IMG/VR virus record: IMGVR_UViG_3300044630_002434
Coordinates: 55,712 to 119,711 of that record
Origin: a virus
Strand: one strand, 5' to 3'
DNA length: 64,000 bases
The notes under the pieces are model-generated. The model was not told the origin of the DNA and did no database searches. It saw only the letters and a list, made by a program, of their open reading frames with translations. How positions within the stretch are numbered: position 1 is the stretch's first letter; every line of letters starts with the position of its first letter. Positions 1-64,000 of the stretch are shown here, one piece after another. The position numbers were made by a program, and so were the translations under genes.

Positions 1-1
1 A

Positions 2-124
2 GAAACCAAAGAAGGAAAGAAAACAGGTAAAAGAAAGATGAAATACCTACTAGATAAAATTAAAACAGCAAAGACTAACCGCTTACTAAAAAAGCACGTT
101 GGCAAATCAACGTACTGGGATTAA
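2..124 (+). CDS. C-terminal end of an unidentified basic protein (partial)
   Basis: An open frame runs in from the left edge without a stop and ends at a TAA at 122-124. It is very Lys-rich and ends in the residues STYWD. An internal ATG at 38 could start a free-standing 28-residue peptide, but the frame stays open upstream, so a truncated longer gene is more likely. The next gene begins two bases after its stop. No family is recognisable. Confidence 0.4.
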   Translation, partial: ETKEGKKTGKRKMKYLLDKIKTAKTNRLLKKHVGKSTYWD

Positions 125-125
125 T

Positions 126-296
126 ATGATTAAACAAGGTTTCTTTATTCGAACATTTACCTTAGTCACGTTTACAGGTCTTGCTTGGCTTTTACTTTTT
201 GACCAGTTAAACCAAGAAACTATTATACAAACTACCCTGTTTTCATTATTTCTTTCTTTTGCACTATCTTTGATTAAGAGCAACCAAGAAAAATAA
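126..296 (+). CDS. Small membrane protein (two predicted TM segments)
   Basis: A 56-residue protein with two hydrophobic stretches (about residues 10-25 and 35-50) joined by a short polar turn, ending in a charged Lys-rich tail. This is the shape of a small inner-membrane protein, possibly a holin-like or superinfection-type protein, but nothing specific identifies it. I chose the ATG at 126, just after the upstream stop, over an upstream in-frame TTG at 99 that overlaps the previous gene. No clear Shine-Dalgarno sequence is visible, so translational coupling is likely. Confidence 0.5.
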   Translation: MIKQGFFIRTFTLVTFTGLAWLLLFDQLNQETIIQTTLFSLFLSFALSLIKSNQEK

Positions 297-369
297 ATAA
301 ACAATTCATTATATCCGCAACGACAACAAAATTTGGACAATCGAAAAAGTCCAATAAAGAAAGGGTTTT

Positions 370-660
370 ATGTTACTCAGAAAATATATCGGAGAGACAC
401 TACTAAAAGAACGTACAAAGCAGGAAAGAACACTAAGAGATGTATCTGCTCAAGCAACCGTTTCCTTGGGCTACCTATCCGAACTAGAGAGAGGACTTAA
501 AGAAGCGTCCTCCGAAGTCCTAAACTCAATCTGCGAAGCATTAGTTATGAGCCCTGTTGACCTACTAATAGATGTAACAGCATCTATGAGTAAAGACTTA
601 GGAAGGGAATTAGATAATGAGTTTTATTCCGTCCAATCTAAAGAAACACTTAATATCTAG
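370..660 (+). CDS. ClgR-like XRE-family transcriptional regulator
   Basis: A 96-residue protein with an N-terminal helix-turn-helix. The run TLRDVSAQATVSLGYLSELE followed by RG.KEASSEVL matches the pattern of actinobacterial ClgR/PopR regulators (typically TLREVS..A.VSLGYLSEIERG.KEASSELL). In the host, ClgR activates clp protease and stress genes. The helix-turn-helix fills residues 15-65 and only a short acidic tail remains, so it is about the size of host ClgR. It is the first regulator of the left operon and overlaps the next gene. A phage copy could redirect the host Clp regulon or control phage promoters. The family call is firm; the function is inference. Confidence 0.85.
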   Translation: MLLRKYIGETLLKERTKQERTLRDVSAQATVSLGYLSELERGLKEASSEVLNSICEALVMSPVDLLIDVTASMSKDLGRELDNEFYSVQSKETLNI

Positions 661-892
661 GCTAATAACTTTAGATGAAAAGATAGGATTCCTTAGAGAC
701 CAGAACCCCTCTTTCAGGGCACTAACATGCACATCAATCTTTGAAGAAGTTGAGAAGGGGATTAGAGAGTGCATTGTAAGTGAGATATATGCTTGGCATG
801 ATGTTGATTGCGCCAACGGTATTAACTGTAACTGCCCTGAAATTGCTAACTTAATTGCACCAGATTTAGGAGGATATGAAAGTGAAGACTAA
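617..892 (+). CDS. Hypothetical protein with C-terminal Cys cluster
   Basis: A 91-residue protein starting inside the end of the ClgR-like gene, with a GGAAGGGA ribosome site about 8 bases upstream of its ATG. The N-terminal half is helical and charged. The C-terminal part holds four Cys/His-type residues around DVDCANGINCNCPE, which could bind metal. I do not recognise the family. It overlaps both neighbours by a few codons, as is usual in this operon. Confidence 0.6.
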   Translation: MSFIPSNLKKHLISRLITLDEKIGFLRDQNPSFRALTCTSIFEEVEKGIRECIVSEIYAWHDVDCANGINCNCPEIANLIAPDLGGYESED

Positions 893-1331
893 AGCAACTA
901 GAGAAGTGTCAGGTAATCCGTTGACGCGGTTTTTATCCGATACCGCAATGAACGTAGCCTCAAGTCTAATAAAGGTTGCTTCATCTAGAGCACTTATGTA
1001 TGAAGTTTACGACTGGGATGAAGATTTTGATTCAACAATATTTTACGAAGATACAGAGAACTTAGTAGAAATCTCCAGACTTTTAGATGAAGCATATGAC
1101 AACTACTTCACTAAATCACCAGACGGTTCTGCTAAAGGTAGTGACGGTTCTTTGACTGCATCTTTCGGTACATATTTCGACCGCAAGGGTGCTGGAATAA
1201 AGGTAACCAATGTTCGTATCTTCTCTTACATTTTTTGTAAAGAAAGAAGCATAGATTTCTCTACCACCGAAAAAGCCCTAGCAGAAGTTAAGAAGTGGCA
1301 CGCAAAAGAGACGGGACTTTCTAGTGACTAA
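876..1331 (+). CDS. Hypothetical protein
   Basis: A 151-residue acidic protein with a strong ribosome site (TAGGAGG) directly upstream of the ATG at 876. It has no signal peptide or membrane segment and no recognisable motif. The central region alternates Asp/Ser/Gly and beta-prone residues. It overlaps the next gene, which starts at a GTG four codons before its end, so the two are probably translationally coupled. Confidence 0.6.
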   Translation: MKVKTKATREVSGNPLTRFLSDTAMNVASSLIKVASSRALMYEVYDWDEDFDSTIFYEDTENLVEISRLLDEAYDNYFTKSPDGSAKGSDGSLTASFGTYFDRKGAGIKVTNVRIFSYIFCKERSIDFSTTEKALAEVKKWHAKETGLSSD

Positions 1332-1734
1332 GAACTCTGACTTCGACATTGACTTCTCTAACGGAAGAGCAGGGGAAGATTCGATTGCATATGCACTAAA
1401 CATCTCAACCGTTGAGGTTAAACGCGACCTAAAGTGGTTCGACACAAACAACTTCTTTATAGAGTACGAATGCTTTAACATAACCCAAAACCAATACATC
1501 CCAAGCGGTTTGAAGACTACTAAATCTACGCATTATGTTTTTGTTTTAGGTGACACTTTTATAGGGCTCCCGACCCAACAACTAAAAGATTTAATCAACA
1601 AGAAGCATCACGAAGGAACTCTTAGAGATGTAGACTGTTACATACCACCAAACCAAAGTAGGGGTTATCTTGTCACGGTTCAAGACATTCTGGAATTCCA
1701 AAAAGAAAAAGGAAGAGAACTCACAAATGCATAG
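1324..1734 (+). CDS. PD-(D/E)XK endonuclease-like protein
   Basis: A 136-residue protein with a GTG start. Its first half carries a pattern typical of small PD-(D/E)XK nucleases: D.DFSNGRAGED (a Gly-Glu helix start, residues 9-19), then VEVKRD (residues 30-35), a Thr-Asn position and IEYE (residues 45-48). In the family the acidic residue and the E-x-K pair coordinate Mg2+ and cut DNA, as in Holliday-junction resolvases and restriction-like enzymes. Length and motif order fit. A RuvC-type resolvase is also present at 34478, so this may serve a different role. Assigned from motifs only. Confidence 0.6.
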   Translation: MTKNSDFDIDFSNGRAGEDSIAYALNISTVEVKRDLKWFDTNNFFIEYECFNITQNQYIPSGLKTTKSTHYVFVLGDTFIGLPTQQLKDLINKKHHEGTLRDVDCYIPPNQSRGYLVTVQDILEFQKEKGRELTNA

Positions 1735-2080
1735 TTCCACCAACCCAAATGATATTGCTTCCTATGGTGAACTCCTAGAGGAACTTCATAGACACCAAAA
1801 GATGACTGCAAACCTTGCTAAGTTTCAAGACATTGTTTACGAGTTAGCAACCGTTCATCAAAGAAAAGGAGACATCTGTTTAGGTTGTCCCCGTTCTATG
1901 ACTGCCAAAGATGGAGTTATTTACGGAAAGTATTCTGAATGTAGTGTTGCTATCTGCATTGAAAAGCATAAGATAACCTCTAACCTTATGACCCGTCACG
2001 ATATGGGCATACAGATTAACAGTCTTACAAATAAGATAAACAAACTAGAAGAGCAACTTAGAAAAACAGAAGAAGAATGA
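1727..2080 (+). CDS. Hypothetical zinc-binding coiled-coil protein
   Basis: A 117-residue protein. The ATG at 1727 has a GGAAGAG ribosome site at good spacing; an upstream in-frame TTG lies deep in the previous gene and was rejected. The middle shows ICLGCP followed 24-30 residues later by two further Cys (ECSVAIC), a likely four-Cys metal site. The last 30 residues (QINSLTNKINKLEEQLRKT) form a heptad-like coiled coil. Family not recognised. Confidence 0.6.
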   Translation: MHSSTNPNDIASYGELLEELHRHQKMTANLAKFQDIVYELATVHQRKGDICLGCPRSMTAKDGVIYGKYSECSVAICIEKHKITSNLMTRHDMGIQINSLTNKINKLEEQLRKTEEE

Positions 2081-2235
2081 ACCACTGCGAAGTAATAGAA
2101 GACGTTTGTAAGTTAGACCCCTGCCCAGTAAGGCATTTTTGCATAAAGGGCGGATTCACTAAACTGTCAGCACACTCACAACTACCTCACCATCTAAAAG
2201 ATTGGTCTCGCGAAGAAGAGAAGAATAAAAAGTAA
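2077..2235 (+). CDS. Small Cys-rich protein
   Basis: A 52-residue ORF joined to the previous gene by an ATGA overlap and to the next by a TAATG overlap, which supports it being translated. It contains four Cys in the first 22 residues (positions 4, 11, 16 and 22) plus several His, suggesting a small metal-binding fold, and ends in a Lys/Glu-rich tail. No family recognised. Confidence 0.6.
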   Translation: MNHCEVIEDVCKLDPCPVRHFCIKGGFTKLSAHSQLPHHLKDWSREEEKNKK

Positions 2236-2405
2236 TGGAATACTACACACCTACATTTATAAAAAAGAACATGGATGCTATCAAGCGCATCCGAGAACTA
2301 CACCGCTCTGCAATATGGAGTTTGCATGATGTTAAAGATGCGTGTTCGGAGTGTAAAGTGCCTTACCCCTGTAACACCATAAAAGCATTAGAAGGAGAGA
2401 AGTAG
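2235..2405 (+). CDS. Small actinophage-type CxxC protein
   Basis: A 56-residue protein with the motif ACSECKVPYPCNTIKAL (residues 37-52). The pattern C-x2-C-x5-PC-x-T-x2-AL recurs in many small proteins of actinobacterial phages and is probably a zinc knuckle, though its function is unknown. It starts on the last base of the previous stop and its own TAG overlaps the GTG of the next gene, so it sits in an unbroken chain of coupled genes. Confidence 0.65.
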   Translation: MEYYTPTFIKKNMDAIKRIRELHRSAIWSLHDVKDACSECKVPYPCNTIKALEGEK

Positions 2406-2674
2406 TGCGCGAACAGTTAATTAAAAACATAGAAGAACTCTTAAACAGAGGGAACCCCGAAGAATTAAAATCTACTCTTACAATTAGTGTTATTGATTTA
2501 TTTATTGAAGCAATAAACGAAATGATAAAAGAAGAAGTTGACCACATCAACAAAGCGTTAAGTAGTGAAGATAGCCAACCTGACATTAGACAAGCATCTC
2601 TTTGCTACGAAGCAATGGCAGCGTATTCTGTTTTAAAAGATTCCTTATCTGAACCAAAAGAAGAAAACGCTTAG
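2405..2674 (+). CDS. Hypothetical helical protein
   Basis: An 89-residue protein with a GTG start overlapping the preceding TAG. The predicted structure is all helical, Glu/Ile/Leu-rich, with no Cys cluster or membrane segment. It could be a small DNA- or protein-binding factor; no family is recognised. Its stop directly abuts the next ATG. Confidence 0.6.
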   Translation: MREQLIKNIEELLNRGNPEELKSTLTISVIDLFIEAINEMIKEEVDHINKALSSEDSQPDIRQASLCYEAMAAYSVLKDSLSEPKEENA

Positions 2675-2845
2675 ATGTTAAAGGCTCATACCTGCAAGTT
2701 TTGCGGAGAAGTTCTTAAAGCGACATCTATAAAAAAGATTGAAAAAGAGTACGAACTTCATATCAAAACCGACTACCATATATCACAGGTAGATTTAATA
2801 AAAGAGATACGCAAACAAAGACTTATTTCATTAGGAACCAGATGA
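2675..2845 (+). CDS. C2H2 zinc-finger-like mini-protein
   Basis: A 56-residue ORF beginning right after the previous stop and ending in an ATGA overlap with the next gene. Residues C7-x2-C10 and H29-x5-H35 are spaced like a prokaryotic C2H2 (Ros-type) finger with an extended linker. The C-terminus is basic (KEIRKQRLISLGTR). A DNA- or RNA-binding role is plausible but inferred from spacing alone. Confidence 0.6.
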   Translation: MLKAHTCKFCGEVLKATSIKKIEKEYELHIKTDYHISQVDLIKEIRKQRLISLGTR

Positions 2846-3129
2846 GCGACCAAGAAAACGAAGAAGAGTTAGAGAAGTTCCTACTAGAAACACGCGAATC
2901 TATAAAAGGTTTGTCTGATGCTCTAACAGCAAGACTAGAGAGAATGCAAATGTTTCATAAGTACACCCAAGCGATGATGAAAGATGACTTCGTTGGGATG
3001 ATAGATGCTTTAGGTTATTCTGAAGAAATCCTTGAAGGTATGACATACCCAGAGATAATGGAATCAATGGTTGTACGAGTAGCAGACTTAGCAAAGGAAG
3101 TTGGCTTCGACATAAATGGGAAAGACTAA
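2842..3129 (+). CDS. Hypothetical acidic helical protein
   Basis: A 95-residue protein coupled to the gene before it by an ATGA overlap. It is rich in Glu, Leu and Met, predicted fully helical, and has no catalytic motif. Its size and acidity resemble small phage inhibitor or adaptor proteins, but there is no direct evidence for that. Confidence 0.6.
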   Translation: MSDQENEEELEKFLLETRESIKGLSDALTARLERMQMFHKYTQAMMKDDFVGMIDALGYSEEILEGMTYPEIMESMVVRVADLAKEVGFDINGKD

Positions 3130-3141
3130 AAGGTTTAAATA

Positions 3142-3315
3142 ATGTGTAATCAAATGGAAAATGCTGCGCATATCCATAAACTGAAAAAAGAAGTTTGGTT
3201 AGAAGTGTTAAGCGATTACCCAAGCGAAGGTGAAGAAGAGCGGTTATGGCATTGCTTGCATGGCAGGGCTTATGGAATCAACTGCAAGAAGTGTGAGAGA
3301 GACGACGATGAATAA
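3142..3315 (+). CDS. Small Cys/His protein
   Basis: A 57-residue ORF with WHCLHGRAYGINCKKCERD near its end (C38, H40, C48 and C51), a likely zinc site, after a helical N-terminus. The start at 3142 follows the previous stop by 12 bases. Its final codons overlap the ATG of the phosphatase gene (ATGAATAA), which supports a real, coupled gene. Family not recognised. Confidence 0.55.
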   Translation: MCNQMENAAHIHKLKKEVWLEVLSDYPSEGEEERLWHCLHGRAYGINCKKCERDDDE

Positions 3316-3724
3316 ACCAAAAGCAATCATTGTTGACATTGATGGAACTGTTGCGCACAAAACCGACAGAGATATCTATGAATACGAAAAGGCTCTTAGT
3401 GATTCCTCTGACGCAGTAATTATTGAAGTAATCAAAGCACTCTGGCTTCAGGATTATAAGATTATTTTTATCTCTGGACGTTCAGATGAATGCATTCAAG
3501 TTACTCGCGAGTGGCTTCGACTTCACTGTCCTCCATATATCGGTCTCCATATGCGACAAGCAAAAGACTTTCGTAAAGATGCAATCGTTAAGAAAGAACT
3601 CTACGAACAATATGTTAAAGACCACTACGACGTACTCTGCGTTTTTGATGACCGTAATCAAGTTGTAGATATGTGGCGCGAGATTGGTCTTAAGTGTCTA
3701 CAAGTACAGCCCGGAGATTTCTAA
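3308..3724 (+). CDS. HAD-family polynucleotide 3'-phosphatase-like protein
   Basis: A 138-residue protein with the HAD motif I VDIDGTVA (nucleophile D10, acid D12), a motif II region IIFISGRSDE, a conserved Lys near residue 97, and a motif IV-like FDDRNQVVDMWREIGLKCLQ. This C-terminal pattern is characteristic of the phosphatase half of phage T4-type polynucleotide kinase/phosphatase, which removes 3'-phosphates (and 2',3'-cyclic phosphates) from nicked nucleic acid. The kinase half is absent here. I start at the ATG at 3308; an in-frame GTG 26 codons upstream would give an unrelated extension inside the previous gene. Confidence 0.8.
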   Translation: MNKPKAIIVDIDGTVAHKTDRDIYEYEKALSDSSDAVIIEVIKALWLQDYKIIFISGRSDECIQVTREWLRLHCPPYIGLHMRQAKDFRKDAIVKKELYEQYVKDHYDVLCVFDDRNQVVDMWREIGLKCLQVQPGDF

Positions 3725-4368
3725 TACATACATATGACGTAAGACAGATAGAATCCAAAGAGACGCATGACTACCTTCTTAATATCCATTATGCAAAGCG
3801 TCTGCCACAGATTATGTATGCATACGGACTATTCAGAGACGACAACCTAGTAGGGGTTATTACTTATGGTCGTCCCCCTGCACCGTCTGTATCTAAAGGT
3901 GTTCTAGGAACAGAGCATAAAAACCTAGTCCTTGAACTCAATCGTTTATGTCTCAAAGACAATCTTAAAAACGAAGCATCACAACTTGTTGCAGGTTCTT
4001 TCAAACTTCTTCCTAAACCTCTTGCAGTTATTTCTTATGCGGATACATCACATGACCATCTCGGTATTGTTTATCAAGCAACAAACTTTTTTTACACAGG
4101 GCTTTCTTCCAAGCACACAGACTGGGCGGTAGAAGGAATGGAAGGAACTCATACGAGAACCTTTAACCATATTGCCGATGCAATTCCCGGAGATAAAAAG
4201 AATCTTGAAAAAATCAAAGAACTTTATGGTGACCGTTTTTACTACATTGACAGACCAAGAAAACATCGATACATTATCTTGTTAGGGAGCAAGTCAGAAA
4301 AAAGAACGCTAAAGAGTCTTCTAAAGTACCCAGTTCTTCCGTACCCAAAAAGGAGTAAAGATGCTTGA
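3694..4368 (+). CDS. Mom-like DNA adenine hypermodification protein
   Basis: A 224-residue protein resembling the phage Mu Mom family. It has IHYAKRLPQIMYAYGLF (residues 31-47), LVGVITYGRPP, LVLELNRLCL, the Ser/Ala-rich EASQLVAGSFKLL, and ISYADTSHDHLGIVYQATNF followed by YTGL. Mom is a GNAT-fold enzyme that converts adenine to a carbamoylmethyl derivative and so protects phage DNA from restriction. The GTG start overlaps the phosphatase gene by 31 bases; no in-frame ATG lies closer. The C-terminus is basic (KSEKRTLKSLLKYP), in line with DNA binding. The family call is good; the exact modification made here is unknown. Confidence 0.8.
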   Translation: MSTSTARRFLIHTYDVRQIESKETHDYLLNIHYAKRLPQIMYAYGLFRDDNLVGVITYGRPPAPSVSKGVLGTEHKNLVLELNRLCLKDNLKNEASQLVAGSFKLLPKPLAVISYADTSHDHLGIVYQATNFFYTGLSSKHTDWAVEGMEGTHTRTFNHIADAIPGDKKNLEKIKELYGDRFYYIDRPRKHRYIILLGSKSEKRTLKSLLKYPVLPYPKRSKDA

Positions 4369-4597
4369 TAAAAATGGGGATTATCACCCTAACGACCCAT
4401 CTGCAGAGAATGAAAGACTGTACAGAATTTTAGATAAACTGAACAGTATTAGAAAGCATTCTCAAGTACGAGGAGACTCAGAGCAGTTTATTCTTGGCAT
4501 CTTACTAAGTACTGATATCGTAACTGCTGAAATACGTGGAGAAATTCACAAAATAGATGGCAGTACTATCCACCCCGACCAAATACCCCTAATCTAG
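4361..4597 (+). CDS. Hypothetical protein
   Basis: A 78-residue soluble protein with a clean AAGGAG ribosome site 5-6 bases before its ATG, overlapping the end of the Mom-like gene. No motif recognised. It closes the run of small genes before the ribonucleotide reductase. Confidence 0.6.
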   Translation: MLDKNGDYHPNDPSAENERLYRILDKLNSIRKHSQVRGDSEQFILGILLSTDIVTAEIRGEIHKIDGSTIHPDQIPLI

Positions 4598-4650
4598 CAC
4601 TGCTAGTATTTTAACTCTTACTCAAATACCACCCCCAAAAAAGGATACCT

Positions 4651-6708
4651 ATGTCTACCGTTACTTTTGTTTTTCGTCTAAACGAAGAGTTTGTTGCTTC
4701 TTTCAAAGAAAAGAAAGCACCGTTTGGGTATAGAGATGCAGGTGGTAATTCGGTAGGCGAGATTACATTCTTACGCACATACTCACGCAAGAAAGAAGAT
4801 GGAACTAAAGAGACTTGGGTAGATGTCTGCGAGCGAGTTATCAACGGTATGTACTCACTTCAAAAAGAACATTGCAAGACTAACCGTTTACCTTGGTCAG
4901 ATGCTAAGGCTCAGGCTTCTGCAAAAGAAGCGTTTGACCGTCTATTCAATCTAAAGTGGACACCACCAGGTCGCGGACTTTGGGTTATGGGAACCCCAAT
5001 TGTAAACGTACAAAAGAACTCTGCTGCTCTGCAGAACTGTGCGTTTGTTTCAACACTTGAAATGACAAAACTAAATCCTGCTAAGCCATTTGGTTTCTTG
5101 ATGGAAGCGTCAATGCTTGGCGTTGGTGTTGGTTTTGATGATAAGGGCGCTGAAAAAGAATTCACCATCTACGCACCTAAGTCAGAGTGCACAACAATGG
5201 TTATCCCAGATACTCGCGAAGGCTGGGTCGAGTCAACCGTTGAACTTCTTAACTCATACCTAAAGGCAGACCATAATTGCCTAGAGTTTGACTACTCAGA
5301 GATTCGTCCTGAAGGTGCGCCTATTGCAACCTTTGGTGGAACTGCAGCAGGTCACGAACCACTAGAGCGTCTACATAACTACATCCACAAACTATTCAAA
5401 GGACGCGCTGGTGAACTCATCACTAAAAAAGATATTGCAGATATTGGCAATCTTATTGGTGTATGTGTGGTATCTGGCAATGTTCGTCGTAGTGCTGAAC
5501 TCCTAATTGGTTCTATTGACGACCAAGACTTCTTAAATCTTAAGAACGCAGAAGTTTTCCCAGAACGTAACTCATACGACCCAGCAACACCAGGCTGGGG
5601 CTGGATGTCTAACAACTCTGTTGCTGTCAGCGTAGGTCAAGACCTTTCTCCTATCGTTGATGGTATTGCTCGCAATGGAGAGCCCGGCGTTATTTGGATG
5701 GACGTATCTCGTAAGTATGGTCGTCTTGCAGATGCACCTAACAACAAAGACCATCGCATCGCTGGTTACAATCCTTGCGCAGAGCAATCCCTTGAGTCAT
5801 TTGAGATGTGCACCTTGGTTGAAACATACCTAAACCGTCACGACTCACTAGAGGACTATAACCGAACTCTTAAGTTCGCGTACCTCTACGCTAAGACTGT
5901 AACTCTTCTTCCAACCCATTGGGAAGAAACCAACGCAATCATGCAACGTAACCGTCGTATCGGAACTTCAATGTCTGGCGTAGCAAACTTTGCTGACCGT
6001 AAGGGCTTACCTGTTCTCCGTGACTGGATGGATAAAGGCTACGAGAACATCAAGAAGTATGACACCATCTATTCAGAATGGCTAGGTATCCGTGAATCAA
6101 TCAAGACAACAACCGTTAAGCCATCAGGCACAGTGTCTATCCTTGCTGGAGAGTCGCCCGGCGTTCACTGGACACCAGGTGGAAAGTTCTTCAACCGAGC
6201 AATACGCTTTGCAAATTCTGACCCTATGCTCCCACTTTTCAAGATGGCAAACTACCGAGTCGAACCAGCATCAGAATCCCCAGACACAACCTCTGTCGTA
6301 TTCTTCCCAATTAAGTCTGATGCAGAACGCGCAGAACGCGATGTAACAATCTTTGAGAAGATGTCACTTGCTGCAGTTGCGCAGCGTTACTGGTCTGATA
6401 ACTCGGTATCCGTTACCGTTTCGTTTGACCCAGAAACCGAAGCAGAGCATGTTGGAACTGTTCTACATATGTATGACGGTCAACTAAAGACTGTTTCATT
6501 CTTACCATCTGGTAACTTCACCTATCCTCAAATGCCTTACACGCAGATTACTGAAGAGGAGTACCATGAAGATGGAGAACTAAAGTTGTTCCCTATTGAC
6601 TTCTCAGGTGTTTATGCAGGTATGGCAGCAGACGCAATCGGCGAGGCTTACTGCACCACCGACGCTTGTGAAATCAAACTCATTACAGAAAACAATAAGG
6701 ATAAGTAA
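4651..6708 (+). CDS. nrdJ: Adenosylcobalamin-dependent ribonucleoside-triphosphate reductase (class II)
   Basis: This 685-residue enzyme reduces ribonucleotides to deoxyribonucleotides using coenzyme B12. It matches the monomeric RTPR type (Lactobacillus leichmannii): WTPPGRGLWVMGT near residue 103, C130 in LQNCAFVST, the active-site loop NPCAEQSLESFEMC (C376, E378 and C387, with the known C-x-E-x8-C spacing), KPSGTVSILAGESPG, and a C-terminal shuttle pair C-x4-C (about C668/C673). All key residues are present. It is slightly shorter than the bacterial enzyme. An AAGGAT ribosome site precedes the ATG. It presumably feeds phage DNA synthesis together with dCMP deaminase and ThyX, and would make the infection depend on host cobalamin. 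Confidence 0.95.
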   Translation: MSTVTFVFRLNEEFVASFKEKKAPFGYRDAGGNSVGEITFLRTYSRKKEDGTKETWVDVCERVINGMYSLQKEHCKTNRLPWSDAKAQASAKEAFDRLFNLKWTPPGRGLWVMGTPIVNVQKNSAALQNCAFVSTLEMTKLNPAKPFGFLMEASMLGVGVGFDDKGAEKEFTIYAPKSECTTMVIPDTREGWVESTVELLNSYLKADHNCLEFDYSEIRPEGAPIATFGGTAAGHEPLERLHNYIHKLFKGRAGELITKKDIADIGNLIGVCVVSGNVRRSAELLIGSIDDQDFLNLKNAEVFPERNSYDPATPGWGWMSNNSVAVSVGQDLSPIVDGIARNGEPGVIWMDVSRKYGRLADAPNNKDHRIAGYNPCAEQSLESFEMCTLVETYLNRHDSLEDYNRTLKFAYLYAKTVTLLPTHWEETNAIMQRNRRIGTSMSGVANFADRKGLPVLRDWMDKGYENIKKYDTIYSEWLGIRESIKTTTVKPSGTVSILAGESPGVHWTPGGKFFNRAIRFANSDPMLPLFKMANYRVEPASESPDTTSVVFFPIKSDAERAERDVTIFEKMSLAAVAQRYWSDNSVSVTVSFDPETEAEHVGTVLHMYDGQLKTVSFLPSGNFTYPQMPYTQITEEEYHEDGELKLFPIDFSGVYAGMAADAIGEAYCTTDACEIKLITENNKDK

Positions 6709-6709
6709 T

Positions 6710-6985
6710 ATGAAAAGACGCACAAAGAAAAACAATGAAGAATCTATGCTAGTCAAAGAAGACCAATACCGCGCAGTCATTACCTACCTACCAAATAAGA
6801 ATGGATATAAAGCATCCGTTCAACGTAGAATCGGCATAGATGAGTGGGTTAAAGTTCAATGTGGACTTAAAGGAGTAGTTTTTGCTTCAAAAGAGTCTGC
6901 TGAAAACAGAGCAAGATATAAAATTAAAGAACAAAAAGGTATGGACAATGCAGAAAAAAACTCTTACATTGTTTACGATGATTAG
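6710..6985 (+). CDS. Hypothetical basic protein
   Basis: A 91-residue Lys/Arg-rich protein whose ATG follows the reductase stop by one base, with an AAGGATAAG ribosome site inside the end of that gene. The centre (YRAVITYLPNKNGYKASVQ) looks like a small beta domain ending in a helix (ESAENRARYKIKEQ), a layout seen in small AP2- or dsRBD-like folds, but I cannot assign it. It was probably co-transcribed with the reductase. Confidence 0.6.
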   Translation: MKRRTKKNNEESMLVKEDQYRAVITYLPNKNGYKASVQRRIGIDEWVKVQCGLKGVVFASKESAENRARYKIKEQKGMDNAEKNSYIVYDD

Positions 6986-6999
6986 GATAGAATACTGAT

Positions 7000-7188
7000 A
7001 TGCCTACATACGACTACATCTGTTCAAGCGACCACCTCTATACAGAAGAGCGTTCAATCCACGAGGACCAAAAAGTATTTGAATGCCCAGAGTGCAAAGA
7101 AACTCTTAAGCGTGTTTTCATTGCTGTCCCAGTTACTTTCCAAGCACCCGGCTTCTACGCAAGCGAGCGAAAGGGTATGGGGTTATGA
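7000..7188 (+). CDS. FmdB-like zinc-ribbon protein
   Basis: A 62-residue protein that begins MPTYDYIC and has CPECKETLKRVF followed by PVTFQAPGFYAS. This is the layout of FmdB-family regulatory zinc ribbons (MPTYDY.C..CG ... CP.C....RV ... GFYAT). The first knuckle is degenerate: one Cys is followed by SSDH rather than xxCG. The role is unknown, probably nucleic-acid or protein binding. It overlaps the next gene by ATGAG. Confidence 0.8.
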   Translation: MPTYDYICSSDHLYTEERSIHEDQKVFECPECKETLKRVFIAVPVTFQAPGFYASERKGMGL

Positions 7189-7454
7189 GCCTTCAACCAC
7201 TAACAGGTTCAGGTATCCAATTGGATACAGTGACCGATACTGCTCCAGCAGAGCCCGGCGACCACGATAAGTTTGCTCACTATGCCCCGAAAGATGAGAT
7301 TACCTACGCACTTATATATGGCGTTCCAATCATTGCCCTTTGCGGTAAACAATGGATTCCATCCAGAGACCCCAAGGGTTTTAGCGTTTGTCCTGCTTGT
7401 AAAGAAATCTACGAACAACTATCTAAAGACAATCCTGACGACTATATGTCTTGA
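7185..7454 (+). CDS. DUF3039 family protein
   Basis: An 89-residue protein with DHDKFAHYAPKDEITYALI, GVPIIALCGKQWIPSRDPKG and FSVCPACKEIYEQL. This is the signature of DUF3039, a small zinc-binding family essentially confined to Actinobacteria and their phages. It has three Cys (ALCG and CPAC) plus His as likely ligands. Function unknown. It is useful here as host evidence. Start by ATGA-type overlap with the FmdB-like gene. Confidence 0.85.
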   Translation: MSLQPLTGSGIQLDTVTDTAPAEPGDHDKFAHYAPKDEITYALIYGVPIIALCGKQWIPSRDPKGFSVCPACKEIYEQLSKDNPDDYMS

Positions 7455-7497
7455 TAAACTGGACGTTGACATACGTTTGGCATAGTAATTAGGACTG

Positions 7498-7525
7498 TGC
7501 CTGTTTGTAACTGGAAGTACAGGCA
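7498..7525 (+). promoter_or_regulatory. 5'-UTR hairpin before the secreted protein gene
   Basis: TGCCTGT (7498-7504) pairs perfectly with ACAGGCA (7519-7525) across a 14-base loop that contains GGAAG. The stem ends immediately before GGAAT-ATG of the gene at 7531, so it overlaps the ribosome-binding region. It may tune translation. No U-tract follows, so it is not a terminator. Confidence 0.4.
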
Positions 7526-7530
7526 GGAAT

Positions 7531-8016
7531 ATGAAGAAGTTAGTAATTTTATTTGTTGTTTTTTCTCTATCCGTTTTTGGTGTTACCTCTTCTAAGGCTA
7601 ATCCAATAAACAAAATGAAGAAAGATACAAGCACCGTAACATTAAAAATTGGTAAGTGGAGAGATGTTCCCTTTAATGGAAACAATGCTTTTACCTTAAA
7701 CGGAGAGCGCACCCTATGGGCAGCCCAACTCCATGTAACCTGTAAAAAGGCTCCCAAGTATATTAAAATGAGATTTGCTCGTAACCTGCCAAATGGCAAG
7801 ATAGACAGTACTGGAACCAATACTTGGATGCTTAATGGTAAGAAGCCTAATAAGTCTTGGCAAGGTTCCCTTGTCTGGGAAACAACCAGTGACCATCCCA
7901 TGACTGTTCAATACAAGATTATGGGCGGTAAAAACTGCAAGTCTAACTCCCGTCAGTTTAAGTACTGGCAACCAGGAGATAGCGTTCAAGACTTGCTGAT
8001 ACCGCCAACAGGCTAA
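7531..8016 (+). CDS. Secreted beta-rich protein, paralogue of the next gene
   Basis: A 161-residue protein with a signal peptide (KK followed by a hydrophobic stretch to about residue 20, cleavage near SSKA-NP). The mature part aligns by eye to the next gene product: a WxxVxF start, LWAAQLHV, IKMRFARN, a STGT-type loop and a closing RQFKYWQP. Two Cys (about positions 71 and 130) could form a disulphide, absent in the cytosolic paralogue. Function unknown; possibly displayed on or released from the host envelope. The leader carries a hairpin. Confidence 0.75.
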   Translation: MKKLVILFVVFSLSVFGVTSSKANPINKMKKDTSTVTLKIGKWRDVPFNGNNAFTLNGERTLWAAQLHVTCKKAPKYIKMRFARNLPNGKIDSTGTNTWMLNGKKPNKSWQGSLVWETTSDHPMTVQYKIMGGKNCKSNSRQFKYWQPGDSVQDLLIPPTG

Positions 8017-8017
8017 A

Positions 8018-8045
8018 TAGGTGTACACTTAAAGTTCACCACCTA
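8018..8045 (+). promoter_or_regulatory. Leader dyad with GTGTACACTT element
   Basis: TAGGTG (8018-8023) pairs with CACCTA (8040-8045), and the 8-bp palindrome GTGTACAC (8021-8028) is nested inside, followed by ACTTAAAGT. The GTRTACAC core recurs at 13744 and 24722, each in the leader of a plus-strand gene. Possible operator or RNA hairpin. Confidence 0.4.
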
Positions 8046-8058
8046 GATAAGGATAACT

Positions 8059-8451
8059 ATGAGCATAGAATATGTTTCGTGGAAAGCGGGCGACCCAAAG
8101 ATTAAGCCGTCCCCTCAAACCATTCGTCCAAAAGTATGGACACAACTTGATTTTGGCGCACAAGATTCAATTGTTCCAAAGAATACAGGTCACGCTAACT
8201 GGGCTTTTTACATTAACGTAAAAGAACTTGGCGGAGCCAAAGAAATGAAAATTCGTTTTACCCGCGATATCGGAACTAAAGATGCAGACTTTACTGGTCA
8301 GCGTATGCTTGACTTAGCACTAGACAACATTCATTCTGGTACTTGGTTCTTTAAGGCTAACAAGGGTCAGCCAGTTGGTCTTGAAGTTTACCACGCAGGT
8401 ACAGCAGATATGGTAGTTGTTACTCGTGAATTTAAGATGTGGATTCCGTAA
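8059..8451 (+). CDS. Beta-rich hypothetical protein (cytosolic paralogue)
   Basis: A 130-residue protein without a signal peptide, with AAGGAT as ribosome site. It shares a scaffold with the upstream secreted protein: VWTQLDF, ANWAFYINV, MKIRFTRD, DFTGQ, an SG turn and a final REFKMWIP. This indicates a tandem duplication in which only one copy is exported. It could be a small virion or carbohydrate-binding domain. It is followed by a strong terminator. Confidence 0.7.
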   Translation: MSIEYVSWKAGDPKIKPSPQTIRPKVWTQLDFGAQDSIVPKNTGHANWAFYINVKELGGAKEMKIRFTRDIGTKDADFTGQRMLDLALDNIHSGTWFFKANKGQPVGLEVYHAGTADMVVVTREFKMWIP

Positions 8452-8454
8452 CCT

Positions 8455-8997
8455 TTAATCAGAAGAGGCGGTAGATTTTTCTACCGTCTTTTCTTTTTTC
8501 CAAACGCGGAAGAACCCAAGTTCAGAACCAATCACACGAACTCTTTCATAAACCCCTGTGCGCAGTCCCTCTGTGTCAGAACCTGCTTGGTCACTTGTCG
8601 TATCACCCTCAACAACTTCATAACCTACTGGTATCCCCCACTTGCGAATCACCCCAACAACAATACCTACATGGGTTGCTCTTCCTTCTTTTTCAAAGTC
8701 ATAGAACGCTAGGTCTCCCATTCTAACTCTCCACCATTGTATCTGTTCAGAGTTTTCTCTTAGCCGTTCATAACCAATATTACAAGATGCAAACCCCTTT
8801 TTACTTGAAACTTCAACTAACTCACTCAAACCATTTTTTGCAAAGCACCACGAAACGAACATGGCAGAGTACGGATTGTTGTTCAACCCGTACCACTTTC
8901 CATACTTGCTATCTCGATTAGGTCCGTTGGTGTAACCAACTTCTTCTAAGGCAGTACCGACAAGTTCGGAAATCTTAATCTTCAATGGAGTTTGCAT
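8455..8997 (-). CDS. CHAP-domain protein with substituted catalytic Cys
   Basis: A 180-residue protein with the CHAP fold seen in phage endolysins and tail lysins: YGKWYGLNNNPYSAMFVSWCF (residues 32-52), GDLAFYDF and ATHVGIVVG with the catalytic His at about 109. Family members normally read PWCAMFVSW, where Cys is the nucleophile; here that position is Ser44 (codon TCT). Cys51 is nearby but in the helix position usually occupied by a structural residue. It may be a weak or inactive hydrolase, or a cell-wall-binding structural domain. It overlaps the end of the upstream minus-strand gene. Confidence 0.75.
   Translation of the reverse strand: MQTPLKIKISELVGTALEEVGYTNGPNRDSKYGKWYGLNNNPYSAMFVSWCFAKNGLSELVEVSSKKGFASCNIGYERLRENSEQIQWWRVRMGDLAFYDFEKEGRATHVGIVVGVIRKWGIPVGYEVVEGDTTSDQAGSDTEGLRTGVYERVRVIGSELGFFRVWKKEKTVEKSTASSD
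8469..8499 (+). terminator. Rho-independent terminator of the left operon
   Basis: CGGTAGA (8469-8475), a TTTT loop and TCTACCG (8480-8486) form a 7-bp stem followed by a T-rich tail. It ends plus-strand transcription just after 8451. It lies inside the 3' end of the convergent CHAP-like gene, so the coding sequence and the terminator share bases. Confidence 0.8.
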
Positions 8998-9307
8998 TTT
9001 CGAGTTTCTTTTCCTCTTTACGCTCTTTCACAATATTTTCTACTGTTTTGTTCTTCCAGTGTACCGTCTTTACTCTGGACACATAGAACGAACGAAACAC
9101 AGAGTACCCTTTTCGACCACCGACAACATCAATCCATTCAGCAGTTGGAGTCTTTACGTGCTTAACAAATCTGAATCTACCTGCTTCACCAGTAATAGAT
9201 AGTTCTGTACCAGCAACTACAGTTCGACCATTAATTTGAATCTCATTCTTTACTGTCCAATTATCTGGATGCGCTTTGGTTTTTTGCTTGCTCACTTTTT
9301 TTCCCAT
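8975..9307 (-). CDS. Conserved actinophage-type hypothetical protein
   Basis: A 110-residue protein with a beta-rich core (IQINGRTVVAGTELSITGE, FRFVKHV, WIDVVGG, RVKTVHW) and basic ends. This arrangement looks like a family I have met in actinophages, but I have no reliable name or function for it. The start at 9307 fits the leaderless promoter at 9314-9342, with the -10 box six bases before the ATG. First gene of a two-gene minus-strand operon with the CHAP-like protein. Confidence 0.65.
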   Translation of the reverse strand: MGKKVSKQKTKAHPDNWTVKNEIQINGRTVVAGTELSITGEAGRFRFVKHVKTPTAEWIDVVGGRKGYSVFRSFYVSRVKTVHWKNKTVENIVKERKEEKKLENANSIED

Positions 9308-9313
9308 AACTAG

Positions 9314-9342
9314 ATTGTATCATACCTTCCTGACATAAGCAA
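9314..9342 (-). promoter_or_regulatory. Minus-strand promoter giving a leaderless mRNA
   Basis: Read on the minus strand: -35 TTGCTT (9342-9337), a 17-base spacer, then extended TGA-TACAAT (-10 at 9319-9314) and six bases to the ATG at 9307. The expected transcription start coincides with the start codon, and no ribosome site is present. Confidence 0.65.
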
Positions 9343-9377
9343 ATCCCCGCGAGTTACAAGGTCGAAACTATTTTCCA

Positions 9378-9386
9378 TGATACTGT
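9378..9386 (+). promoter_or_regulatory. Extended -10 promoter for the propeller gene
   Basis: TGA-TACTGT lies seven bases before the ATG at 9394, and that gene has no visible Shine-Dalgarno sequence. This suggests a leaderless start back to back with the minus-strand promoter at 9314. No good -35 box is seen, so support is modest. Confidence 0.4.
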
Positions 9387-9393
9387 TTATTCT

Positions 9394-10470
9394 ATGCCTG
9401 AAGTATCAATCCCAACGAGTGTACCAACTGCTGGTGACTTATTCGACGCAAAGACGAAACAACTTGCGCGTTTCTGTGAAGAACCAGCGTGGTCTGCCTA
9501 TAACCCTTCTATCTGCTACACAGAAGAGCATGGGTATCTCGTACTGCTACGCTCCTCAAACGGCTGGCTACGCGACCACAGACCAGAGTGGCAAGTAGAA
9601 ACAGGCGACGAACTTACCACTGAGGATTCCTACGAGAACCCCGGAGAATGGTACCAGGCTTCATATATTAATTCCGTTCTAGGAACAGAGAAGCATTTTA
9701 GAAATAGAATGTTTCTTGCAAGTCTAAACACAAAGACACTCAATCTTTCTTACTTGAAAGAGATAGACCTAACTCAGGCTTACTCACAAGCCCCCGCAAA
9801 ACTTATAAGAGGAATAGAAGATGGAAGACTCTACTACGACGGAGAAACGCTACGAATCTCTGCGACGGTATTTGAAATTGGGCACATTAATGTTGCTCGT
9901 ATTTGTTCTGTTGAACTGGACTTAAGCGGAGATACTCCACGCGGTGTTTCGTTTGAGATGTTTGACTCTCCTGTTAATGAAGATACCGTCGAGAAAAACT
10001 GGATGCCAGTTCATAAGTCATCTATTTTTAACCCAGATGATGTAACTTTTGATTATCTTTATTCTTCAGGAAAGACCTACACAATCAAAGACCGTTCCCT
10101 AAAAGAAGTTGGCGGACCAGCACCGTCCGTCCGAGGTGGCTCACAACTTATCGGTTTAGAGAACGGAACCATGCTTGCAATTGTCCACCAGTGCGTTTCA
10201 GCCGAGTACATTAGATTTGCTAACCTAACCAAGGAAGCACTATTCCGTCGTCGTTATGTTCACCGCTTTATTCAGTATGACGAAAAGGGAAGAATCATAA
10301 AGGTTTCCGATATGTTTAACTTCCTAAACAAGTCAGTAGAGTTTGCAGGTGGAATGGCAATACACGAAAACAAACTCCTAGTTAGTTTTGGTGCCCTAGA
10401 CTCATCATCACACATAGCATCCATCCCCCTTAAAAACGTCTTGGCGAATCTTCGTCCTCCTCGTCTTTAA
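9394..10470 (+). CDS. GH130-like five-bladed beta-propeller protein (copy 1)
   Basis: A 358-residue protein with the landmarks of glycoside hydrolase/phosphorylase beta-propellers of the GH43/GH130 type: NPSI near the start, RNRMFLASL, a central RGIEDGRLYYDG (family E-D-x-R), EKNWMPVHK, RGGSQLIGLENGT and a late VHRFIQYDEKG. Two paralogues lie at 15163 and 46346. It may cleave, phosphorolyse or simply bind mannosides or other host glycans; the substrate cannot be told from sequence. No signal peptide, so it acts in the cytosol or in the virion. Confidence 0.65.
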   Translation: MPEVSIPTSVPTAGDLFDAKTKQLARFCEEPAWSAYNPSICYTEEHGYLVLLRSSNGWLRDHRPEWQVETGDELTTEDSYENPGEWYQASYINSVLGTEKHFRNRMFLASLNTKTLNLSYLKEIDLTQAYSQAPAKLIRGIEDGRLYYDGETLRISATVFEIGHINVARICSVELDLSGDTPRGVSFEMFDSPVNEDTVEKNWMPVHKSSIFNPDDVTFDYLYSSGKTYTIKDRSLKEVGGPAPSVRGGSQLIGLENGTMLAIVHQCVSAEYIRFANLTKEALFRRRYVHRFIQYDEKGRIIKVSDMFNFLNKSVEFAGGMAIHENKLLVSFGALDSSSHIASIPLKNVLANLRPPRL

Positions 10471-10515
10471 GTCCTATGAAGTCGACAAAATCGAACTTTC
10501 CATTATAGAGGAACA

Positions 10516-10884
10516 ATGAGCGAAGACGGTAATAACGAACGCGAAGAAGAAGTGGATGGCATGATTGAATTCCTCATTGAGTCAGGTGCTTTAGAACTTA
10601 CTTCTATAGATAAAAACGGAGACCCTGTTTACAGGATTACTAGTATTTGTAAAGACTTATTCCCTGACCTCTACTACGAACATATGAAGAACGCGGACGA
10701 CACTGCTTTTGCTTTATGGCAAAAAGGTTTATTAGAGATTTCCTTTGCTGAAGACAACACTAACTACATCACGATGTCCGCCGAGAACTACTTAAGATAT
10801 CTAGACATTGCTGACCAGTTATCTGAAGACGAAGAAAGTCTTATGTTTGTCTTGATAAATAAGAATATTCTGGACGCTCAGTAG
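10516..10884 (+). CDS. Hypothetical acidic protein
   Basis: A 122-residue protein with a GAGGAA ribosome site. It is very acidic. The core (IEFLIESGALELTSIDKNG, PVYRITSICKDLFPDLY) looks like a winged-helix pair with a beta hairpin, as in small phage transcription factors or anti-sigma-like proteins. There is no firm homology. It sits just upstream of the ncRNA candidate, whose promoter follows its stop codon by a few bases. Confidence 0.55.
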   Translation: MSEDGNNEREEEVDGMIEFLIESGALELTSIDKNGDPVYRITSICKDLFPDLYYEHMKNADDTAFALWQKGLLEISFAEDNTNYITMSAENYLRYLDIADQLSEDEESLMFVLINKNILDAQ

Positions 10885-10887
10885 GAC

Positions 10888-10914
10888 TTGACACCGTTCT
10901 AGGTTTCTTATAAT
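10888..10914 (+). promoter_or_regulatory. Near-consensus promoter of the ncRNA candidate
   Basis: TTGACA (10888-10893) and TATAAT (10909-10914) are both perfect sigma70-type hexamers, separated by 15 bases (16 if the -35 is read one base earlier). No plausible protein gene follows before the terminator at 11061-11099. It is the strongest-looking promoter in the window. Confidence 0.75.
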
Positions 10915-10920
10915 CTACAG

Positions 10921-11106
10921 ATAGTTCTTGATGTATTAGGTGTTTTCTGCCAGTTCTACTAATACATTAAGACCCTTCGCAGAAATGTGGTTTGTTCTCC
11001 TTTCCTACATTTTTTTGGAAGCGCGTTGTCCCGGCACTTGCGAACACGGGGCACACATAAAAACCGCCCCACCGAATCTAATTCTGCGTAGGGCGGTTTA
11101 TTTATT
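10921..11106 (+). ncRNA. Candidate structured small RNA with H-type pseudoknot
   Basis: The transcript is bounded by a near-consensus promoter and a strong terminator, about 185 nt. ATGTATTAG (10931-10939) pairs perfectly with CTAATACAT (10959-10967). Loop bases TTTCTGC (10944-10950) pair perfectly with GCAGAAA (10979-10985) outside the stem, making a pseudoknot. A second stem joins 11027-11033 with 11047-11053 (one G-U). The single-stranded CTCCTTTC at 10997-11004 matches the 3' end of 16S rRNA and could pair with ribosome sites. It is not a tRNA, tmRNA or any riboswitch I recognise. The function (riboregulator, decoy, or host RNA mimic) is unknown. Confidence 0.55.
11061..11105. terminator. 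Bidirectional terminator between convergent units
   Basis: AAACCGCCC (11061-11069) and GGGCGGTTT (11091-11099) form a perfect 9-bp stem with a 21-base loop. A T-rich tail follows on the plus strand and TTTTTATG on the minus strand. It ends the ncRNA and the convergent NlpC/P60 gene. Confidence 0.8.
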
Positions 11107-11115
11107 TATTCAATT

Positions 11116-11625
11116 TTATAGTCTTCTAAACTGGACATTCTTGCTCCAGATTTTTTCAATTTTTACTACTCTGCCTGGTTTCGGAGAGTGTAAGACTTCT
11201 CCGTTTCCTGCATAGATTGCGACGTGGTAAGCATGACCACCTGACGAAAAGAAAAACACCAAGTCACCGACTTGAGCGTCTCCACGAGCAATCTTTTTTG
11301 ACTGCTTGTATTGACCTCCAGTAGTTCTTGCTATTTCCTTACCTTTCTTCTTGTAGATGTACTGAGTAAACCCAGAACAGTCAAAACACTTAGGATTTGT
11401 TCCACCCTTGCAGTAAGGGATTCCTAAATACTTTAGACCAATTTTGTACGTGGATATAGGTTTTGCTAGAAAACTTTCACTAGCCTTTATTTCTCCTAGA
11501 GTTATATTCGACTTTACTGATAATTCATTAGCGTTGGCTTGACCCTGGGTTACTGGTGGCGATATGACCATAGCGGACATAAGAAGCGCAGTAACGGTGG
11601 TCAAAACCTTGGTTCTGACTAACAT
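11116..11625 (-). CDS. Secreted NlpC/P60 peptidoglycan endopeptidase
   Basis: A 169-residue protein with an N-terminal signal sequence (residues 1-30, cleavage near GQA-NAN) and an NlpC/P60 domain: DCSGFTQYIY with catalytic C83, GDLVFFFSSGGHAYHVAIY with His134, and a third polar residue near H146. The family cleaves D-Glu-mDAP bonds of peptidoglycan. Export by the host Sec system implies action from outside the membrane, as a lysis or envelope-remodelling enzyme. The ATG at 11625 follows an extended -10 by seven bases; two upstream in-frame GTG codons are less likely. Confidence 0.85.
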   Translation of the reverse strand: MLVRTKVLTTVTALLMSAMVISPPVTQGQANANELSVKSNITLGEIKASESFLAKPISTYKIGLKYLGIPYCKGGTNPKCFDCSGFTQYIYKKKGKEIARTTGGQYKQSKKIARGDAQVGDLVFFFSSGGHAYHVAIYAGNGEVLHSPKPGRVVKIEKIWSKNVQFRRL

Positions 11626-11632
11626 CACCACT

Positions 11633-11662
11633 AGTTTACCAGATTGGTATAATATTCGCCAA
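11633..11662 (-). promoter_or_regulatory. Leaderless promoter of the NlpC/P60 gene
   Basis: Read on the minus strand: -35 TTGGCG (11662-11657), an 18-base spacer, an extended -10 TGG-TAAACT (hexamer 11638-11633), then seven bases to the ATG at 11625, with no ribosome site. Confidence 0.5.
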
Positions 11663-11775
11663 ACCCAAACCTTGAAAACCCCACTAAACCAGTTTTTCGG
11701 TTTGTCGTCTTCTAAAGTTTTTTATCCCGTGAAGTCTGGAAAAATGACTTTTCTATTATATAGAAATCAAAACTG

Positions 11776-12519
11776 TTACTTTTTCTTCTTCTTTTTGTTG
11801 GTGTTGCCGTAATTAACAGCCTTTTTCTGTTTAGCCAACCATTCGTCATAGTTAGATTCAACAATCCAAACTTGCTTATGATGACCGAATACAGCGCCTG
11901 TATGAGCCACCATAGGGATTTTTAGCGACTGTACGCGCTCACAGAAGGTCAAATCCTCAGAGAGCCACTTGTTATCGCCAATCGGACCGTCTTGGAACCA
12001 AGCCCAATCCTCACCAAAATGCTTGCTGTATCCCTTACGAACCTCTTCAAGCACGGAACGGTGAATCATCATTGCACCAGTCCCCGCTGCGTAAATCTCA
12101 ACCAGAGAGTTTTTAGGGTAGTCATAAAACGGCTGGACACCTAGTTCTCCACCATGATTCACAAAGATAAGTGGAACAGGTTCTAACTGCCCTGGCTCTG
12201 GAACGGTTCCAGTGAAGTAAAGTCCGCTAACAAAAGGATAAACGTCCTTGTCTGCACTGTTCACAAGTTTATCAAAACCGTCTTGACTAATGTATTCATC
12301 AGCGTCAACAATAAATAACCAGTCATCTGTTGTTCCATCGAGGAAGTTCTTCACTTGAATATTACGACTCTTGGCTAATAGACCCAGCCCTTGAACACTA
12401 TGAAAGTTACCAATTCTATTAGGATTTTGCTTAATCAAATCCATTACACTATGCGCAAAGAACGCATCAACTTCACCGTGGTGACACCACGAAATACATA
12501 CTGTTTCATTATCCTGCAT
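11776..12519 (-). CDS. GT-A-type glycosyltransferase
   Basis: A 247-residue protein with a family 2-like layout: an N-terminal CISWCHHGEVDAFF, then WLFIVDADEYIS (a D-x-D metal and nucleotide-sugar site near residue 70) and a polar acceptor half with GTGAMMIHR and EDLTFCERV. It probably transfers a sugar to DNA, a virion protein or a host surface glycan. The C-terminus ends in an all-Lys tail. I use the ATG at 12519, which follows a good promoter by 11 bases, rather than an upstream extension into the divergent promoter. Confidence 0.7.
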   Translation of the reverse strand: MQDNETVCISWCHHGEVDAFFAHSVMDLIKQNPNRIGNFHSVQGLGLLAKSRNIQVKNFLDGTTDDWLFIVDADEYISQDGFDKLVNSADKDVYPFVSGLYFTGTVPEPGQLEPVPLIFVNHGGELGVQPFYDYPKNSLVEIYAAGTGAMMIHRSVLEEVRKGYSKHFGEDWAWFQDGPIGDNKWLSEDLTFCERVQSLKIPMVAHTGAVFGHHKQVWIVESNYDEWLAKQKKAVNYGNTNKKKKKK

Positions 12520-12530
12520 GGAAAAACAGT

Positions 12531-12559
12531 ACCATAGCCGTCTTGTTTTCTCCATCCAA
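12531..12559 (-). promoter_or_regulatory. Divergent promoter, minus-strand side
   Basis: Read on the minus strand: -35 TTGGAT (12559-12554), a 17-base spacer, -10 TATGGT (12536-12531). The ATG at 12519 follows after 11 bases, leaving a leader of about 5 nt. Confidence 0.6.
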
Positions 12560-12571
12560 CAGGCGTATGAT
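12543..12571 (+). promoter_or_regulatory. Divergent promoter, plus-strand side (leaderless)
   Basis: -35 TTGTTT (12543-12548), a 17-base spacer, -10 TATGAT (12566-12571), then six bases to the ATG at 12578. No ribosome site is visible. It overlaps the minus-strand promoter, so polymerases at the two would compete. Confidence 0.6.
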
Positions 12572-12577
12572 TTTCCT

Positions 12578-13678
12578 ATGACTGATGAACTATGGTACAA
12601 ATTAGAACACTCAAACTCACCCCTGACTTCTCAAGTGCAGATGGATGATGTTACAGAAGACCTAATTAAGCCATTTGACTATCAGTCAGAAGGTGAAGAA
12701 TCCTTCTACCCATATCTAGTCCCTCTAGATATTCCTAAGGACTTCGGTATCGGAGTCATTGTTGGAGCCTCTGGCACGGGCAAATCGACTCTTCTCAAAT
12801 CATTTGGTGAACCAGTACGCCCCAAATGGTCAGCGCAATCTATTGCTTCTCACTTTGAGAGCGCAGTAGAGGCAAATGAGAAGTTTTCGGCGGCGGGTTT
12901 AATGTCCGTGCCAGATTGGGTAAAGCCTTACAGCGTCCTATCCACTGGTCAGCAGTTCCGAGCAGACCTTGCTCGCTCTCTCCACGACGGCGCGGTCATT
13001 GACGAATTCACTTCTGTCATTGACAGGACTGTTGCCAAGGCAGCGTCTACGGCTATGTCTCGGTATGTACGCAAGAACGGTATACGCAACATTGTTCTGG
13101 CAACCTGCCACAGAGATGTTCTTGAGTACCTAGAACCAGACTGGATAATCGACACAGACCGTGGCGAGTGGACTACTGGGAGGTCACTTCGGCGACCAGA
13201 ACTGGACATCACAGTTTATCCTTGCTCAAACCAAGTTTGGGGTTACTTCGCTAAGCACCACTATTTATCCGAATCGCTCAACAAGTCAGCACACTGCTAC
13301 TTGGCATTCAGCGATGGAAAAGTAGTTGGCTTCGTTGCTTCACTGGCGTACCCCTCAGGAAGCGTACAGAACGCTTACAGAGAGCACCGCTTAGTAATCC
13401 ACCCTGATTATCAGGGCTTTGGTATTGGTCCAAGACTTTCCGAGGTTATAGCCCAGCACTACATTAGTAATGGCAAGCGTTACTTCTCAAAGACTTCCCA
13501 CCCCCGTTTAGGTGGATATCGTGACCAGTCCCCTGTATGGAAGCCAACCTCAAAGAACCACATGAAACGAAAAGACGGACAAGACGCTACAAAAACACGG
13601 TGGACTATTAATCCTGACCGTTGGTCTTATTCTCACGAATTCATCGGAGAGCCCGGAAAAATCAATTCTGAGGTATAG
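12578..13678 (+). CDS. ABC-type ATPase fused to GNAT acetyltransferase-like domain (COG2401 type)
   Basis: A 366-residue fusion. Residues 55-200 form an ABC ATPase: Walker A GASGTGKST (63-71), a signature loop LSTGQQFRADLARSL (121-135), Walker B AVIDEFTS (139-146) and switch His178. Residues 210-300 form a GNAT fold with HHYLSESLNKSAHCYLAF, VVGFVASL and the acetyl-CoA loop VIHPDYQGFGIG (273-284). This architecture is known as COG2401; its GNAT half resembles Mom-type proteins. It may drive an ATP-dependent DNA or RNA modification, alone or with the Mom-like gene at 3694. No transmembrane domain, so it is not a transporter. The exact substrate is unknown. Confidence 0.75.
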   Translation: MTDELWYKLEHSNSPLTSQVQMDDVTEDLIKPFDYQSEGEESFYPYLVPLDIPKDFGIGVIVGASGTGKSTLLKSFGEPVRPKWSAQSIASHFESAVEANEKFSAAGLMSVPDWVKPYSVLSTGQQFRADLARSLHDGAVIDEFTSVIDRTVAKAASTAMSRYVRKNGIRNIVLATCHRDVLEYLEPDWIIDTDRGEWTTGRSLRRPELDITVYPCSNQVWGYFAKHHYLSESLNKSAHCYLAFSDGKVVGFVASLAYPSGSVQNAYREHRLVIHPDYQGFGIGPRLSEVIAQHYISNGKRYFSKTSHPRLGGYRDQSPVWKPTSKNHMKRKDGQDATKTRWTINPDRWSYSHEFIGEPGKINSEV

Positions 13679-13692
13679 TAAGAGCACATAAG

Positions 13693-13701
13693 TTATCCAC
13701 A
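13693..13701 (+). promoter_or_regulatory. Perfect DnaA-box sequence in an intergenic region
   Basis: TTATCCACA matches the bacterial DnaA-box consensus exactly and lies in a non-coding stretch before a small membrane-protein gene. A single box is not an origin. Another exact copy near 46378 is inside a coding region, so chance occurrence cannot be excluded. Confidence 0.25.
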
Positions 13702-13743
13702 GGCTAGAAGTGGCGTGTTTAGTACACTTCAGCCATAATAGTT

Positions 13744-13764
13744 GTATACACTTAAGTTTAAGTG
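13744..13764 (+). promoter_or_regulatory. GTATACAC element overlapping a perfect dyad
   Basis: GTATACAC (13744-13751) overlaps the dyad CACTTAA-GT-TTAAGTG (13749-13764; perfect 7-bp arms). A second half copy, GTACACTT, lies at 13722-13729. TTGTAT at 13742-13747 could be a -35 box. A likely operator for the gene at 13799. Confidence 0.45.
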
Positions 13765-13798
13765 TTTATGTTTTATTGCCTTAGAAAGGGCGCAGATA

Positions 13799-14074
13799 GT
13801 GGATATTAATTGGAAGTTACCGTTCGAAATCTTAACCGAACTTTTTTTGTTTGTTTTAGGCTGGACTCTGGTTGCATTAGTTGGTTTGATTGCACTAGCA
13901 ATTGTTATTGGTTTACTAAGAGGAACCAGTGAAATCTTTAAGGGAAGCAAAAAGAAAAAGATAGTTAAGACTGAAGAAGAAGTATCGCTTCAGCCTATGC
14001 TTGGTGTTGTCGAACCCCCAGACAATTTAACTAATCTTCAACTTAAAAGACTCTTTGAGCGTGGAGCAGACTAA
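13799..14074 (+). CDS. Small single-span membrane protein
   Basis: A 91-residue protein. I chose the GTG at 13799 with AAAGGG about 9 bases upstream over a TTG inside the upstream dyad. A long hydrophobic segment (LFLFVLGWTLVALVGLIALA and onward, residues 13-40) is followed by a basic cytosolic stretch (KGSKKKK) and an acidic C-terminus. Possible holin, spanin-like or membrane anchor for the following nucleotide enzymes, but no specific evidence. Confidence 0.55.
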   Translation: MDINWKLPFEILTELFLFVLGWTLVALVGLIALAIVIGLLRGTSEIFKGSKKKKIVKTEEEVSLQPMLGVVEPPDNLTNLQLKRLFERGAD

Positions 14075-14462
14075 CCGACCCTCGTGGGATAACTACTACT
14101 TAGACATTGCTAAGGCTGTTTCGGCAAGAGGCGATTGCGTTCGCGCTCAGCACGGAGCAGTGATTGTTAAAGACCACAAGATTGTCTCCACTGGATATAA
14201 CGGAACTCCAGCAGGGGATGAACGCTCCTGCGGTTCTACAGGTCAATGCCCAAGGGCTCTGGATTCTTCGTCAGAACACTCAAAGGGTCAATATGACCAG
14301 TGTTGGAGCACCCACGCAGAGTCAAACGCGCTTCTACGGGCTTCCTGGAGCGACCTTCAAAGCGCAACTATCTATATAACTGGTCAACCTTGCCCCGGTT
14401 GCTCAAAACTAATCGCATCATCAGGAGTAAGCAGAGTCGTATGGGAAAGAGACCAACAGTAA
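14061..14462 (+). CDS. Deoxycytidylate deaminase
   Basis: A 133-residue zinc enzyme that deaminates dCMP to dUMP, the substrate of thymidylate synthase. The zinc site is STHAESNAL (H85, A86, E87) with QPCPGC (C111 and C114). The insert with CGSTGQCPRA and DQCWSTH is typical of phage T4-type dCMP deaminases, which bind a second zinc. I use the GTG at 14061; a TTG two codons upstream is also possible. It overlaps the membrane-protein gene and its stop overlaps the ATG of thyX, so it forms an operon with it. Confidence 0.9.
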   Translation: MEQTNRPSWDNYYLDIAKAVSARGDCVRAQHGAVIVKDHKIVSTGYNGTPAGDERSCGSTGQCPRALDSSSEHSKGQYDQCWSTHAESNALLRASWSDLQSATIYITGQPCPGCSKLIASSGVSRVVWERDQQ

Positions 14463-15166
14463 TGGACGCTACCTTTAGTTCAGAGATGACAGTAGAACTT
14501 GTTAAGCACAGCGCTTCTGATTCAGATATTGCTTTTGCTGCCAGAGTATCTACTCAGGGAGAACGCTCTAAAGAAACTACAACAGGAGAGATTGGCGGTC
14601 TCATTAACTTCCTTATGAGAGAGCGTCACGGCTCCCCATTCGAACACTCCACAATGACTTTTTATGTCAAGGCTCCAATTTTTGTTTGGCGCGAGCATAT
14701 GCGACATCGTATGGCAAGTTACAACGAAGAGTCAGGACGCTACAAAACACTAGAGCCACACTTCTACGTACCAGACAAAGAGCGCAAGTTAATTCAAGTT
14801 GGAAAGACTGGCTTTTACACATTTGAAGAAGGCACTCTTATGCAGTACGGAAGCGTGCTTGCTGGATATCTTAAAGGTGCTAAGGCTTCATATGAAGCGT
14901 ATCTAAAGATGCTTGAATCTGGAATTGCTAAAGAAGTCGCTCGCGGAGTTCTTCCAGTAAACATTTACTCCAGCGCGTATGTCACTATGAACGCTCGTGC
15001 GCTTATGAACTTTCTTAGCCTACGTAAGTCTGACCCTGACTCACACTTTCCGTCCTACCCTCAACGGGAGATTGAAATGGTTGCAGAGCAGTATGAAGAA
15101 ATATTCAAAGAACTTATGCCACTAACCTACAATGCTTTTGTTAAGAATGGAAGAGTAGCACCTTGA
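14462..15166 (+). CDS. thyX: FAD-dependent thymidylate synthase ThyX
   Basis: A 234-residue flavoenzyme that makes dTMP from dUMP using methylenetetrahydrofolate and NADPH. The ThyX signature is intact: RHRMASYNEESGRY (residues 81-94, consensus RHRxxSxNExSxRY). HGSPFEHSTMTFYV and the C-terminal SLRKSDPDSHFPSYPQ also match. The ATG at 14462 overlaps the dCMP deaminase stop (TAATG) and has GGGAAAGAG upstream; an in-frame ATG at 14441 is less well placed. Works directly downstream of the deaminase. Confidence 0.95.
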   Translation: MDATFSSEMTVELVKHSASDSDIAFAARVSTQGERSKETTTGEIGGLINFLMRERHGSPFEHSTMTFYVKAPIFVWREHMRHRMASYNEESGRYKTLEPHFYVPDKERKLIQVGKTGFYTFEEGTLMQYGSVLAGYLKGAKASYEAYLKMLESGIAKEVARGVLPVNIYSSAYVTMNARALMNFLSLRKSDPDSHFPSYPQREIEMVAEQYEEIFKELMPLTYNAFVKNGRVAP

Positions 15167-16092
15167 CCTACCCAACAATCTCTGACTTAAGTGGTGAAGC
15201 GCATCTTATTCGTAGATACGCTATGCCTTCTAATAAGAATTGGAGTGCATTCAATCCTTCAATAATTCTTTCTGACAAAGAAGAGTATTGGATTGCATTC
15301 AGGGCTAGTAACTATATTTTCTCGGATACAAGAATCTCAGTAAGACTCACTGCTGGCAATAGGGTAAGAAATAAAATGTTTCTTGTACGTCTTAAAGATG
15401 ACTGGTCATTTGACGAAGACACTCTAAAAGAAATAACTGTAGACAATGTTAGAGAAAATGTTGTTAGAGGACTAGAAGACCCAAGACTTTTCTGGGACGG
15501 AGTAAGTTATTGCATAAGTTCTACTTACTTAGAGAAAGATAATCCAGTAGCAAGAATCTCAAAGATAAGACTTAAATCTTTAGAAGACCCTGAAGTTTTA
15601 TCTATGGAAGTTTATTCATCTCCAAACAATCAAGTTGAAAAGAACTGGATGCCTGTGCAGGACACAGAATCTTTTATCTACGACTACTGCTCTGTGTTTA
15701 CTAACGAAGAGATAGTAAAGCACGATGTAAGTAAAGAGTATGAAACTTTTAGAGGTGGCACTCAAGTAATCCCTTTTGGAGATGGAACAAGCGTTGGGCT
15801 AGTGCACGAAATTTATTCAGTGGTTGTTAGGGGAGCAAATCCCGTGACATTTTCTTCTACAACAAAAATAAGAAACTACAGTCACAGGTTTGTTAGATAC
15901 AACAAAGACTTAAAACCTATTCAGTTATCAGATAGTTTTATTTTTGTAAAAGAAGGAATCGAGTTTGCATCTGGGATTGCACCAACTAAAGACGGGTTTG
16001 TTATTAGTTTAGGTAGGTCTGACTTGGCTTCATACATAGCAACAATAAGTAAAGATAATCTACTAGCAACACTTAAGGATTTAAATGTCTAA
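15163..16092 (+). CDS. GH130-like beta-propeller protein (copy 2)
   Basis: A 309-residue protein with the same landmarks as the gene at 9394: WSAFNPSI, RNKMFLVRL, RGLEDPRLFWDG, EKNWMPVQD, RGGTQVIPFGDGT, HRFVRYN and a closing FASGIAP...ISLGR. It is shorter and lacks several loops of copy 1. The TTG start overlaps the thyX stop (TTGA). Predicted five-bladed propeller that binds or processes a glycan. The catalytic acidic residues cannot be confirmed by eye. Confidence 0.65.
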   Translation: MTYPTISDLSGEAHLIRRYAMPSNKNWSAFNPSIILSDKEEYWIAFRASNYIFSDTRISVRLTAGNRVRNKMFLVRLKDDWSFDEDTLKEITVDNVRENVVRGLEDPRLFWDGVSYCISSTYLEKDNPVARISKIRLKSLEDPEVLSMEVYSSPNNQVEKNWMPVQDTESFIYDYCSVFTNEEIVKHDVSKEYETFRGGTQVIPFGDGTSVGLVHEIYSVVVRGANPVTFSSTTKIRNYSHRFVRYNKDLKPIQLSDSFIFVKEGIEFASGIAPTKDGFVISLGRSDLASYIATISKDNLLATLKDLNV

Positions 16093-16747
16093 CGGAATTG
16101 CTTATCTATATGCTCGTGTTTCAACTCAAATACAGGTTAATGACGGAATCAGCCTTGATGCTCAAGTTAGACAAATGGAATATGCAGCACTAGCAGCAGA
16201 CTACGAACCTGTTGTTCTAAGAGAAGAAGGGCGTTCTGGAAAAAGTATTCAGGGTCGCCCAGTACTACGAAATGCTCTAGATGACCTAGATGCAGGAAGG
16301 GCTCAGGCTATTTATGTCACAAGACTCGATAGATTGGCACGTTCGACTAAAGATTTTCTTTCAATTGTTGACCGTTCACATAAATACGGTTGGCGTTTGG
16401 CTCTACTTGATTTGGGGCTGGACACTGCTACGCATCAAGGAAGGTTTGTTGTCACGATTATGGCGGCGATGGCGGAAATGGAACGCGGAATGATTTCCGA
16501 ACGTCAAAAAGATGTACATAGAGACCGAAGAAGTAGTGGAAAAAAGTGGGGAATTGATTTAGGACCGCTACCAGATATTGAACAAAACATAAGGGAACGT
16601 ATCTATAAAGAAAGAAATTTAGGACTTTCTTATCAGTTGATTGCAGATGGATTGAATGCAGAAAGTGTACCAACTGCGCACGGAGGAGAAAAATGGTACG
16701 CAGCAACAGTAAGAAATTCTTATTTAGCATACAAAAAAACAATGTAA
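16085..16747 (+). CDS. Serine recombinase (resolvase/invertase family)
   Basis: A 220-residue recombinase. The N-terminal catalytic domain has YLYARVSTQIQ (catalytic Ser13), GRSGKSIQGRP, YVTRLDRLARS, and the long E-helix GRFVVTIMAAMAEMERGMIS. The C-terminus (LSYQLIADGLNAESVPTAHG, then W...TVRNSYL) is a short version of the recombinase domain of large serine integrases. Size is between an invertase and an integrase. It could integrate the phage, resolve concatemers, or invert or exchange fibre genes; no crossover sites were identified. Confidence 0.85.
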   Translation: MSNGIAYLYARVSTQIQVNDGISLDAQVRQMEYAALAADYEPVVLREEGRSGKSIQGRPVLRNALDDLDAGRAQAIYVTRLDRLARSTKDFLSIVDRSHKYGWRLALLDLGLDTATHQGRFVVTIMAAMAEMERGMISERQKDVHRDRRSSGKKWGIDLGPLPDIEQNIRERIYKERNLGLSYQLIADGLNAESVPTAHGGEKWYAATVRNSYLAYKKTM

Positions 16748-16809
16748 ACTAAGAACAAGGTTCGCGCTGACACACGAATTAATATTCTGCCCTTGCTGGA
16801 GGGGTTACT

Positions 16810-18852
16810 TTGCGTAAGTTAATAAGGTCTGTTTTTGCTTTATCATTTGTCGGTATCTTTTTTACAATAACCCCTCCAGCATCTCAAGCAATTATTGCAG
16901 AACAGCCTTGTAACCAATTTTCTTGGACAGGTGAAGACGATACTGCTCATCAGATGTCGCTTCCATATAATCTTCCTCTCGGAGACACCACATACAGCAC
17001 AACATATGTGACTACCAACGGTACGCTAACTTTTGGCATTCCTGATGCCACATTCCATACATACCCAAGTACCCCATCTATTTCTTTGGCTGGTTATGAC
17101 TGGGTAACCTTTGGTCAAGGCACTAGTTTAAGTTACGGAGTTACCAGCACAGGTTTTTGCGTGGAATGGAAAGTTCGTCCATTCCCACAAAGTTCTGGAG
17201 ACATTACAACAATCAAACTAACTGTTGATACTTCTCGCTTACCTATTTGGTCTGGCATTGTAGAAACAACAGGATGGCTTCCAGCAGATTTACGACGCGG
17301 TATTCGTTTCCAATCAGGTGAAGAGGTGGTCCAAATCTCAGAGGCGTTCACTATTAACGGTGGTCGTCCAGTCGAAATGCAGACTTGCTGGGATGGAACA
17401 ATTATCCCGATGTCTGGAACCTGTCCAGCAGAACCACCACCCGGTCAATGCTGGGATGGTTCTACAATTCCTTGGAACGGAAGTTGCCCCCCAGTTCCAC
17501 CTGATACACAATGCTGGGATGGTACTTGGGTTGCTTGGAGTCAGACCTGTCCACCTCAGCCTCCCCCAATAACTTGCTGGGACAACTCGGTAATTCCTTA
17601 CAATCAAACTTGTCCACCAACTCCCCCAGATATTGTTTGTTGGAATGGCGATGTAATTTCTTGGAACCAAACTTGCCCGCAAATGCCACCACCTGTTGAG
17701 TGCTGGGATGGTTCAGAAGTTAACTGGAATGAGCAGTGTCTACCAGAGCCACCACCAACTATTACTTATCCAGATGGCGCAATCTTTATTACTACTGACG
17801 AGAACGGACAACTCAACTATGTTGCTCCCGTTGGTATGAAAATTAATCAAATTTTATTTGCTTCATATGGAACACCAAACGAATACCAATACGGGTTATG
17901 TCACGCTGAGAATTCCGCGACATTAGTGTCAAATGCTGTATCTAATAACGCATTAGTTATTAGTGCAGATAATGAAGTTTTTGGAGACCCTTGCGGTGGA
18001 ACTGGAAAATATCTTTCTGTAGTTTTTACTATTGAAGTTGACCCTAACTATATAGAACCAACCCCAACCCCTACTCCAGAACCGACACCCACTGAGACAG
18101 TAGAACCCACCCCAACACCAGAACCGACACCAGAGCCAACACCATCAGTGTCACCGACACCAGAACCGACTTTAGAACCTTCACCTACACCATCACCGAC
18201 ACCAACACCAACAGTCCTGCCCACGCCAGAACCGACAGTAACTCCAGTCGTTGAGCCGAGCCCAGAACCAACACCTTCAGAAACTTCAACACCAGAACCA
18301 ACTCCTACTCCTGAACCAATTATAGAGCCTGTTGAAGAAGTTGTAGATAATGCTTCAGAAGATGGAATTATTACTGATGAAGAAACTCAGGCTATTGTAG
18401 ACAATCTTCTTTCTGATGGAGACCTAAGTATTAATGAAGTTACAGACCTTGTAGATAATTTGCAGTCTGATGGTCAATTATCTGAAGAAGAAAAACAACT
18501 TGTTTCTGATGTTCTTGTTGAAGCATATGAAGACAGCGCAATTCCTTCCGACGTATTTGAAGCGTCAGGTTTAGATTACGAAGACCTACCACCTGAGCAA
18601 CCAATTACTTTGGAAAACGGTGTAGTTATTACGGCTGAAATTGCAGATGCCATTGAAATATTTGAAGACCCTTCCGAACTCCTTTCCGCAGTTTTAACTG
18701 ACCCAGGAAAGGCACTTAAAGCCATTGCGAATGTTGGTGCTGATTTAACACCAGAAGTTCGTAAGGACGCACAAGCAATAACTGTCTCGGCAGTCATTGT
18801 GTCACAAGTAATTGCTGGAACTTCAGCACTGACCCTAGCGAGGAATCAATAA
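16810..18852 (+). CDS. Large secreted protein with CWDG repeats and a rhamnose/galactose-binding lectin domain
   Basis: A 680-residue protein with a TTG start after a strong GGAGGGG ribosome site and a signal peptide (residues 1-27). After a beta-rich domain come six repeats of about 25 residues shaped CWDGS.IPWN.TCP (about residues 192-325), then a SUEL-type lectin module ([36 protein letters not shown]). A Pro/Thr/Glu stalk follows, then a helical acidic C-terminus ending in a hydrophobic segment. The whole looks like a wall-spanning, surface-displayed binder made during infection rather than a virion part. Several of these features are unusual in phages. Confidence 0.75.
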
Positions 18853-19082
18853 TGAAAGCCATACTAATATGGATTAAAGATGCCTTCATTGAATCACTAA
18901 ACCAAACATGGACTCTATTAGGTATGTTTATCGCTTGGTGCGTTCTTGAAGGAAGTGCAAAAACCGTTGTAGGTTATGCAATAACACTGTCACTAGCAAT
19001 CTGGTTGCTTACAATTAAATTAAGAGGTCCGCTTGACCTTGAGATTGTGCATAAAGATGAAGACGAAGAAGCCCCCAAATAG
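18852..19082 (+). CDS. Small membrane protein (holin candidate)
   Basis: A 76-residue protein starting on the last base of the lectin-gene stop. It has two hydrophobic segments (about residues 18-33 and 38-54), a positively charged turn region and a highly charged Asp/Glu tail. This matches small class II holins, and it lies next to an envelope protein gene, but no lysin is adjacent. A terminator overlaps its stop. Confidence 0.5.
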   Translation: MKAILIWIKDAFIESLNQTWTLLGMFIAWCVLEGSAKTVVGYAITLSLAIWLLTIKLRGPLDLEIVHKDEDEEAPK

Positions 19083-19097
19083 GGGGCTTTTTCCTTT
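19069..19097 (+). terminator. Rho-independent terminator
   Basis: AAGCCCCC (19069-19076), an AAATA loop and GGGGGCTT (19082-19089) form a perfect 8-bp GC-rich stem followed by TTTCCTTT. It overlaps the stop codon of the small membrane protein and closes the recombinase-lectin transcript. Confidence 0.85.
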
Positions 19098-19184
19098 ACA
19101 CGACTAATTTGCGTAGAGGATACAAAGTCTGTACCATAGAGTTATGACACACGCTAAAGACATAAAGAAATGGAGAAAGAAAAA

Positions 19185-19640
19185 ATGAGTGATTTACTCC
19201 TTGAGTACACTGAAAAAATCCTTCCAATCTTACCTTTAGCAAAAAAGGCATATGGTTCTAGGTCACAGAAAAGTGAAGCGCACGATGCAAGTCGCCAATA
19301 TACGGAATTTTTAATTGAATTTCAGTCAAAAGGTGGAAGTCTTCCGCAGTTAGCAAAGAGTTTAAATGTTGCTTATCCAGGTGTAAGACGACGAGTTGTA
19401 ATGAATGATGTTAATTTATCAGCAGTAAAGCCAAAAACTCGTGCTACAAAGCAAGAAAATGTTGAAGCAGTAGAACGTGTAAAAAAGGCAAAAGACATTG
19501 GTGTTGACCAATACCACGACCAACTCGCTAATGAGTATAGAAATGGCGTATCTTTGTCAGTTTTAGCCCGTGAATTGGGTCTTAGTTCCGCCGCACCACT
19601 GTATTATGGAGTACAGAGTAGTTTGAAGCGTAACGTCTAA
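19185..19640 (+). CDS. Putative terminase small subunit (HTH protein)
   Basis: A 151-residue protein immediately upstream of the large terminase. The ATG at 19185 has GGAGAAAG at good spacing; an in-frame ATG five codons earlier was rejected for lack of one. It contains two helix-turn-helix-like segments (LPQLAKSLNVAYPGVRRRVV and VSLSVLARELGLSSAAPLYY) in a helical, basic protein. Position and DNA-binding look suggest it recognises the packaging site, but no family motif proves it. It is separated from terL by a strong terminator. Confidence 0.55.
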   Translation: MSDLLLEYTEKILPILPLAKKAYGSRSQKSEAHDASRQYTEFLIEFQSKGGSLPQLAKSLNVAYPGVRRRVVMNDVNLSAVKPKTRATKQENVEAVERVKKAKDIGVDQYHDQLANEYRNGVSLSVLARELGLSSAAPLYYGVQSSLKRNV

Positions 19641-19654
19641 AACAAAAACTTAAG

Positions 19655-19689
19655 CCCTCATGCTACTCAGCGTGAGGGTTTTGTTTTTT
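19655..19689 (+). terminator. Terminator between small and large terminase genes
   Basis: CCCTCATGC (19655-19663) pairs with GCGTGAGGG (19670-19678; one G-T pair) across a six-base loop, followed by TTTTGTTTTTT. The upstream flank AAAACAAAAA makes it usable on the minus strand too. It would separate expression of the packaging genes unless read through. Confidence 0.85.
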
Positions 19690-19698
19690 GGAGGAATA

Positions 19699-21108
19699 AT
19701 GGGTAAGAGTTTAATGGAGCAGATTGCTATGCTCTCCGAGGAAGAACGAAATGCTGTTCTTTCCGATATGGATATGGACTCTCTTATCTGGGACTGGAAG
19801 GCTTGGGGAAGACCAGAGCAACAAACACCAGAAGGAAATTGGAATATCTGGGCATACATCGCTGGTCGTGGTGCAGGTAAGACTAGAACTGCTGCCGAGT
19901 GGGTGCGTGAAGAAGCCAAGCACACAGATAAGGGACAACTACGTTTTGCATTAGTTGCTCGTACTGCTGCGGATGTTCGCGACGTTATTGTTGAAGGTGA
20001 GTCTGGAATTATTAATATTTCACCACCAAGCGAGAAGCCACACTACGAACCGTCTAAGCGTCGTCTAACTTGGTCTAACGGAAACACTGCAACTTGTTTT
20101 ACTGCTGACGAACCAGACTCACTTCGTGGTCCGCAGTTCACTCACGCTTGGGGAGATGAGGTCGCTGCATGGCGACAGACTCCAGACGCTGCTGGTATGA
20201 CTGCATTTGATAACTTACGAGTTGGTACTCGTCTTGGAGACAGACCAAAAATTATGTTGACTACAACACCAAAACGTGTCCCACTTTTATATTCTTTGAT
20301 AGAAGAATCAAAGAAAAGTGAGAGTGTTGTAATTACACGTGGTAGCACTATGGACAATGCAGGTAACTTATCTGGCGCTTACATGGAAGCAATCATGGGA
20401 GTTTATGAAGGCACTCGTCTTGCTTCTCAAGAACTTTACGGCGAGATGCTTGATGATATTGAAGGCGCTCTTTGGACTATTGAAATGATTGAAAGAAACC
20501 GACATGGGTCATTTCCTTTAGGAACACCACTTCGCTGTATCGGTGTTGACCCATCTGTTGCAGAGAATCCACGAGATGAATGTGGAATTGTTGTCTGTGC
20601 CTCTACTGGAGACAGAGATTTATATAAACGTGAAGCATGGGTACTTGAAGATGCATCTGTTTTAGGTTCTCCTGAAGTTTGGGCTAATAAAGTTGTAGAG
20701 ATGGCACGTAAGTGGATGTGCCCAGTTATTGCTGAAGTTAACCAAGGTGGAGCATTAGTACGTAACGCAATCAACGCTATTGACCCCAATGTAAAAGTTT
20801 TAGAAGTTCACTCAAAGCACGGTAAGCAACTTCGTGCCGAGCCTACAGTCCTTGCTTATGAGCAAGGTCGTGTTCATCACATTGGATTCTTAGCAGAACT
20901 AGAAGACCAAATGACTTCGTGGATTCCAGGCGAAGGAAAATCTCCAGACCGCGTAGATGCTTTAGTGCACGCGCTAACAGCGCTACTTATTAAACCACCT
21001 CAAGGTTTTGTAGGCGGAAAAATAACCGCCCACTCCCCTGCTCGTCGAAAGATTGACTTAGGCAGGAGAGGTGGCGGTATGGGTGGTGCTAGGGTTTTTA
21101 AACCTTAG
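19699..21108 (+). CDS. terL: Terminase large subunit
   Basis: The 469-residue DNA-packaging motor. N-terminal ATPase: Walker A GRGAGKT (residues 56-62), LVARTAADVRDV, Walker B HAWGDEVAAW (149-158) and LTTTPKR coupling motif (188-194). C-terminal RNase H-like nuclease: GVDPSVAEN (D284), IAEVNQGG (E346) and SPDRVDALVHA (D417 and D420). All catalytic positions are present. The GGAGGAA ribosome site fixes the start at 19699. Portal and capsid genes, normally next to terL, are not here; the gene downstream is a convergent endolysin-like gene. Confidence 0.95.
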   Translation: MGKSLMEQIAMLSEEERNAVLSDMDMDSLIWDWKAWGRPEQQTPEGNWNIWAYIAGRGAGKTRTAAEWVREEAKHTDKGQLRFALVARTAADVRDVIVEGESGIINISPPSEKPHYEPSKRRLTWSNGNTATCFTADEPDSLRGPQFTHAWGDEVAAWRQTPDAAGMTAFDNLRVGTRLGDRPKIMLTTTPKRVPLLYSLIEESKKSESVVITRGSTMDNAGNLSGAYMEAIMGVYEGTRLASQELYGEMLDDIEGALWTIEMIERNRHGSFPLGTPLRCIGVDPSVAENPRDECGIVVCASTGDRDLYKREAWVLEDASVLGSPEVWANKVVEMARKWMCPVIAEVNQGGALVRNAINAIDPNVKVLEVHSKHGKQLRAEPTVLAYEQGRVHHIGFLAELEDQMTSWIPGEGKSPDRVDALVHALTALLIKPPQGFVGGKITAHSPARRKIDLGRRGGGMGGARVFKP

Positions 21109-21839
21109 ACCAACTTAAATCCGTACTTCTTTGCCATTTCTGACATAGACTTCTTGCCAGGAATGCCATCAGCATCTTTACCGTGGTAGCCCAACTTATG
21201 TTGCCACAACTTGTAGGCTTCTCTAGTCTTCTCATCAAAAATACCGTTAGCAGTAATTTTTGCACCGCATAGGTCTACAAGAGCAGACTGAACAACTTTA
21301 ACATCGTCATTGGTAGCGCCAAATACAAGACCAGACATATGAACAACTTTGTTTGGCTTCTTTGGAGTAGGAGTTACAATTGCAACACCCTTTTTCCAAA
21401 GACCAATCTTTCGCTCAGAAGGAGCATTCTTGTCGATAATTCCAGGCATATCTAAGAATGGATTGCTCACATCGTTACCGTAGCGGAAAGGAGCAACACG
21501 AGTTTCTAGATGAAGATGTGGACCTGTGGAGTTTCCTGTATTCCCGGAAAGCCCTAATTCCGTTCCTTCTTCAACTTTCTGACCTTTTTTCACAGTTGGC
21601 TTTGACATATGGCAGTACCAAATATCTACAGTGCCTTTGTCTGACTTGCAAGTAAGAACTACAACTTTGCCATACGACTTATCGTTAAGAACATCTTTGA
21701 TTGTTCCTGCAGCAACTGCAAACAAAGGAGTACCAACAGGGCAAGCAAAGTCAATACCTGTGTGACGCTTCGCTGAGTAACGTGGGTTAGGGCGACCCCA
21801 AGGCTGGGATACCTTAGGGTTTTTTAGCGGACTAGCCAT
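21105..21839 (-). CDS. M23 metallopeptidase with C-terminal peptidoglycan-binding domain (endolysin-like)
   Basis: A 244-residue protein. Residues 10-120 form a LytM/M23 zinc endopeptidase: HTGIDFACPVGTPL (H26 and D30), and GPHLHLE (H108 and H110). Residues 170-240 form a PG_binding_1-type domain (VKVVQSALVDLCG, ITANGIFDEKTREAYKLWQ). Such enzymes cut peptide cross-bridges of the cell wall. No signal peptide, so export needs a holin. The 3' ends of this gene and terL overlap by four bases. Its leader has the ACTAAAGGA ribosome-site context also seen at 47356 and 51043. Confidence 0.85.
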   Translation of the reverse strand: MASPLKNPKVSQPWGRPNPRYSAKRHTGIDFACPVGTPLFAVAAGTIKDVLNDKSYGKVVVLTCKSDKGTVDIWYCHMSKPTVKKGQKVEEGTELGLSGNTGNSTGPHLHLETRVAPFRYGNDVSNPFLDMPGIIDKNAPSERKIGLWKKGVAIVTPTPKKPNKVVHMSGLVFGATNDDVKVVQSALVDLCGAKITANGIFDEKTREAYKLWQHKLGYHGKDADGIPGKKSMSEMAKKYGFKLV

Positions 21840-21901
21840 TTTTAAATCCTTTAGTGGTTAGAAAAACAATGTTCTTCTATTTTACCTGAACTAAAGTGTC
21901 C

Positions 21902-24541
21902 CTATCTGGCAAACCTAGTAGCAACTCCCCAGTCAATATCGTTATTACTTACCTGTCTAGGCTTCAAAGAACGACCCATAATTATTGCTTGAGAACCCTG
22001 ACCTACAACTTCTACGTTGCGTTCTAGCATTTTACGCTGGAATGCAGTCTGAGTCATAGGCTTTTCACCGCGTTCTTCAGCCCAAATACGATAAATAACA
22101 TACAAAGACTTAATTGGAGTAGTAGCACCCTCATTCAAAATAGTCTCTTCTTCAAGGAACAATCCAATACGGTCTTCATTCTTTCGGTAGATTTCTGCTG
22201 CTTCAGAAACAACTGAACACCAACCAAGAGCATCGCGAGAACTCGAGCCAAGCATTTTAATCGCACCTTCAACAGCCCACGAAAGAACAGCAGGAAGAGC
22301 ACCCTCAGGGTCAAAGATATATTCCTTTAAGTCTGGGTCAGGGTTCTCAGGTACAAATGTAAATGGAATTGGACGAATACGTCTCCACATTGCATCATCG
22401 TTAATAATTGGACGATGATTTGTAGATATCCAAAGTTTTGCCTGACCCTTAAAAGTAAATGGACGTTCACCAGGGGAGCGAGCAGAAATCTCTTCCGAGC
22501 CAGTTAGTTTTTTAACTGAGTTCTCTTTCAAGCGCTCAGAGTCTGGAAGTTCGTCAACCCACACGAGGCGACGACCACGAAGTTCAGCCCAGTGATATAG
22601 GTCAGAACCTGATGCGTTACCGTCACCACTAGCAAGAATGCTTGAGTCAAATGGCCAGGCATATTGTTGTGTGCCAAGACATTTTACAAGTGCTTCAACA
22701 AAAGTATTTTTACCTGAACCTGCAGGACCATATACAAGAAACATCAAGTCATACTTACTAAGACCAGTCAGCGAGTATCCTGCTGCTCTTTGTAGCCAGT
22801 CTTGGAATTCTTTATCTCCACCAGTTGCAAAGTTTAAGAACTCTTCCCAGCGTATGTTACGAGTCCCCGGAGAATAGGCGACAGGTGCTCTACGAGTTAT
22901 ATATAGGTCTGGTCTATTTTTTAGAAGTTCCCCAGAGCGTAAATCAACGACACCATTTAAGACTCCAAGCATATGAGGATTAGAGTCCCACTGGTCTACT
23001 GCAACTCTAATACGACGGTCAGAGTTACCATTCTCAATTGCAGACTTTAATCTAGCGTTTGATTTAGAGTTTTGCGCCCATTTAATAACGTCTGATTGTT
23101 TATCAGAATCACCGTCATAGTTTTTTACTTCACTAGCAATAACAGGAGCAAGACTTTTTGCAAGTTCTTGCATTTCTAGACCTTCAATGTCTGGTTTCCA
23201 GTATCCACCTTCCCAGTGGAACCAACCAAGACCTTCTGAATAACGAATTGCTTCACCAAATGTATCTACAAATCTACGACCATTTCCTGTATCGGAAAGA
23301 GTACGCATACCAATAATTCCACCATCTTCTTCACTAATGGCATCAGTATCTTTTGGAACATTTAAATTAGAAAGAGAAGATGCTTCAGCAACTGACTCAC
23401 CGTTGTGGATACTTTCGGATATGGCACCAGCAAGAGTTCCCGGCAAAGATTCTGATTCTCCAGAAGAGTTTGATGTTGGTTTAGGATTAAATCTTGCTTG
23501 AGTTTCTTCGGTTGATTTTTTAGCCCAACCATTTTCTACATCACCAATACCCGGCCAAAGCATATTTGATTTAGGGTTATTGGCAATAAAATCAATAGCA
23601 CGACGAACGTGCATAAGTAGACCGCCCTGACCCTCAAGGGCTAGAGGTGGTTTTACTTTTTCAGCATTAAACCGAATCATTAAAGTCTCAAGAGCCTCGC
23701 GACCATGAGGCTTGTCTACAGGATATTCATTAGCAAGAGAGCAGGTTAACTTGTAGATATCTACAGCGCGAGAACCTTCTTCAATTCCATCTTCAAGAAT
23801 TTTACGAATTTCTTCTTTGTTCTTGCCAAAATCAACATCATCAAATGTTGCACTCCAGTCCATAGCCCCAAGAGATGAACTTAAAGACTTTGAAGACGTA
23901 GAACGACGACCACGCTTGCGCAAAAAATTTAAAAGTTCTTCTGGAGCCTGAGCCATTTCAATTTCCCAAGGAGCCTTGCCTTCAACCCACTCATAGTTTT
24001 GACCAGAGAAGTGACGAGATGGAGCAATAAGAACATACCCATTGTGTTTGATATCAATACCCTTGATACCAGCAGATTTTAAGTTTCCAACTAAGTCTTC
24101 AGAAGCATCGCAACGATAAAAAATATGACGACCACGCATAGTTTTTCCGCCAAGCGTATATTCGCCAGTCAATGCTTCAACAGTTGGAGGTAGGTTACCC
24201 TCAACTAATTTTTCAAACTCTTCAAAAGAATCGTGACCACCTGAGCGAGGGTCAATATCAATTGCAAAAAATCCTGAAGGACGACAGAATACACCAATGT
24301 TTGCTTCTGAGTCACGCTCCCACCAGCGTTGAATAACATTTACATCACTAGATGCTTCAGTATGCCATCCGCTAATTGCTGGATGCTTACCTACATCTTT
24401 TGGCTCAGCGTGAGTTTGACTACAAGTACAACGACCGCCAACAATTCCATAGCAAGGAAGAACCTTCCATCCTTGAGAGGCATACCAAGAAGTTGCCTTA
24501 CTAAATCTGCCATCGATGTTTGCTTCATCATGCCGAGACAT
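21902..24541 (-). CDS. Primase-polymerase / D5-type helicase fusion
   Basis: This 879-residue replication protein has two parts. Residues 15-200 are a bifunctional primase-polymerase domain: FFAIDIDPRSGG (D95 and D97), GRHIFYR (H139), GIDIKHNGYVLIAPS (D163). After a linker, residues 520-760 are a D5_N/SF3 helicase: Walker A YGPAGSGKNTF (604-614), Walker B VWVDELPD (660-667), LWISTNHRP sensor, and MWRRIRPIPF arginine finger. It primes and unwinds at the phage origin. The leader carries a promoter and a CCTTGAAAGG dyad shared with the divergent gene. An AGGTG-type ribosome site precedes the ATG. Confidence 0.92.
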   Translation of the reverse strand: MSRHDEANIDGRFSKATSWYASQGWKVLPCYGIVGGRCTCSQTHAEPKDVGKHPAISGWHTEASSDVNVIQRWWERDSEANIGVFCRPSGFFAIDIDPRSGGHDSFEEFEKLVEGNLPPTVEALTGEYTLGGKTMRGRHIFYRCDASEDLVGNLKSAGIKGIDIKHNGYVLIAPSRHFSGQNYEWVEGKAPWEIEMAQAPEELLNFLRKRGRRSTSSKSLSSSLGAMDWSATFDDVDFGKNKEEIRKILEDGIEEGSRAVDIYKLTCSLANEYPVDKPHGREALETLMIRFNAEKVKPPLALEGQGGLLMHVRRAIDFIANNPKSNMLWPGIGDVENGWAKKSTEETQARFNPKPTSNSSGESESLPGTLAGAISESIHNGESVAEASSLSNLNVPKDTDAISEEDGGIIGMRTLSDTGNGRRFVDTFGEAIRYSEGLGWFHWEGGYWKPDIEGLEMQELAKSLAPVIASEVKNYDGDSDKQSDVIKWAQNSKSNARLKSAIENGNSDRRIRVAVDQWDSNPHMLGVLNGVVDLRSGELLKNRPDLYITRRAPVAYSPGTRNIRWEEFLNFATGGDKEFQDWLQRAAGYSLTGLSKYDLMFLVYGPAGSGKNTFVEALVKCLGTQQYAWPFDSSILASGDGNASGSDLYHWAELRGRRLVWVDELPDSERLKENSVKKLTGSEEISARSPGERPFTFKGQAKLWISTNHRPIINDDAMWRRIRPIPFTFVPENPDPDLKEYIFDPEGALPAVLSWAVEGAIKMLGSSSRDALGWCSVVSEAAEIYRKNEDRIGLFLEEETILNEGATTPIKSLYVIYRIWAEERGEKPMTQTAFQRKMLERNVEVVGQGSQAIIMGRSLKPRQVSNNDIDWGVATRFAR

Positions 24542-24597
24542 AAGTCACCTCGGAAAGTAAACTAGGCAGAAATCCCTGTGTCATTTAGTCGTTTTCT

Positions 24598-24607
24598 CCT
24601 TTCAAGG
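24598..24607 (-). promoter_or_regulatory. CCTTGAAAGG dyad in the primase leader
   Basis: CCTTTCAAGG on the plus strand (CCTTGAAAGG on the minus strand), a 10-bp dyad between the primase promoter and its start codon. The same 10 bases recur at 24729-24738 in the leader of the divergent gene, suggesting a shared operator. Confidence 0.45.
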
Positions 24608-24628
24608 ACGTTTGCGCGTCGTAAGAAG

Positions 24629-24656
24629 ACTATACCTTAGTCCAAGCAAAAAGCAA
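24629..24656 (-). promoter_or_regulatory. Primase-helicase promoter
   Basis: Read on the minus strand: -35 TTGCTT (24656-24651), a 16-base spacer, -10 TATAGT (24634-24629). The leader to the ATG at 24541 is about 80 nt. Confidence 0.55.
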
Positions 24657-24684
24657 TAGAGCCACCTTAAAATAGTAAGGTTTA

Positions 24685-24693
24685 TGCTATAGT
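24685..24693 (+). promoter_or_regulatory. Extended -10 promoter, divergent from the primase
   Basis: TGC-TATAGT is an extended -10 element; the -35 region is weak (TTAAAA, 15 bases upstream). The leader of about 50 nt contains GTATACAC and a CACCTTGAAAGGTG dyad. Confidence 0.5.
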
Positions 24694-24721
24694 AGTCATA
24701 CGCGCTGTGAGCGAGTCTACA

Positions 24722-24740
24722 GTATACACCTTGAAAGGTG
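24722..24740 (+). promoter_or_regulatory. GTATACAC element and dyad covering the ribosome site
   Basis: GTATACAC (24722-24729) runs into the dyad CACCTTGAAAGGTG (24727-24740). The right arm AAAGGTG is the ribosome-binding site of the GTG at 24746, so an RNA hairpin (5-bp stem, TGAA loop) would hide it, or a protein dimer could bind the DNA. Confidence 0.45.
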
Positions 24741-24745
24741 ACACC

Positions 24746-25069
24746 GTGTCATTATTCTCCCAGTTTGTGATGTTTGTTGGCGGGGCAGTAACCATCACAG
24801 GCGCTTTATATGCCATATATAAAATTGCTAAAAGATTAGAAGATGCCATTGGAACTGACGCAAAAGGCAGAACCCTTTCTGAACGCTTAGATAGAGTAGA
24901 GCATCAACTATGGGAGAACGGTGGCTCGTCCTTAGCAGACAGAGTAAATACTATTGAGATGCATAGCATAAAAACATCAACTGAGATACAGTTTATAAAA
25001 GAACTTATTATAAGTAATTCAACTCCAGTTGTTGCTGTTAAAAAGCCTAGAACAAGAAAAACAGCATAG
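24746..25069 (+). CDS. Membrane-anchored coiled-coil protein
   Basis: A 107-residue protein with a GTG start at 24746 and AAAGGTG six bases upstream; an earlier GTG at 24707 would place the leader dyad inside the gene and was rejected. One N-terminal membrane segment (QFVMFVGGAVTITGALYAIY, residues 6-25), then charged heptad-like helices (LSERLDRVEHQLWEN) and a Lys/Arg-rich end. The layout resembles small phage holin/anti-holin or membrane tethers. Function unknown. Confidence 0.55.
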   Translation: MSLFSQFVMFVGGAVTITGALYAIYKIAKRLEDAIGTDAKGRTLSERLDRVEHQLWENGGSSLADRVNTIEMHSIKTSTEIQFIKELIISNSTPVVAVKKPRTRKTA

Positions 25070-25200
25070 TTTTCTAACACTTTTATATATATTATATAGT
25101 GTTCCGACACACCAGTAACACAAGTCACACAAATTGTAATTATTTCTGTTAAAGTTCTTATATGTCTAGTCACAAGACTTAACAACAAGAAGGACTGGTA

Positions 25201-25491
25201 ATGGGAAAACTAGCAGAAAAAGTTTCAGAACTTTCAGCACCTCAGTTTGGACTCCCTTGCGGGGTCTCAAAATTAATGACAGCACTTGACGAAGACGATA
25301 AAAATACTTTACAACTTATTCTTTTTCCTAAAAGTGAAAAAGTTAAACGATTTTCTAATCGTCAAATTTATGAATTACTTTTATCTGAAAACCACGACGT
25401 AGCGCAGTCTTCTATTGCACTACATAGGCGTAAACAATGCCGATGCTTCACAGGAATAAATGCCCGTATAGAAGCATTAGGTGACAAATAA
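25201..25491 (+). CDS. Conserved small DNA-binding-like protein
   Basis: A 96-residue protein with an AAGGA ribosome site. It has a helical core, DKNTLQLILF, SNRQIYELLLSE and a final SSIALHRRKQCRCFTG, reminiscent of a helix-turn-helix whose recognition helix is basic. It overlaps the metallophosphoesterase ATG (TAATG), so the two are co-translated. It resembles small proteins seen in actinophages, possibly a regulator or small terminase-like protein; not proven. Confidence 0.55.
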   Translation: MGKLAEKVSELSAPQFGLPCGVSKLMTALDEDDKNTLQLILFPKSEKVKRFSNRQIYELLLSENHDVAQSSIALHRRKQCRCFTGINARIEALGDK

Positions 25492-26699
25492 TGTCCGAAA
25501 GTTTTTCAAAAAAAGTATTAGAAGAGTTGTCATCACCTGGTCAAACAGGCTCTGATAAACGCAAGCAAGAGACTTCAGAAGCGTGGAAGCCACGTATGGA
25601 TATTGACCATAAGACTGGTGGATTTGTTGTTAGTACACCCAGACCAGCAGGTAATACTGCTGATGCAGATGCAATTCTACGAGACTTTGATTTAGACCCC
25701 TCAGCATGGCGCGTAACAAGCGTAAGACAGAGCAAGTGGCAGTCCGCCACTGGAGAATGGCTTGAGTCTTATCGTGTATCAGTGGTACCAGCAGACTTAC
25801 TAGAAGAAGAATTAGAAGACGCTGAGCAACTTATTGAAGAAATTAAAAAATGGAAACCAGTAAAAGTAGCCAAAAAAGCAACTGGCAGTGGCGCATATGT
25901 TGTAGTACCAAGCGACCAGCAAATTGGTAAAAAAGCAAATGGTCAAGGTACTGCAGAATCAATCCAAAGAATTCTAGACCTAACAGATGGAGCACTTGTT
26001 AGATACAAGGAACTTTTAAAGTTAGGTCGTCCTTTAGGTACCGTTGCATTTTTGCTTGCAGGTGACCATGTTGAAGGAAATGTTTCTCAGAACGGTCGTT
26101 TACAAAGTCCTGCAGCGTCAGACCTTGGACAGACAGAGCAGACTCGTGTTGCCCGTCGTCTTTTAATGAAACAGATTAAGACTTTTGCGCCACACTGCGA
26201 AGAACTTATTATTGCCGTAGTAAATGGAAACCACGATGAAGTTACACGACAAGTTGTAGCAGACCCGTCAGATGGTTGGAACGTAGAAATTGCATCTGCA
26301 GTTCAAGATGCTTGCGCAGAAAATCCAGCACTGTCTCACGTTAAGTTCCGTTACCCAGAAAAAGACCATCAAACTCTTACGGTAGATGTTTGCGGAACTC
26401 TTATTGGATTGTTTCACGGTCATCAGTGCGGTAAAGATGTAGTTAAGTATTTATCTGGTCAAGCAGCAGGACAGACTGCACTCGGTGGAGCAGATATGTG
26501 GGTGTCTGGACACTACCATCATTTCAAGGCTCTTGACGTTGGTTCGCGCCTGTGGTTACAGGCTCCTACAACTGACCCTGGTTCTCCTTGGTGGCGCGAC
26601 CGTTCAGGTTTAGAGAGTAAGCCAGGCTTGTTGACATTCACAGTTGGTGAAGATTTAGACCCACGCGGAGATATCAGCGTGATTCAGACAAAACTATAA
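25491..26699 (+). CDS. Calcineurin-like metallophosphoesterase (SbcD/Mre11-type candidate)
   Basis: A 402-residue protein whose C-terminal two thirds is a two-metal phosphoesterase: VVPSDQQIGKK, LLAGDHVEGN, VVNGNHDEV, LFHGHQ and VSGHYHH, the five motifs in order. The first 140 residues form an acidic N-terminal region with a possible helix-turn-helix and coiled coil. Phage members of this group are often annotated as exonucleases or DNA phosphoesterases. Here it may process DNA ends with the Sak4/RecB-like genes, which is inference. Followed by a terminator. Confidence 0.85.
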   Translation: MSESFSKKVLEELSSPGQTGSDKRKQETSEAWKPRMDIDHKTGGFVVSTPRPAGNTADADAILRDFDLDPSAWRVTSVRQSKWQSATGEWLESYRVSVVPADLLEEELEDAEQLIEEIKKWKPVKVAKKATGSGAYVVVPSDQQIGKKANGQGTAESIQRILDLTDGALVRYKELLKLGRPLGTVAFLLAGDHVEGNVSQNGRLQSPAASDLGQTEQTRVARRLLMKQIKTFAPHCEELIIAVVNGNHDEVTRQVVADPSDGWNVEIASAVQDACAENPALSHVKFRYPEKDHQTLTVDVCGTLIGLFHGHQCGKDVVKYLSGQAAGQTALGGADMWVSGHYHHFKALDVGSRLWLQAPTTDPGSPWWRDRSGLESKPGLLTFTVGEDLDPRGDISVIQTKL

Positions 26700-26710
26700 A
26701 TAAAAATTAG

Positions 26711-27199
26711 TTAGGGCTTCTTTCGGGAAGCCCTTTCTTTTTTCTTATTTTCTCTATCTGCTTGATAAGCCTCTACAGCATTTGCGCTAGAACGTCCACG
26801 CCAAGCAAAACCACATTCGGTACAAGTAACTACTTTCGCACGAGTCCAGCGTCCACCAGGTGGAAGTTTTTCAATAGATGTCGACAACTTACTAGGACGG
26901 GCAGTGCAGTATGGACAGTTTGGCGGACGGTTACGCTTACGCTCTTCACCGTTGTAAGCGACAGAGAGCGCCCTACGAAGTTCAATTTCGTCTTTGCCTC
27001 CCCAGATACCCCAAATCTCTCTGTGCTCCAGTGCCCACTGTAGGCAGTCTTTCCGAGCAGGACAAGAGAAGCATAAATTTTTTGCTTCATTTCTTTCCTC
27101 TGAGTCCTTTGAATGGAACCAAGTCATATACTTTTTATTCTCTGGCTTTGCGCATAGAGCATCGCGTTGCCAGTTAAGACTAATAGCAGGTTTCCACAT
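26711..27199 (-). CDS. WhiB-family regulator with extra C-terminal zinc ribbon
   Basis: A 162-residue protein. The WhiB [4Fe-4S] ligands are C16, C43, C46 and C52 (LCAKP ... LCFSCPARKDC), followed by the diagnostic GIWGG turn (64-68) and a basic tail. WhiB proteins bind the primary sigma factor and are restricted to Actinobacteria and their phages. Unusually, the C-terminus adds a second metal site (NCPYC and VTCTECGFAWRG; C95, C98, C126 and C129). The start at 27199 is only eight bases after a TATAAT, so the mRNA is probably leaderless. First WhiB of two. Confidence 0.92.
   Translation of the reverse strand: MWKPAISLNWQRDALCAKPENKKYMTWFHSKDSEERNEAKNLCFSCPARKDCLQWALEHREIWGIWGGKDEIELRRALSVAYNGEERKRNRPPNCPYCTARPSKLSTSIEKLPPGGRWTRAKVVTCTECGFAWRGRSSANAVEAYQADRENKKKERASRKKP
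26714..26745 (+). terminator. Terminator after the metallophosphoesterase
   Basis: GGGCTTC (26714-26720), a six-base loop and GAAGCCC (26727-26733), then TTTCTTTTTTCTTA. It overlaps the 3' end of the convergent WhiB gene. Confidence 0.85.
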
Positions 27200-27207
27200 A
27201 GAACACA

Positions 27208-27213
27208 ATTATA
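27208..27213 (-). promoter_or_regulatory. TATAAT -10 box of the WhiB gene
   Basis: Perfect TATAAT on the minus strand, eight bases before the ATG at 27199, within a very AT-rich stretch. No convincing -35. Suggests a near-leaderless transcript. Confidence 0.45.
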
Positions 27214-27246
27214 TTAAAATATATAGAAAAACAGCAGGCAGACACG

Positions 27247-27582
27247 CTAGAAATCTACTAAAGTTACCCTTTTTATCTCTTCTACTAAATCCCCATATTC
27301 CGTGTAACCTTCTGAATCGCAAATACTAAACTCGGAGTCAGTGTCGGTAACTCCAGCATACGTATGTGTAACAGATGCTTTTGAAAGCATATTAAAACCA
27401 TCAAGTAGCGAGTCAGCAATTCCGTCTCTTTGAAGACAAGATGCTAAAGCCCTTAATACAACATCTTCATCTAAAGAAACATGGTCAATAGTGTAAAAAA
27501 CCATACTATTTGGGCGAAATTCGTCATACCCTAAGCCGTACCACTCTTCCCAGAGGGATTGACCAACTCTAGAATCCTTCAT
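27247..27582 (-). CDS. Hypothetical protein
   Basis: A 111-residue acidic protein. The ATG at 27582 has a GAGG ribosome site and overlaps the gene before it by 14 bases; an in-frame ATG 12 codons earlier lies deeper in that gene. It contains a polar Tyr/Asp-rich core (WEEWYGLGYDEFRP, ICDSEGYTEYGDL). No family recognised. Confidence 0.55.
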   Translation of the reverse strand: MKDSRVGQSLWEEWYGLGYDEFRPNSMVFYTIDHVSLDEDVVLRALASCLQRDGIADSLLDGFNMLSKASVTHTYAGVTDTDSEFSICDSEGYTEYGDLVEEIKRVTLVDF

Positions 27583-27880
27583 CAAAAGCCTCGTCATCAT
27601 CTCCAAGAGACATAACAAAATTGCTTTCTAATTCATCGTCTTCTAAAAAGTAAACTTCTTTAGGATTCATCATTTGAAATATTCCAGCAACAGTAATTGA
27701 ACCACACATACAGCAGGTCTCTACTGATTCAGTGTTTACTTTTTCGGGAACATCAACACTGATTAGTTTCATTAAAATTTGACCCTCTTCGTTCATGCTT
27801 TCTGGTTCCCAGAGGATGTGGTCATCTAAATAACATAGTTCACATAACGCCATTGGTCTAAGGGCTTGTTCTGCTGACAT
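27569..27880 (-). CDS. Conserved actinophage Cys-motif protein
   Basis: A 103-residue protein with ALCELCYLDDH at the N-terminus (C13 and C16), a beta-rich middle (LMKLISVDVPEKVNT) and ETCCMCGSITVAGIF (C56, C57 and C59): a probable zinc-ribbon pair. A protein of this layout is common in actinophages; function unknown. AGGAGG ribosome site eight bases before the ATG. Acidic C-terminus. Confidence 0.7.
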   Translation of the reverse strand: MSAEQALRPMALCELCYLDDHILWEPESMNEEGQILMKLISVDVPEKVNTESVETCCMCGSITVAGIFQMMNPKEVYFLEDDELESNFVMSLGDDDEAFDEGF

Positions 27881-27913
27881 CTCTAGGACCTCCTGAGGAC
27901 TATGTGAAACAGT

Positions 27914-28213
27914 CTACAGCACCTTAAAATTAGTTATAGTTCGTAAAGGTATTCTTTTTTGGCTTCTAATAGTTGCTAGTTCTTTAGGGGATAAACCGCC
28001 CCAAACACCAAAAGTTTCGTGATGAATGCCCCATTTAGCGCAGTCCTCTATGTGAGTGCAGTTAGAGCATAACCTTTTAGCCAAATGCACATTAGTAAAA
28101 TTTGTATCTATTTGTTCAGGGTCATCTTCGTCTGCAGAATAAAAAAGGTCTCCACCAACTTCTCTACAAATAGGATTTTCAAATTCCCAAGGTTCGCGAA
28201 GTTTTTTACTCAA
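27914..28213 (-). CDS. WhiB-family regulator (second copy)
   Basis: A 99-residue compact WhiB protein: NPIC (C16), RLCSNCTHIEDC (C49, C52 and C58), then FGVWGGLSPKEL (G-V/I-W-G-G turn at 69-73) and a basic IRSQKR tail. The spacing is canonical for [4Fe-4S] binding. It is much shorter than the copy at 26711 and lacks the zinc extension, so the two likely have distinct targets. TTG start. Confidence 0.92.
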   Translation of the reverse strand: MSKKLREPWEFENPICREVGGDLFYSADEDDPEQIDTNFTNVHLAKRLCSNCTHIEDCAKWGIHHETFGVWGGLSPKELATIRSQKRIPLRTITNFKVL

Positions 28214-28241
28214 GACCGTCCCGTTTCTGCTTTTAAAAAAT

Positions 28242-28553
28242 TTACTTACTACTTTCTACACTACCAACTTCATAACCGCAACCTGCATACCCAGCAATAT
28301 CAATCCATGTGTCAGGTTGGAAACCAGACTTTGAAGCATAACGCGCTAACTTTAAACCGACCATCATCATAGCAACGTCTTCTGAAGAAATTTCTGCTCC
28401 AACAATTACAGACCAAATTTTTGCAATGCGAGTAAAGTTTTCTTCTGGACCGCCATACTGTAAATCTCTATCTCCAGAAATAATTTTTGCTGCTTCACGT
28501 AGAGCCTCTACACGGGGAAGAACATTTTGCTCTTGAGGAACTTGCTCAGACAT
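28242..28553 (-). CDS. DUF6378-like phage protein
   Basis: A 103-residue protein with REAAKIISGDRDLQYGGPE, IAKIWSVIVG, SEDVAMMMVGLKLAR and DTWIDIAGYAG. This order of motifs (gdR..qYG.P..n ... dva..m..lKlaR ... D..iDiaGY) matches the DUF6378 family of small phage proteins, which resembles MazG-like nucleotide pyrophosphohydrolase helices. A nucleotide-related role is a guess. It overlaps the downstream end of the previous gene by eight bases. Confidence 0.65.
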   Translation of the reverse strand: MSEQVPQEQNVLPRVEALREAAKIISGDRDLQYGGPEENFTRIAKIWSVIVGAEISSEDVAMMMVGLKLARYASKSGFQPDTWIDIAGYAGCGYEVGSVESSK

Positions 28554-28761
28554 CTCTACCTCTTACTATTACGGTCGCTTCGTAGTCGTTATCAGCAGAC
28601 ATATCTACATTTTCAACTACACTAATTTCATAATTAAATTTTGATTTTACTTCATCTATATCTAATTGAAAAAAATCAGAAATTCTATGCTCGGCAACTT
28701 CCATAAGTTCGTCGTGACTATCAGCGTAAACAGTGAATTTAAGAGTTGTTACAATACTCAT
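28546..28761 (-). CDS. Hypothetical protein
   Basis: A 71-residue alpha/beta protein (TLKFTVYADSHDELMEVAEH ... ATVIVRG), overlapping both neighbours. The beta-alpha-beta feel suggests a small ferredoxin-like fold. No family recognised. Confidence 0.55.
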   Translation of the reverse strand: MSIVTTLKFTVYADSHDELMEVAEHRISDFFQLDIDEVKSKFNYEISVVENVDMSADNDYEATVIVRGRDV

Positions 28762-29183
28762 AGGACCGCAACTAGTTTTTCTAGTTTATATGGAGAGTAG
28801 TGAGAGCCATCTAATACTGGTTCTTTTCCGTCTGTAGTTTTTATAATTATGTCTCCATAACGAACGGCTACTACACGACCACGTCTGCCGTTATGGAGTT
28901 GACCTAGTTCTCCTTCAAATGCATCTGCCATGACACGGACTTCATCTCCCACTCTAATAAAACCGGGACGCGCTGCTTCCCAAACTTCATCTGAAGGGGA
29001 CTCAACAATAGAGACGCTACAAGAAAGAAGAGAAAATAGTTGAGCAACTACGTAGTCATTTTTATCTTCGTGATTTAATGTTGACCAAACTTCTAGTAGT
29101 TTTACAACAGAAATTCCAACGTCAACAGGAACTTTTGCTTGCTCTAACTGGCTCTTAGCCCAATTAGTGTCTAGTTTTTTCAT
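28758..29183 (-). CDS. Hypothetical protein with SH3/KOW-like C-terminus
   Basis: A 141-residue protein. The helical N-terminal half is followed by a small beta-barrel region: FIRVGDEVRVMADAF, GQLHNGRRGRVVAVRYGDII, the pattern of KOW/SH3-like modules that bind RNA polymerase or nucleic acid. Start taken at the ATG at 29183, with GAGG 7 bases upstream, over one two codons earlier. First gene of the five-gene minus-strand run down to 27569. Confidence 0.55.
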   Translation of the reverse strand: MKKLDTNWAKSQLEQAKVPVDVGISVVKLLEVWSTLNHEDKNDYVVAQLFSLLSCSVSIVESPSDEVWEAARPGFIRVGDEVRVMADAFEGELGQLHNGRRGRVVAVRYGDIIIKTTDGKEPVLDGSHYSPYKLEKLVAVL

Positions 29184-29218
29184 ATACATACCTCGCTAGT
29201 TGTTTTAATTTTAGTGTA

Positions 29219-30232
29219 TTAGTCGTTAAATATTGCTGACGAAACTCTCTCTAAAGTTTCTTCATAAGTATTAATTGCTTTTTTGTAGTCTTTTTCCTGA
29301 CTTATAGCAAGTTGAACCCTCTGGGAGTCAGACATATCTTCAATAGCATGACCAAGAACAGACCAAGAGTCCCCAAGATAGGATGTGTATCTCCAATCAG
29401 ACACCACAGGGGTCTTAACGCACAAGGATTGAGCAAGATTTACTGACCACCAAGGCTCATCATTTTTATATACTGAAATAAGAGAACCAATAGATTTGTT
29501 TAAATTAGATAAAACTGAAGAGTTACCTGCAGTTTTTGAGACAACCATAGGAGAGACTTCTCTAGATAAAGTTTTAGATATTTTAGATACCCAGGGAGTC
29601 TTGGTGTCATAAGACCAGCCAGAAACGTCTGACTTCATATACAGACCAGTGCTATTAAGATTCTTAAAAGTAATAGAGTCTAGGCACAATGGCTCTACTA
29701 AATCATCAGATAAATTAGATATGTGATTAGTGACATTAGAATTTTTAAACCAAGGAAAAGAAGGAACTATAGTAGAGTTCCAATTATTTTTATATAAATT
29801 ATCTACTACAGATTGAAGCCTTTCTAGTTCTTTGTGCTTGCTTGCATTAGAGAACTCGCTTCTACGAGAATAAAAATTTTTTACTAAGTCATCTGGATTC
29901 TGAGAGATAGCCCTGATACCGTTCCACAACTTATGAGGCTCTGGAGCATCAACTAAATACTTTAGATTAGTTACAGACTTAGCCCTATCAATAACTGACA
30001 AAGCACCATATAAACGATATGCAGTAATACTTGTAGGGGCTGTAAGACCAACAACAACCGTGTCATATTGGCTTAAATGTGCTTCTGTAAGTCGCATTGA
30101 TGGCGTGTCCCAAACAACTTCGTGACCTGCTTCTGTTAAAGATTGAACAAGTAGACCAGTAAATGTGGGAATTTTTTTAGCAACAGATGACGAAGTTTGA
30201 GCAGAACTACATCCAGTGATGAGCACTTTCAT
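29219..30232 (-). CDS. Glycosyltransferase-like protein (tentative GT-B)
   Basis: A 337-residue protein with a Rossmann-like start (MKVLITGCSSAQTSSS), a helix-strand core TVVVGLTAPTSI, and a C-terminal half with DEPWWSVNLAQSLCVKTPVVSDW, reminiscent of the sugar-nucleotide-binding half of GT-B enzymes, where an acidic and a Pro-rich loop precede a final helix. No signature is complete, so the assignment is tentative. It is preceded by a terminator and could be its own transcription unit. Confidence 0.45.
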   Translation of the reverse strand: MKVLITGCSSAQTSSSVAKKIPTFTGLLVQSLTEAGHEVVWDTPSMRLTEAHLSQYDTVVVGLTAPTSITAYRLYGALSVIDRAKSVTNLKYLVDAPEPHKLWNGIRAISQNPDDLVKNFYSRRSEFSNASKHKELERLQSVVDNLYKNNWNSTIVPSFPWFKNSNVTNHISNLSDDLVEPLCLDSITFKNLNSTGLYMKSDVSGWSYDTKTPWVSKISKTLSREVSPMVVSKTAGNSSVLSNLNKSIGSLISVYKNDEPWWSVNLAQSLCVKTPVVSDWRYTSYLGDSWSVLGHAIEDMSDSQRVQLAISQEKDYKKAINTYEETLERVSSAIFND

Positions 30233-30268
30233 ATTTGTAACCTATCTCGTTTCTATAGTTTGTGGACT

Positions 30269-30300
30269 AATAAGAAAACCTTCCAACTTTCGCTGGAAGG
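30269..30300 (-). terminator. Terminator of the SSB-Sak4-exonuclease operon
   Basis: Read on the minus strand, CCTTCCA (30300-30294) and TGGAAGG (30285-30279) form a 7-bp stem with an 8-base loop, followed by TTTTCTTATT. It lies 20 bases after the SSB-like gene. Confidence 0.8.
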
Positions 30301-30321
30301 CAATCTTACTAAGCCAAAGAC

Positions 30322-30852
30322 TTAGAACGGTGCTGACGGCGCAGCAGGTGCTGGCGCTGGAGCAGGTGCTGGCGCTGGAGCAGGTGCAGGAGCAGGTGAT
30401 GCCTGAGCCTGTTCTGCAGCCCAAGGGTCTGTAGTAGGGGTTGCTGACTGAGCAGAGAAGTAACGCTTAATTTCGTTCTTCTTATTGCCTTGCCATACAC
30501 GACTACCAACCTGTGCACGGAATGCACGACCGCGAAGAGCCTGTTCAATTTGAGCATTGCTTGGACCTTGGTCAAAGAAATCTTTGCCAATACCAAGTGC
30601 TGACATCTTCGAGAAGAAAATACCAAGTGCGCTTGGGTTGTCTGTAGTTACAACTAGGTTGTCCCAAACAAGACGCTTGTTGTGTGGTCCACCCTGAACT
30701 TCAGCCTTAACTGAGAACATAGTTTTACCTGATTGAGTTTGCTTTGCAACGCCCTCAAGGACTACCAAGTCGTAATCACCGTCTGGTAGTGGTTCGTATG
30801 ATGATGTTTCTCCAGCCTCTTTAATGAGGTCTGACCAGTTTAAGGTACTCAT
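30322..30852 (-). CDS. ssDNA-binding protein (phage DUF669-like)
   Basis: A 176-residue protein. The first 120 residues form a beta-rich domain (LPDGDYDLVVLEG, FSVKAEVQGG, LVWDNLVVT) resembling phage SSB/DUF669 proteins. A long Ala-Pro hinge (9 AP pairs) leads to a C-terminal tip ending PSAPF. Bacterial SSBs end in a similar hydrophobic Pro-Phe tip that recruits partners, so this tail may do likewise with the downstream recombination enzymes. It is next to a Sak4-like ATPase. Confidence 0.7.
   Translation of the reverse strand: MSTLNWSDLIKEAGETSSYEPLPDGDYDLVVLEGVAKQTQSGKTMFSVKAEVQGGPHNKRLVWDNLVVTTDNPSALGIFFSKMSALGIGKDFFDQGPSNAQIEQALRGRAFRAQVGSRVWQGNKKNEIKRYFSAQSATPTTDPWAAEQAQASPAPAPAPAPAPAPAPAPAAPSAPF
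30340..30400 (-). repeat. Ala-Pro microsatellite in the SSB-like gene
   Basis: GGTGCTGGCGCTGGAGCA-like units repeat about every 6-18 bases, encoding nine Ala-Pro dipeptides. Length may vary by slippage. Confidence 0.7.
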
Positions 30853-30855
30853 ACC

Positions 30856-31635
30856 TTATCCTTCTTTCTTTGTGGTTTTGGTAGCCGATGCTACAGGTTG
30901 CTTCTCACCGAAAACAATGTCAAGCATACGTTCGATGGAAAGATTTTCTTGATGAACAGCAGAGCCAAGGCGACCTTGAACACGCTCTCCTGCTTCGTAC
31001 TGATTATTACGTTCTACATACATCTTACGAACTTTGTATGGAGGACTTAACGGGTCAGGATTAGGGACTTCCTCGGTCGTGATTGCCCCGAGAATGTCGT
31101 AGAAGTATGGAGCCTGAATTGCTAACTGACCCTGCAAGTAAGGACGCATACGTCCATCTTGACCTGTACGAGCCATTGCAGTTAAGACTACTGCTTCTAG
31201 TGGATTAGTTGCGTGCATAGTTAAATCACGAAGGTCGCGTAGAAGACCGCCCATGTGACGAAGTAATTCGCCCCATTGTTGCATCTTCATTTGCTCGCTA
31301 CCTGCAATACTATCTACACACTTAACTTGAAGTTCTGAGATTGAGTCAATAATCAAACTCTTGAACTGATGCTTACCGCTCTGAAGCCACTGATATGCCT
31401 TGATTACATCTTGATAATCTCGAACTTGTACGACACATGTGTCCCAAGTTCCATCTGCTACTGGTGGCTCCTCTCGGAGTGGGTCCCAATATTTAACGAT
31501 GATAGGGAGGAATCTATGTCCACCCTCAACGTCAAGCATTAGGCGCGGATACGGCGCGGTGACCGCAAAAGTGGACTTTCCAACTTTTGACTCACCGTAG
31601 ACCATAACTGTTAGTGAACGCTGAATGTCACTCAT
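30856..31635 (-). CDS. Sak4-like RecA-fold ATPase (recombination)
   Basis: A 259-residue protein with Walker A YGESKVGKSTFA (13-24), Walker B SLIIDSISEL, and a later ARTGQDGRMRP region. It is shorter than RecA and lacks its C-terminal domain, as in phage Sak4 proteins, which promote single-strand annealing with an SSB partner. Adjacent to the SSB-like and exonuclease genes in the same operon. Strong AAAGGTAG ribosome site. Confidence 0.85.
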   Translation of the reverse strand: MSDIQRSLTVMVYGESKVGKSTFAVTAPYPRLMLDVEGGHRFLPIIVKYWDPLREEPPVADGTWDTCVVQVRDYQDVIKAYQWLQSGKHQFKSLIIDSISELQVKCVDSIAGSEQMKMQQWGELLRHMGGLLRDLRDLTMHATNPLEAVVLTAMARTGQDGRMRPYLQGQLAIQAPYFYDILGAITTEEVPNPDPLSPPYKVRKMYVERNNQYEAGERVQGRLGSAVHQENLSIERMLDIVFGEKQPVASATKTTKKEG

Positions 31636-31638
31636 AAG

Positions 31639-32565
31639 TTAATCGCTACCTTTCTTGTCATTTTCGTAATATGAATAGGGGTCTCCCTCTTCAAACATTT
31701 CTGTCAATGCTTGTTCTCCTGCACTTCCATCGTCAAATAGAGTACATACAGTAAAGAACTGACACTTCCACTTACAGTCACGAGTCGCATGAGGATACGC
31801 AACTGATGCATGGCTTGTACCTTCGTCAAGTGCTGTACGCACTCGCATTAGGTCTGCAATAGTACCGTGAATACGGTCCCAGAAAGAACGCATCGTAAAG
31901 ATGTTGTGCCTTACTTCAATCTGGTCATAAAACGGTGGTTTTGCCGAAGCAGTACGCTTTACTTTCTTGAGCATGGTAAAGATACCACCCTCTGAGCGTT
32001 CTCCCTCTTTATTCTGGAAAGATTCCAGAAGCATATATGTCATTACTTGCTCGTTCATTGGAGCAAGATTTGCAAAGTCTGAAAGTGAACCACCAACAGT
32101 TTTAAAGTCACGGAACATACGAACATTGTCAATCTTGCGACGGACACGCATATCCAACTTACCTTGAAGTTCTACTTCACCATTGAATAGAGGAGCAATA
32201 ATTGTCTCTTCTGTAGAAATCATTTCTAGTTCAGAGTCAATACCATTTTCTTCAACCCACTGCTCATAACCCTCAAGCATAATACGACCTAGTTCGGCTT
32301 CACCATCAAGAGTGTCAGTGTCGCGAAACTCTGAAATAAGAGTCTCTCTATCAAGGTCAACTAATCGAGAATGAGCCTTTAATAAAGGAACACCATTTGC
32401 ATAGTGGTCGTCAAGTGCAGCGTGGATACGAGAACCTAATGCAAGAGCACCTGTGTAGTCTTGATTACGAGGCTTGAGTCTACGGTAGTAAGTAAACCAC
32501 CACCGTCTACGGCAATCTTTAAATGTTTGAATCTCTGAATTAGAGAGTCTAACTATTCCTGTCAT
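31639..32565 (-). CDS. RecB/Cas4-like PD-(D/E)XK exonuclease
   Basis: A 308-residue nuclease: LSNSEIQTFKDCRRRWWFTY at the start, LGSRIHAALDD, then VELQGKLDMRV and FRDFKTV (the D ... D-x-K core), QVMTYMLLE, and a C-terminal Cys cluster CKWKCQFFTVC. The N-terminal Cys plus the three C-terminal Cys match the Fe-S-binding pattern of Cas4/AddB-type nucleases. Likely a 5'-3' exonuclease generating ends for the Sak4/SSB pair, analogous to lambda Exo/Bet. Confidence 0.85.
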   Translation of the reverse strand: MTGIVRLSNSEIQTFKDCRRRWWFTYYRRLKPRNQDYTGALALGSRIHAALDDHYANGVPLLKAHSRLVDLDRETLISEFRDTDTLDGEAELGRIMLEGYEQWVEENGIDSELEMISTEETIIAPLFNGEVELQGKLDMRVRRKIDNVRMFRDFKTVGGSLSDFANLAPMNEQVMTYMLLESFQNKEGERSEGGIFTMLKKVKRTASAKPPFYDQIEVRHNIFTMRSFWDRIHGTIADLMRVRTALDEGTSHASVAYPHATRDCKWKCQFFTVCTLFDDGSAGEQALTEMFEEGDPYSYYENDKKGSD

Positions 32566-32586
32566 TATTCCGTCCTTATGTAGTCT

Positions 32587-34392
32587 TTACAACTTACCTG
32601 ATTTGTCTTGCTTTAGCAAGTCAAGTAATTTTGCTTTGTCGTGAACAATCTGCTCAAAGTTATCTGCCTTAGTTTCAAGAACTTGAAGCACTCGTTCTTC
32701 AATAGTTCCTTCAGTCACATAGTCAGTAATAATTACTGAGTCGTGAATCTCTGAACCAATACGGTGCACACGGTCCATTGCTTGTTTGTGGTCAACTAGT
32801 GACCACGGACGTTGAAGCATAATCAAGCGACGAGCAGCAGTAAGAGTTACACCCACGCCACCAGCCTGAGCAGTAAACAGAATCCACTTAATTCGACCAG
32901 ACTGGAAATCATCAATAGCCTGTTGGCGTTCATCTTCATCCTGAGCACCAGTAATCAAACCGTGTTGGATGTCAGCCTTTGTTAAAGCCTTGCTTAGAAG
33001 TTCAATTAACTGGCGTGATACAGCGCAAACGGCTACAGAGTCGTCTCCAAAGTCACCGTTTTTAATGTCGTCCATAAGTGAGTCAACCTTACAAGAAGGC
33101 TCTGACAAAACTGCACTAGGTTCTCCAGTAGTTTCGTTGACAACCATGTCAGCATAAGAACTAGCAAACTGAAGTAGTCGTATCGTCTGAGTAAGAACAC
33201 TTGGTGCAGACAACGCTTCACCAGATTCAAGTTCAGCAATCATATGGTCACGCATTTGTTCGTAAGCCTTCTTTTGCTTAGTAGACATTTCTATATCGCG
33301 ACGCTCATTTACTACATCTGGAAGCCAAGGCAAAACGCGAGCCTTAAGCATACGACGCATGTGGTGACTAATTGTTTTTTGGAATTCTTCTTCCATATGA
33401 GGCTTCACACCAATAACCATCATGCCACCAAAAGCATTCATCATAGTGTCAATCATTCGGTCAATCCATTTAGTTTTAGAAGACCAGTCTTCAGGAGAAA
33501 GCCAATGAAGAATAGACCACATATCAACAACATTATTTGCTATTGGAGTTCCTGTAAGAGCAAAACGAATTTTTGCATCTCCAGTTGCAGACCAAAGCGC
33601 ACGGGTCTGCTTAGACTTAGGGTCTTTAGAACGATGAATCTCATCTGCAACTACAGACTTAAAATCAATCTGGTTTAGTTCTCTTTCGTGTACCTCACAA
33701 CGATTCAAAGAAACTCTTTCGTCGTGACCGCCACAAGCAGAGCAACGCGCTAAAGCAATAGAACCATAAGGAGCAAGCCTTGAGTGAGTACGCAAAGATT
33801 CCCAGTTAATAATGTATACATCTGCTGGGGTATCGAACTGCTTCTTACGCTGAGTAGTAGTTCCCTTAATTACTTGTGTAGTTACTTCGGGATACCAGCG
33901 AGCAAACTCTCGTGCCCAGTTCTTTTTTAGAGTGTTTGGGCAAACAATAAGAGCAGGAAATGAGTCCTCGCCTTGTTCCTTAAGTTCCTTAAGTGCGCGA
34001 ATAGCCTGAGCAGTCTTACCTAAGCCCGGCTCGTCAGCAAGCAAAGCACGCTTTGCAGTTGCTAAAAACTTAACGCCAGCACGCTGATGAGGAAATAGGT
34101 CCTCGTTCTTTGGGTCAGCAAACTCTTCTAAGTCACGCAACTCGTTTGCTGGGGCGATACGGGAAGTTAGTTGAGTATTAGCCCAACCAGTGAGGTCCTC
34201 ATTAATTATTAAATCATCACGGAATGTAGAACGTAAGGCTAAGCAACTAGACCAACTAAGTGGGATACGCCAAACTTGGTCCGAAGCAGACCAAGAAGAA
34301 CCTGGAATGCTTTTACATAATTCTTTATACCGCCACTCAACATCTAAACGAATATGTTTTCCGCTAGGGTCAAGACTTGCTGTTACTGGCAT
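32587..34392 (-). CDS. SNF2-family DNA helicase/translocase with HARP-like N-terminus
   Basis: A 601-residue ATPase. Residues 1-60 look like a HARP module (IRLDVEWRYKEL ... WRIPLSW). The motor has LLADEPGLGKTAQA (motif I, GLGKT 123-127), VVADEIHRSKDP (motif II DEIH), LTGTPIANN (III), and C-terminal FTAQAGGVGVTLTAA, DRVHRIGS (V-VI). Related enzymes remodel or rewind DNA and occur in many phages. The promoter at 34430-34457 is flanked by inverted repeats. Confidence 0.9.
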   Translation of the reverse strand: MPVTASLDPSGKHIRLDVEWRYKELCKSIPGSSWSASDQVWRIPLSWSSCLALRSTFRDDLIINEDLTGWANTQLTSRIAPANELRDLEEFADPKNEDLFPHQRAGVKFLATAKRALLADEPGLGKTAQAIRALKELKEQGEDSFPALIVCPNTLKKNWAREFARWYPEVTTQVIKGTTTQRKKQFDTPADVYIINWESLRTHSRLAPYGSIALARCSACGGHDERVSLNRCEVHERELNQIDFKSVVADEIHRSKDPKSKQTRALWSATGDAKIRFALTGTPIANNVVDMWSILHWLSPEDWSSKTKWIDRMIDTMMNAFGGMMVIGVKPHMEEEFQKTISHHMRRMLKARVLPWLPDVVNERRDIEMSTKQKKAYEQMRDHMIAELESGEALSAPSVLTQTIRLLQFASSYADMVVNETTGEPSAVLSEPSCKVDSLMDDIKNGDFGDDSVAVCAVSRQLIELLSKALTKADIQHGLITGAQDEDERQQAIDDFQSGRIKWILFTAQAGGVGVTLTAARRLIMLQRPWSLVDHKQAMDRVHRIGSEIHDSVIITDYVTEGTIEERVLQVLETKADNFEQIVHDKAKLLDLLKQDKSGKL

Positions 34393-34429
34393 TTTTTTCC
34401 TTCTTCGATGTCATTTTGTCCGTAGAGAG

Positions 34430-34457
34430 ATACTAGCACATATTTTGTTAAATGCAA
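34430..34457 (-). promoter_or_regulatory. Promoter of the SNF2 helicase operon
   Basis: Read on the minus strand: -35 TTGCAT (34457-34452), a 16-base spacer, -10 TAGTAT (34435-34430). AAGGAAAAA ribosome site follows downstream before the ATG at 34392. Confidence 0.5.
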
Positions 34458-34473
34458 TAATTTCTTGCTAGTA
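34431..34473. repeat. Perfect 8-bp inverted repeat flanking the promoter
   Basis: TACTAGCA (34431-34438) and TGCTAGTA (34466-34473) lie on either side of the -35 box and overlap the -10 box. The 27-base gap makes repressor binding at both arms, or DNA looping, plausible. Confidence 0.5.
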
Positions 34474-34477
34474 CTTT

Positions 34478-34948
34478 TTATTGTAGTAGTTGTCTTGGTA
34501 TCCAGCCAGTCTTAACTAGTCTTAGTAATCCATGCCTAATTGCATCATTAGCATGACCTTCTCCGCTTTTGTGCCAGTATTTAAGTGTTTTTAAGGCTTC
34601 GTTTGGGAACATTTTCTTTGCATCAGCAGGGCTTTGCCAAAAAATACCTTCTCGGTCTAAGCCAAAATCTTGAAGGATTTGCTTAAGAACACCAATTTGT
34701 TCCAAACTGTACGGCGCTTGAGAATTTCTAACAGTTTGAGCATTAATTGTAAATTTTTCGCATACTACGCTAAATGTATCGTATTCATATCCAATATCTT
34801 CTAGTATTTTTCTAACGACATTGGCAAATTCTTCAGGCTGTACTTCACATGAATATAAAATTTCTGGCTCTTTGTTAGTTGTCATAGATAGCAAAGCAAC
34901 TCCTGTTGCTTTTCCAGGGTCTACTGATAAAACATATTTAGTTTGCAT
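34478..34948 (-). CDS. RuvC-like Holliday-junction resolvase
   Basis: A 156-residue RNase H-fold nuclease: VLSVDPGKATGVALL (D10), VVCEKF (E64), and GHANDAIRHG (H132 and D135), matching the RuvC catalytic quartet. It would resolve recombination or replication branches before packaging. The ATG at 34948 overlaps the PolA stop and has GGGGAG upstream; an in-frame ATG ten codons earlier was not used. Confidence 0.85.
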   Translation of the reverse strand: MQTKYVLSVDPGKATGVALLSMTTNKEPEILYSCEVQPEEFANVVRKILEDIGYEYDTFSVVCEKFTINAQTVRNSQAPYSLEQIGVLKQILQDFGLDREGIFWQSPADAKKMFPNEALKTLKYWHKSGEGHANDAIRHGLLRLVKTGWIPRQLLQ

Positions 34949-36776
34949 ATTTAACTCCCCAATTTTCCATTGGTCCATCTATACCTGAGGTGAGCGGAAC
35001 TGCCCATCCTTCAGTTGTTGTCATACATTGTTGAACGGTACGCATTACTTCCTCAACTTGGTCTCGCGGACAGTTAAGAACAATTTCATCGTGCACAGGA
35101 ACAATTAAAAGTTCTGTTAAATCTGCTTGGTCAAGTTTGATTAAGTTTGACTTAAAGACTTCAGCAGCGCCACCCTGAATAAGATAATTTGTCAAAGTGT
35201 AAGTGCGGTCATCATCGCAGGGTAGACGGCGACCAGTCCAAGTGTGAACATAGCCTTGACCTTCAGAACGAAGACGGCGCATACCAATGTCTTCAATTTT
35301 TTTCTGGAAAGAAATCATTCCCGGATAGTTGAGGTCAAACGAATCGGAAACCGCTCGCATCTGAGATTCTGGTACGCCAGCAGTAAGTGCTTGTTTAGCC
35401 ACACCAGCGCCATACAAACGACCGTAAACAACACCCTTAATAAGGTTGCGTCGCTTGTCCGAGCGAGACATATTAGGTTCTTGATAAACCTCACGACCAA
35501 TTTCAGTAAACGGGTCAGAGCCAGTTGCATCAGAGCGGTGGAAAAGATGAATTAAGTTCGGGTCTTGAGACAACGAAGCAAACATACGAAACTCAACTTG
35601 GTCAAGGTCAGAAGTCACAATAACGTGGTCATCATCTTTAGGTAAGAACGCGGTACGAACTACATCGTCACCCTTTGGAAGAGTCTGAAGTGCTGGGTCA
35701 GTAATAGACATACGACCAGTACGCGCACCCATAGTCTTTACGGATGGGTGGACAAACCCATCTACGTTTTTGTTAATAAAGTTAAGAAAATAACTTCCAG
35801 CAATTTTGTCTGCTTTTCTTTGTTTTAGAGCAGTTGCTGCTAGTTCTTTTACTTCGTCATTTCCTGTAATAGTAAGAAGTTTAAGTTGGTCTTTGGTTAC
35901 TGCTTTATTTCCTGTAGGAGTGAACTCAGTGATTTCAGCGCCAAGACTCTCAAACAAACGAACCAACTGCATATTGCTAGTTATAGAAGTTCCGTTGTAT
36001 GTCTTTTTACACCAATCTTTGACCGATTCGGTGTAGTCAGACAGTTCTTGGTATTTACGTCTTGAGTACTCAACATTTACGCGAGCGCCGTTGATTTCCA
36101 TGCGCGTTACAATTTTTCGCGCTGCCATTTCAATTTCATAGGCTCTGTTGTATGGACCCTGTGGACCACATTGCTCATAAAACTGCTCCCACAAACGCAT
36201 TGTTAGAACAGTATCGAGAGCGCCATAAGACCAGTAAGGTTGAAAGTTTGTAGGAACAGTTCCCCAAGTCCAACCATTCTGAGAAAGAGAAACATCAAGA
36301 GTGTCTTGTAACGCCACTGCGCGAGGGTCTACATAACGCGAAGCCAAACGCTTAAGAGCGCCAGAGCCTAGTGGGTCAATAATCTGAGCCATAATCATTG
36401 TGTCGTGAGCACGATGCCAAGGCATATCCCACTTTGAGTTGACAGCAAACCAACGCGCCTCAAAAGCAATATTGTGGCACACAATCTGTCCTTCATATCG
36501 GCTCATCGCCTCATAGAAGACACCAGACCATTCAAGCCAAGGAATAGACCAACCTTGTTCACCATCGCCAACTTGAACTAAACGAATATCTCCATGCCAA
36601 GGAGAAAGCGCATCAGAGCGTTCACCGCCACGGCGTTCGCCAGTTTCAATATCAACTGCAACAGCATCGTATGGACGACGTTGCCCAAGCCAAGTTAAAA
36701 ATTCAGAAGCCTTTTCTACAGAGTCAACTAAATGTAGTTGTACTTTAGAAAGGTCTGTCGTTTGTATTTCTGTCAT
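34938..36776 (-). CDS. Family A DNA polymerase
   Basis: This 612-residue replicative polymerase has a 3'-5' exonuclease domain (VAVDIETGE with D42 and E44; CHNIAFEARWF; ALDTVLTMRL) and a polymerase domain: ARTGRMSITDPALQTLP, motif A SDLDQVEFR (389-397), motif B RRNLIKGVVYGRLYG (442-456) and motif C VPVHDEI (559-565). All catalytic residues are present; there is no 5'-nuclease domain. AAGGA ribosome site. Probably the main phage polymerase with the prim-pol/helicase. Confidence 0.95.
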   Translation of the reverse strand: MTEIQTTDLSKVQLHLVDSVEKASEFLTWLGQRRPYDAVAVDIETGERRGGERSDALSPWHGDIRLVQVGDGEQGWSIPWLEWSGVFYEAMSRYEGQIVCHNIAFEARWFAVNSKWDMPWHRAHDTMIMAQIIDPLGSGALKRLASRYVDPRAVALQDTLDVSLSQNGWTWGTVPTNFQPYWSYGALDTVLTMRLWEQFYEQCGPQGPYNRAYEIEMAARKIVTRMEINGARVNVEYSRRKYQELSDYTESVKDWCKKTYNGTSITSNMQLVRLFESLGAEITEFTPTGNKAVTKDQLKLLTITGNDEVKELAATALKQRKADKIAGSYFLNFINKNVDGFVHPSVKTMGARTGRMSITDPALQTLPKGDDVVRTAFLPKDDDHVIVTSDLDQVEFRMFASLSQDPNLIHLFHRSDATGSDPFTEIGREVYQEPNMSRSDKRRNLIKGVVYGRLYGAGVAKQALTAGVPESQMRAVSDSFDLNYPGMISFQKKIEDIGMRRLRSEGQGYVHTWTGRRLPCDDDRTYTLTNYLIQGGAAEVFKSNLIKLDQADLTELLIVPVHDEIVLNCPRDQVEEVMRTVQQCMTTTEGWAVPLTSGIDGPMENWGVKYAN

Positions 36777-36795
36777 TTTGTATTGTCCTTGCTAG

Positions 36796-37269
36796 TTAAG
36801 GAATAATTTCTACCTTATAAACCTGTTCTATTTTTTTGTCTTTTTTAGAAGCATCTTCTAAAAGTCTTTGTGCAACCTTTGTAAGATATCTTGCCCCACC
36901 ATCATCATATTTGTAAAGCGCTTCAAGAACTGCTTCTGGGTCGTCAGAAACTTGAGCCCAAGTACGGTTCTTTTCAGGGAAAACTACTGGGACTCCAACA
37001 AGAGTTGGGACGCACTCTTCGCAACCAACTGCATCTTCAACAATAGAGTTAGTTGAAACTTCAACTAATCCGTATTTTCTGACAAGTGGGCAAACAGAGC
37101 CATGATAAACAAGTGAAACACCGATGCGAGAAAGGACATAAGAACCATTATCTGTTTGATACAAGGCAAACTCAATCCAACGAGTAGAACCTTTACGCCA
37201 AGAAGTCGATTCTCCGAGAAGTCTGCCGTTAAATTGCAGAGTTCTAGAACCGTCTTTTACTTCATACAT
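36796..37269 (-). CDS. Hypothetical beta-rich protein
   Basis: A 157-residue protein with a GGAGTAAAG ribosome site. The beta-strand pattern (SRTLQFNGRLLGES, TRWIEFALYQTDNGSYVLSR) and a GCEECVP zinc-like motif are visible. It resembles proteins adjacent to polymerase genes in actinophages; function unknown. Upstream in the same operon as polA. Confidence 0.55.
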   Translation of the reverse strand: MYEVKDGSRTLQFNGRLLGESTSWRKGSTRWIEFALYQTDNGSYVLSRIGVSLVYHGSVCPLVRKYGLVEVSTNSIVEDAVGCEECVPTLVGVPVVFPEKNRTWAQVSDDPEAVLEALYKYDDGGARYLTKVAQRLLEDASKKDKKIEQVYKVEIIP

Positions 37270-37271
37270 CT

Positions 37272-37514
37272 TTACTCCGCAGGTGGAGTTGGCTCAGGAT
37301 GCGTCCATGAATCATCTTCATTAAGAATAGAGCCAATGTTTACATAAACATATTCTGGAAGGTCTCGACCATTTTCGTCTTGAGAGCCTTCAGCATTTTT
37401 AGGATGCGCCATTAAAGATAAACCTTCGCCAGGATTATATTCTGCAACACCATCATAAACAATAATGTTTACAACTTTGTTGTTTTCATTTAGCACTAAG
37501 TACTTATCACTCAT
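37272..37514 (-). CDS. Putative tail-fibre accessory protein
   Basis: An 80-residue protein (YLVLNENNKVVNIIVYD at the start, Pro-rich end). The beta-strand N-terminus resembles small fibre-assembly or fibre-tip accessory proteins encoded just after fibre genes, where this gene sits, but the match is loose. Its stop is two bases before the next minus-strand gene. Confidence 0.4.
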   Translation of the reverse strand: MSDKYLVLNENNKVVNIIVYDGVAEYNPGEGLSLMAHPKNAEGSQDENGRDLPEYVYVNIGSILNEDDSWTHPEPTPPAE

Positions 37515-37530
37515 CTTTTGTCCTTATCTC

Positions 37531-38430
37531 TTACGCTAAGTACCATGTTATCACAACTACAATACCTGGAGCCCCTGAAGCACCGAAATAGAAAAAACCA
37601 CCACCAGTAGAGTCTATAGAACCTCCACCGCCACCGCCACCGTAAGAATTTCCTGCAGACGGAGTAAATGAAGCGTTTGGCGAACCGCCTTTTCCACCAG
37701 AAGCAGGAACAGCCATTCCCGTAGGAGAAGAGTTTGGGTTGCTTATAGAGTGTGAAACAGCGTTACCGCCGTCTCCTCCGACTACAGGAGAGCCTGGAGC
37801 GCCTATACCGCCACTGCCTCCACCACCAGCGGCTCCATAAGAAGGATTACCTGGACCACCATATAAATTAGAATAAGTGCCAGAAAAAGAGCCTCCATCA
37901 GGATTTGCTCCGCTACCTCCACTAAACATACCAGTGCCACCAAATCCACCATAACTAAGTCCTACTTGATGACCAGCGCCAGCACCGCCTCCTGCTTTTA
38001 CACCACCACTTGACCCAAAACTAGAGTCTCCTCCGTTTGAAGCAGTACCATAGTCAAGATAGGTAGTTCCGCCAGCACCACCTGTTCCGACAGTCACAGT
38101 TACAGTTGAGCCTAGAATGACGGCATCGTATGTGTAATAAGACATACCTCCGCCTCCGCCGCCACCACCATTATAATAAGAGGTGCTACCAAAGAAAGTA
38201 GTAATGCTTGAGGTATCCCCACCGCCACCGCCACCAATGCAAACAACAGAAACTACATCAGCATTTGCAGGTTTTGTCCAAGTACCTGAAGAAGTAAATG
38301 CTTCTACAGTTACTCCACCAAGTTTTTGCCAATCAATAAGTTCCCAAGCGCCCTTGGATGAAACATACTCCCACGTGACGTTATTAATTGTGTATTGCTC
38401 GCCATTGTCAGGACTAGAAGGAAAAGTCAT
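37531..38430 (-). CDS. Glycine-rich tail-fibre protein 1
   Basis: A 299-residue protein. The N-terminal module FPSSPDNGEQY ... WEYVSSKGAWELIDW (residues 3-35) is shared with the next two genes and is a common fibre anchor. Then a strand block EAFTSSGTWTKPANADVVSV leads to a Gly-rich beta-sheet tip with GGGGGG stretches, ending GIVVVITWY. Such tips mimic insect/phage glycine-rich adhesins and probably contact the host. Not secreted: part of the virion. Confidence 0.8.
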   Translation of the reverse strand: MTFPSSPDNGEQYTINNVTWEYVSSKGAWELIDWQKLGGVTVEAFTSSGTWTKPANADVVSVVCIGGGGGGDTSSITTFFGSTSYYNGGGGGGGGMSYYTYDAVILGSTVTVTVGTGGAGGTTYLDYGTASNGGDSSFGSSGGVKAGGGAGAGHQVGLSYGGFGGTGMFSGGSGANPDGGSFSGTYSNLYGGPGNPSYGAAGGGGSGGIGAPGSPVVGGDGGNAVSHSISNPNSSPTGMAVPASGGKGGSPNASFTPSAGNSYGGGGGGGSIDSTGGGFFYFGASGAPGIVVVITWYLA

Positions 38431-38435
38431 TTAAA

Positions 38436-39317
38436 TCACCCATACCAAACTGTAACAAAACAAGCACCACTTGCACCAGCACCGCCAGCACCGCCAGCAC
38501 CTGTTGCTCCAGCAGTAGAGCCTTCACCGCCACCGCCGCCACCGCCTCCATAAAGACCTCCAGCACCTGCAGCAGAAACTGTTGTAGTAGTAGAAACTCT
38601 TCCGTTACCACCAGAACCTGGACCTCTTAAAGTAGCGTTGCTTGTTCCTGCGCTACCAGCAGTCCCCGATTGAGTCAGGTTAAAAGCACTTGGAACAGAA
38701 CCTAAACCAAAAAATTCGCCACCACCGCCACCGCCACCGCCAGCGACTCCATTTAATCCATCTGCCTCATACGAGGCATTTCCTCCAGAACTACCCCTAA
38801 ACATACCTAAACCACCAGCACCACCAATTTGAGGTGAGGCGGTCCCCCCTAAACCATTAGCACCACCGTAGGCATAAAGGAATGTTCCAAAAGATGTTGT
38901 TCCACCAGAAGTTCCGTTGTTACCGTCAAGAGCAGTTGTTCCTGATGCAGTTGCTGCGCCAGCAGAACCACCTGCTCCCACGGTTACAGTAATTGATGCA
39001 TCTACACCGCCAAGGTCTTCTGCTCTAAATAAATATCTTGACAGTCCTCCACCACCGCCGCCACCGCCACCTCTATCACCAGAGAGGTTACGAGCACCAC
39101 CGCCACCGCCACCGCCACCGCCAATGCAAGTTACTTCAACAACTTTTGCTCCAGCAGGAACTATAAATGTGGCACTAGCAGTTAGTGCTGTTACTGTAGG
39201 TGCAATTAACTCATTAAAACTGGTGACTTCCCAAGAGTTTGTAGCAGAATAGTAAGTATAAGTAATGTTATCTAAAACATCTGTTTGTCCGTTTGTTGGG
39301 CTAGAGGGAAAAGTCAT
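38436..39317 (-). CDS. Glycine-rich tail-fibre protein 2
   Basis: A 293-residue paralogue of the previous product: FPSSPTNGQT ... YTYYSATNSWEVTSF, then ALTASATFIVPAGAKVVEV and a Gly-rich tip ending GACFVTVWYG. The Gly tracts are encoded mainly by GGN runs whose antisense gives Pro-rich shadows. Tandem copies suggest duplication and divergence of a receptor-binding tip. Confidence 0.8.
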   Translation of the reverse strand: MTFPSSPTNGQTDVLDNITYTYYSATNSWEVTSFNELIAPTVTALTASATFIVPAGAKVVEVTCIGGGGGGGGGARNLSGDRGGGGGGGGGLSRYLFRAEDLGGVDASITVTVGAGGSAGAATASGTTALDGNNGTSGGTTSFGTFLYAYGGANGLGGTASPQIGGAGGLGMFRGSSGGNASYEADGLNGVAGGGGGGGGEFFGLGSVPSAFNLTQSGTAGSAGTSNATLRGPGSGGNGRVSTTTTVSAAGAGGLYGGGGGGGGEGSTAGATGAGGAGGAGASGACFVTVWYG

Positions 39318-39319
39318 AA

Positions 39320-41380
39320 TTATTCATACCAAATCGTGAGAAAAACACAACCTTGAGCGCCAGCGCGACCAATAGCACCACCAAAACCAGAAGCACCAGC
39401 ACCACCACCGCCACCTCCACCGCCATAAAGGTTACCAGGAGAACCAATAGTACCGAAATTAGTAGATGAACCAAGACCACCACCGCCACCTGCGCCAGGG
39501 TTTATAGTAGATGTTGTCCAAAGTAAAGGCGCGACGTTTCCATTTCCACCAATACTAGAAGTGTGATTCCCACCACCGCTACCACCTCCGCGAGCGCCAG
39601 TTGAAATTGCAGGAGAGTCATTTGAGCCAGTATCTAAACCTGCGCCGCCTGCGCCGCCAGTAAACATTCCTATACCGCCAGAGCCCTCTTGACCTAAGGT
39701 TGTTCCTCCAGTAAAACCAGCACTACCACCAGCAGCAATTAATGTTCCTAATGAGCCAGAGTCAGCAATTTTAAAACTTGAAGTTCCGCCACCGCTACCG
39801 CTACCGCTACCACCAGCGCCAACTGTGATAACTGCAGTAGTTTGATACCCAGAAATTAAATTGTATGTGTGAATAGACATACCTCCGCCACCACCGCCAC
39901 CTCCGCCAGCAACACTTGTACCAGAACCTCCCATACCACCTGCTCCTCCGCCACCAATAACTACGGCATGAATTGCGCGAGCACTAGTTGGAATAGTCCA
40001 AGAAGAAACGGAAGAAGTAAAAAGATGTGTTGTTGGAGCCTTTTTAGGGATGGACGTATCTATTTCCCAACGGTTGTCCGTGGCATTGTAGGTATAGCGA
40101 GTTCCAGTGTTGTTAAAGTTGTATACGTATGCAGCGCCTTGCCCTCCCGTTGGAGAAGTGTCTTCACCAGAAGCACCGATTAATGCAATGTTACCGTCTG
40201 AAGAAAGTGCGACTGACCAACCAAACTCGTCACCAGATGCGCGGTCTGATGCTACAAGTTTTTGTTTTTGAGTCCAAGTAACACCCGAACGGGTAAATAC
40301 GTATGCAGCGCCGTTATTTGTGATTGGAGAGGCGCTCTCTAGGTAAGCGCCAATAAGAGCAATATTTCCATTTGCTGAGAGGGAAACTGACCAACCAAAA
40401 CGGTCACTTCCTGCACGGTCTGACGCTAGAAGTTTTTGTTGCTGTGTCCACGTGGAACCTGAGCGGGTGAATACATATGCAGCGCCGTTGTCTACGTTTG
40501 GAGACGTATTCTCGTATCTAGCACCAACAATTGCTGTATTGCCATCTGAGGAAAGGGCGACTGAAGCACCAAACTCGTCACCTGTTGCTAGGTCTGATGC
40601 TAAAAGTTTTTGTTGCTGTGTCCATACACCTGCTGAGCGGGTGAATACATATGCAGCGCCATTGTCTGTATTAGGGGAGGTGTCTTCTAGGTAAGCACCA
40701 ATTAAGGCTGTATTTCCGTCTGAGGAAATTGCCATTGACGCACCAAAATAATCAGTTGACGCTCGGTCTGATGCTGTTAATTTTTGTTGTTCTGTCCATA
40801 TACCTGCTGTGCGGGTAAATACGTAAGCAGCGCCTTGGTTTGTGTTTGGGGAGGTGGATTCAGCACGAGCGCCAATAAAGGCTATGTTTCCATCCGAAGA
40901 AAGGGCGACTGAATAGCCTAAATTATCACCTGCTGCGCGGTCTGATGCTAAGATTTTTTGTTGCTCAGTCCATACACCTGCCGTGCGGGTGAATACGTAT
41001 GCAGCGCCGTTAAATGTAGTTGGGGATGTCGCTTCTCCCCAAGCACCAATTAGGGCTGTGTTTCCGTCTGAAGAGAGGGCGACTGACCAACCAAATCGAG
41101 CGTTAGATGCAGTGTCAGATAACACATCAGATGCTAAGAGTTTTGTTTGCTCAGTCCATGTAGAACCTGAACGGGTGAATACATAAGCAGCGCCGTTTAG
41201 TGTGTTTGGGGAGGTGGATTCAGCACGAGCGCCAACAATTAGTGTAAAACCATCTGCAGATAAAAAAACTGACTCGCCAAAACTGTCAGAAGTTTCACGG
41301 TCAGACGCTAAAAGTTTTTGTACCTGCGGAGGAATATAGGTATCACCATTAGAGGGTGATGTAGGAAAAACTGTAGACAT
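39320..41380 (-). CDS. Tail-fibre protein with inserted seven-bladed propeller and glycine-rich tip
   Basis: A 686-residue fusion. It starts FPTSPSNGDTYIP and, about 430 residues later, continues RYTYNATDNRWEIDTS: the same module as the two neighbouring genes, split by an insertion. The insertion holds seven FG-GAP-like repeats of about 58 residues (KLLASDR...G.SVALSSDGNTALIGA ... GAAYVFTRS...WTQQQ), predicted to close a seven-bladed propeller. A Gly-rich tip follows to the end (FLTIWYE). Part of it is 97 bp identical to the gene at 58179. Confidence 0.85.
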   Translation of the reverse strand: MSTVFPTSPSNGDTYIPPQVQKLLASDRETSDSFGESVFLSADGFTLIVGARAESTSPNTLNGAAYVFTRSGSTWTEQTKLLASDVLSDTASNARFGWSVALSSDGNTALIGAWGEATSPTTFNGAAYVFTRTAGVWTEQQKILASDRAAGDNLGYSVALSSDGNIAFIGARAESTSPNTNQGAAYVFTRTAGIWTEQQKLTASDRASTDYFGASMAISSDGNTALIGAYLEDTSPNTDNGAAYVFTRSAGVWTQQQKLLASDLATGDEFGASVALSSDGNTAIVGARYENTSPNVDNGAAYVFTRSGSTWTQQQKLLASDRAGSDRFGWSVSLSANGNIALIGAYLESASPITNNGAAYVFTRSGVTWTQKQKLVASDRASGDEFGWSVALSSDGNIALIGASGEDTSPTGGQGAAYVYNFNNTGTRYTYNATDNRWEIDTSIPKKAPTTHLFTSSVSSWTIPTSARAIHAVVIGGGGAGGMGGSGTSVAGGGGGGGGGMSIHTYNLISGYQTTAVITVGAGGSGSGSGGGTSSFKIADSGSLGTLIAAGGSAGFTGGTTLGQEGSGGIGMFTGGAGGAGLDTGSNDSPAISTGARGGGSGGGNHTSSIGGNGNVAPLLWTTSTINPGAGGGGGLGSSTNFGTIGSPGNLYGGGGGGGGAGASGFGGAIGRAGAQGCVFLTIWYE
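40591..40687 (-). repeat. 97-bp perfect direct repeat, copy 1
   Basis: Identical to 60830-60926, in the same orientation 20.2 kb away. Both lie in FG-GAP repeat coding regions. The match stops abruptly at both ends. Confidence 0.9.
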
Positions 41381-41439
41381 ATCCGTGCTCCGTCATGTGG
41401 TCTTTGTGGTAGTAATAGTTTACCTCAAAGAGCGAAAGT

Positions 41440-42138
41440 CTACCTGACCCAAATCATGCCAACATCAGCCTTTTGTCTTAGATGACCGCCTGTAATCCAG
41501 CCACTAGATTGCCATGCATCTCTAGTTTCATCTAGCCAATCGTAGATTGAATCTGCTTTAGAAATTGGTCGGTATTCAGTTGGCTCTAGGAGGTGATGTG
41601 TAATGTATTGAAGCGCGTACTCCGTGTAGCCATTTACTTTGGCTAAGCGCTTTAGGTCTTCAACGTGCCTATCCATATGCTCAATGTGCCACTCAAAACA
41701 AAGACGCTCTGGCTTGTATGACATTCCAGCAATAACTTTAGACTCCCCACCCTCGACATCTATTTTTACTAAATTAGGAAGTCCATACTGTTCAATAGCC
41801 CAATCCATAGTGCAAGTATTTGCGCGTACAGTGCGGTACTCGATGTCTTTAATACGGGAATCCTCGCCCTTAATCCAAGAAAGTTCCATCGTAGAACTTC
41901 CATCTCCTTGGTTTAGTTCTCCATTACCGCATTCATAAAACTCAATTGTTTCGTTACCAACATCTGATACTGCAACCTTAAGAGGTACTACTCGCTGGTC
42001 ATAAAAATAGTTTTCAGCAAGAAGTTTATACATTCTTGGTGCTGGCTCAAAGGCAATTACTTTGTCAAAACCATATGTATTAAGAGCAATCCACGTAGCC
42101 TCACCGCGATTAGCGCCAACATCAAAAAATAGTTTCAC
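41440..42138 (-). CDS. FkbM-family methyltransferase
   Basis: A 232-residue SAM-dependent enzyme: FFDVGANRGEATWIAL (SAM-binding loop), VIAFEPAPRMYKLL, VSDVGNETIEFYECG, and NLVKIDVEGGESKVIAGM (the diagnostic IDVEG motif). FkbM enzymes O-methylate sugars or polyketides; here a sugar made or attached by the neighbours is likely. Its stop and the next ATG overlap. Confidence 0.85.
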   Translation of the reverse strand: MKLFFDVGANRGEATWIALNTYGFDKVIAFEPAPRMYKLLAENYFYDQRVVPLKVAVSDVGNETIEFYECGNGELNQGDGSSTMELSWIKGEDSRIKDIEYRTVRANTCTMDWAIEQYGLPNLVKIDVEGGESKVIAGMSYKPERLCFEWHIEHMDRHVEDLKRLAKVNGYTEYALQYITHHLLEPTEYRPISKADSIYDWLDETRDAWQSSGWITGGHLRQKADVGMIWVR

Positions 42139-43142
42139 TACATCAACCTATGAGACCAAGTTTTAGGAGTCTTTTCAGTAGTAAACTCAAGAGGTAAATG
42201 ATAACTAAAAGGCTTAGCACCTTCAGAATCAATCCACGATACAAGTTCTTTAAGACCTTCATCAAGTGTTGTAGAAGTGTGGTACCCAAGTAACTCACGG
42301 GCTAATTCTGAAGAACACTCGGCGCGGTAAACTTCCTGAGGACGACCAGGCATGTAGATAGGGTCTAAATCAAAACCAATAATTTCAGCCAACTTTTCTG
42401 CAAGTTGGTTAATTGTTATTGTTTCTTCGTCTGGACCAATATTTACTACGCGACCATCAGCAATATTTGTTGTTGCAGCAAGCGCAGACGGATTAATTAC
42501 GTCTTGAATAAACGAGAAACAGCGTTGCTGAGTACCGTCACCATAAATGATTGGTTGCTTGCCTTGAAGCATACGATTAGTCATAATAGAAGCCACGTTA
42601 CGATATGGGTCGTCATACTTTTGACGCGGACCAATAATGTTGTGCGGAACCATGATTGTGTATTCAAGCCCATGAGTTGTAGCAATGTTGGCTACAAGGC
42701 GCTCTGCTTCGTATTTTGAAATACCGTAAGGGTCTTGAGGCTTTGGAGTCATGTCTTCGGTATAGGGCAAGACATCTTGAGTACCGTAGCGAGCCATAGA
42801 AGAGTACTGAACTACTTTACGGACTCCGCACTTTACTGATGCGCTCATTACAGAAGCAACAAGCAACGAAGTATTGCGAACAATTAGTGCAGGAGAAAAA
42901 ACAGAGAGACCTTCGTAAGCAGTGCAAGCAGTATTAAGAACAATGTCTGCGCCTTCAAATGCTTTATGCAAGTTCTCAGGCTCTGTTGCGTCTACCTCAA
43001 AAAACTCAACGCCTTCTGGAATATTGCTCTTGTAACCACCAAGTAGGTTGTCTACACCAGAAACTTCCCATCCTTGAGCAAGAAAGTGGTCAGCCATGTG
43101 GCTACCTAAAAATCCAGCGACTCCTGTAATTGCTACTTTCAT
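42138..43142 (-). CDS. NAD-dependent sugar epimerase/dehydratase
   Basis: A 334-residue short-chain dehydrogenase of the GalE/RmlB type: TGVAGFLGSHM (NAD-binding GxxGxxG), VDNLLGGYKSNI, the catalytic Y in PYGISKYEAERL (YxxxK), and GPRQKYDDPYRNVAS. It interconverts or dehydrates nucleotide sugars to supply the neighbouring transferases. I use the ATG at 43142 that overlaps the previous stop (ATGA); a GTG three codons earlier is possible. Confidence 0.9.
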   Translation of the reverse strand: MKVAITGVAGFLGSHMADHFLAQGWEVSGVDNLLGGYKSNIPEGVEFFEVDATEPENLHKAFEGADIVLNTACTAYEGLSVFSPALIVRNTSLLVASVMSASVKCGVRKVVQYSSMARYGTQDVLPYTEDMTPKPQDPYGISKYEAERLVANIATTHGLEYTIMVPHNIIGPRQKYDDPYRNVASIMTNRMLQGKQPIIYGDGTQQRCFSFIQDVINPSALAATTNIADGRVVNIGPDEETITINQLAEKLAEIIGFDLDPIYMPGRPQEVYRAECSSELARELLGYHTSTTLDEGLKELVSWIDSEGAKPFSYHLPLEFTTEKTPKTWSHRLM

Positions 43143-43906
43143 GCTATCCACTCCGTAAGTTTGTCTAAGTTTTCTTTAATGTACTCAGGATAAGTTTCAT
43201 CGACAGGGACTACAACTAAATCCATACCTTGTCGACGAAACAAATCTGTCCGCTCTTCAATACTACTAACAATGTTGTCTAAGTTAGTTATTGAATCGAA
43301 GTTAAATTCTTGATGTGAAAACGCTTCAATTTTTTTCTTGATGTTTTCTGGTGTTTTGATGTAAGAAAAATGCCAACCAGCATCAGGAATTAATTCGTGG
43401 TCCATAAATCTAATTTCCGTGTGATTAGTGAAGTGCTTGTAGGAAATATACTTTGAGCGCCAACACATTTCAGTTGTAAGTATATTAAACTTGTAATAGT
43501 AAGTTTTGTAGTGAAAAGCCCCACCAAACTCATTAAACCCGTTCTTAAGGCTTTCAATCACGGTCCTGCGAGGAATCTCATCTGCATCTGAAAGAAGAAT
43601 AAGGTCTCCGTCTTCTAACCCAAGATGCTGAATATTTTCTTTGCATAGGTGATTCTTCTGGAAGTACTCTCTGTCCCACTGGTTTTCAAACTGCGCTCTT
43701 GGAACAGTAATAATTTCTACTTTGTCAGCGTATTGCGGATAGCGCTGGTATAGATGCTCAGAAAGATGTAGTGGCTTTGGTTTTCCTGTAAAAGTTTCTT
43801 CGCATTCAACAATGACAAACTTATCCACTAAGTCGTAGAGTTCTTTAAAACGTACATCTAAAATGAGAAACTCATCAAAGAAAGGGAAGCAATCAACTAC
43901 TTTCAC
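43139..43906 (-). CDS. Family 17-like glycosyltransferase (N-acetylglucosaminyltransferase type)
   Basis: A 255-residue protein matching GT17: DCFPFFDEFLILDVRFKELY, VIVECEETFTGKPKPLHL, LSDADEIPRR (D-x-D metal site) and GWHFSYIK. In eukaryotes GT17 adds bisecting GlcNAc; phage and bacterial members are uncharacterised. The GTG at 43906 overlaps the previous stop; an in-frame TTG seven codons upstream lies in that gene. Confidence 0.85.
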   Translation of the reverse strand: MKVVDCFPFFDEFLILDVRFKELYDLVDKFVIVECEETFTGKPKPLHLSEHLYQRYPQYADKVEIITVPRAQFENQWDREYFQKNHLCKENIQHLGLEDGDLILLSDADEIPRRTVIESLKNGFNEFGGAFHYKTYYYKFNILTTEMCWRSKYISYKHFTNHTEIRFMDHELIPDAGWHFSYIKTPENIKKKIEAFSHQEFNFDSITNLDNIVSSIEERTDLFRRQGMDLVVVPVDETYPEYIKENLDKLTEWIA

Positions 43907-44424
43907 TTTACAGCCTTTAACTCCCAAATAAGCCAGTAGGGAACATTTTCATGCCAGTACTGGTTGACTAATTCAAAGTTACCTATAAACCCATACTGAT
44001 GACAAAGCCCCATTGACTGGTCCCAATTGGTTTTTTTAGACGGCTGAACAAAATAAAGAACACTCTTGGTGCTGATGTAGTTAACGTGCTGAGGGTCTTG
44101 AAAGGTTTCGTGATGAGGCACTGCAGGAGTAGCAAAATAAGCAACACCGCTAGGCTTAAGAACGCGCCATACTTCACTCATAATGTCAATGAATGGTTGC
44201 TTACGTTCGCGACCAAGGTAAATAACGCGAGGGATGTGCTCTAAAAAGTCGTAACCAGAAACATAATCAAAAAAGTCATCCTCGAATGGAATGGGGTCTA
44301 TGGCTAGGTCAGCAACCTTAATGTTTGGGTTGCCAAGTTCAACAATATCTACCCCGAAAACTTCATCGGCATTGTATGGATTTCTAGGATTTATTCCGCA
44401 ACCTAAATCTAAAGTTTTTGTCAT
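43903..44424 (-). CDS. SAM-dependent methyltransferase
   Basis: A 173-residue small class I methyltransferase with LDLGCGINPRNPYN (SAM loop), VFGVDIVEL, DPIPFEDDFFDYVSGYDFLEHI, and EVWRVLKPSGVAYFATPA. This is the pattern of sugar/lipid methyltransferases in polysaccharide clusters. Coupled by overlap to the GT17-like gene. Confidence 0.85.
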   Translation of the reverse strand: MTKTLDLGCGINPRNPYNADEVFGVDIVELGNPNIKVADLAIDPIPFEDDFFDYVSGYDFLEHIPRVIYLGRERKQPFIDIMSEVWRVLKPSGVAYFATPAVPHHETFQDPQHVNYISTKSVLYFVQPSKKTNWDQSMGLCHQYGFIGNFELVNQYWHENVPYWLIWELKAVK

Positions 44425-45113
44425 TGCGTAGTCATTTTTTTAATTTTTTCTATGTCTTCCTTAAAATTTTTGTCCATGTAGTTCGCGTATCCTTCTCCAT
44501 CACTATCCATCAAGCCAAGAACTTTAACGCTTAGTTCGTCCTGAGGCGCTCTTCCAGCAATAGGATGCATATGCTTCATAATTACATCATCAAAATATTC
44601 AATATATCCTAACTCTTTCCCTACAGACATCCAAAAATTATCAAAGTAGTTGTGAGCAACAGCAGGGCACCCAAAAAATCCAAGAGCAGTCACTAAATTG
44701 CTTGACACACAAGGATGCGTGGGCAGGTTCTGACCATGAATTGTGTCGTTTGCGTATACAACTCCATAAGGAACACTTTTAAGGTAGTTAACAAATCTAG
44801 ACTCCCAAGGAGTCTGAAAAACAATATCATCAGCCGTAAAAGCCATGTATTTGTAGTTACTAGCAATATCTAAAGCAATAGTGTTTAGTTTTTGCATCAA
44901 AGTATTTTCAGCAGATTGAACTGTAATACTTTCTATCTCCTTAACAGAGTATAAAAAGTCAAACACTTCTAAATTGTCATCATCAATAATGACATGCAAA
45001 TCTGAAAGCCCTTCGGACTGTCTATGCCAAGAGTTAATAGCGCCTTTGAGACGTTTTTTTCTATCCTCTCCCGCGTAACGTATTGGAAGAATTAATGCAA
45101 TTCTATCTAACAT
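44421..45113 (-). CDS. GT-A-type glycosyltransferase-like protein (no TPR)
   Basis: A 230-residue protein: RIALILPIRYAGEDRKKRLK, DLHVIIDDDN, YKYMAFTADDIVFQT (DD metal site), and GFFGCPAVAHNYFDNFWM. It is a clear paralogue of the C-terminal half of the next gene (same LPxR ... HVIIDxDD ... GCPAVAHNxFDNFW series). It probably transfers a sugar to a fibre or lipid. Minus-strand overlap on both sides. Confidence 0.7.
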   Translation of the reverse strand: MLDRIALILPIRYAGEDRKKRLKGAINSWHRQSEGLSDLHVIIDDDNLEVFDFLYSVKEIESITVQSAENTLMQKLNTIALDIASNYKYMAFTADDIVFQTPWESRFVNYLKSVPYGVVYANDTIHGQNLPTHPCVSSNLVTALGFFGCPAVAHNYFDNFWMSVGKELGYIEYFDDVIMKHMHPIAGRAPQDELSVKVLGLMDSDGEGYANYMDKNFKEDIEKIKKMTTQ

Positions 45114-46356
45114 TGATGTAGTCCTTTATTTTTTGTAGGTCTTCACTAAATTTATTTGCTTTGTAGTCTTCATATTTTTCTTTATCAGACTCTAAAAGAC
45201 CAGTCACTTTGTGGTAGATGGTATCTGGAGTCCATCCAGTTCTACGGTGGTCCATAATAATATCTGGCATAAACTTTTCAGTTCCAAGTTCTTTTGCTAT
45301 CTCGCTCCAGAAGTTATCAAAGAAGTTATGAGCAACTGCAGGGCAACCATAGAATCCAACAGCACGAACCATATTTGTTGTAATGCACGGGTGAGTTCCC
45401 CAGTTTATGTGGTCTGGAAGGTCAAGAGTGTTTCCGTACACAAGACCAGCAGGGACACTACTTAAGTACTCAATAAACTCGGACTCCCATAAAGTCTTAA
45501 ATACTAAGTCGTCTCCAACAAACATTATGTATTTGTATGTTTTTGCTAGTTCTGGTCCAACTGTGTTTATTTTTTCCATAAGGGTAAGTTCAGGTGGCTG
45601 TACCGTTACGCTAAATTTATTTTTATGCTCGCTTAAAAATCCAAAATTATGAGTGTCATCAGAGTCAATAATGATGTGAACGTCTGAAAGTCCCTCAGTC
45701 ACTTTAGACCATGAATTAAGACACTTAATTAGTCTTTGCGCTCTACCTGTTCCGTTATCTCGCACGGGAAGAACAATAGCAATTTTATCTAACTGAACAT
45801 TAAAAGTTTTAAGACTGTTATGCACCGCAGACCTGTGAGAGGGCTCAAGTTCTTTAAGATTTCCTAGTTTAATAAACATATCTAAACTTTCGCTTTGGCG
45901 GTCTAGCCACCAAGCACTTAAAGCCTTTTGAAACTCTAAAGCGTTTACGCCGATATATCCAACATCAACAGGAAGCGGTGCTAATTCTTTGTTTTCTTGG
46001 ACAAGACCAAGTTCAGCAAAAGTATGGCACTCTTGCCAGTTTGCTGTTTTTTCATAGAACTTAGATAGTTTGTAGTAAGCCTCTGGTCGCTCTGGAGTAT
46101 GTTCAATAGCCTGAAGAAAACTATTACTTACGTTCCAGTCTCGTTCGCCTTGACGCTCTAAACAAATTCCAACTTTAATAAGAGAAGAGTAGACCAGTTC
46201 TTTGGTTATCCCATACTCTGCTGCTCTTAAATAAAAGGATATCGCAGAAGCATTCTGACCAATGTTTTCATATTCAACGGCTATCTTAAAATTAAGTTCA
46301 GCGCTGTGAGGTTCAAAAGATAGAGATGAGATTAATTCTTTAATATTATTGTACAT
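45103..46356 (-). CDS. TPR-domain protein fused to a GT-A-type glycosyltransferase
   Basis: A 417-residue fusion. Residues 15-190 hold TPR-like helices (ELNFKIAVEYENIGQNASAI, YYKLSKFYEKTANWQE), and residues 200-410 the same transferase fold as the neighbouring gene (IAIVLPVRDNG, VHIIIDSDD, YIMFVGDDLVF, GFYGCPAVAHNFFDNFW). TPRs often tether GTs to their protein acceptors. The ATG at 46356 overlaps the propeller gene's stop; a longer upstream frame lies inside that gene. Confidence 0.7.
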   Translation of the reverse strand: MYNNIKELISSLSFEPHSAELNFKIAVEYENIGQNASAISFYLRAAEYGITKELVYSSLIKVGICLERQGERDWNVSNSFLQAIEHTPERPEAYYKLSKFYEKTANWQECHTFAELGLVQENKELAPLPVDVGYIGVNALEFQKALSAWWLDRQSESLDMFIKLGNLKELEPSHRSAVHNSLKTFNVQLDKIAIVLPVRDNGTGRAQRLIKCLNSWSKVTEGLSDVHIIIDSDDTHNFGFLSEHKNKFSVTVQPPELTLMEKINTVGPELAKTYKYIMFVGDDLVFKTLWESEFIEYLSSVPAGLVYGNTLDLPDHINWGTHPCITTNMVRAVGFYGCPAVAHNFFDNFWSEIAKELGTEKFMPDIIMDHRRTGWTPDTIYHKVTGLLESDKEKYEDYKANKFSEDLQKIKDYINVR

Positions 46357-47356
46357 TTGACAAAGCCTCCAGCACATATTTATCCACAAGTTGTTTAGGC
46401 ACATCAAGAATGTATGCAGCGTTATCTTGAAATCCAAAAGTTACTAATAAGTTCTCACCAAAAACAGCAGCGCCAGCACAGAACTCTACGCGAGCATCTA
46501 AAAACGTAATGGGGTTAGGAGAAACACCAACTAGATTCCATTGGTCATCCCACACACAAAATCTGTGACGGTATATGCCGTCCTTACGTCCTAGATAGTT
46601 ATTGAATAAATAAACTTCGTGAGTGATTGATACGCGGTAATTACCCCAACGAAATACCTGAGACCCACCGCGTTGGTCTGCAGGAGCAGAGACACCTTCA
46701 CGAACAAAGAGTTGTTCGCAACGTGGAGGGTTTTCTAGATGCGCTTGAACAAGTTCTGTAGGAGCAGTCCACTTAACTAAGTGGAATGGCATATCTAAAA
46801 CTGGAACCCAGTTTTTTTCACAATATGAATTACCATTGAGTGGAGCAGGAATTCTATGCCTAGAAACTTCTTTTGCAGTCCAGTTTTCTTTGTCTAGTTC
46901 GATTTCACTAAACTCCATACGACCTTGACCGCTCGTAGTCGTGTCGCGACGAACACCAATTAGGTAATATTTGTCTTCCCAATAAACTAAACGAGCATCT
47001 TCAAGACCAACAAACTCCCAAAGGGGCTCAACATCAAGCAAAGACGTGTCAACAACTGTTGACTTTTCTATTTCTAGATTCTCGTTTAATTTACATAAAT
47101 AATTTGTTGTAGCAAGACGCTGGTCAGTTTCAGGATGCAAATACGCAAGAGGACCCCAACGGCTAGTGAAGCGTTGGTTTCCTTCAGAGTGGTAAAGCGT
47201 GTAGTTTACGTGCCTTAGATTTACAAGAATATCCCCATCTTTATCAATAAAAACAGACGGATTCATTAGACCAGTGCTATTACTAGCCTCATTAGCAATA
47301 ATAAGAGGGGAAATTGACCCCCCGCTATCCAAGGTTTCTTGCACAAAAGTTGTCAT
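46346..47356 (-). CDS. GH130-like beta-propeller protein (copy 3)
   Basis: A 336-residue protein with NPSVFID, GLEDARLVYWED, CEKNWVPVLD, RGGSQVFRWG, HRFCVWDD and EFCAGAA. It shares all landmarks with copies at 9394 and 15163 though overall identity is low. Located with sugar-modifying genes, it may trim or bind the same glycan. AAAGGA ribosome site; start at 47356 rather than an in-frame ATG 11 codons upstream. Confidence 0.65.
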   Translation of the reverse strand: MTTFVQETLDSGGSISPLIIANEASNSTGLMNPSVFIDKDGDILVNLRHVNYTLYHSEGNQRFTSRWGPLAYLHPETDQRLATTNYLCKLNENLEIEKSTVVDTSLLDVEPLWEFVGLEDARLVYWEDKYYLIGVRRDTTTSGQGRMEFSEIELDKENWTAKEVSRHRIPAPLNGNSYCEKNWVPVLDMPFHLVKWTAPTELVQAHLENPPRCEQLFVREGVSAPADQRGGSQVFRWGNYRVSITHEVYLFNNYLGRKDGIYRHRFCVWDDQWNLVGVSPNPITFLDARVEFCAGAAVFGENLLVTFGFQDNAAYILDVPKQLVDKYVLEALSNVQ

Positions 47357-47396
47357 ATGTAGTCCTTTAGTAGTATGTCTTAAAAACATAATGCTA

Positions 47397-48119
47397 TTAA
47401 TTGTATGTTTTTATCTCCCGCCAAAAAGTTTTATAGCGATTTCCAAATTTTTGTTGACCTCTATGAAATTCTCCACGAGACTTTTCAATTGGCTCAATTA
47501 AAAATTCTGAGTCCCAATCGTCCCTTTTAAATGGTATTGCTTGAACAAAAGGAGTTCCAGCAGGAATCAAACCCTTAAAATCTTTTCTAATTAAAAACGG
47601 GAAATTAACAGCAATCGGGTGTTTGTCTGTGTCAACGACTGCTGGCAAAGTATAAAAAGGCAAATTATAATGATGAAAAGGCATTGTAAAAAGAGTCGAG
47701 TAACCTTTTGGAGTTCTCATAATCCACGGGTTAATAAATTTAAAAGCAAACTCTGTATCCCACAAGTCTTTATCAATTGGCATTGAATCGAACTGTGATT
47801 TTTTATGCGATTCAATAGCAATAAAATCATCCATGCTCCACTGCCATGAAGTGTTTTCTTCGTTCTTTTCTACGTTAAGGTCACAAAAAGTTTTAAACAT
47901 ATAACCAGAAGACATTACGTCAAAAACAGGCATACATTTTTTAATAGTGTGGTTGTAAGTACCAGTGTCTTGTATGCGCTTTACGCCTTCTGTATAACTT
48001 TTTTGTTCGGCATACCAATTTGGTAAAGATTTTATTGATGGAACAGGACGAGACATCTTAATAAAATCTTCTTTAGATGTCGTAATAAATTCAACTTTTA
48101 GGGGTTTTTTATTTTTCAT
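47397..48119 (-). CDS. Hypothetical phage protein
   Basis: A 240-residue protein without a signal peptide. It is rich in aromatic and Asp/Lys residues (SWQWSMDDFIAIE, PWIMRTPKGYSTLFTMPF, VNFPFLIRKDFKGLIPAGTPFVQAIPF). Similar proteins seem to occur next to fibre genes in several phages; I have no firm function. Could modify or decorate a fibre. Confidence 0.5.
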   Translation of the reverse strand: MKNKKPLKVEFITTSKEDFIKMSRPVPSIKSLPNWYAEQKSYTEGVKRIQDTGTYNHTIKKCMPVFDVMSSGYMFKTFCDLNVEKNEENTSWQWSMDDFIAIESHKKSQFDSMPIDKDLWDTEFAFKFINPWIMRTPKGYSTLFTMPFHHYNLPFYTLPAVVDTDKHPIAVNFPFLIRKDFKGLIPAGTPFVQAIPFKRDDWDSEFLIEPIEKSRGEFHRGQQKFGNRYKTFWREIKTYN

Positions 48120-48120
48120 A

Positions 48121-48390
48121 TTATTCTGAAGGGATTAACTCATCAACAGCCGCGCGAAGCCGAGCAAGAGCGACTACTTCAGCACTTGCAGTCTGTGATG
48201 CTTGATGTTTTGCACTTTCTAGTTGACTGCGAACACTCTCTGCTTCAAGAGATTCTGAATTTAAAAACTCTAAACTTGCTTCAAGAATATCTACTTGTTC
48301 GTAGTTATAAAGAGTCTGTTGACCATATTGAGAAGCAATATTGCAAAGTGTTGAAATTGATGAATAGTTTTTTGGTAGATATGTTGGCAT
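48121..48390 (-). CDS. Small coiled-coil protein
   Basis: An 89-residue all-helical protein with heptad-like stretches (EASLEFLNSESLEAESVRSQ). It could be a fibre assembly chaperone given its position between fibre-related genes; no family recognised. Confidence 0.5.
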   Translation of the reverse strand: MPTYLPKNYSSISTLCNIASQYGQQTLYNYEQVDILEASLEFLNSESLEAESVRSQLESAKHQASQTASAEVVALARLRAAVDELIPSE

Positions 48391-48398
48391 TTATACTC

Positions 48399-49175
48399 CT
48401 AGGTTTTGATAATAAACTGTACCACAAGAAATGGAGGAATGTGAGTCCCTGAAGTAGAAGCCGCACTTGGATGTGAACCCGTATGCGAGTGAGACAGTAC
48501 GGAAGTGCTTGCAACTGAATGATTATGGCTAGTTACCCCATCCCCTTGGTTTCCAGTTGACATACCGCCCCAGTTATGAAAAGTGCCACCACCTCCATTA
48601 GTAGATGGAGCATTAATACCGTGCGTGTGACTTGCGTTTACACCTACTCCAGTTCCAGTAGTTGCTGCTGTATTTGCAGTTGCGCCAGCGGTATTGGCTG
48701 CATTAATACCGTGATTATGGTCGCCATCATTAGCATTTGAAGCAGTTGCATTTGAATTGCTGTGGGAGTGGTCGGGATTGCCAAAAGTTGTAGTGTGGTC
48801 GTGGACTAAAGATTCACTACTTGTAGTGGTAGAAATCGCAACATTTCCATGAACGTGAGTTGTGTTCCCGCCAGTAGCGTTTAATGCTTTTGTTTCAGAT
48901 ACACCAATTGGAAATAAATCAATAAAATTAGGCAAAAAGAAATTAGTTAAAGTATCAGTACCAAAAGCATTTGCTCCTAGTACAGAATACAAATCTGGGT
49001 AATCATTTTTAAGAACACTACCTCCGCTACAAGCCAACCAACCAGATGGAATTGTAGTAGACGAGTGAAAAATAATTAAACCAGTAGGAAATGAGTCAGA
49101 GACTCCTCCAGATAATTCAACTGGTGCGTTAGCCCCATCGGTAATGTATGAGGGATAAATGTCTGGAACTGTCAT
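48399..49175 (-). CDS. Tail-collar-domain fibre protein 1 (His-rich)
   Basis: A 258-residue protein. A phage tail-collar domain (GLIIFHSSTTIPSGWLACSG) is followed by a histidine-rich, Gly/Ser-rich stem with repeated H-x-H motifs (NHSVAST, HSHTG, HTHG), which in T4 gp12/gp37 bind metal ions. It ends with a hydrophobic IPPFLVVQFIIKT. Tandem with two paralogues. Confidence 0.8.
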   Translation of the reverse strand: MTVPDIYPSYITDGANAPVELSGGVSDSFPTGLIIFHSSTTIPSGWLACSGGSVLKNDYPDLYSVLGANAFGTDTLTNFFLPNFIDLFPIGVSETKALNATGGNTTHVHGNVAISTTTSSESLVHDHTTTFGNPDHSHSNSNATASNANDGDHNHGINAANTAGATANTAATTGTGVGVNASHTHGINAPSTNGGGGTFHNWGGMSTGNQGDGVTSHNHSVASTSVLSHSHTGSHPSAASTSGTHIPPFLVVQFIIKT

Positions 49176-49921
49176 TACAAAGCCCTAATCATAAAATTAA
49201 CTAATACAACGTCTGGAATGTTTGTTAAATCATTAGAATAAATAATTCCAGCACCAAAAACCGTGTGCGTGTGACCGCCATCAGAGGAAGAACCTCCGTG
49301 GTCATGGTTTCCACCTACATAACTTGTAGAAACCCCATTGGCACCGTGATTATGGTCTCCACCGCCAGCAGTATTGCTCTGGGTAACTGGATGAGTGTGG
49401 TTTGCATTTGTTTCAAGTCCGTTAGTTCCACGCCTAGTACGCTGAGTTCCAAGTCCAGTGCTGACACCATTAACACCATGATTATGTGCCGCTGTTGAAG
49501 TTGTTCCAAATCCATTTGTATTGTGAGAGTGACTTAAACTAACTGCATTGTAACCATGAGTATGCGCTCCAGTGTTGTTTAATACGTAGCCAGCAGTGTC
49601 TACCCCATGAAAATGAGATTGAGACCCGCCAATAGCCCCAACAGTTGCAGATTTATGTGTTGGTAGAGTATTAACAAAATTTGGCAATCGCATAAAACCT
49701 GAGGGAACAGAACCATTGTCAAAGTTATTTGCTAAAACGGTTGCTAATTCTGGATAAATTGTAGTGCTAAATAATGAACCATCGCACCAAAGCCAACCAG
49801 CGGGGAGCGGTACATTGACTCCGCCAGTCATAATAATTTGTCCTGTATAAAACAAAGTTGCAGGTTTGCCAGAAAATGCTTTCCAGCCCGAACTTTCAAC
49901 AAAAGCAATTCTATCAGCCAT
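49175..49921 (-). CDS. Tail-collar-domain fibre protein 2 (His-rich)
   Basis: A 248-residue paralogue of the previous product: GGVNVPLPAGWLWCDGSLF, then His-rich repeats (SHFHG, AHTHG, DHNHG, HDHGG, HTHTV) and a hydrophobic end. The H-x-H repeats would form a metal-bound needle-like stem. Confidence 0.8.
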   Translation of the reverse strand: MADRIAFVESSGWKAFSGKPATLFYTGQIIMTGGVNVPLPAGWLWCDGSLFSTTIYPELATVLANNFDNGSVPSGFMRLPNFVNTLPTHKSATVGAIGGSQSHFHGVDTAGYVLNNTGAHTHGYNAVSLSHSHNTNGFGTTSTAAHNHGVNGVSTGLGTQRTRRGTNGLETNANHTHPVTQSNTAGGGDHNHGANGVSTSYVGGNHDHGGSSSDGGHTHTVFGAGIIYSNDLTNIPDVVLVNFMIRAL

Positions 49922-50696
49922 CAGTTGCCTTAATAATAAAATAAATAGCCCGAAACGCGGGAATAACAGTTGAAGTTGGAACTGCTGTTAAAACTGGATT
50001 ATTAGTAATAGTATGAGTGTGAGTATTTAATGTGGAATCATTTGTGTTGTGTGCGTGAGAAACAACATTAGCATTGTTAGTGCTAACTGCATTTAAAGAA
50101 TGATTATGCCCCCCACCGCCGTTAGTTGATGGAGCATTTGCGTTATGAGAGTGGGATTGATTGGTAGTTCCAGAACTACCAATAAGACGTGTAACTGTTG
50201 TAGCACCAGTTGCATTTGGGTTATGAGCGTTCATTGGGTGGTTATGAGCGCCATCTCCGTTGGTTGTTGGAGTGTTTGTATTATGAGCATGGTCACTGTT
50301 TACAGAAGCAAGACTGTGATTGTGTGTAGTGTTTCCAGTTCCAATGGCTATTGTTGAAACAAAAGTATGCAACTGAGTAGAAACGCTGTTTGTTTGATAA
50401 GCAATTTGTTGAGTAACTTTATCTTTTATGTCGGAACCAATTACAAACCTATCTACCATGTTTGGTAAACGAGAGTTACCTGCTGTTTCAGTACCCAACT
50501 CATAAGCATTACCAACATTAGTAAAAAGTTGAGCATAAGTTGTCTTGTTGTATTGAGCGCCATCACAAATAAACCAACCCGTTGGCGGGGTTGCTTTAAC
50601 CCACATTGCAATTGTTCCAGCGGGTAGTGTTTCGGGGCTAGGTCCAGTAAAGTTTTCCCACTCAGAGCCAGACCAAACATATCCTGCTAGAGCCAT
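49914..50696 (-). CDS. Tail-collar-domain fibre protein 3 (His-rich)
   Basis: A 260-residue third paralogue: TIAMWVKATPPTGWFICDGA, His-rich repeats (NHSLA, AHNTN, SHSHNA, HTHTITN) and an IPAFRAIYFIIK end. The three genes differ mainly in the variable stem, as expected of duplicated receptor-binding tips. Confidence 0.8.
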   Translation of the reverse strand: MALAGYVWSGSEWENFTGPSPETLPAGTIAMWVKATPPTGWFICDGAQYNKTTYAQLFTNVGNAYELGTETAGNSRLPNMVDRFVIGSDIKDKVTQQIAYQTNSVSTQLHTFVSTIAIGTGNTTHNHSLASVNSDHAHNTNTPTTNGDGAHNHPMNAHNPNATGATTVTRLIGSSGTTNQSHSHNANAPSTNGGGGHNHSLNAVSTNNANVVSHAHNTNDSTLNTHTHTITNNPVLTAVPTSTVIPAFRAIYFIIKATDG

Positions 50697-51043
50697 TAGG
50701 TAATCCTGTTAACGTACCCGCTGATGTTAATAGCACTTGCAGTTCCACAAAAAGCACGAATTTCTAAAGCATTTTGCAATACAAGTCCAGCGACTACAAC
50801 TGTTAGTCCCGATTGACTTGGAATTGTGACTTTAATTTGGTCAGCGGTAGTAGCGCCACCGTATTCAACTGTTAACACGACTGCCGAAGCGGTTGGGTTA
50901 GTTGCGTACATCCAAACTTCGTCAAATCCAGCAGTTCCAGATTGAGCAGCGTGAATTAAAGTTCCTGCTGTGGCTGTAGCAACAACAGCAATGCCTTTGC
51001 CATTAGTTGAACCAGACAGGGCTATCTTAGAAAAAGTTGCCAT
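50696..51043 (-). CDS. Small structural tail protein
   Basis: A 115-residue beta-sandwich protein (VVLTVEYGGATTADQIKVT, ISGYVNRIT) with a typical ACTAAAGGA ribosome context. Lacks Cys clusters. Its location between fibre genes suggests a fibre- or collar-associated protein; function unknown. Confidence 0.6.
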   Translation of the reverse strand: MATFSKIALSGSTNGKGIAVVATATAGTLIHAAQSGTAGFDEVWMYATNPTASAVVLTVEYGGATTADQIKVTIPSQSGLTVVVAGLVLQNALEIRAFCGTASAINISGYVNRIT

Positions 51044-51062
51044 TTTAATAATCCTTTAGTCG

Positions 51063-51998
51063 TTAGTAGTAGATTACCACAAAACCAGCAGTTCCATCGG
51101 AAGTATTAGCCACGCCACCGTAACCAGCATTTAATCCGTATGGGTAAGAAACATCAGATATACCTGCTGGAGTTCGAGCAGAACCAGTTATATTTGATGA
51201 TGCAATTGCTCCAGCGCGAATAAAGCCTGAGCCACCACCACCGCCAGCCATAGTATTGGATTCGGAATAGCCACCCCCAGAGCCACCAAAGTAGCCACCG
51301 CCTCCGCCGCCGCCGTAACTGTTAGTACGGGAGTAACCGCCTACAAGAGCGCCTTGCCCGCCTGTGGTATTAGGGCTATCACTAGAAGCATCAGCACCAG
51401 CCCCTAATTGAGTTCCAGCACGCCCGCGATAAGCAGTTTTAGAATCGTATGGTGAAGTACCGTCTTGAGCAGTTTCCCCGCCCCCAGCACCGCCAATATT
51501 GCCAGTTCCAGCGCGTGAACTGCCACCACCGCCGCCGCCGCCAGCAATTACAAGGGCATTAGCCTGATTAATAGTTGTGCTAGTAAAAACTCCACTATAG
51601 CCACCGCCACCGCCGCCGTAACTGTTATCTGTGCCGTTTCCAGAAGCAGAACTGCCACCGCCAAAACCTTTGCCAACTCCTTGATTTCGATAACCCTGTT
51701 GACCAGTTACAACTCCAAGAGTTCCTGAAACTCCATCAATAATTGCTGTTGAATAGCCACCACCACCACCGTCAGCGCCATAAAGCCAACCACCAACTTT
51801 TCCAGCGCCACCCCCAGCCCCCCAAGCCTTAACAAGAATTGTTCTAGCGTCTGCTGGAAGCACAAGACTTTGCACCGAATTTACATTAGGAAAAACGGCA
51901 ACTCTTGGGCTGTAAAGAAGTTGATTTATTTGATTCTCAAGATTTCCCTGAGAAATTCTAGAGTAGTTAACATTAGGAAAGAGGCGTTCTAGTCTCAC
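51063..51998 (-). CDS. Glycine-rich fibre-tip protein
   Basis: A 311-residue protein. A helical N-terminus (ISQGNLENQINQLLYS) is followed by a beta-rich collar and a Gly-rich sheet (SYGGGGGGYSG, GGGGGGGSS) and ends FVVIYY. Similar tips occur in other phages' fibres. The GTG start overlaps the stop of the collagen-like gene. Confidence 0.75.
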   Translation of the reverse strand: MRLERLFPNVNYSRISQGNLENQINQLLYSPRVAVFPNVNSVQSLVLPADARTILVKAWGAGGGAGKVGGWLYGADGGGGGYSTAIIDGVSGTLGVVTGQQGYRNQGVGKGFGGGSSASGNGTDNSYGGGGGGYSGVFTSTTINQANALVIAGGGGGGGSSRAGTGNIGGAGGGETAQDGTSPYDSKTAYRGRAGTQLGAGADASSDSPNTTGGQGALVGGYSRTNSYGGGGGGGYFGGSGGGYSESNTMAGGGGGSGFIRAGAIASSNITGSARTPAGISDVSYPYGLNAGYGGVANTSDGTAGFVVIYY

Positions 51999-54613
51999 GA
52001 GAAAATCCTATTAGAAAGAATTATTTGGTCCGAGTCTGGAGCAATACTATTTTCTAGTGTCAATAGTAGTGTATCAACCTGCGCTTGTGTGTAGACATTT
52101 GTATAAGTACTAAGTGTTTGACTTGAATCAACCCATAAGTATCCAGTAAGGGGCGAAGTTGGAGCAGTAGGTTGGTAGTAAGCACCAGCGCCAGAGTCGC
52201 CAGTAGAGCCTTGGAGACCTTGGATTCCCGCACCTATTGTGCCTTGGATTCCTGTACTGCCTTGGATTCCCGCACCTATTGTGCCTTGGATTCCTGTACT
52301 GCCTTGGATTCCTGTCGCGCCCTGTACGCCTGCACCTGCTATGCCCTGTAGACCCAATGCTCCTTGTTCACCTGTTATACCTTGGACCCCTTGCTCGCCT
52401 GTCGTGCCTTGGGTTCCTGTAGAGCCTTGAATGCCTTGAGTTCCGTTAGAACCTACTACACCATTTTCACCATTTAGACCGTCGATACCTTGTATACCTA
52501 TAGAGCCTTGGACTCCAGATGAACCTTGGATTCCTTGAATTCCAAATAAGCCTTGAACACCTTCTGTACCAATTAATCCTTGGATGCCTTGAATGCCTTG
52601 TATGCCTGTAATGCCTTGCAAGCCATCTATGCCTTGAATGCCTGTAGCACCAGTTTCTCCAGTTGTGCCTTGGATACCTTGCTCGCCTTGGAGACCTATT
52701 GCGCCTTGGAGACCTTGTATGCCTTGAATACCTTGAATGCCTTGAAGACCAGTTTCTCCTACTAAGCCTTGAATTCCTGTCGTTCCTATTGCGCCTTGAA
52801 TTCCTATAAAGCCTTGTACGCCTTGTATACCTAGCAAGCCTTGCGTACCTTGGATTGAAAAACCTTGTATGCCTTGTAAACCTTGTAACCCTTGTACGCC
52901 TTGCAAACCTTGAATACCCTGCGCTCCAAGTTGTGTATACATAACTTGTACTGCGGTAAGAATAATTGAAGGTATTGCTGGATATACTGGAGATGTTCCA
53001 GCAGGTAGCGATTCGACTCTAAGTTCTGTGCTAGTTCCAGCCCAGTAAACCTGTACTTGTTGCCCTGCGGTAGCAGTGGCTACGTAGTTAATTGTAACTA
53101 CTTGACGATTAGGATTACTTGCATCCTTGCGTGGTGGTAAATCTATTTCTGTAGCAGAATCAGGGTAATCAACATTGTTGGTCTTTAACCAGAAAATTGC
53201 CTTCTCAACAGAGTTTGCAAGATTAGTAATTTGAATGGAAAATGTAAGACTGTAAGTTCCAGCGTACTCAAAGGTAACTTCATCACCATTTTGGATGCTT
53301 ATACCATTTGACTCTACAGTAGTCCCGATTGCAATAACTTGGGCTGTAGAAATAGAAGCAAGAGTTTGGTCGGTCATGTCATAGAACGAACCGTAATAAC
53401 CTAAAGTACCGCCAGCGCCTGTATCACCAGTAGTTCCCTGTACGCCCTGAATGCCTTGGATGCCTTGCGTGCCCTGCGCTTGCGCAAACCCAAATCCCTG
53501 CAATCCTTGTATGCCTTGTACACCTTGTATGCCCTGCAAACCTTGGGTGCCTTGTGTACCCTGAATACCAAGTAAACCTTGAACACCGAGTAGACCCTGA
53601 ATACCCTGCAAACTTTGGATGCCTTGTATACCCTGAACACCCAGCGCTCCTTGTAAACCGATTGGTCCAACTGGGGCTGTGCCGATTTCTACCCAGTAGG
53701 TGCCGTCATAGATGTATGACTTACCAGTTGTTGGGTCGTACCACGCAGAACCAATACCTCCCGTTGGGGTGGTAGTGGATTGTACGAAGAATGCACCTTG
53801 GAATCCTTGGATGCCTTGTCTACCTTGCAAGCCTTGAATGCCTAGCGAACCTTGGATGCCTTGGATGCCTTGGATGCCTTGGAGACCTTGGATGCCTTGG
53901 ATGCCCTGTAGTCCTTGAGTGCCTTGAACACCCTGTAAACCTTGTATACCTTGGATGCCTAGTAAACCCTGAGTACCTTGAGTTCCCTGAACTCCTTGCA
54001 CCCCTTGCAGACCCTGAATACCTTGAGTACCCTGTAAACCTTGGGTGCCTTGTAGTCCTTGGGTGCCTTGTAGACCTTGAAGTCCAATCGGTCCAACGGG
54101 GGCTGTGCCAATTTCTACCCAGTAAGTGCCGTCATAGATGTATGACTTGCCAGTCGTTGGGTCGTACCAGCCTGAGCCGATACCAACTGTTCCGCCTGTT
54201 GGAGGCGTGGTGCCTTGAATAAAAAATGAGCCTTGAATACCTTGTATACCTGTGATGCCTTGGGTACCTTGAAGACCCTGTAGACCTTGCGTCCCTTGAA
54301 GACCTTGAATACCTTGAAGTTGTTCGTATCCAAAACCTTGAAGACCCTGTAGACCTTGGAGACCTTGTAAGCCCTGTAAGCCTTGGATGCCTTGGTTTCC
54401 CGTGGAACCTTGTGAACCAGTTATACCTTGCATTCCAGTTGCACCTGTTGTGCCTTGGGAACCAGTTACACCAGTTGTGCCTTGCGCTCCTATAGCAGCA
54501 AACGACCCTGCAGTACCTTGAATACCAGTGCCACTACCAGAACTACGTCTAGTTTCTAGGTTACGAAGGCGACGGTCATGGTTATTAAGGATATTATTTA
54601 AATCTTCAGCCAT
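51995..54613 (-). CDS. Collagen-like tail-fibre protein with Gly-X-Gln repeats
   Basis: An 872-residue protein. Long collagen-like stretches of G-I/L/T-Q triplets ([10 protein letters not shown] type) dominate, almost without Pro, interrupted by three globular segments. The two smaller ones are repeats of [20 protein letters not shown] (about residues 133-185 and 280-330), and the third is a longer beta domain (about 410-560). Likely a trimeric fibre shaft. The repeats are recombination-prone. Confidence 0.85.
53668..53764 (-). repeat. Internal duplication in the collagen-like gene, copy 1
   Basis: Near-identical to 54089-54184: both encode the [20 protein letters not shown] linker domain. 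Differences are scattered single bases, so the copies are older than the 97-bp repeat. Confidence 0.75.
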
Positions 54614-56478
54614 TAACTAGTCACCTCCCACTCAACAATAAGTTCTAATTCTACTGTTTCAGGGTATGCTGGGCTGTCTGGGACATTAACTTTATAAGAA
54701 CCAATTTTTCTTACAAGAAGACCACTTCTATTTTCATATGGAACTCTAAGTCTGTTGTTTATAAACTCGTCGTTAGGGATAATTACGCACCAGTCGCCTG
54801 GAATATATGTACCTACTTCTGGAGCAATTGAGCCGTTCACAACAATTTTATAGTCTCCTACAGGAGGAGCAAGACGATAGCCCATCTCTTTCGCGAAAGG
54901 AACTACAGACTCATCGCTTTCTGCAGGTAAGTCTCTATCCGTAATTGCTACATCCAGCAAAGGAAAAAGGTCGCCAAGATAAGGAATATTTGTATATGAA
55001 CCATAAAAAGGAGCAGCCTCTGACCCTAAATCATTTTTATTGTCTACAACCCAAGTACGAGAAGCACCTTTTTCAGCACTTTCATTTAGAGTCAAACTGG
55101 CAATATTACCTGGATGTTCAAATACTAACTGATTAGCGCCCAAACTAGATGGACCATAAAGAGTCTCTAAATCTTGCCCATCATCAATTGTTCCAAGAGG
55201 GTTGTTCGTGTCTTTTTGGACTAACCAAGCCTGAAAAACATTACTAAAAGTTTTAGTGTTTGGGTTGTAGTTTGGTTCTACGGTAAAATCAAAACGAACA
55301 GAAACAACGTCTGAGCCAACAAGAGTTTCTGGAACGTCTGGACTTATTGTTTTTGCGTAAGAAAAAGTGTAAATATCTACAGCACTAATCGTATAAGTAC
55401 CATTGAACACGCTATCAACATTAGCAACAGTGACGCTGTTTCCAATAACAAAACCATGAGGAGTACTAGTAGTTAGTGTTGCCACGTTTGCTGTGGTTTG
55501 TTTTTTAACTACTCGTTTAACATTGCCCCCAACGGTAGCCTTTGGATACTCTCCTCCAGCAGTTACTGCCTGTGAATATGCAGGAACACCATTTTTTGCA
55601 AAGTTTTCAATAATTTCGCCAACATACATCATTCTATGACCACGGAACTCAAATGGGTTATTATCACCTGAACCAATAATTTTGTAGTCGTCTAGTTCGA
55701 TGTCTACGTCTGACGTTAAATTAACTGCTGAAGCCGACTGAATTTTTTCATAGTTGGCATTAAGAATTGCGTGAGCCCCTGAGTCAGCACTAAATGGAGT
55801 AGTTGTAACTGTTCTAGAACCGCTACTAGCAAAAGTAAACTGTCTAGGGTTTAATACAGTAACTACTTTATTGCCGTCGTAGTCGTATAGGTTAGTGTTT
55901 TCTATTTTTACTAAATCTCCAGTAGTAAAATTATGCTTTTCTTCAGTGGTAAAAGTTACTGTGACCCCAGACTGCGCGTAGTAAGTAACTAAGTTATGCG
56001 TATCTGAAGCAGCATACGTAGTGTTGATTGTGTCCTGGTCATTGTTGATGTATGTGATAAAAGTATCAAGCATATCTTTAACAGAGGTTGTAATCTCTGG
56101 AAGAACAAATGTCTTCCAAAAAACGCGGTGATAGAGGTAACTTACAAACTCAAGGGCTGATACATTTACAACTTTAGTTTTAATATCGTAGTCGCGAGTC
56201 CAGATAATTCCGCCCCAAACAATCTGGTCATTTCGCATAATGTAAATTGCATTTTTTCCGGGCAGGGTGGAATTGTAGAGGTCAAAGTGGTCTTCACTAG
56301 AAGATAGTCGAATTGCATCGGTTGCAGCATTTCCAGGAATAGCAATAGACCCAGAAAAAGAACCAGCAGAGTTGATTTTTCTTTCCCAAGAAACGCCAGA
56401 AAACGGTACCTCCATCACGAAAGCACCGTCAGATACCCGCGCAATGAGGTATCTATACTTTGGAGCCTGAGTATCCAT
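54613..56478 (-). CDS. Minor tail / baseplate-hub protein
   Basis: A 621-residue virion protein. The start (MEVPFSGVSWERKINSAGSF) matches the conserved beginning of siphovirus hub-type proteins of the Gp37 kind in Gram-positive and actinobacterial phages. The middle carries FCCH-like repeats (KHNFTTGDLVKIENT, PHGFVIGNSVTVANV). Its stop overlaps the next start (TAATG). It sits directly before the collagen-like fibre, consistent with anchoring it. Confidence 0.7.
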   Translation of the reverse strand: MDTQAPKYRYLIARVSDGAFVMEVPFSGVSWERKINSAGSFSGSIAIPGNAATDAIRLSSSEDHFDLYNSTLPGKNAIYIMRNDQIVWGGIIWTRDYDIKTKVVNVSALEFVSYLYHRVFWKTFVLPEITTSVKDMLDTFITYINNDQDTINTTYAASDTHNLVTYYAQSGVTVTFTTEEKHNFTTGDLVKIENTNLYDYDGNKVVTVLNPRQFTFASSGSRTVTTTPFSADSGAHAILNANYEKIQSASAVNLTSDVDIELDDYKIIGSGDNNPFEFRGHRMMYVGEIIENFAKNGVPAYSQAVTAGGEYPKATVGGNVKRVVKKQTTANVATLTTSTPHGFVIGNSVTVANVDSVFNGTYTISAVDIYTFSYAKTISPDVPETLVGSDVVSVRFDFTVEPNYNPNTKTFSNVFQAWLVQKDTNNPLGTIDDGQDLETLYGPSSLGANQLVFEHPGNIASLTLNESAEKGASRTWVVDNKNDLGSEAAPFYGSYTNIPYLGDLFPLLDVAITDRDLPAESDESVVPFAKEMGYRLAPPVGDYKIVVNGSIAPEVGTYIPGDWCVIIPNDEFINNRLRVPYENRSGLLVRKIGSYKVNVPDSPAYPETVELELIVEWEVTS

Positions 56479-56505
56479 TTTCGTCTCTTTGTTTAGTTAT
56501 TAAAA

Positions 56506-58164
56506 CTATGTATAAGTGTTTGTTGCAAGCGGGCTAAATGGAAGTACTAAAAATCTAACGTCATTAACAGTAAAATTGTCAGCAGTTGTAGCCCTAGTCT
56601 CCATCCAACCACCAAGTTCAAATACTTGACCATTTGCAGCGCCACCAAAATAAAAATATCTCATGCAGGTAATATTAAATCTACCGTTAGTTTCGCCAAT
56701 AGAAGTGTTCACTTCTATACCGCCTCCTAATCTAATACCTAAAAAAGCATTAGCATCAGCGGCAGAAACACTTGCCCATCCTACTGCAATTACCATGACC
56801 CATGTATTGGCGGGAATGTTGACTGCACCAGAAGAAGCAAGAATAGTAGGGGCTGCTGAATTTTCTGAAGTAATTCTTCCACCACCACCTACGTAAGAAT
56901 GAGCAGTATCGTTTACCGCTAATCTATTGCTAATGCCGTGAATGTGGTTTCCTCTAGACGCTTGGTTTGCCCCAGTCCCTAGAGTGTGGTGAAGAGCAGT
57001 TGGTGATGCATCAACGGAAACCGAATCGTGGTGCCCTGTACTTCCTTGGAAAAAAGTTCTCCAGCCAGCAGTACCAGTAGTGTCGTAGACCTCTAACTTA
57101 TTTGTGTGAGTGTCGTAACGAAGACGACCTTGTACTCCTAAAGGGTCAACACTTACACCAGGTATATTGCTGTTATATAGGTATACTCCACCAAGACCTG
57201 TAGTAAATTTACGAAGGTCTGCAACACTAGTAGCGGCAGACCCTGTAACTAAAACACTAGCAAGCGCTAGGTTTGTACCTGCAGGTAGAGTGGGGACCGT
57301 ACTTCCACCGACTCCTACTTCAACTTTAATAGCAAACGGAACACGAGCGCGAGCAACAAAACTTTGTGTTACAGGTGTACTGCCCTCGTTTGCTGCTACT
57401 TTGATGTATTTAATTTCATTTGTAGCGGTACCAACAACTGTTTCATAGACACCATCAAGTTCATTTGACACGCCAACAACTTCTATCCTTACTCCAGCCC
57501 CCAAACTGTGGCTACCGTCAGTTGTTAGGGTTACAAGATTTGTAGCAATTTCTTTGTTGGTTATTTTTCTCTGAAACAAAGCATTAGAAGCATTAACATA
57601 TTCAACATACGCACTAACAGTAGCACCAAGTCCTTGATTTGCTGGGGCTGTGTATGTTCCAGCGCGAGCATATTTAATTGTTGAGGCTGTAGTTCCTGCT
57701 ATAAGAACATAAGAACCATCAAAAAAATTATCAACACCAGAAATAAATACTGTTTGACCGACTTTAAAACCATGATTAGCAGATGTTGTAAGAGTGGCAT
57801 CCGTACCGTCTGAACTTTTTCCAATAACTGTGTAAAAATTTTCATCCACTGAAGCATAGATAAGGTCTGTTCTAGTGGTTCCAGAAGATGTCAAAGTCAT
57901 CTGCTCAACAGAAGAGTCAATAGCGCATAAATGTAGCCCTGGCGAGTCAGCACCTGAGCCAGTGTCAGGAATAACGCAGAATCCAGTGTCAACCGAAATA
58001 GTTAGCCCAGAAGAGATAGAAACCTGCATACTATCTACTGGTGGAATAACGCCACCAGTACGAACGCCACCAGACTCAGGGTCAATGAGCGCAGTAAGAA
58101 GTTTGCGGTCAGTAGATGCAGTGTATCTACCGCCAGCAAAGTAAAGGGGTTGCAAAACAGCCAT
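56506..58164 (-). CDS. Minor tail protein with FCCH-like modules
   Basis: A 552-residue protein. The N-terminal part is beta-rich; two FCCH-like modules (NHGFKVGQTVFISGV and SHSLGAGVRIEVVGV regions) follow. The C-terminus has a GNHIHGISNRLAVN segment and ends in a beta-rich domain (NIPANTWVMVIAVGW). Probably a baseplate or fibre-network component; no enzyme motif. Confidence 0.65.
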   Translation of the reverse strand: MAVLQPLYFAGGRYTASTDRKLLTALIDPESGGVRTGGVIPPVDSMQVSISSGLTISVDTGFCVIPDTGSGADSPGLHLCAIDSSVEQMTLTSSGTTRTDLIYASVDENFYTVIGKSSDGTDATLTTSANHGFKVGQTVFISGVDNFFDGSYVLIAGTTASTIKYARAGTYTAPANQGLGATVSAYVEYVNASNALFQRKITNKEIATNLVTLTTDGSHSLGAGVRIEVVGVSNELDGVYETVVGTATNEIKYIKVAANEGSTPVTQSFVARARVPFAIKVEVGVGGSTVPTLPAGTNLALASVLVTGSAATSVADLRKFTTGLGGVYLYNSNIPGVSVDPLGVQGRLRYDTHTNKLEVYDTTGTAGWRTFFQGSTGHHDSVSVDASPTALHHTLGTGANQASRGNHIHGISNRLAVNDTAHSYVGGGGRITSENSAAPTILASSGAVNIPANTWVMVIAVGWASVSAADANAFLGIRLGGGIEVNTSIGETNGRFNITCMRYFYFGGAANGQVFELGGWMETRATTADNFTVNDVRFLVLPFSPLATNTYT

Positions 58165-58178
58165 GTAATTATCCTACC

Positions 58179-61100
58179 TTATCCTAACCAACCTGACCGC
58201 CAGTAAATTTGCAGTTGCGGGGATGCCGTAATTGCGTCAGAACCGTAGTCATTGAATGTAATTGAATTATTTCCTGGTTGTAGATATATCCAGTCTACAA
58301 CAGGGTCTAGTAATCCTCTAGAACTTCCTGTTTGCTCCCCATTAGTAAAATCACCTTTATGTACCTCACGAATTTTAGTGTCAATATCTAAGTACTCTAA
58401 AAGCGATGTATTATTTTCATCTGGTAGTAGAACCTGAAGAGTTCCTGAAATTGGAGCAATAATTGTCATAACTTGCCTAGTGGTGTTGTTAATTATTTCT
58501 GCTGGACCAAATAGAGGACCGACAACTCTAAAGTAGCAATAAACATTTGAAGTTCCACTGTTTATGACTGTTGTAGATGCCGAGATACCAGTTTTACCTG
58601 CATTTAAATCGTAGTCTCTATCGTACTCTCTAAATTTTTCTATGTCCGTTGTATCGTAGTCTGTGTTACCGTACTTGTCATACGTTTCAGCATAAATACT
58701 TGGATAACCAAACTCGCCAATAGTTTTGATGTTATAACCGTTTGCAACTGCTTGAGTCCCTACAGGAACATTGTCTGCTGTTCCTTCAATCCATTCATAT
58801 TTAATAGGGTCAGCAGCCTTAAGACCGATTGAAAACTCAATACGACCTCTATTATTAACTGTACTAATGTTTGGTCTACCGCTCAATCTTACAAAGCAAG
58901 CACGCTTATAATTGTCTTCATCTACAACAAACCACGTACCACGTCTAACTAAATTAAATGCAGAAAGAAGTTTTTGTCTAGCAGATGCACTAGCAGCAGC
59001 AATCCCACCACGAGAGGAATCTGTCACAAGAACAGAACCGTTAATAGTTATTACTCTTGCAGCACTACGACCAGAAACATCAAAAGAACCATCACCAAAG
59101 CCTCGTTCGATATCAGGAATCTGAGGCTCGGGAAGATTCCACCAACCATCAATATCCGAGATTACCCAAACTAGACCGTCAGAGTCGATAGTGTTAAATG
59201 TTAAATAGTCAACTTGGTTTTCAAGGAGAACTCTTATATCGCCAGCAAGTTTTGGACCAAAGTTATATCGGTCCTGCTCCGCGTGTATAGGTGTAAGACC
59301 TTTATTAATAACACTAAGAACGTAGTCCCGCGAAGATGGGGTACCAGACACGGCAACAGAGCGAGCACTAGCACCTATTTTATTTATTGCTCTTACAGTT
59401 ACAGAATATAAAGTACCATTTGTCAGACCCGTAGCACGAAGGGTGTTAGTTTCAAAGTAACTAGAGTATGTAACCCCAGCATCCAAGGAGTATTGGTAGT
59501 AAACAATAGGGCTTCCACCGTTGTTTAGAGGTGGGGTTACGGAAATAATTAAAGCATTATCAGAGGGAGACACGCTAAGAATTGAAGGAGCATTAGGTAC
59601 TGTTGCTGGAATTGCTTCTACAGCATTAGATGGCTCGCCAAATGCAGCAAAAGTCGATGCTCTAATTGTTACTAAATATGTAACTCCATTAGATAAACCA
59701 GATATAACTATAGGAGCAGTAGAAACACTTAATGAGGTAGTAGATGTTGAAGAAGGGTCTACAGGGTATACAAAAGTCCAAGTATTATTTCCATCAAGTG
59801 AGTACTGATAGTTAGTAATAGTGTTAGTGCCGTCGTAGGTAGGCGGAGTAAAAACTACAGTAAGAGAGCCATTTCCTGAAGCAATAGACGTAATTGTCGG
59901 AGGGCTTGGAACATTAGAAGGAGTTCCAGCAACACCGTTAGAGGAAAGACCTGAACCAACGCTATTTATTGCTCTTATGTATACGGTATATTCGACTTGG
60001 CTCTCAAGACCAGTGATTCTTACAGGTGTAGTAGTATCTGTAGGACTAAAAGCATCCCACACCCCCGATGTGGATGTAGGGCTTGTACCTAATGTTAAAG
60101 AACCATTAGAAGCAACATAAGCAATAGTGTATGTTACAGAACTAGGTACCGATAAAACTACATAATCTTTAATTTCTACGTCTGCAGTTAAATTGTATGT
60201 GGACGCAGAAACTCCAGCAACCATTCCATGTGCCGTAGCAGTAGTTATTGTTGCAATGTTGCTAGAGACAGTGGCAGAAGAAATTACTACTGTTGCTGAG
60301 GTGTATGAGTACGCATAGTTTGATATAGCGTTCCCACCAGTAGAGGTAGGAGCAATAAAGTTTACATCTAAGTAGTCACCACCTCTACTAACTGAGGTAA
60401 TAATAGGAGTAGTAGGAACACCAGGCTTTACTAAAATACCTGTAGAAGCATCTCCAGCATCCCCTGACGAGTTAACAGCGCGAAGTTTTACAACGTATGC
60501 AACATTGTTTGTAAGACCAGTAATTGTCACGGGACTAGTAGTGTTTGCTGGACTAAATGCTGTAAATGTTAGACCGTCATCCAAAGAGTATTCGTAGTTT
60601 GCTACCCACTCAGGGTAAGTAGTCGGAGCATTAAAAGTCAGTGTTATTTCTGTGTCACCGTGAGAAGCGCTAGTGATTGAAGGGGCAGATGGAGTTTGTT
60701 CTTGGTGGTATATATACGTAGCGCCGTTACCGCTATTAGGCGATGTATCTTCATCTGGAGCACCAACAAAAAAAGTCAAACCATCGTCAGACACAGCAAC
60801 TGAAACACCAAGGGAATCACTTGTTGCTGGGTCTGATGCTAAAAGTTTTTGTTGCTGTGTCCATACACCTGCTGAGCGGGTGAATACATATGCAGCGCCA
60901 TTGTCTGTATTAGGGGAGGTGTCTTCGGCATCGGCACCGATAAGGGCTACATTTCCGTCTGCGGATATAGAAACTGAAACACCTAAAGTTTCATTTGATG
61001 CAGCGTCTGATGCTAGGATTTTTTGTTGTTGGGTCCATGTAGAACCTGAGCGGGTGAATACATATGCAGCGCCATTGTTTGTGTTTGGGGATGTGTCTTC

Positions 61101-61925
61101 ACTTGGAGCACCAATAATTGCAGTTAGACCATCTGAAGATAGAGACACCGAGTAACCAAAACTGTCGAGTGTTGCTGGGTCTGATGCTAAAAGTTTTTGT
61201 TGTTGAGTCCATGTACCTGCTGTGCGGGTAAATACGTAGACTGCGCCGTTGCCTGTGTTAGGGGAGGTGTCCTCACCACTAGCACTAATTAAGGCTGTAT
61301 TACCGTCTGATGAAAGGGCGACCCCCCAGCCAAAAAAATCATCTGTTGCGGGGTCAGACGCTAGGAGTTTTTGTTGCTCAGTCCACGCGCCAGACTCATA
61401 AATAAATACGTATGCAGCGCCGTTGGTTGTGTTTGGGGATGTGTCTTCTAGGTAAGCGCCAACAATTAGTGACAATCCGTCTGCTGAGAGGGAAACTGAC
61501 CAACCAAAACGGTCACCTGTTGCAGGGTCAAATGCCGAAAGTGTCTGTTGCTGTGTCCATACACCTGCTGAGCGGGTGAATACATATGCAGCGCCTATGC
61601 TTGACGTTGCACCACCAAGGTCAGATAAAGGAGCACCAATTACTACTGTATTTCCGTCTGCTGAGATGGAGACTGATTTACCAAATCGGATGTCGTTTGA
61701 AGACTCTGATGCTAAAAGTTTTTGTTGCTCAGTCCATGTAGAACCTGAGCGAACGTAGACGTAAACTGCGCCATTGTCTAAAAAAGAATCACTATTCTCT
61801 AGGGGAGCACCAATAACTGCGGTGTTTCCATCTAGAGAAATATCAACAGAGGCTCCATAGGAATCACCAGATTCGCGGTCTGATGCTAGAAGTTTTGTTA
61901 TATAGGAGGAACTAATAAAAGTCAT
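58179..61925 (-). CDS. Dit-like tail protein with propeller and FN3 arms
   Basis: A 1248-residue modular protein. Residues 10-430: seven FG-GAP repeats (predicted seven-bladed propeller). Residues 430-830: four fibronectin-III-like domains (APSITSAS..., each with a YEYSLDDG-like turn). The C-terminal 350 residues contain VNKGLTPIHAEQDRY-like and GRPNISTVNNRGRIEFSIGL regions resembling the distal tail (Dit) domain that caps the tube. It follows the tape measure gene, the usual Dit position. One FG-GAP unit is identical to part of the gene at 39320. Confidence 0.75.
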   Translation of the reverse strand: MTFISSSYITKLLASDRESGDSYGASVDISLDGNTAVIGAPLENSDSFLDNGAVYVYVRSGSTWTEQQKLLASESSNDIRFGKSVSISADGNTVVIGAPLSDLGGATSSIGAAYVFTRSAGVWTQQQTLSAFDPATGDRFGWSVSLSADGLSLIVGAYLEDTSPNTTNGAAYVFIYESGAWTEQQKLLASDPATDDFFGWGVALSSDGNTALISASGEDTSPNTGNGAVYVFTRTAGTWTQQQKLLASDPATLDSFGYSVSLSSDGLTAIIGAPSEDTSPNTNNGAAYVFTRSGSTWTQQQKILASDAASNETLGVSVSISADGNVALIGADAEDTSPNTDNGAAYVFTRSAGVWTQQQKLLASDPATSDSLGVSVAVSDDGLTFFVGAPDEDTSPNSGNGATYIYHQEQTPSAPSITSASHGDTEITLTFNAPTTYPEWVANYEYSLDDGLTFTAFSPANTTSPVTITGLTNNVAYVVKLRAVNSSGDAGDASTGILVKPGVPTTPIITSVSRGGDYLDVNFIAPTSTGGNAISNYAYSYTSATVVISSATVSSNIATITTATAHGMVAGVSASTYNLTADVEIKDYVVLSVPSSVTYTIAYVASNGSLTLGTSPTSTSGVWDAFSPTDTTTPVRITGLESQVEYTVYIRAINSVGSGLSSNGVAGTPSNVPSPPTITSIASGNGSLTVVFTPPTYDGTNTITNYQYSLDGNNTWTFVYPVDPSSTSTTSLSVSTAPIVISGLSNGVTYLVTIRASTFAAFGEPSNAVEAIPATVPNAPSILSVSPSDNALIISVTPPLNNGGSPIVYYQYSLDAGVTYSSYFETNTLRATGLTNGTLYSVTVRAINKIGASARSVAVSGTPSSRDYVLSVINKGLTPIHAEQDRYNFGPKLAGDIRVLLENQVDYLTFNTIDSDGLVWVISDIDGWWNLPEPQIPDIERGFGDGSFDVSGRSAARVITINGSVLVTDSSRGGIAAASASARQKLLSAFNLVRRGTWFVVDEDNYKRACFVRLSGRPNISTVNNRGRIEFSIGLKAADPIKYEWIEGTADNVPVGTQAVANGYNIKTIGEFGYPSIYAETYDKYGNTDYDTTDIEKFREYDRDYDLNAGKTGISASTTVINSGTSNVYCYFRVVGPLFGPAEIINNTTRQVMTIIAPISGTLQVLLPDENNTSLLEYLDIDTKIREVHKGDFTNGEQTGSSRGLLDPVVDWIYLQPGNNSITFNDYGSDAITASPQLQIYWRSGWLG
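60830..60926 (-). repeat. 97-bp perfect direct repeat, copy 2
   Basis: Same 97 bases as 40591-40687. See that entry. Confidence 0.9.
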
Positions 61926-64000
61926 TACACGCCTCTCCTCATGGACCAAGCAATTTGACGAGATACATTATGAGCCATCTCTACTTCATCCATCCCCTGT
62001 GAAGGATACACATTTACTACAGTTGATGCTCCGCCAGCGTTAACAGAAGAAAGTTTGTTGTTAGGTATGATAGTGCCTGAAGAAGGAGCCTGGAAAAATT
62101 CTGGACCTTTTTCTCCAACCAGGTAAGTTTTTCCTTGGCTAACTGGACCACCTAAAGCCTTAGCAGGGAGTTTAGTTACTTCAACATAGAGGGGGTCTTG
62201 GCTATTGTTGCCCTTACCAAACTTAATTGTCATTGCTTGTTCAATCTTAGCCTTAAACTCTATAACTTCGTTTCGTATTTCTTTAAATTCTCCAGTTTTT
62301 CCTTGAATAGTGCTTCTACTACCAGTACTAAGTTTTTCAAGTTCCGCTAACTGGGTCACCAACATTTGAAGGTCTCCAAGACCACTCGCTTCAAATGTTT
62401 TCTTAATTGTTGCTGGAGTTAGAGCAAGTTTATCCGCTAATCTTTCAGCCTCATCTCCAAAAATTCCAATTTTTTCAGCGCTTTCAATAAAGGCAGCCCT
62501 ACCGTCTTCCATGATTTTAGTTGTTGATGCTTGAGTACCACCAAGTTCTATGTCCTTTTTAATAGCATCAAGTACAGAAGCAGAGTAGCCATATAGAGCG
62601 TCTTCTTTTTGTTCGAGAGACAGACTTCCATCTTTTATAGTAGTGGTCAGTTTATCTGTTTCTTCTTTAAATGCCTTTGCAGCGTCTCTAGCATTAATAA
62701 GAGAACGAGCACCTTTAGTAACAATATCGAATACGTCTTCTAGTCCTTGACGAACTGTTGCTTGAATATCTTTTAGGCTTCCAAATTCTTTATAAAGATT
62801 AGCAGCAGAAGCAGCAGTCGCTTCTATCTTCTTTCTAGCCTCGTCTTGAGCAATAATTAGAGGGTCTGTGGAGTTTTCAAGGTCTTTAGTGGCTTGTCTT
62901 GCATCATTCATGTAAGGAACGTATGGGATATCCTTGAAAGGATTTAAAGAGTTTAGGGCATCAATAATTGTATTAACGCCATCAATTATTCCGTCAATAA
63001 AATTCTCAAAAGCCTTCTGTAGAGGCTCAAAACTTCCAGTTCTGATTGATTGGAATAGACCAATCCAAAGCCCTACAAAACCTTTAATGTAGTTAATAAA
63101 GATTGTAAGGTTACCAATAAAAGTTACAATAAAGAAAGTTGCTAATTTAATAAGAAAGGTATACCAAATTGTAAGTGGAGGCATGACATATTTAGCAACA
63201 AAGTCTCCCATTTTTTTGAAAATATCAGAAACATTTTCAATGTCAGGCATAAGTTTTTGAAGTGCACTTTTAATTAGTTCCCAACTTGCTACTAATTGGT
63301 CTTTAAGTGCTTTACCAAGTTCTGAAACAGCCTTTCTTAAATCTTCGCTGTTTTTGTACATCAAGTAAAAAGCACCAGCAACTACAGCAATTGCAGCGAC
63401 TACGAGTAAGACTGGCCAGGTAGCGCCAATCCAAGCAACAGCAAGACCTCTAAGAGCGCCAATAAGTTTTGGAATTGCAGTTAGTTTTGTTTTTATTCCT
63501 GTTAGGAAACCCGCAGAAGCCCCACCAGAGGCTTTAAGTGCTGCAGTTTGCATTACAATTGCTTGAGTTAGTCCAAAAGTATGAGCAGTTGCTTTAAAAG
63601 ATGCAGGCACTAGAAGAAGTAAGTTTCCAAGAAGAACTTTAAAAGCAAAACTGGCTACTGTTCCTATAAGTCCAATAGCAAGGGTTATTCCCTTAACAGC
63701 AGCCAAGAATAAGAATACTTTTTGAACTATTTCGTTACTAAAAATAGCAACTAGGATTTTTAACGCTCCATTTAAAATAGAGAAGAACATTTGAATTCCA
63801 CCAGTCTCGGTGAAAGCCTTAAGAAGTAGAGCGATGTTTACTAAAAACTCTCCAAAAACTGGACCTGTCTTGGTCAACTTGCTAAAGATGTCTGCAAAAA
63901 TAGCAGGAATAGGCTTGATTGCATCAAAGAAAGCCTTAACTCCTTCGTTACCGCTAATTTGGTAAAACATTTTTGCTACTTCGCCGAGGAAGCCACCAAT
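61925..64000 (-). CDS. Tail tape measure protein (partial, C-terminal)
   Basis: An open frame that continues without a stop to the right edge, at least 691 residues. It has several long hydrophobic stretches (VASFAFKVLLGNLLLLVPAS, WPVLLVVAAIAVVAGAFYLM), coiled-coil regions and a C-terminal Gln/Ser-rich tail, typical of tape measure proteins, which set tail length. Its stop overlaps the next start. The N-terminus is outside the window. Confidence 0.85.
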   Translation of the reverse strand: MGGFLGEVAKMFYQISGNEGVKAFFDAIKPIPAIFADIFSKLTKTGPVFGEFLVNIALLLKAFTETGGIQMFFSILNGALKILVAIFSNEIVQKVFLFLAAVKGITLAIGLIGTVASFAFKVLLGNLLLLVPASFKATAHTFGLTQAIVMQTAALKASGGASAGFLTGIKTKLTAIPKLIGALRGLAVAWIGATWPVLLVVAAIAVVAGAFYLMYKNSEDLRKAVSELGKALKDQLVASWELIKSALQKLMPDIENVSDIFKKMGDFVAKYVMPPLTIWYTFLIKLATFFIVTFIGNLTIFINYIKGFVGLWIGLFQSIRTGSFEPLQKAFENFIDGIIDGVNTIIDALNSLNPFKDIPYVPYMNDARQATKDLENSTDPLIIAQDEARKKIEATAASAANLYKEFGSLKDIQATVRQGLEDVFDIVTKGARSLINARDAAKAFKEETDKLTTTIKDGSLSLEQKEDALYGYSASVLDAIKKDIELGGTQASTTKIMEDGRAAFIESAEKIGIFGDEAERLADKLALTPATIKKTFEASGLGDLQMLVTQLAELEKLSTGSRSTIQGKTGEFKEIRNEVIEFKAKIEQAMTIKFGKGNNSQDPLYVEVTKLPAKALGGPVSQGKTYLVGEKGPEFFQAPSSGTIIPNNKLSSVNAGGASTVVNVYPSQGMDEVEMAHNVSRQIAWSMRRGV

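Follow-up and report, generated by a model that had tools for sequence, protein, structure and literature searches.

A predicted transcription unit between convergent genes

The window, meaning the whole stretch of 64,000 nucleotides analysed here, corresponds to bases 55712-119711 of a 119,711-base (119.7-kb) IMG/VR virus record (G000). It contains a gap between two convergent genes: upstream lies p122 (10516..10884, plus strand), coding for a protein of unknown function and syntenic in all clades, and downstream a gene for an NlpC/P60 hydrolase with a signal region (11116..11631, minus strand; Pfam PF00877). In this gap we find a predicted non-coding RNA (10921..11106, plus strand), of which seven distinct versions are known, all from related IMG/VR phages and all at the same convergent site, in the order p122 (or p122-GT), RNA, and a lytic gene facing them. 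L016 (identical in three contigs), L014 and L026 form a close clade beside the window; L181, L173 and L179 belong to a second clade, where a transglycosylase-like lytic gene occupies the position of the convergent neighbour. The window phage carries a WhiB gene, and an actinobacterial host is therefore likely; we infer that the hosts are aquatic, probably abundant freshwater actinobacteria. The closest annotated relative is Actinomycetia phage DSL-LC01, from lake water, whose DNA polymerase shares 76% identity with that of the window phage; for the polymerases of Microbacterium phages the value is about 57%. Comparison of annotated phages with the RNA locus at the DNA level gave no match, and DSL-LC01, checked with the RNA core pattern, gave chance-like matches only.

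Side observations concern other proteins of the window. At 12518-13678 (plus strand), an ATPase-like N-terminus with a weak ABC match is fused to a GNAT acetyltransferase domain (PHROG 11143, function unknown). Three diverged copies of one protein family, 28-31% identical, lie at 9394-10470, 15163-16092 and 46346-47389, the first having no Pfam or PHROG match, and long tail-type proteins, collagen-like (QGLQGIQG) and glycine-rich, are encoded at 51995-54613 and 37531-41380 (both minus strand).

The first-pass annotation had proposed a near-perfect promoter. The -35 element TTGACA (10888..10893, plus strand) stands and is invariant in all seven versions, but TATAAT (10909-10914) does not qualify as its -10 element, the spacer between them being merely 15 nt. 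The conserved -10 element is TAATCT (TANNNT; 10911..10916, plus strand), placed after a 17-nt spacer and found also in L016 and L026; it is TAGCCT in L014 and TAGGTT, with an 18-nt spacer, in G005 (the genome of L181), L173 and L179. TTGACA-17/18-TANNNT is thus present upstream of the RNA in each version, and five of its eight occurrences in five small fragments (76 kb) are the promoter of the RNA. The terminator, announced as perfect, is so only in its stem: a stem-loop AAACCGCCC...GGGCGGUUU with an A/U-rich tail (11061..11099, plus strand; conserved in L016 and L014) comprises nine perfect base pairs between AAACCGCCC (11061-11069) and GGGCGGTTT (11091-11099), a 21-nt loop and the tail ATTTATTTATT, whose T run is impure. 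A canonical terminator follows the RNA in G005, L173 and L179. Judged by the positions of these signals, the RNA would start near 10921-10923 and end near 11099-11106, giving a predicted length of about 180 nt.

A consensus scan for promoters and terminators at the locus called neither element, because its rules demand other spacing and smaller loops. This result, together with the location of the terminator between convergent genes, both of which it may serve, is what one would expect if the gap held spurious promoter- and terminator-like sites and no functional RNA, or else a short coding gene. We consider this very improbable in view of the conserved promoter, the synteny, the compensatory changes described below and a core that is shared across divergent phages. 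Regarding a coding gene, the open frame 10940-11215 was rejected since it is broken by indels of 1-3 nt in hairpin I between versions, in agreement with the earlier view that the gap has no convincing ORF.

The RNA had also been described as one that could not be named, which is borne out by Rfam 15: a search with all families, including c4 antisense RNA (RF01695) and 6C RNA, gave no match at gathering score in the window. The best score on the window RNA was that of the LhrC model (RF00616; 21.4 bits, E 0.98), for a gathering score of 110 bits. Only sub-threshold scores were obtained for the window and G005 RNAs, and none of the families matched near the L173 and L179 RNAs (two tRNAs were found elsewhere). 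ARAGORN detected no tRNA or tmRNA gene in the window or at the G005 RNA. A riboswitch or leader would be followed by a gene on the same strand; in both clades the RNA is followed by the terminator and then by the convergent gene on the opposite strand.

Homologues and the conserved fold

Close-clade versions have in common an almost invariant stretch, TTCGCAGAAATGTGGTTTGTTCTCCTTTCCTACATTTTTTTGGAAGCG. In the neighbouring genes, identity at four-fold sites is 65-91% when the window is compared with L014 or L026. Second-clade relatives were located via the DNA polymerase. In G005 (83 kb) the gene order is the same, and the equivalent place (L181) holds about 400 nt devoid of a convincing gene, with TTGACA upstream and the canonical terminator. 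The 3' part of its RNA contains UUCGCA, a hairpin with the loop UUUUACCUCCUUA, and CUUGCGAA. A loose version of this arrangement, searched in nine genomes, occurs only twice elsewhere, the reverse strand of the G005 locus excepted, from which we estimate the probability of a chance match at the syntenic place to be on the order of 1 in 1000. A pattern search then added L173 and L179; these two of the seven homologues were obtained with a pattern requiring CTCCTT. A covariance model built from the close clade gave no match in 48 further relatives and missed the G005 homologue as well, indicating that the model is too narrow; in the same 48 relatives, a descriptor pattern matched G005 alone. In a search for host or prophage copies, one exact-pattern match on a Lachnospiraceae contig was judged to be due to chance because the surrounding anatomy is missing.

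The folding energy of the window RNA (10921-11106) is -54.5 kcal/mol, compared with -40.9 +/- 3.9 kcal/mol for dinucleotide shuffles (z = -3.5), and none of 200 shuffles folds as well. Its variable 5' domain, hairpin I (10926..10972, plus strand), pairs 10926-10939 with 10959-10972 through 14 bp in the minimum-energy fold, and the 9-bp perfect hairpin noticed previously is contained in this stem. Pairing is retained despite sequence changes in L016 and L026, with compensatory changes on both sides, the most striking case being L026, whose 14-bp stem is built from another sequence.

The first-pass annotation had further proposed that the loop of hairpin I pairs with its flank in a pseudoknot. 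The 7-nt complement (UUUCUGC, 10944-10950, with GCAGAAA, 10979-10985) does exist, and makes seven perfect pairs in the window and in L014. It is lost in two of the four close versions, L016 and L026: no upstream complement longer than 4 nt occurs there, and the loop of hairpin I has diverged while its stem was kept. We therefore rejected this pairing as a conserved pseudoknot. Moreover, the second clade has no hairpin I and GCAGAAA overlaps P1 and P2 of the fold described next, so that a functional role for this pairing is hardly credible.

What is conserved instead is a three-way junction with a different pseudoknot. Based on a hand alignment that was letter-checked against the source sequences, two clades of nearly unrelated sequence share the helices P1, P2 and P3, and in both the P3 loop pairs with the 3' tail to form the new pseudoknot. 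P1 is formed by UUCGC (10976..10980, plus strand) and GCGAA (11040..11044, plus strand); its five pairs are all invariant in both clades and thus offer no covariation test. P2 (10981..11014, plus strand; arms 10981-10990 and 11005-11014) is a stem in all versions. Its sequences are unrelated among the window, L181/L173 and L179, and both the stem and its anti-Shine-Dalgarno (anti-SD) loop are retained. This loop, UUUGUUCUCCUUUC (10991..11004, plus strand), contains the anti-SD motif CUCCUUUC at 10997-11004 and reads (C/U)CUCCUU in both clades; the unpaired anti-SD noticed at first, CTCCTTTC at the same positions, thus sits in the loop of a hairpin and is identical to 8 nt of the anti-SD tail. 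P3, in the hand alignment, joins AAGCGC (11019..11024, plus strand) to GCACUU (11034..11039, plus strand), with the consensus AAGYGS/SCRCUU over six pairs, a C-G to G-C double change at the sixth pair and one C.A mismatch in the window clade that is U-G in the second clade. The pseudoknot consists of five pairs between GUCCC in the P3 loop (11028..11032, plus strand) and GGGGC (11048..11052, plus strand), extendable to 11027-11033 and 11047-11053. Three of them vary (U-G/C-G/U-A, C-G/U-A and C-G/A-U), including double changes from C-G to U-A in L014 and from C-G to A-U in the second clade. The third stem claimed earlier (UGUCCCG, 11027-11033, with CGGGGCA, 11047-11053) is therefore present, its two strands being those of this pseudoknot and not of a stem in the fold first drawn. 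Overall, covariation among the three pairings initially proposed holds for hairpin I and, as pseudoknot strands, for the third stem, and fails for the loop of hairpin I with GCAGAAA. Independent compensatory events are few, and formal pair counts are weak on so few sequences.

Folding alone recovers P1, P2 and P3 in L181, L173 and L179 (z -1.8, -1.7 and -4.6, respectively). In the window clade, the program, which cannot predict pseudoknots, prefers P2 with the pseudoknot stem or, in L014, P1. Taken together, the RNA gene is almost certainly real and the junction with its new pseudoknot very probable, as far as can be judged by sequence comparison. The seven versions, promoter, terminator, synteny and compensatory changes strongly support the initial proposal of a stand-alone structured non-coding RNA exposing an anti-SD in an intergenic gap.

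The 5' domains are diverse. In L173 there is none, the core starting a few bases past the inferred RNA start. In G005 and L179, hairpin I is replaced by a conserved extra domain of about 220 nt (L125:14460-14685 in G005; 6890-7118, reverse strand, in L179), which is nearly identical between these two phages and has no Rfam match. Compensatory changes are seen in pairings read by eye (GAUGGC/GUCAUC to GAUAGC/GUUAUC, and UUUCUC/GAGAAA to UCUCUC/GAGAGG), and the start of an ATG-led frame in G005 is lost in L179. Within the domain lies AAGGUAAGG, a possible pairing partner for UUACCU in the P2 loop, which such pairing would mask.

The junction and pseudoknot might themselves be the working part, as a protein ligand, a nuclease-resistant element or a packaging or replication RNA, with the pyrimidine-rich loop binding a protein or another RNA and not SD sequences. 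P1, P3 and the pseudoknot are indeed conserved as well as the loop, and the order P1-P2-P3-P1' followed by pairing of the P3 loop with the tail is also seen in flavivirus-type exonuclease-resistant RNAs (PMC5760640): the three-way junction and the pairing of the third loop with a downstream strand are both found here, P3 and the pseudoknot covarying and P1 being invariant. No Rfam family matches the window, G005, L173 or L179 RNAs. However, CUCCUU is retained in the loop while its stem is rewritten, and the loop fits initiation regions far above chance, which makes this explanation quite unlikely.

Predicted pairing of the P2 loop with initiation regions

Every version reproduces 8-9 nt of the 16S anti-SD tail in its P2 loop, an unpaired region (two versions were found by requiring CTCCTT), and solely in this sense does the RNA mimic a host RNA, as had been suggested. 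On the G000 minus strand, at about 29-46 kb, lie small early-like genes, so called from the gene layout, with strong and uniform initiation regions (GAAAGGAGAACAAAATG type). Pairing of the window loop with 34 initiation regions of this cluster reaches a mean of -11.3 kcal/mol, with 11 at <= -12, versus -7.8 kcal/mol and 0 at <= -12 for 80 other genes; the corresponding means for the 16S tail are -10.1 and -8.2 kcal/mol. None of 3000 random genome 14-mers paired with the early cluster as well as the window loop. UUUGUU is the best of its six permutations ahead of CUCCUUUC. When CUCCUUUC is kept fixed, the mean score of the window loop is reached with 3.75% of random 6-nt prefixes, and a large part of the signal therefore comes from the anti-SD core as such. 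In the relative G001, the values are -10.6 (early) and -7.9 (other) kcal/mol, controls being as good in 0 of 2000 cases, and, leaving aside the strand opposite the RNA, perfect AAAGGAGANCAA matches fall in the early cluster. When all genes are averaged, the P2 loop (-10.1) does no better than shuffled loops (-9.9), which restricts the pairing signal to the early-like cluster. No pairing signal with initiation regions was obtained with the loop of hairpin I or with that of the P3/pseudoknot region.

The second clade behaves differently. For the loop of G005 and its own early genes, 58 of 1500 random 14-mers are as good, a generic anti-SD level, whereas the window loop outperforms it on these same genes (8 of 1500 controls as good). 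Co-evolution of the loop with early initiation regions was tested in this clade and is thus not visible. Hence the family as a whole supports SD sequestration, whereas a preference for early genes, with extended complementarity beyond chance, finds support in the window clade only. Alternatively, the RNA might be a general translation inhibitor whose anti-SD loop would act on all strong-SD messages, those of the host among them, for take-over or late shut-off. In favour of this, the second-clade loop UUACCUCCUU is a copy of the 16S tail that fits its own early genes no better than such a copy would, and the feature retained across both clades is a generic anti-SD core. In addition, host-toxic non-coding RNAs are known from the right end of the actinophages L5/D29 (PMC5712189). 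This explanation is nevertheless the less probable one and we hold it to be unlikely, because the six extra loop bases of the window clade improve pairing with early genes and not with other phage genes.

The early-like genes have further particularities. About 20 early-like promoters (G000:C1 28000-54500, minus strand, outside the window; also 9307-9345 of the window, minus strand) have TTGACAaaTGTCAGG in common, in which the palindrome TGACA-aa-TGTCA covers the -35 element and TANAAT follows 17 nt further on; this is a candidate repeated operator. TGTCAGG is strand-biased in G000 (26 vs 9) and G001 (24 vs 6), and not in the other relatives checked. In many early-like genes (G000:C1 29000-46000; G005:C1 12000-40000), a small hairpin (e.g. 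UUAUCGCAAGGGGCGAUAA) immediately precedes the SD, near the inferred mRNA start and with AAGGG/AGGGA loops, perhaps for mRNA protection or as a standby site. The promoter of the RNA itself lacks the TTGACAaaTGTCAGG palindrome, so the RNA is probably expressed under a control unlike that of the early promoters.

Proposed role and comparison with known systems

We propose that the locus encodes an antisense RNA of about 180 nt, with its own transcription unit, that sequesters SD sites and damps translation of early genes, and we give this combined statement a probability of about 0.5. The rigid three-way-junction/pseudoknot core would keep the P2 loop open as an antisense seed, and the loop would pair with SD sequences and exclude the 30S subunit. 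Since the window loop pairs best with initiation regions of the early cluster, the RNA would lower early-gene translation in the window clade, as an RNA counterpart of the T4 RegA protein. Reading these predictions from the genomes, sequestration of SD sites is the sounder part and rather likely, while early genes as the main targets are a tentative assignment, somewhat short of even odds. Of the regulation of phage or host translation suggested by the first-pass annotation, the phage part thus receives indirect support from the complementarity between loop and initiation regions. A broader and quite speculative possibility is a new class of phage regulatory RNA, in which a compact junction-pseudoknot, possibly resistant to 5'-3' decay, would display a copy of the anti-SD and carry interchangeable 5' domains (none, a hairpin, or the domain of about 220 nt that may mask the loop), switching off sets of SD-led messages in infection.

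To our knowledge, few phage RNAs act on a set of messages, and shut-off of early genes at the translational level is known chiefly from proteins, RegA being an example. If our proposal holds, the RNA would be a concrete, testable RNA version of this shut-off.

Small RNAs with an anti-SD stretch are also found among the streptococcal csRNAs of the CiaRH regulon, which are proposed to block initiation on several mRNAs (PMC3091779). Unlike the phage RNA, csRNAs are bacterial and have two stem-loops with the motif, including an anti-AUG, single-stranded between them; they have neither junction nor pseudoknot, and their sequence is unrelated. In Listeria, C/U-rich loops of LhrC target ribosome-binding regions, but its fold (RF00616) and host are different. 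Cyanobacterial Yfr1/Yfr10 contain UCCU in a conserved motif that is single-stranded or in a loop (PMC6778093); these RNAs are bacterial, with another motif and fold. Mycobacteriophages L5, D29 and StarStuff and the Rhodococcus phage WC1 produce non-coding transcripts, abundant in lytic growth (PMC5712189, PMC10986025), that map to a right-end region of about 500 nt or to other gaps and for which the available portions of these sources report no anti-SD loop or fold. The likeness to flavivirus-type exonuclease-resistant RNAs, in which a three-way junction is combined with pairing of the third-hairpin loop to a downstream strand (PMC5760640), is one of topology alone, no common sequence or ring contacts being seen, and may be taken as a lead only. 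The c4 antisense RNA of phages P1/P7 is likewise phage-encoded, and its loop sequences pair with the ribosome-binding site and block ant translation (PMC12197685); c4 acts on one linked target gene in temperate proteobacterial phages and is an Rfam family (RF01695), unlike the RNA described here. Finally, T4 RegA competes with the ribosome at the initiation regions of about 30 mRNAs (PMC3014915); RegA is a protein, whereas the phage factor proposed here is an RNA, with a previously undescribed fold presenting an anti-SD loop.
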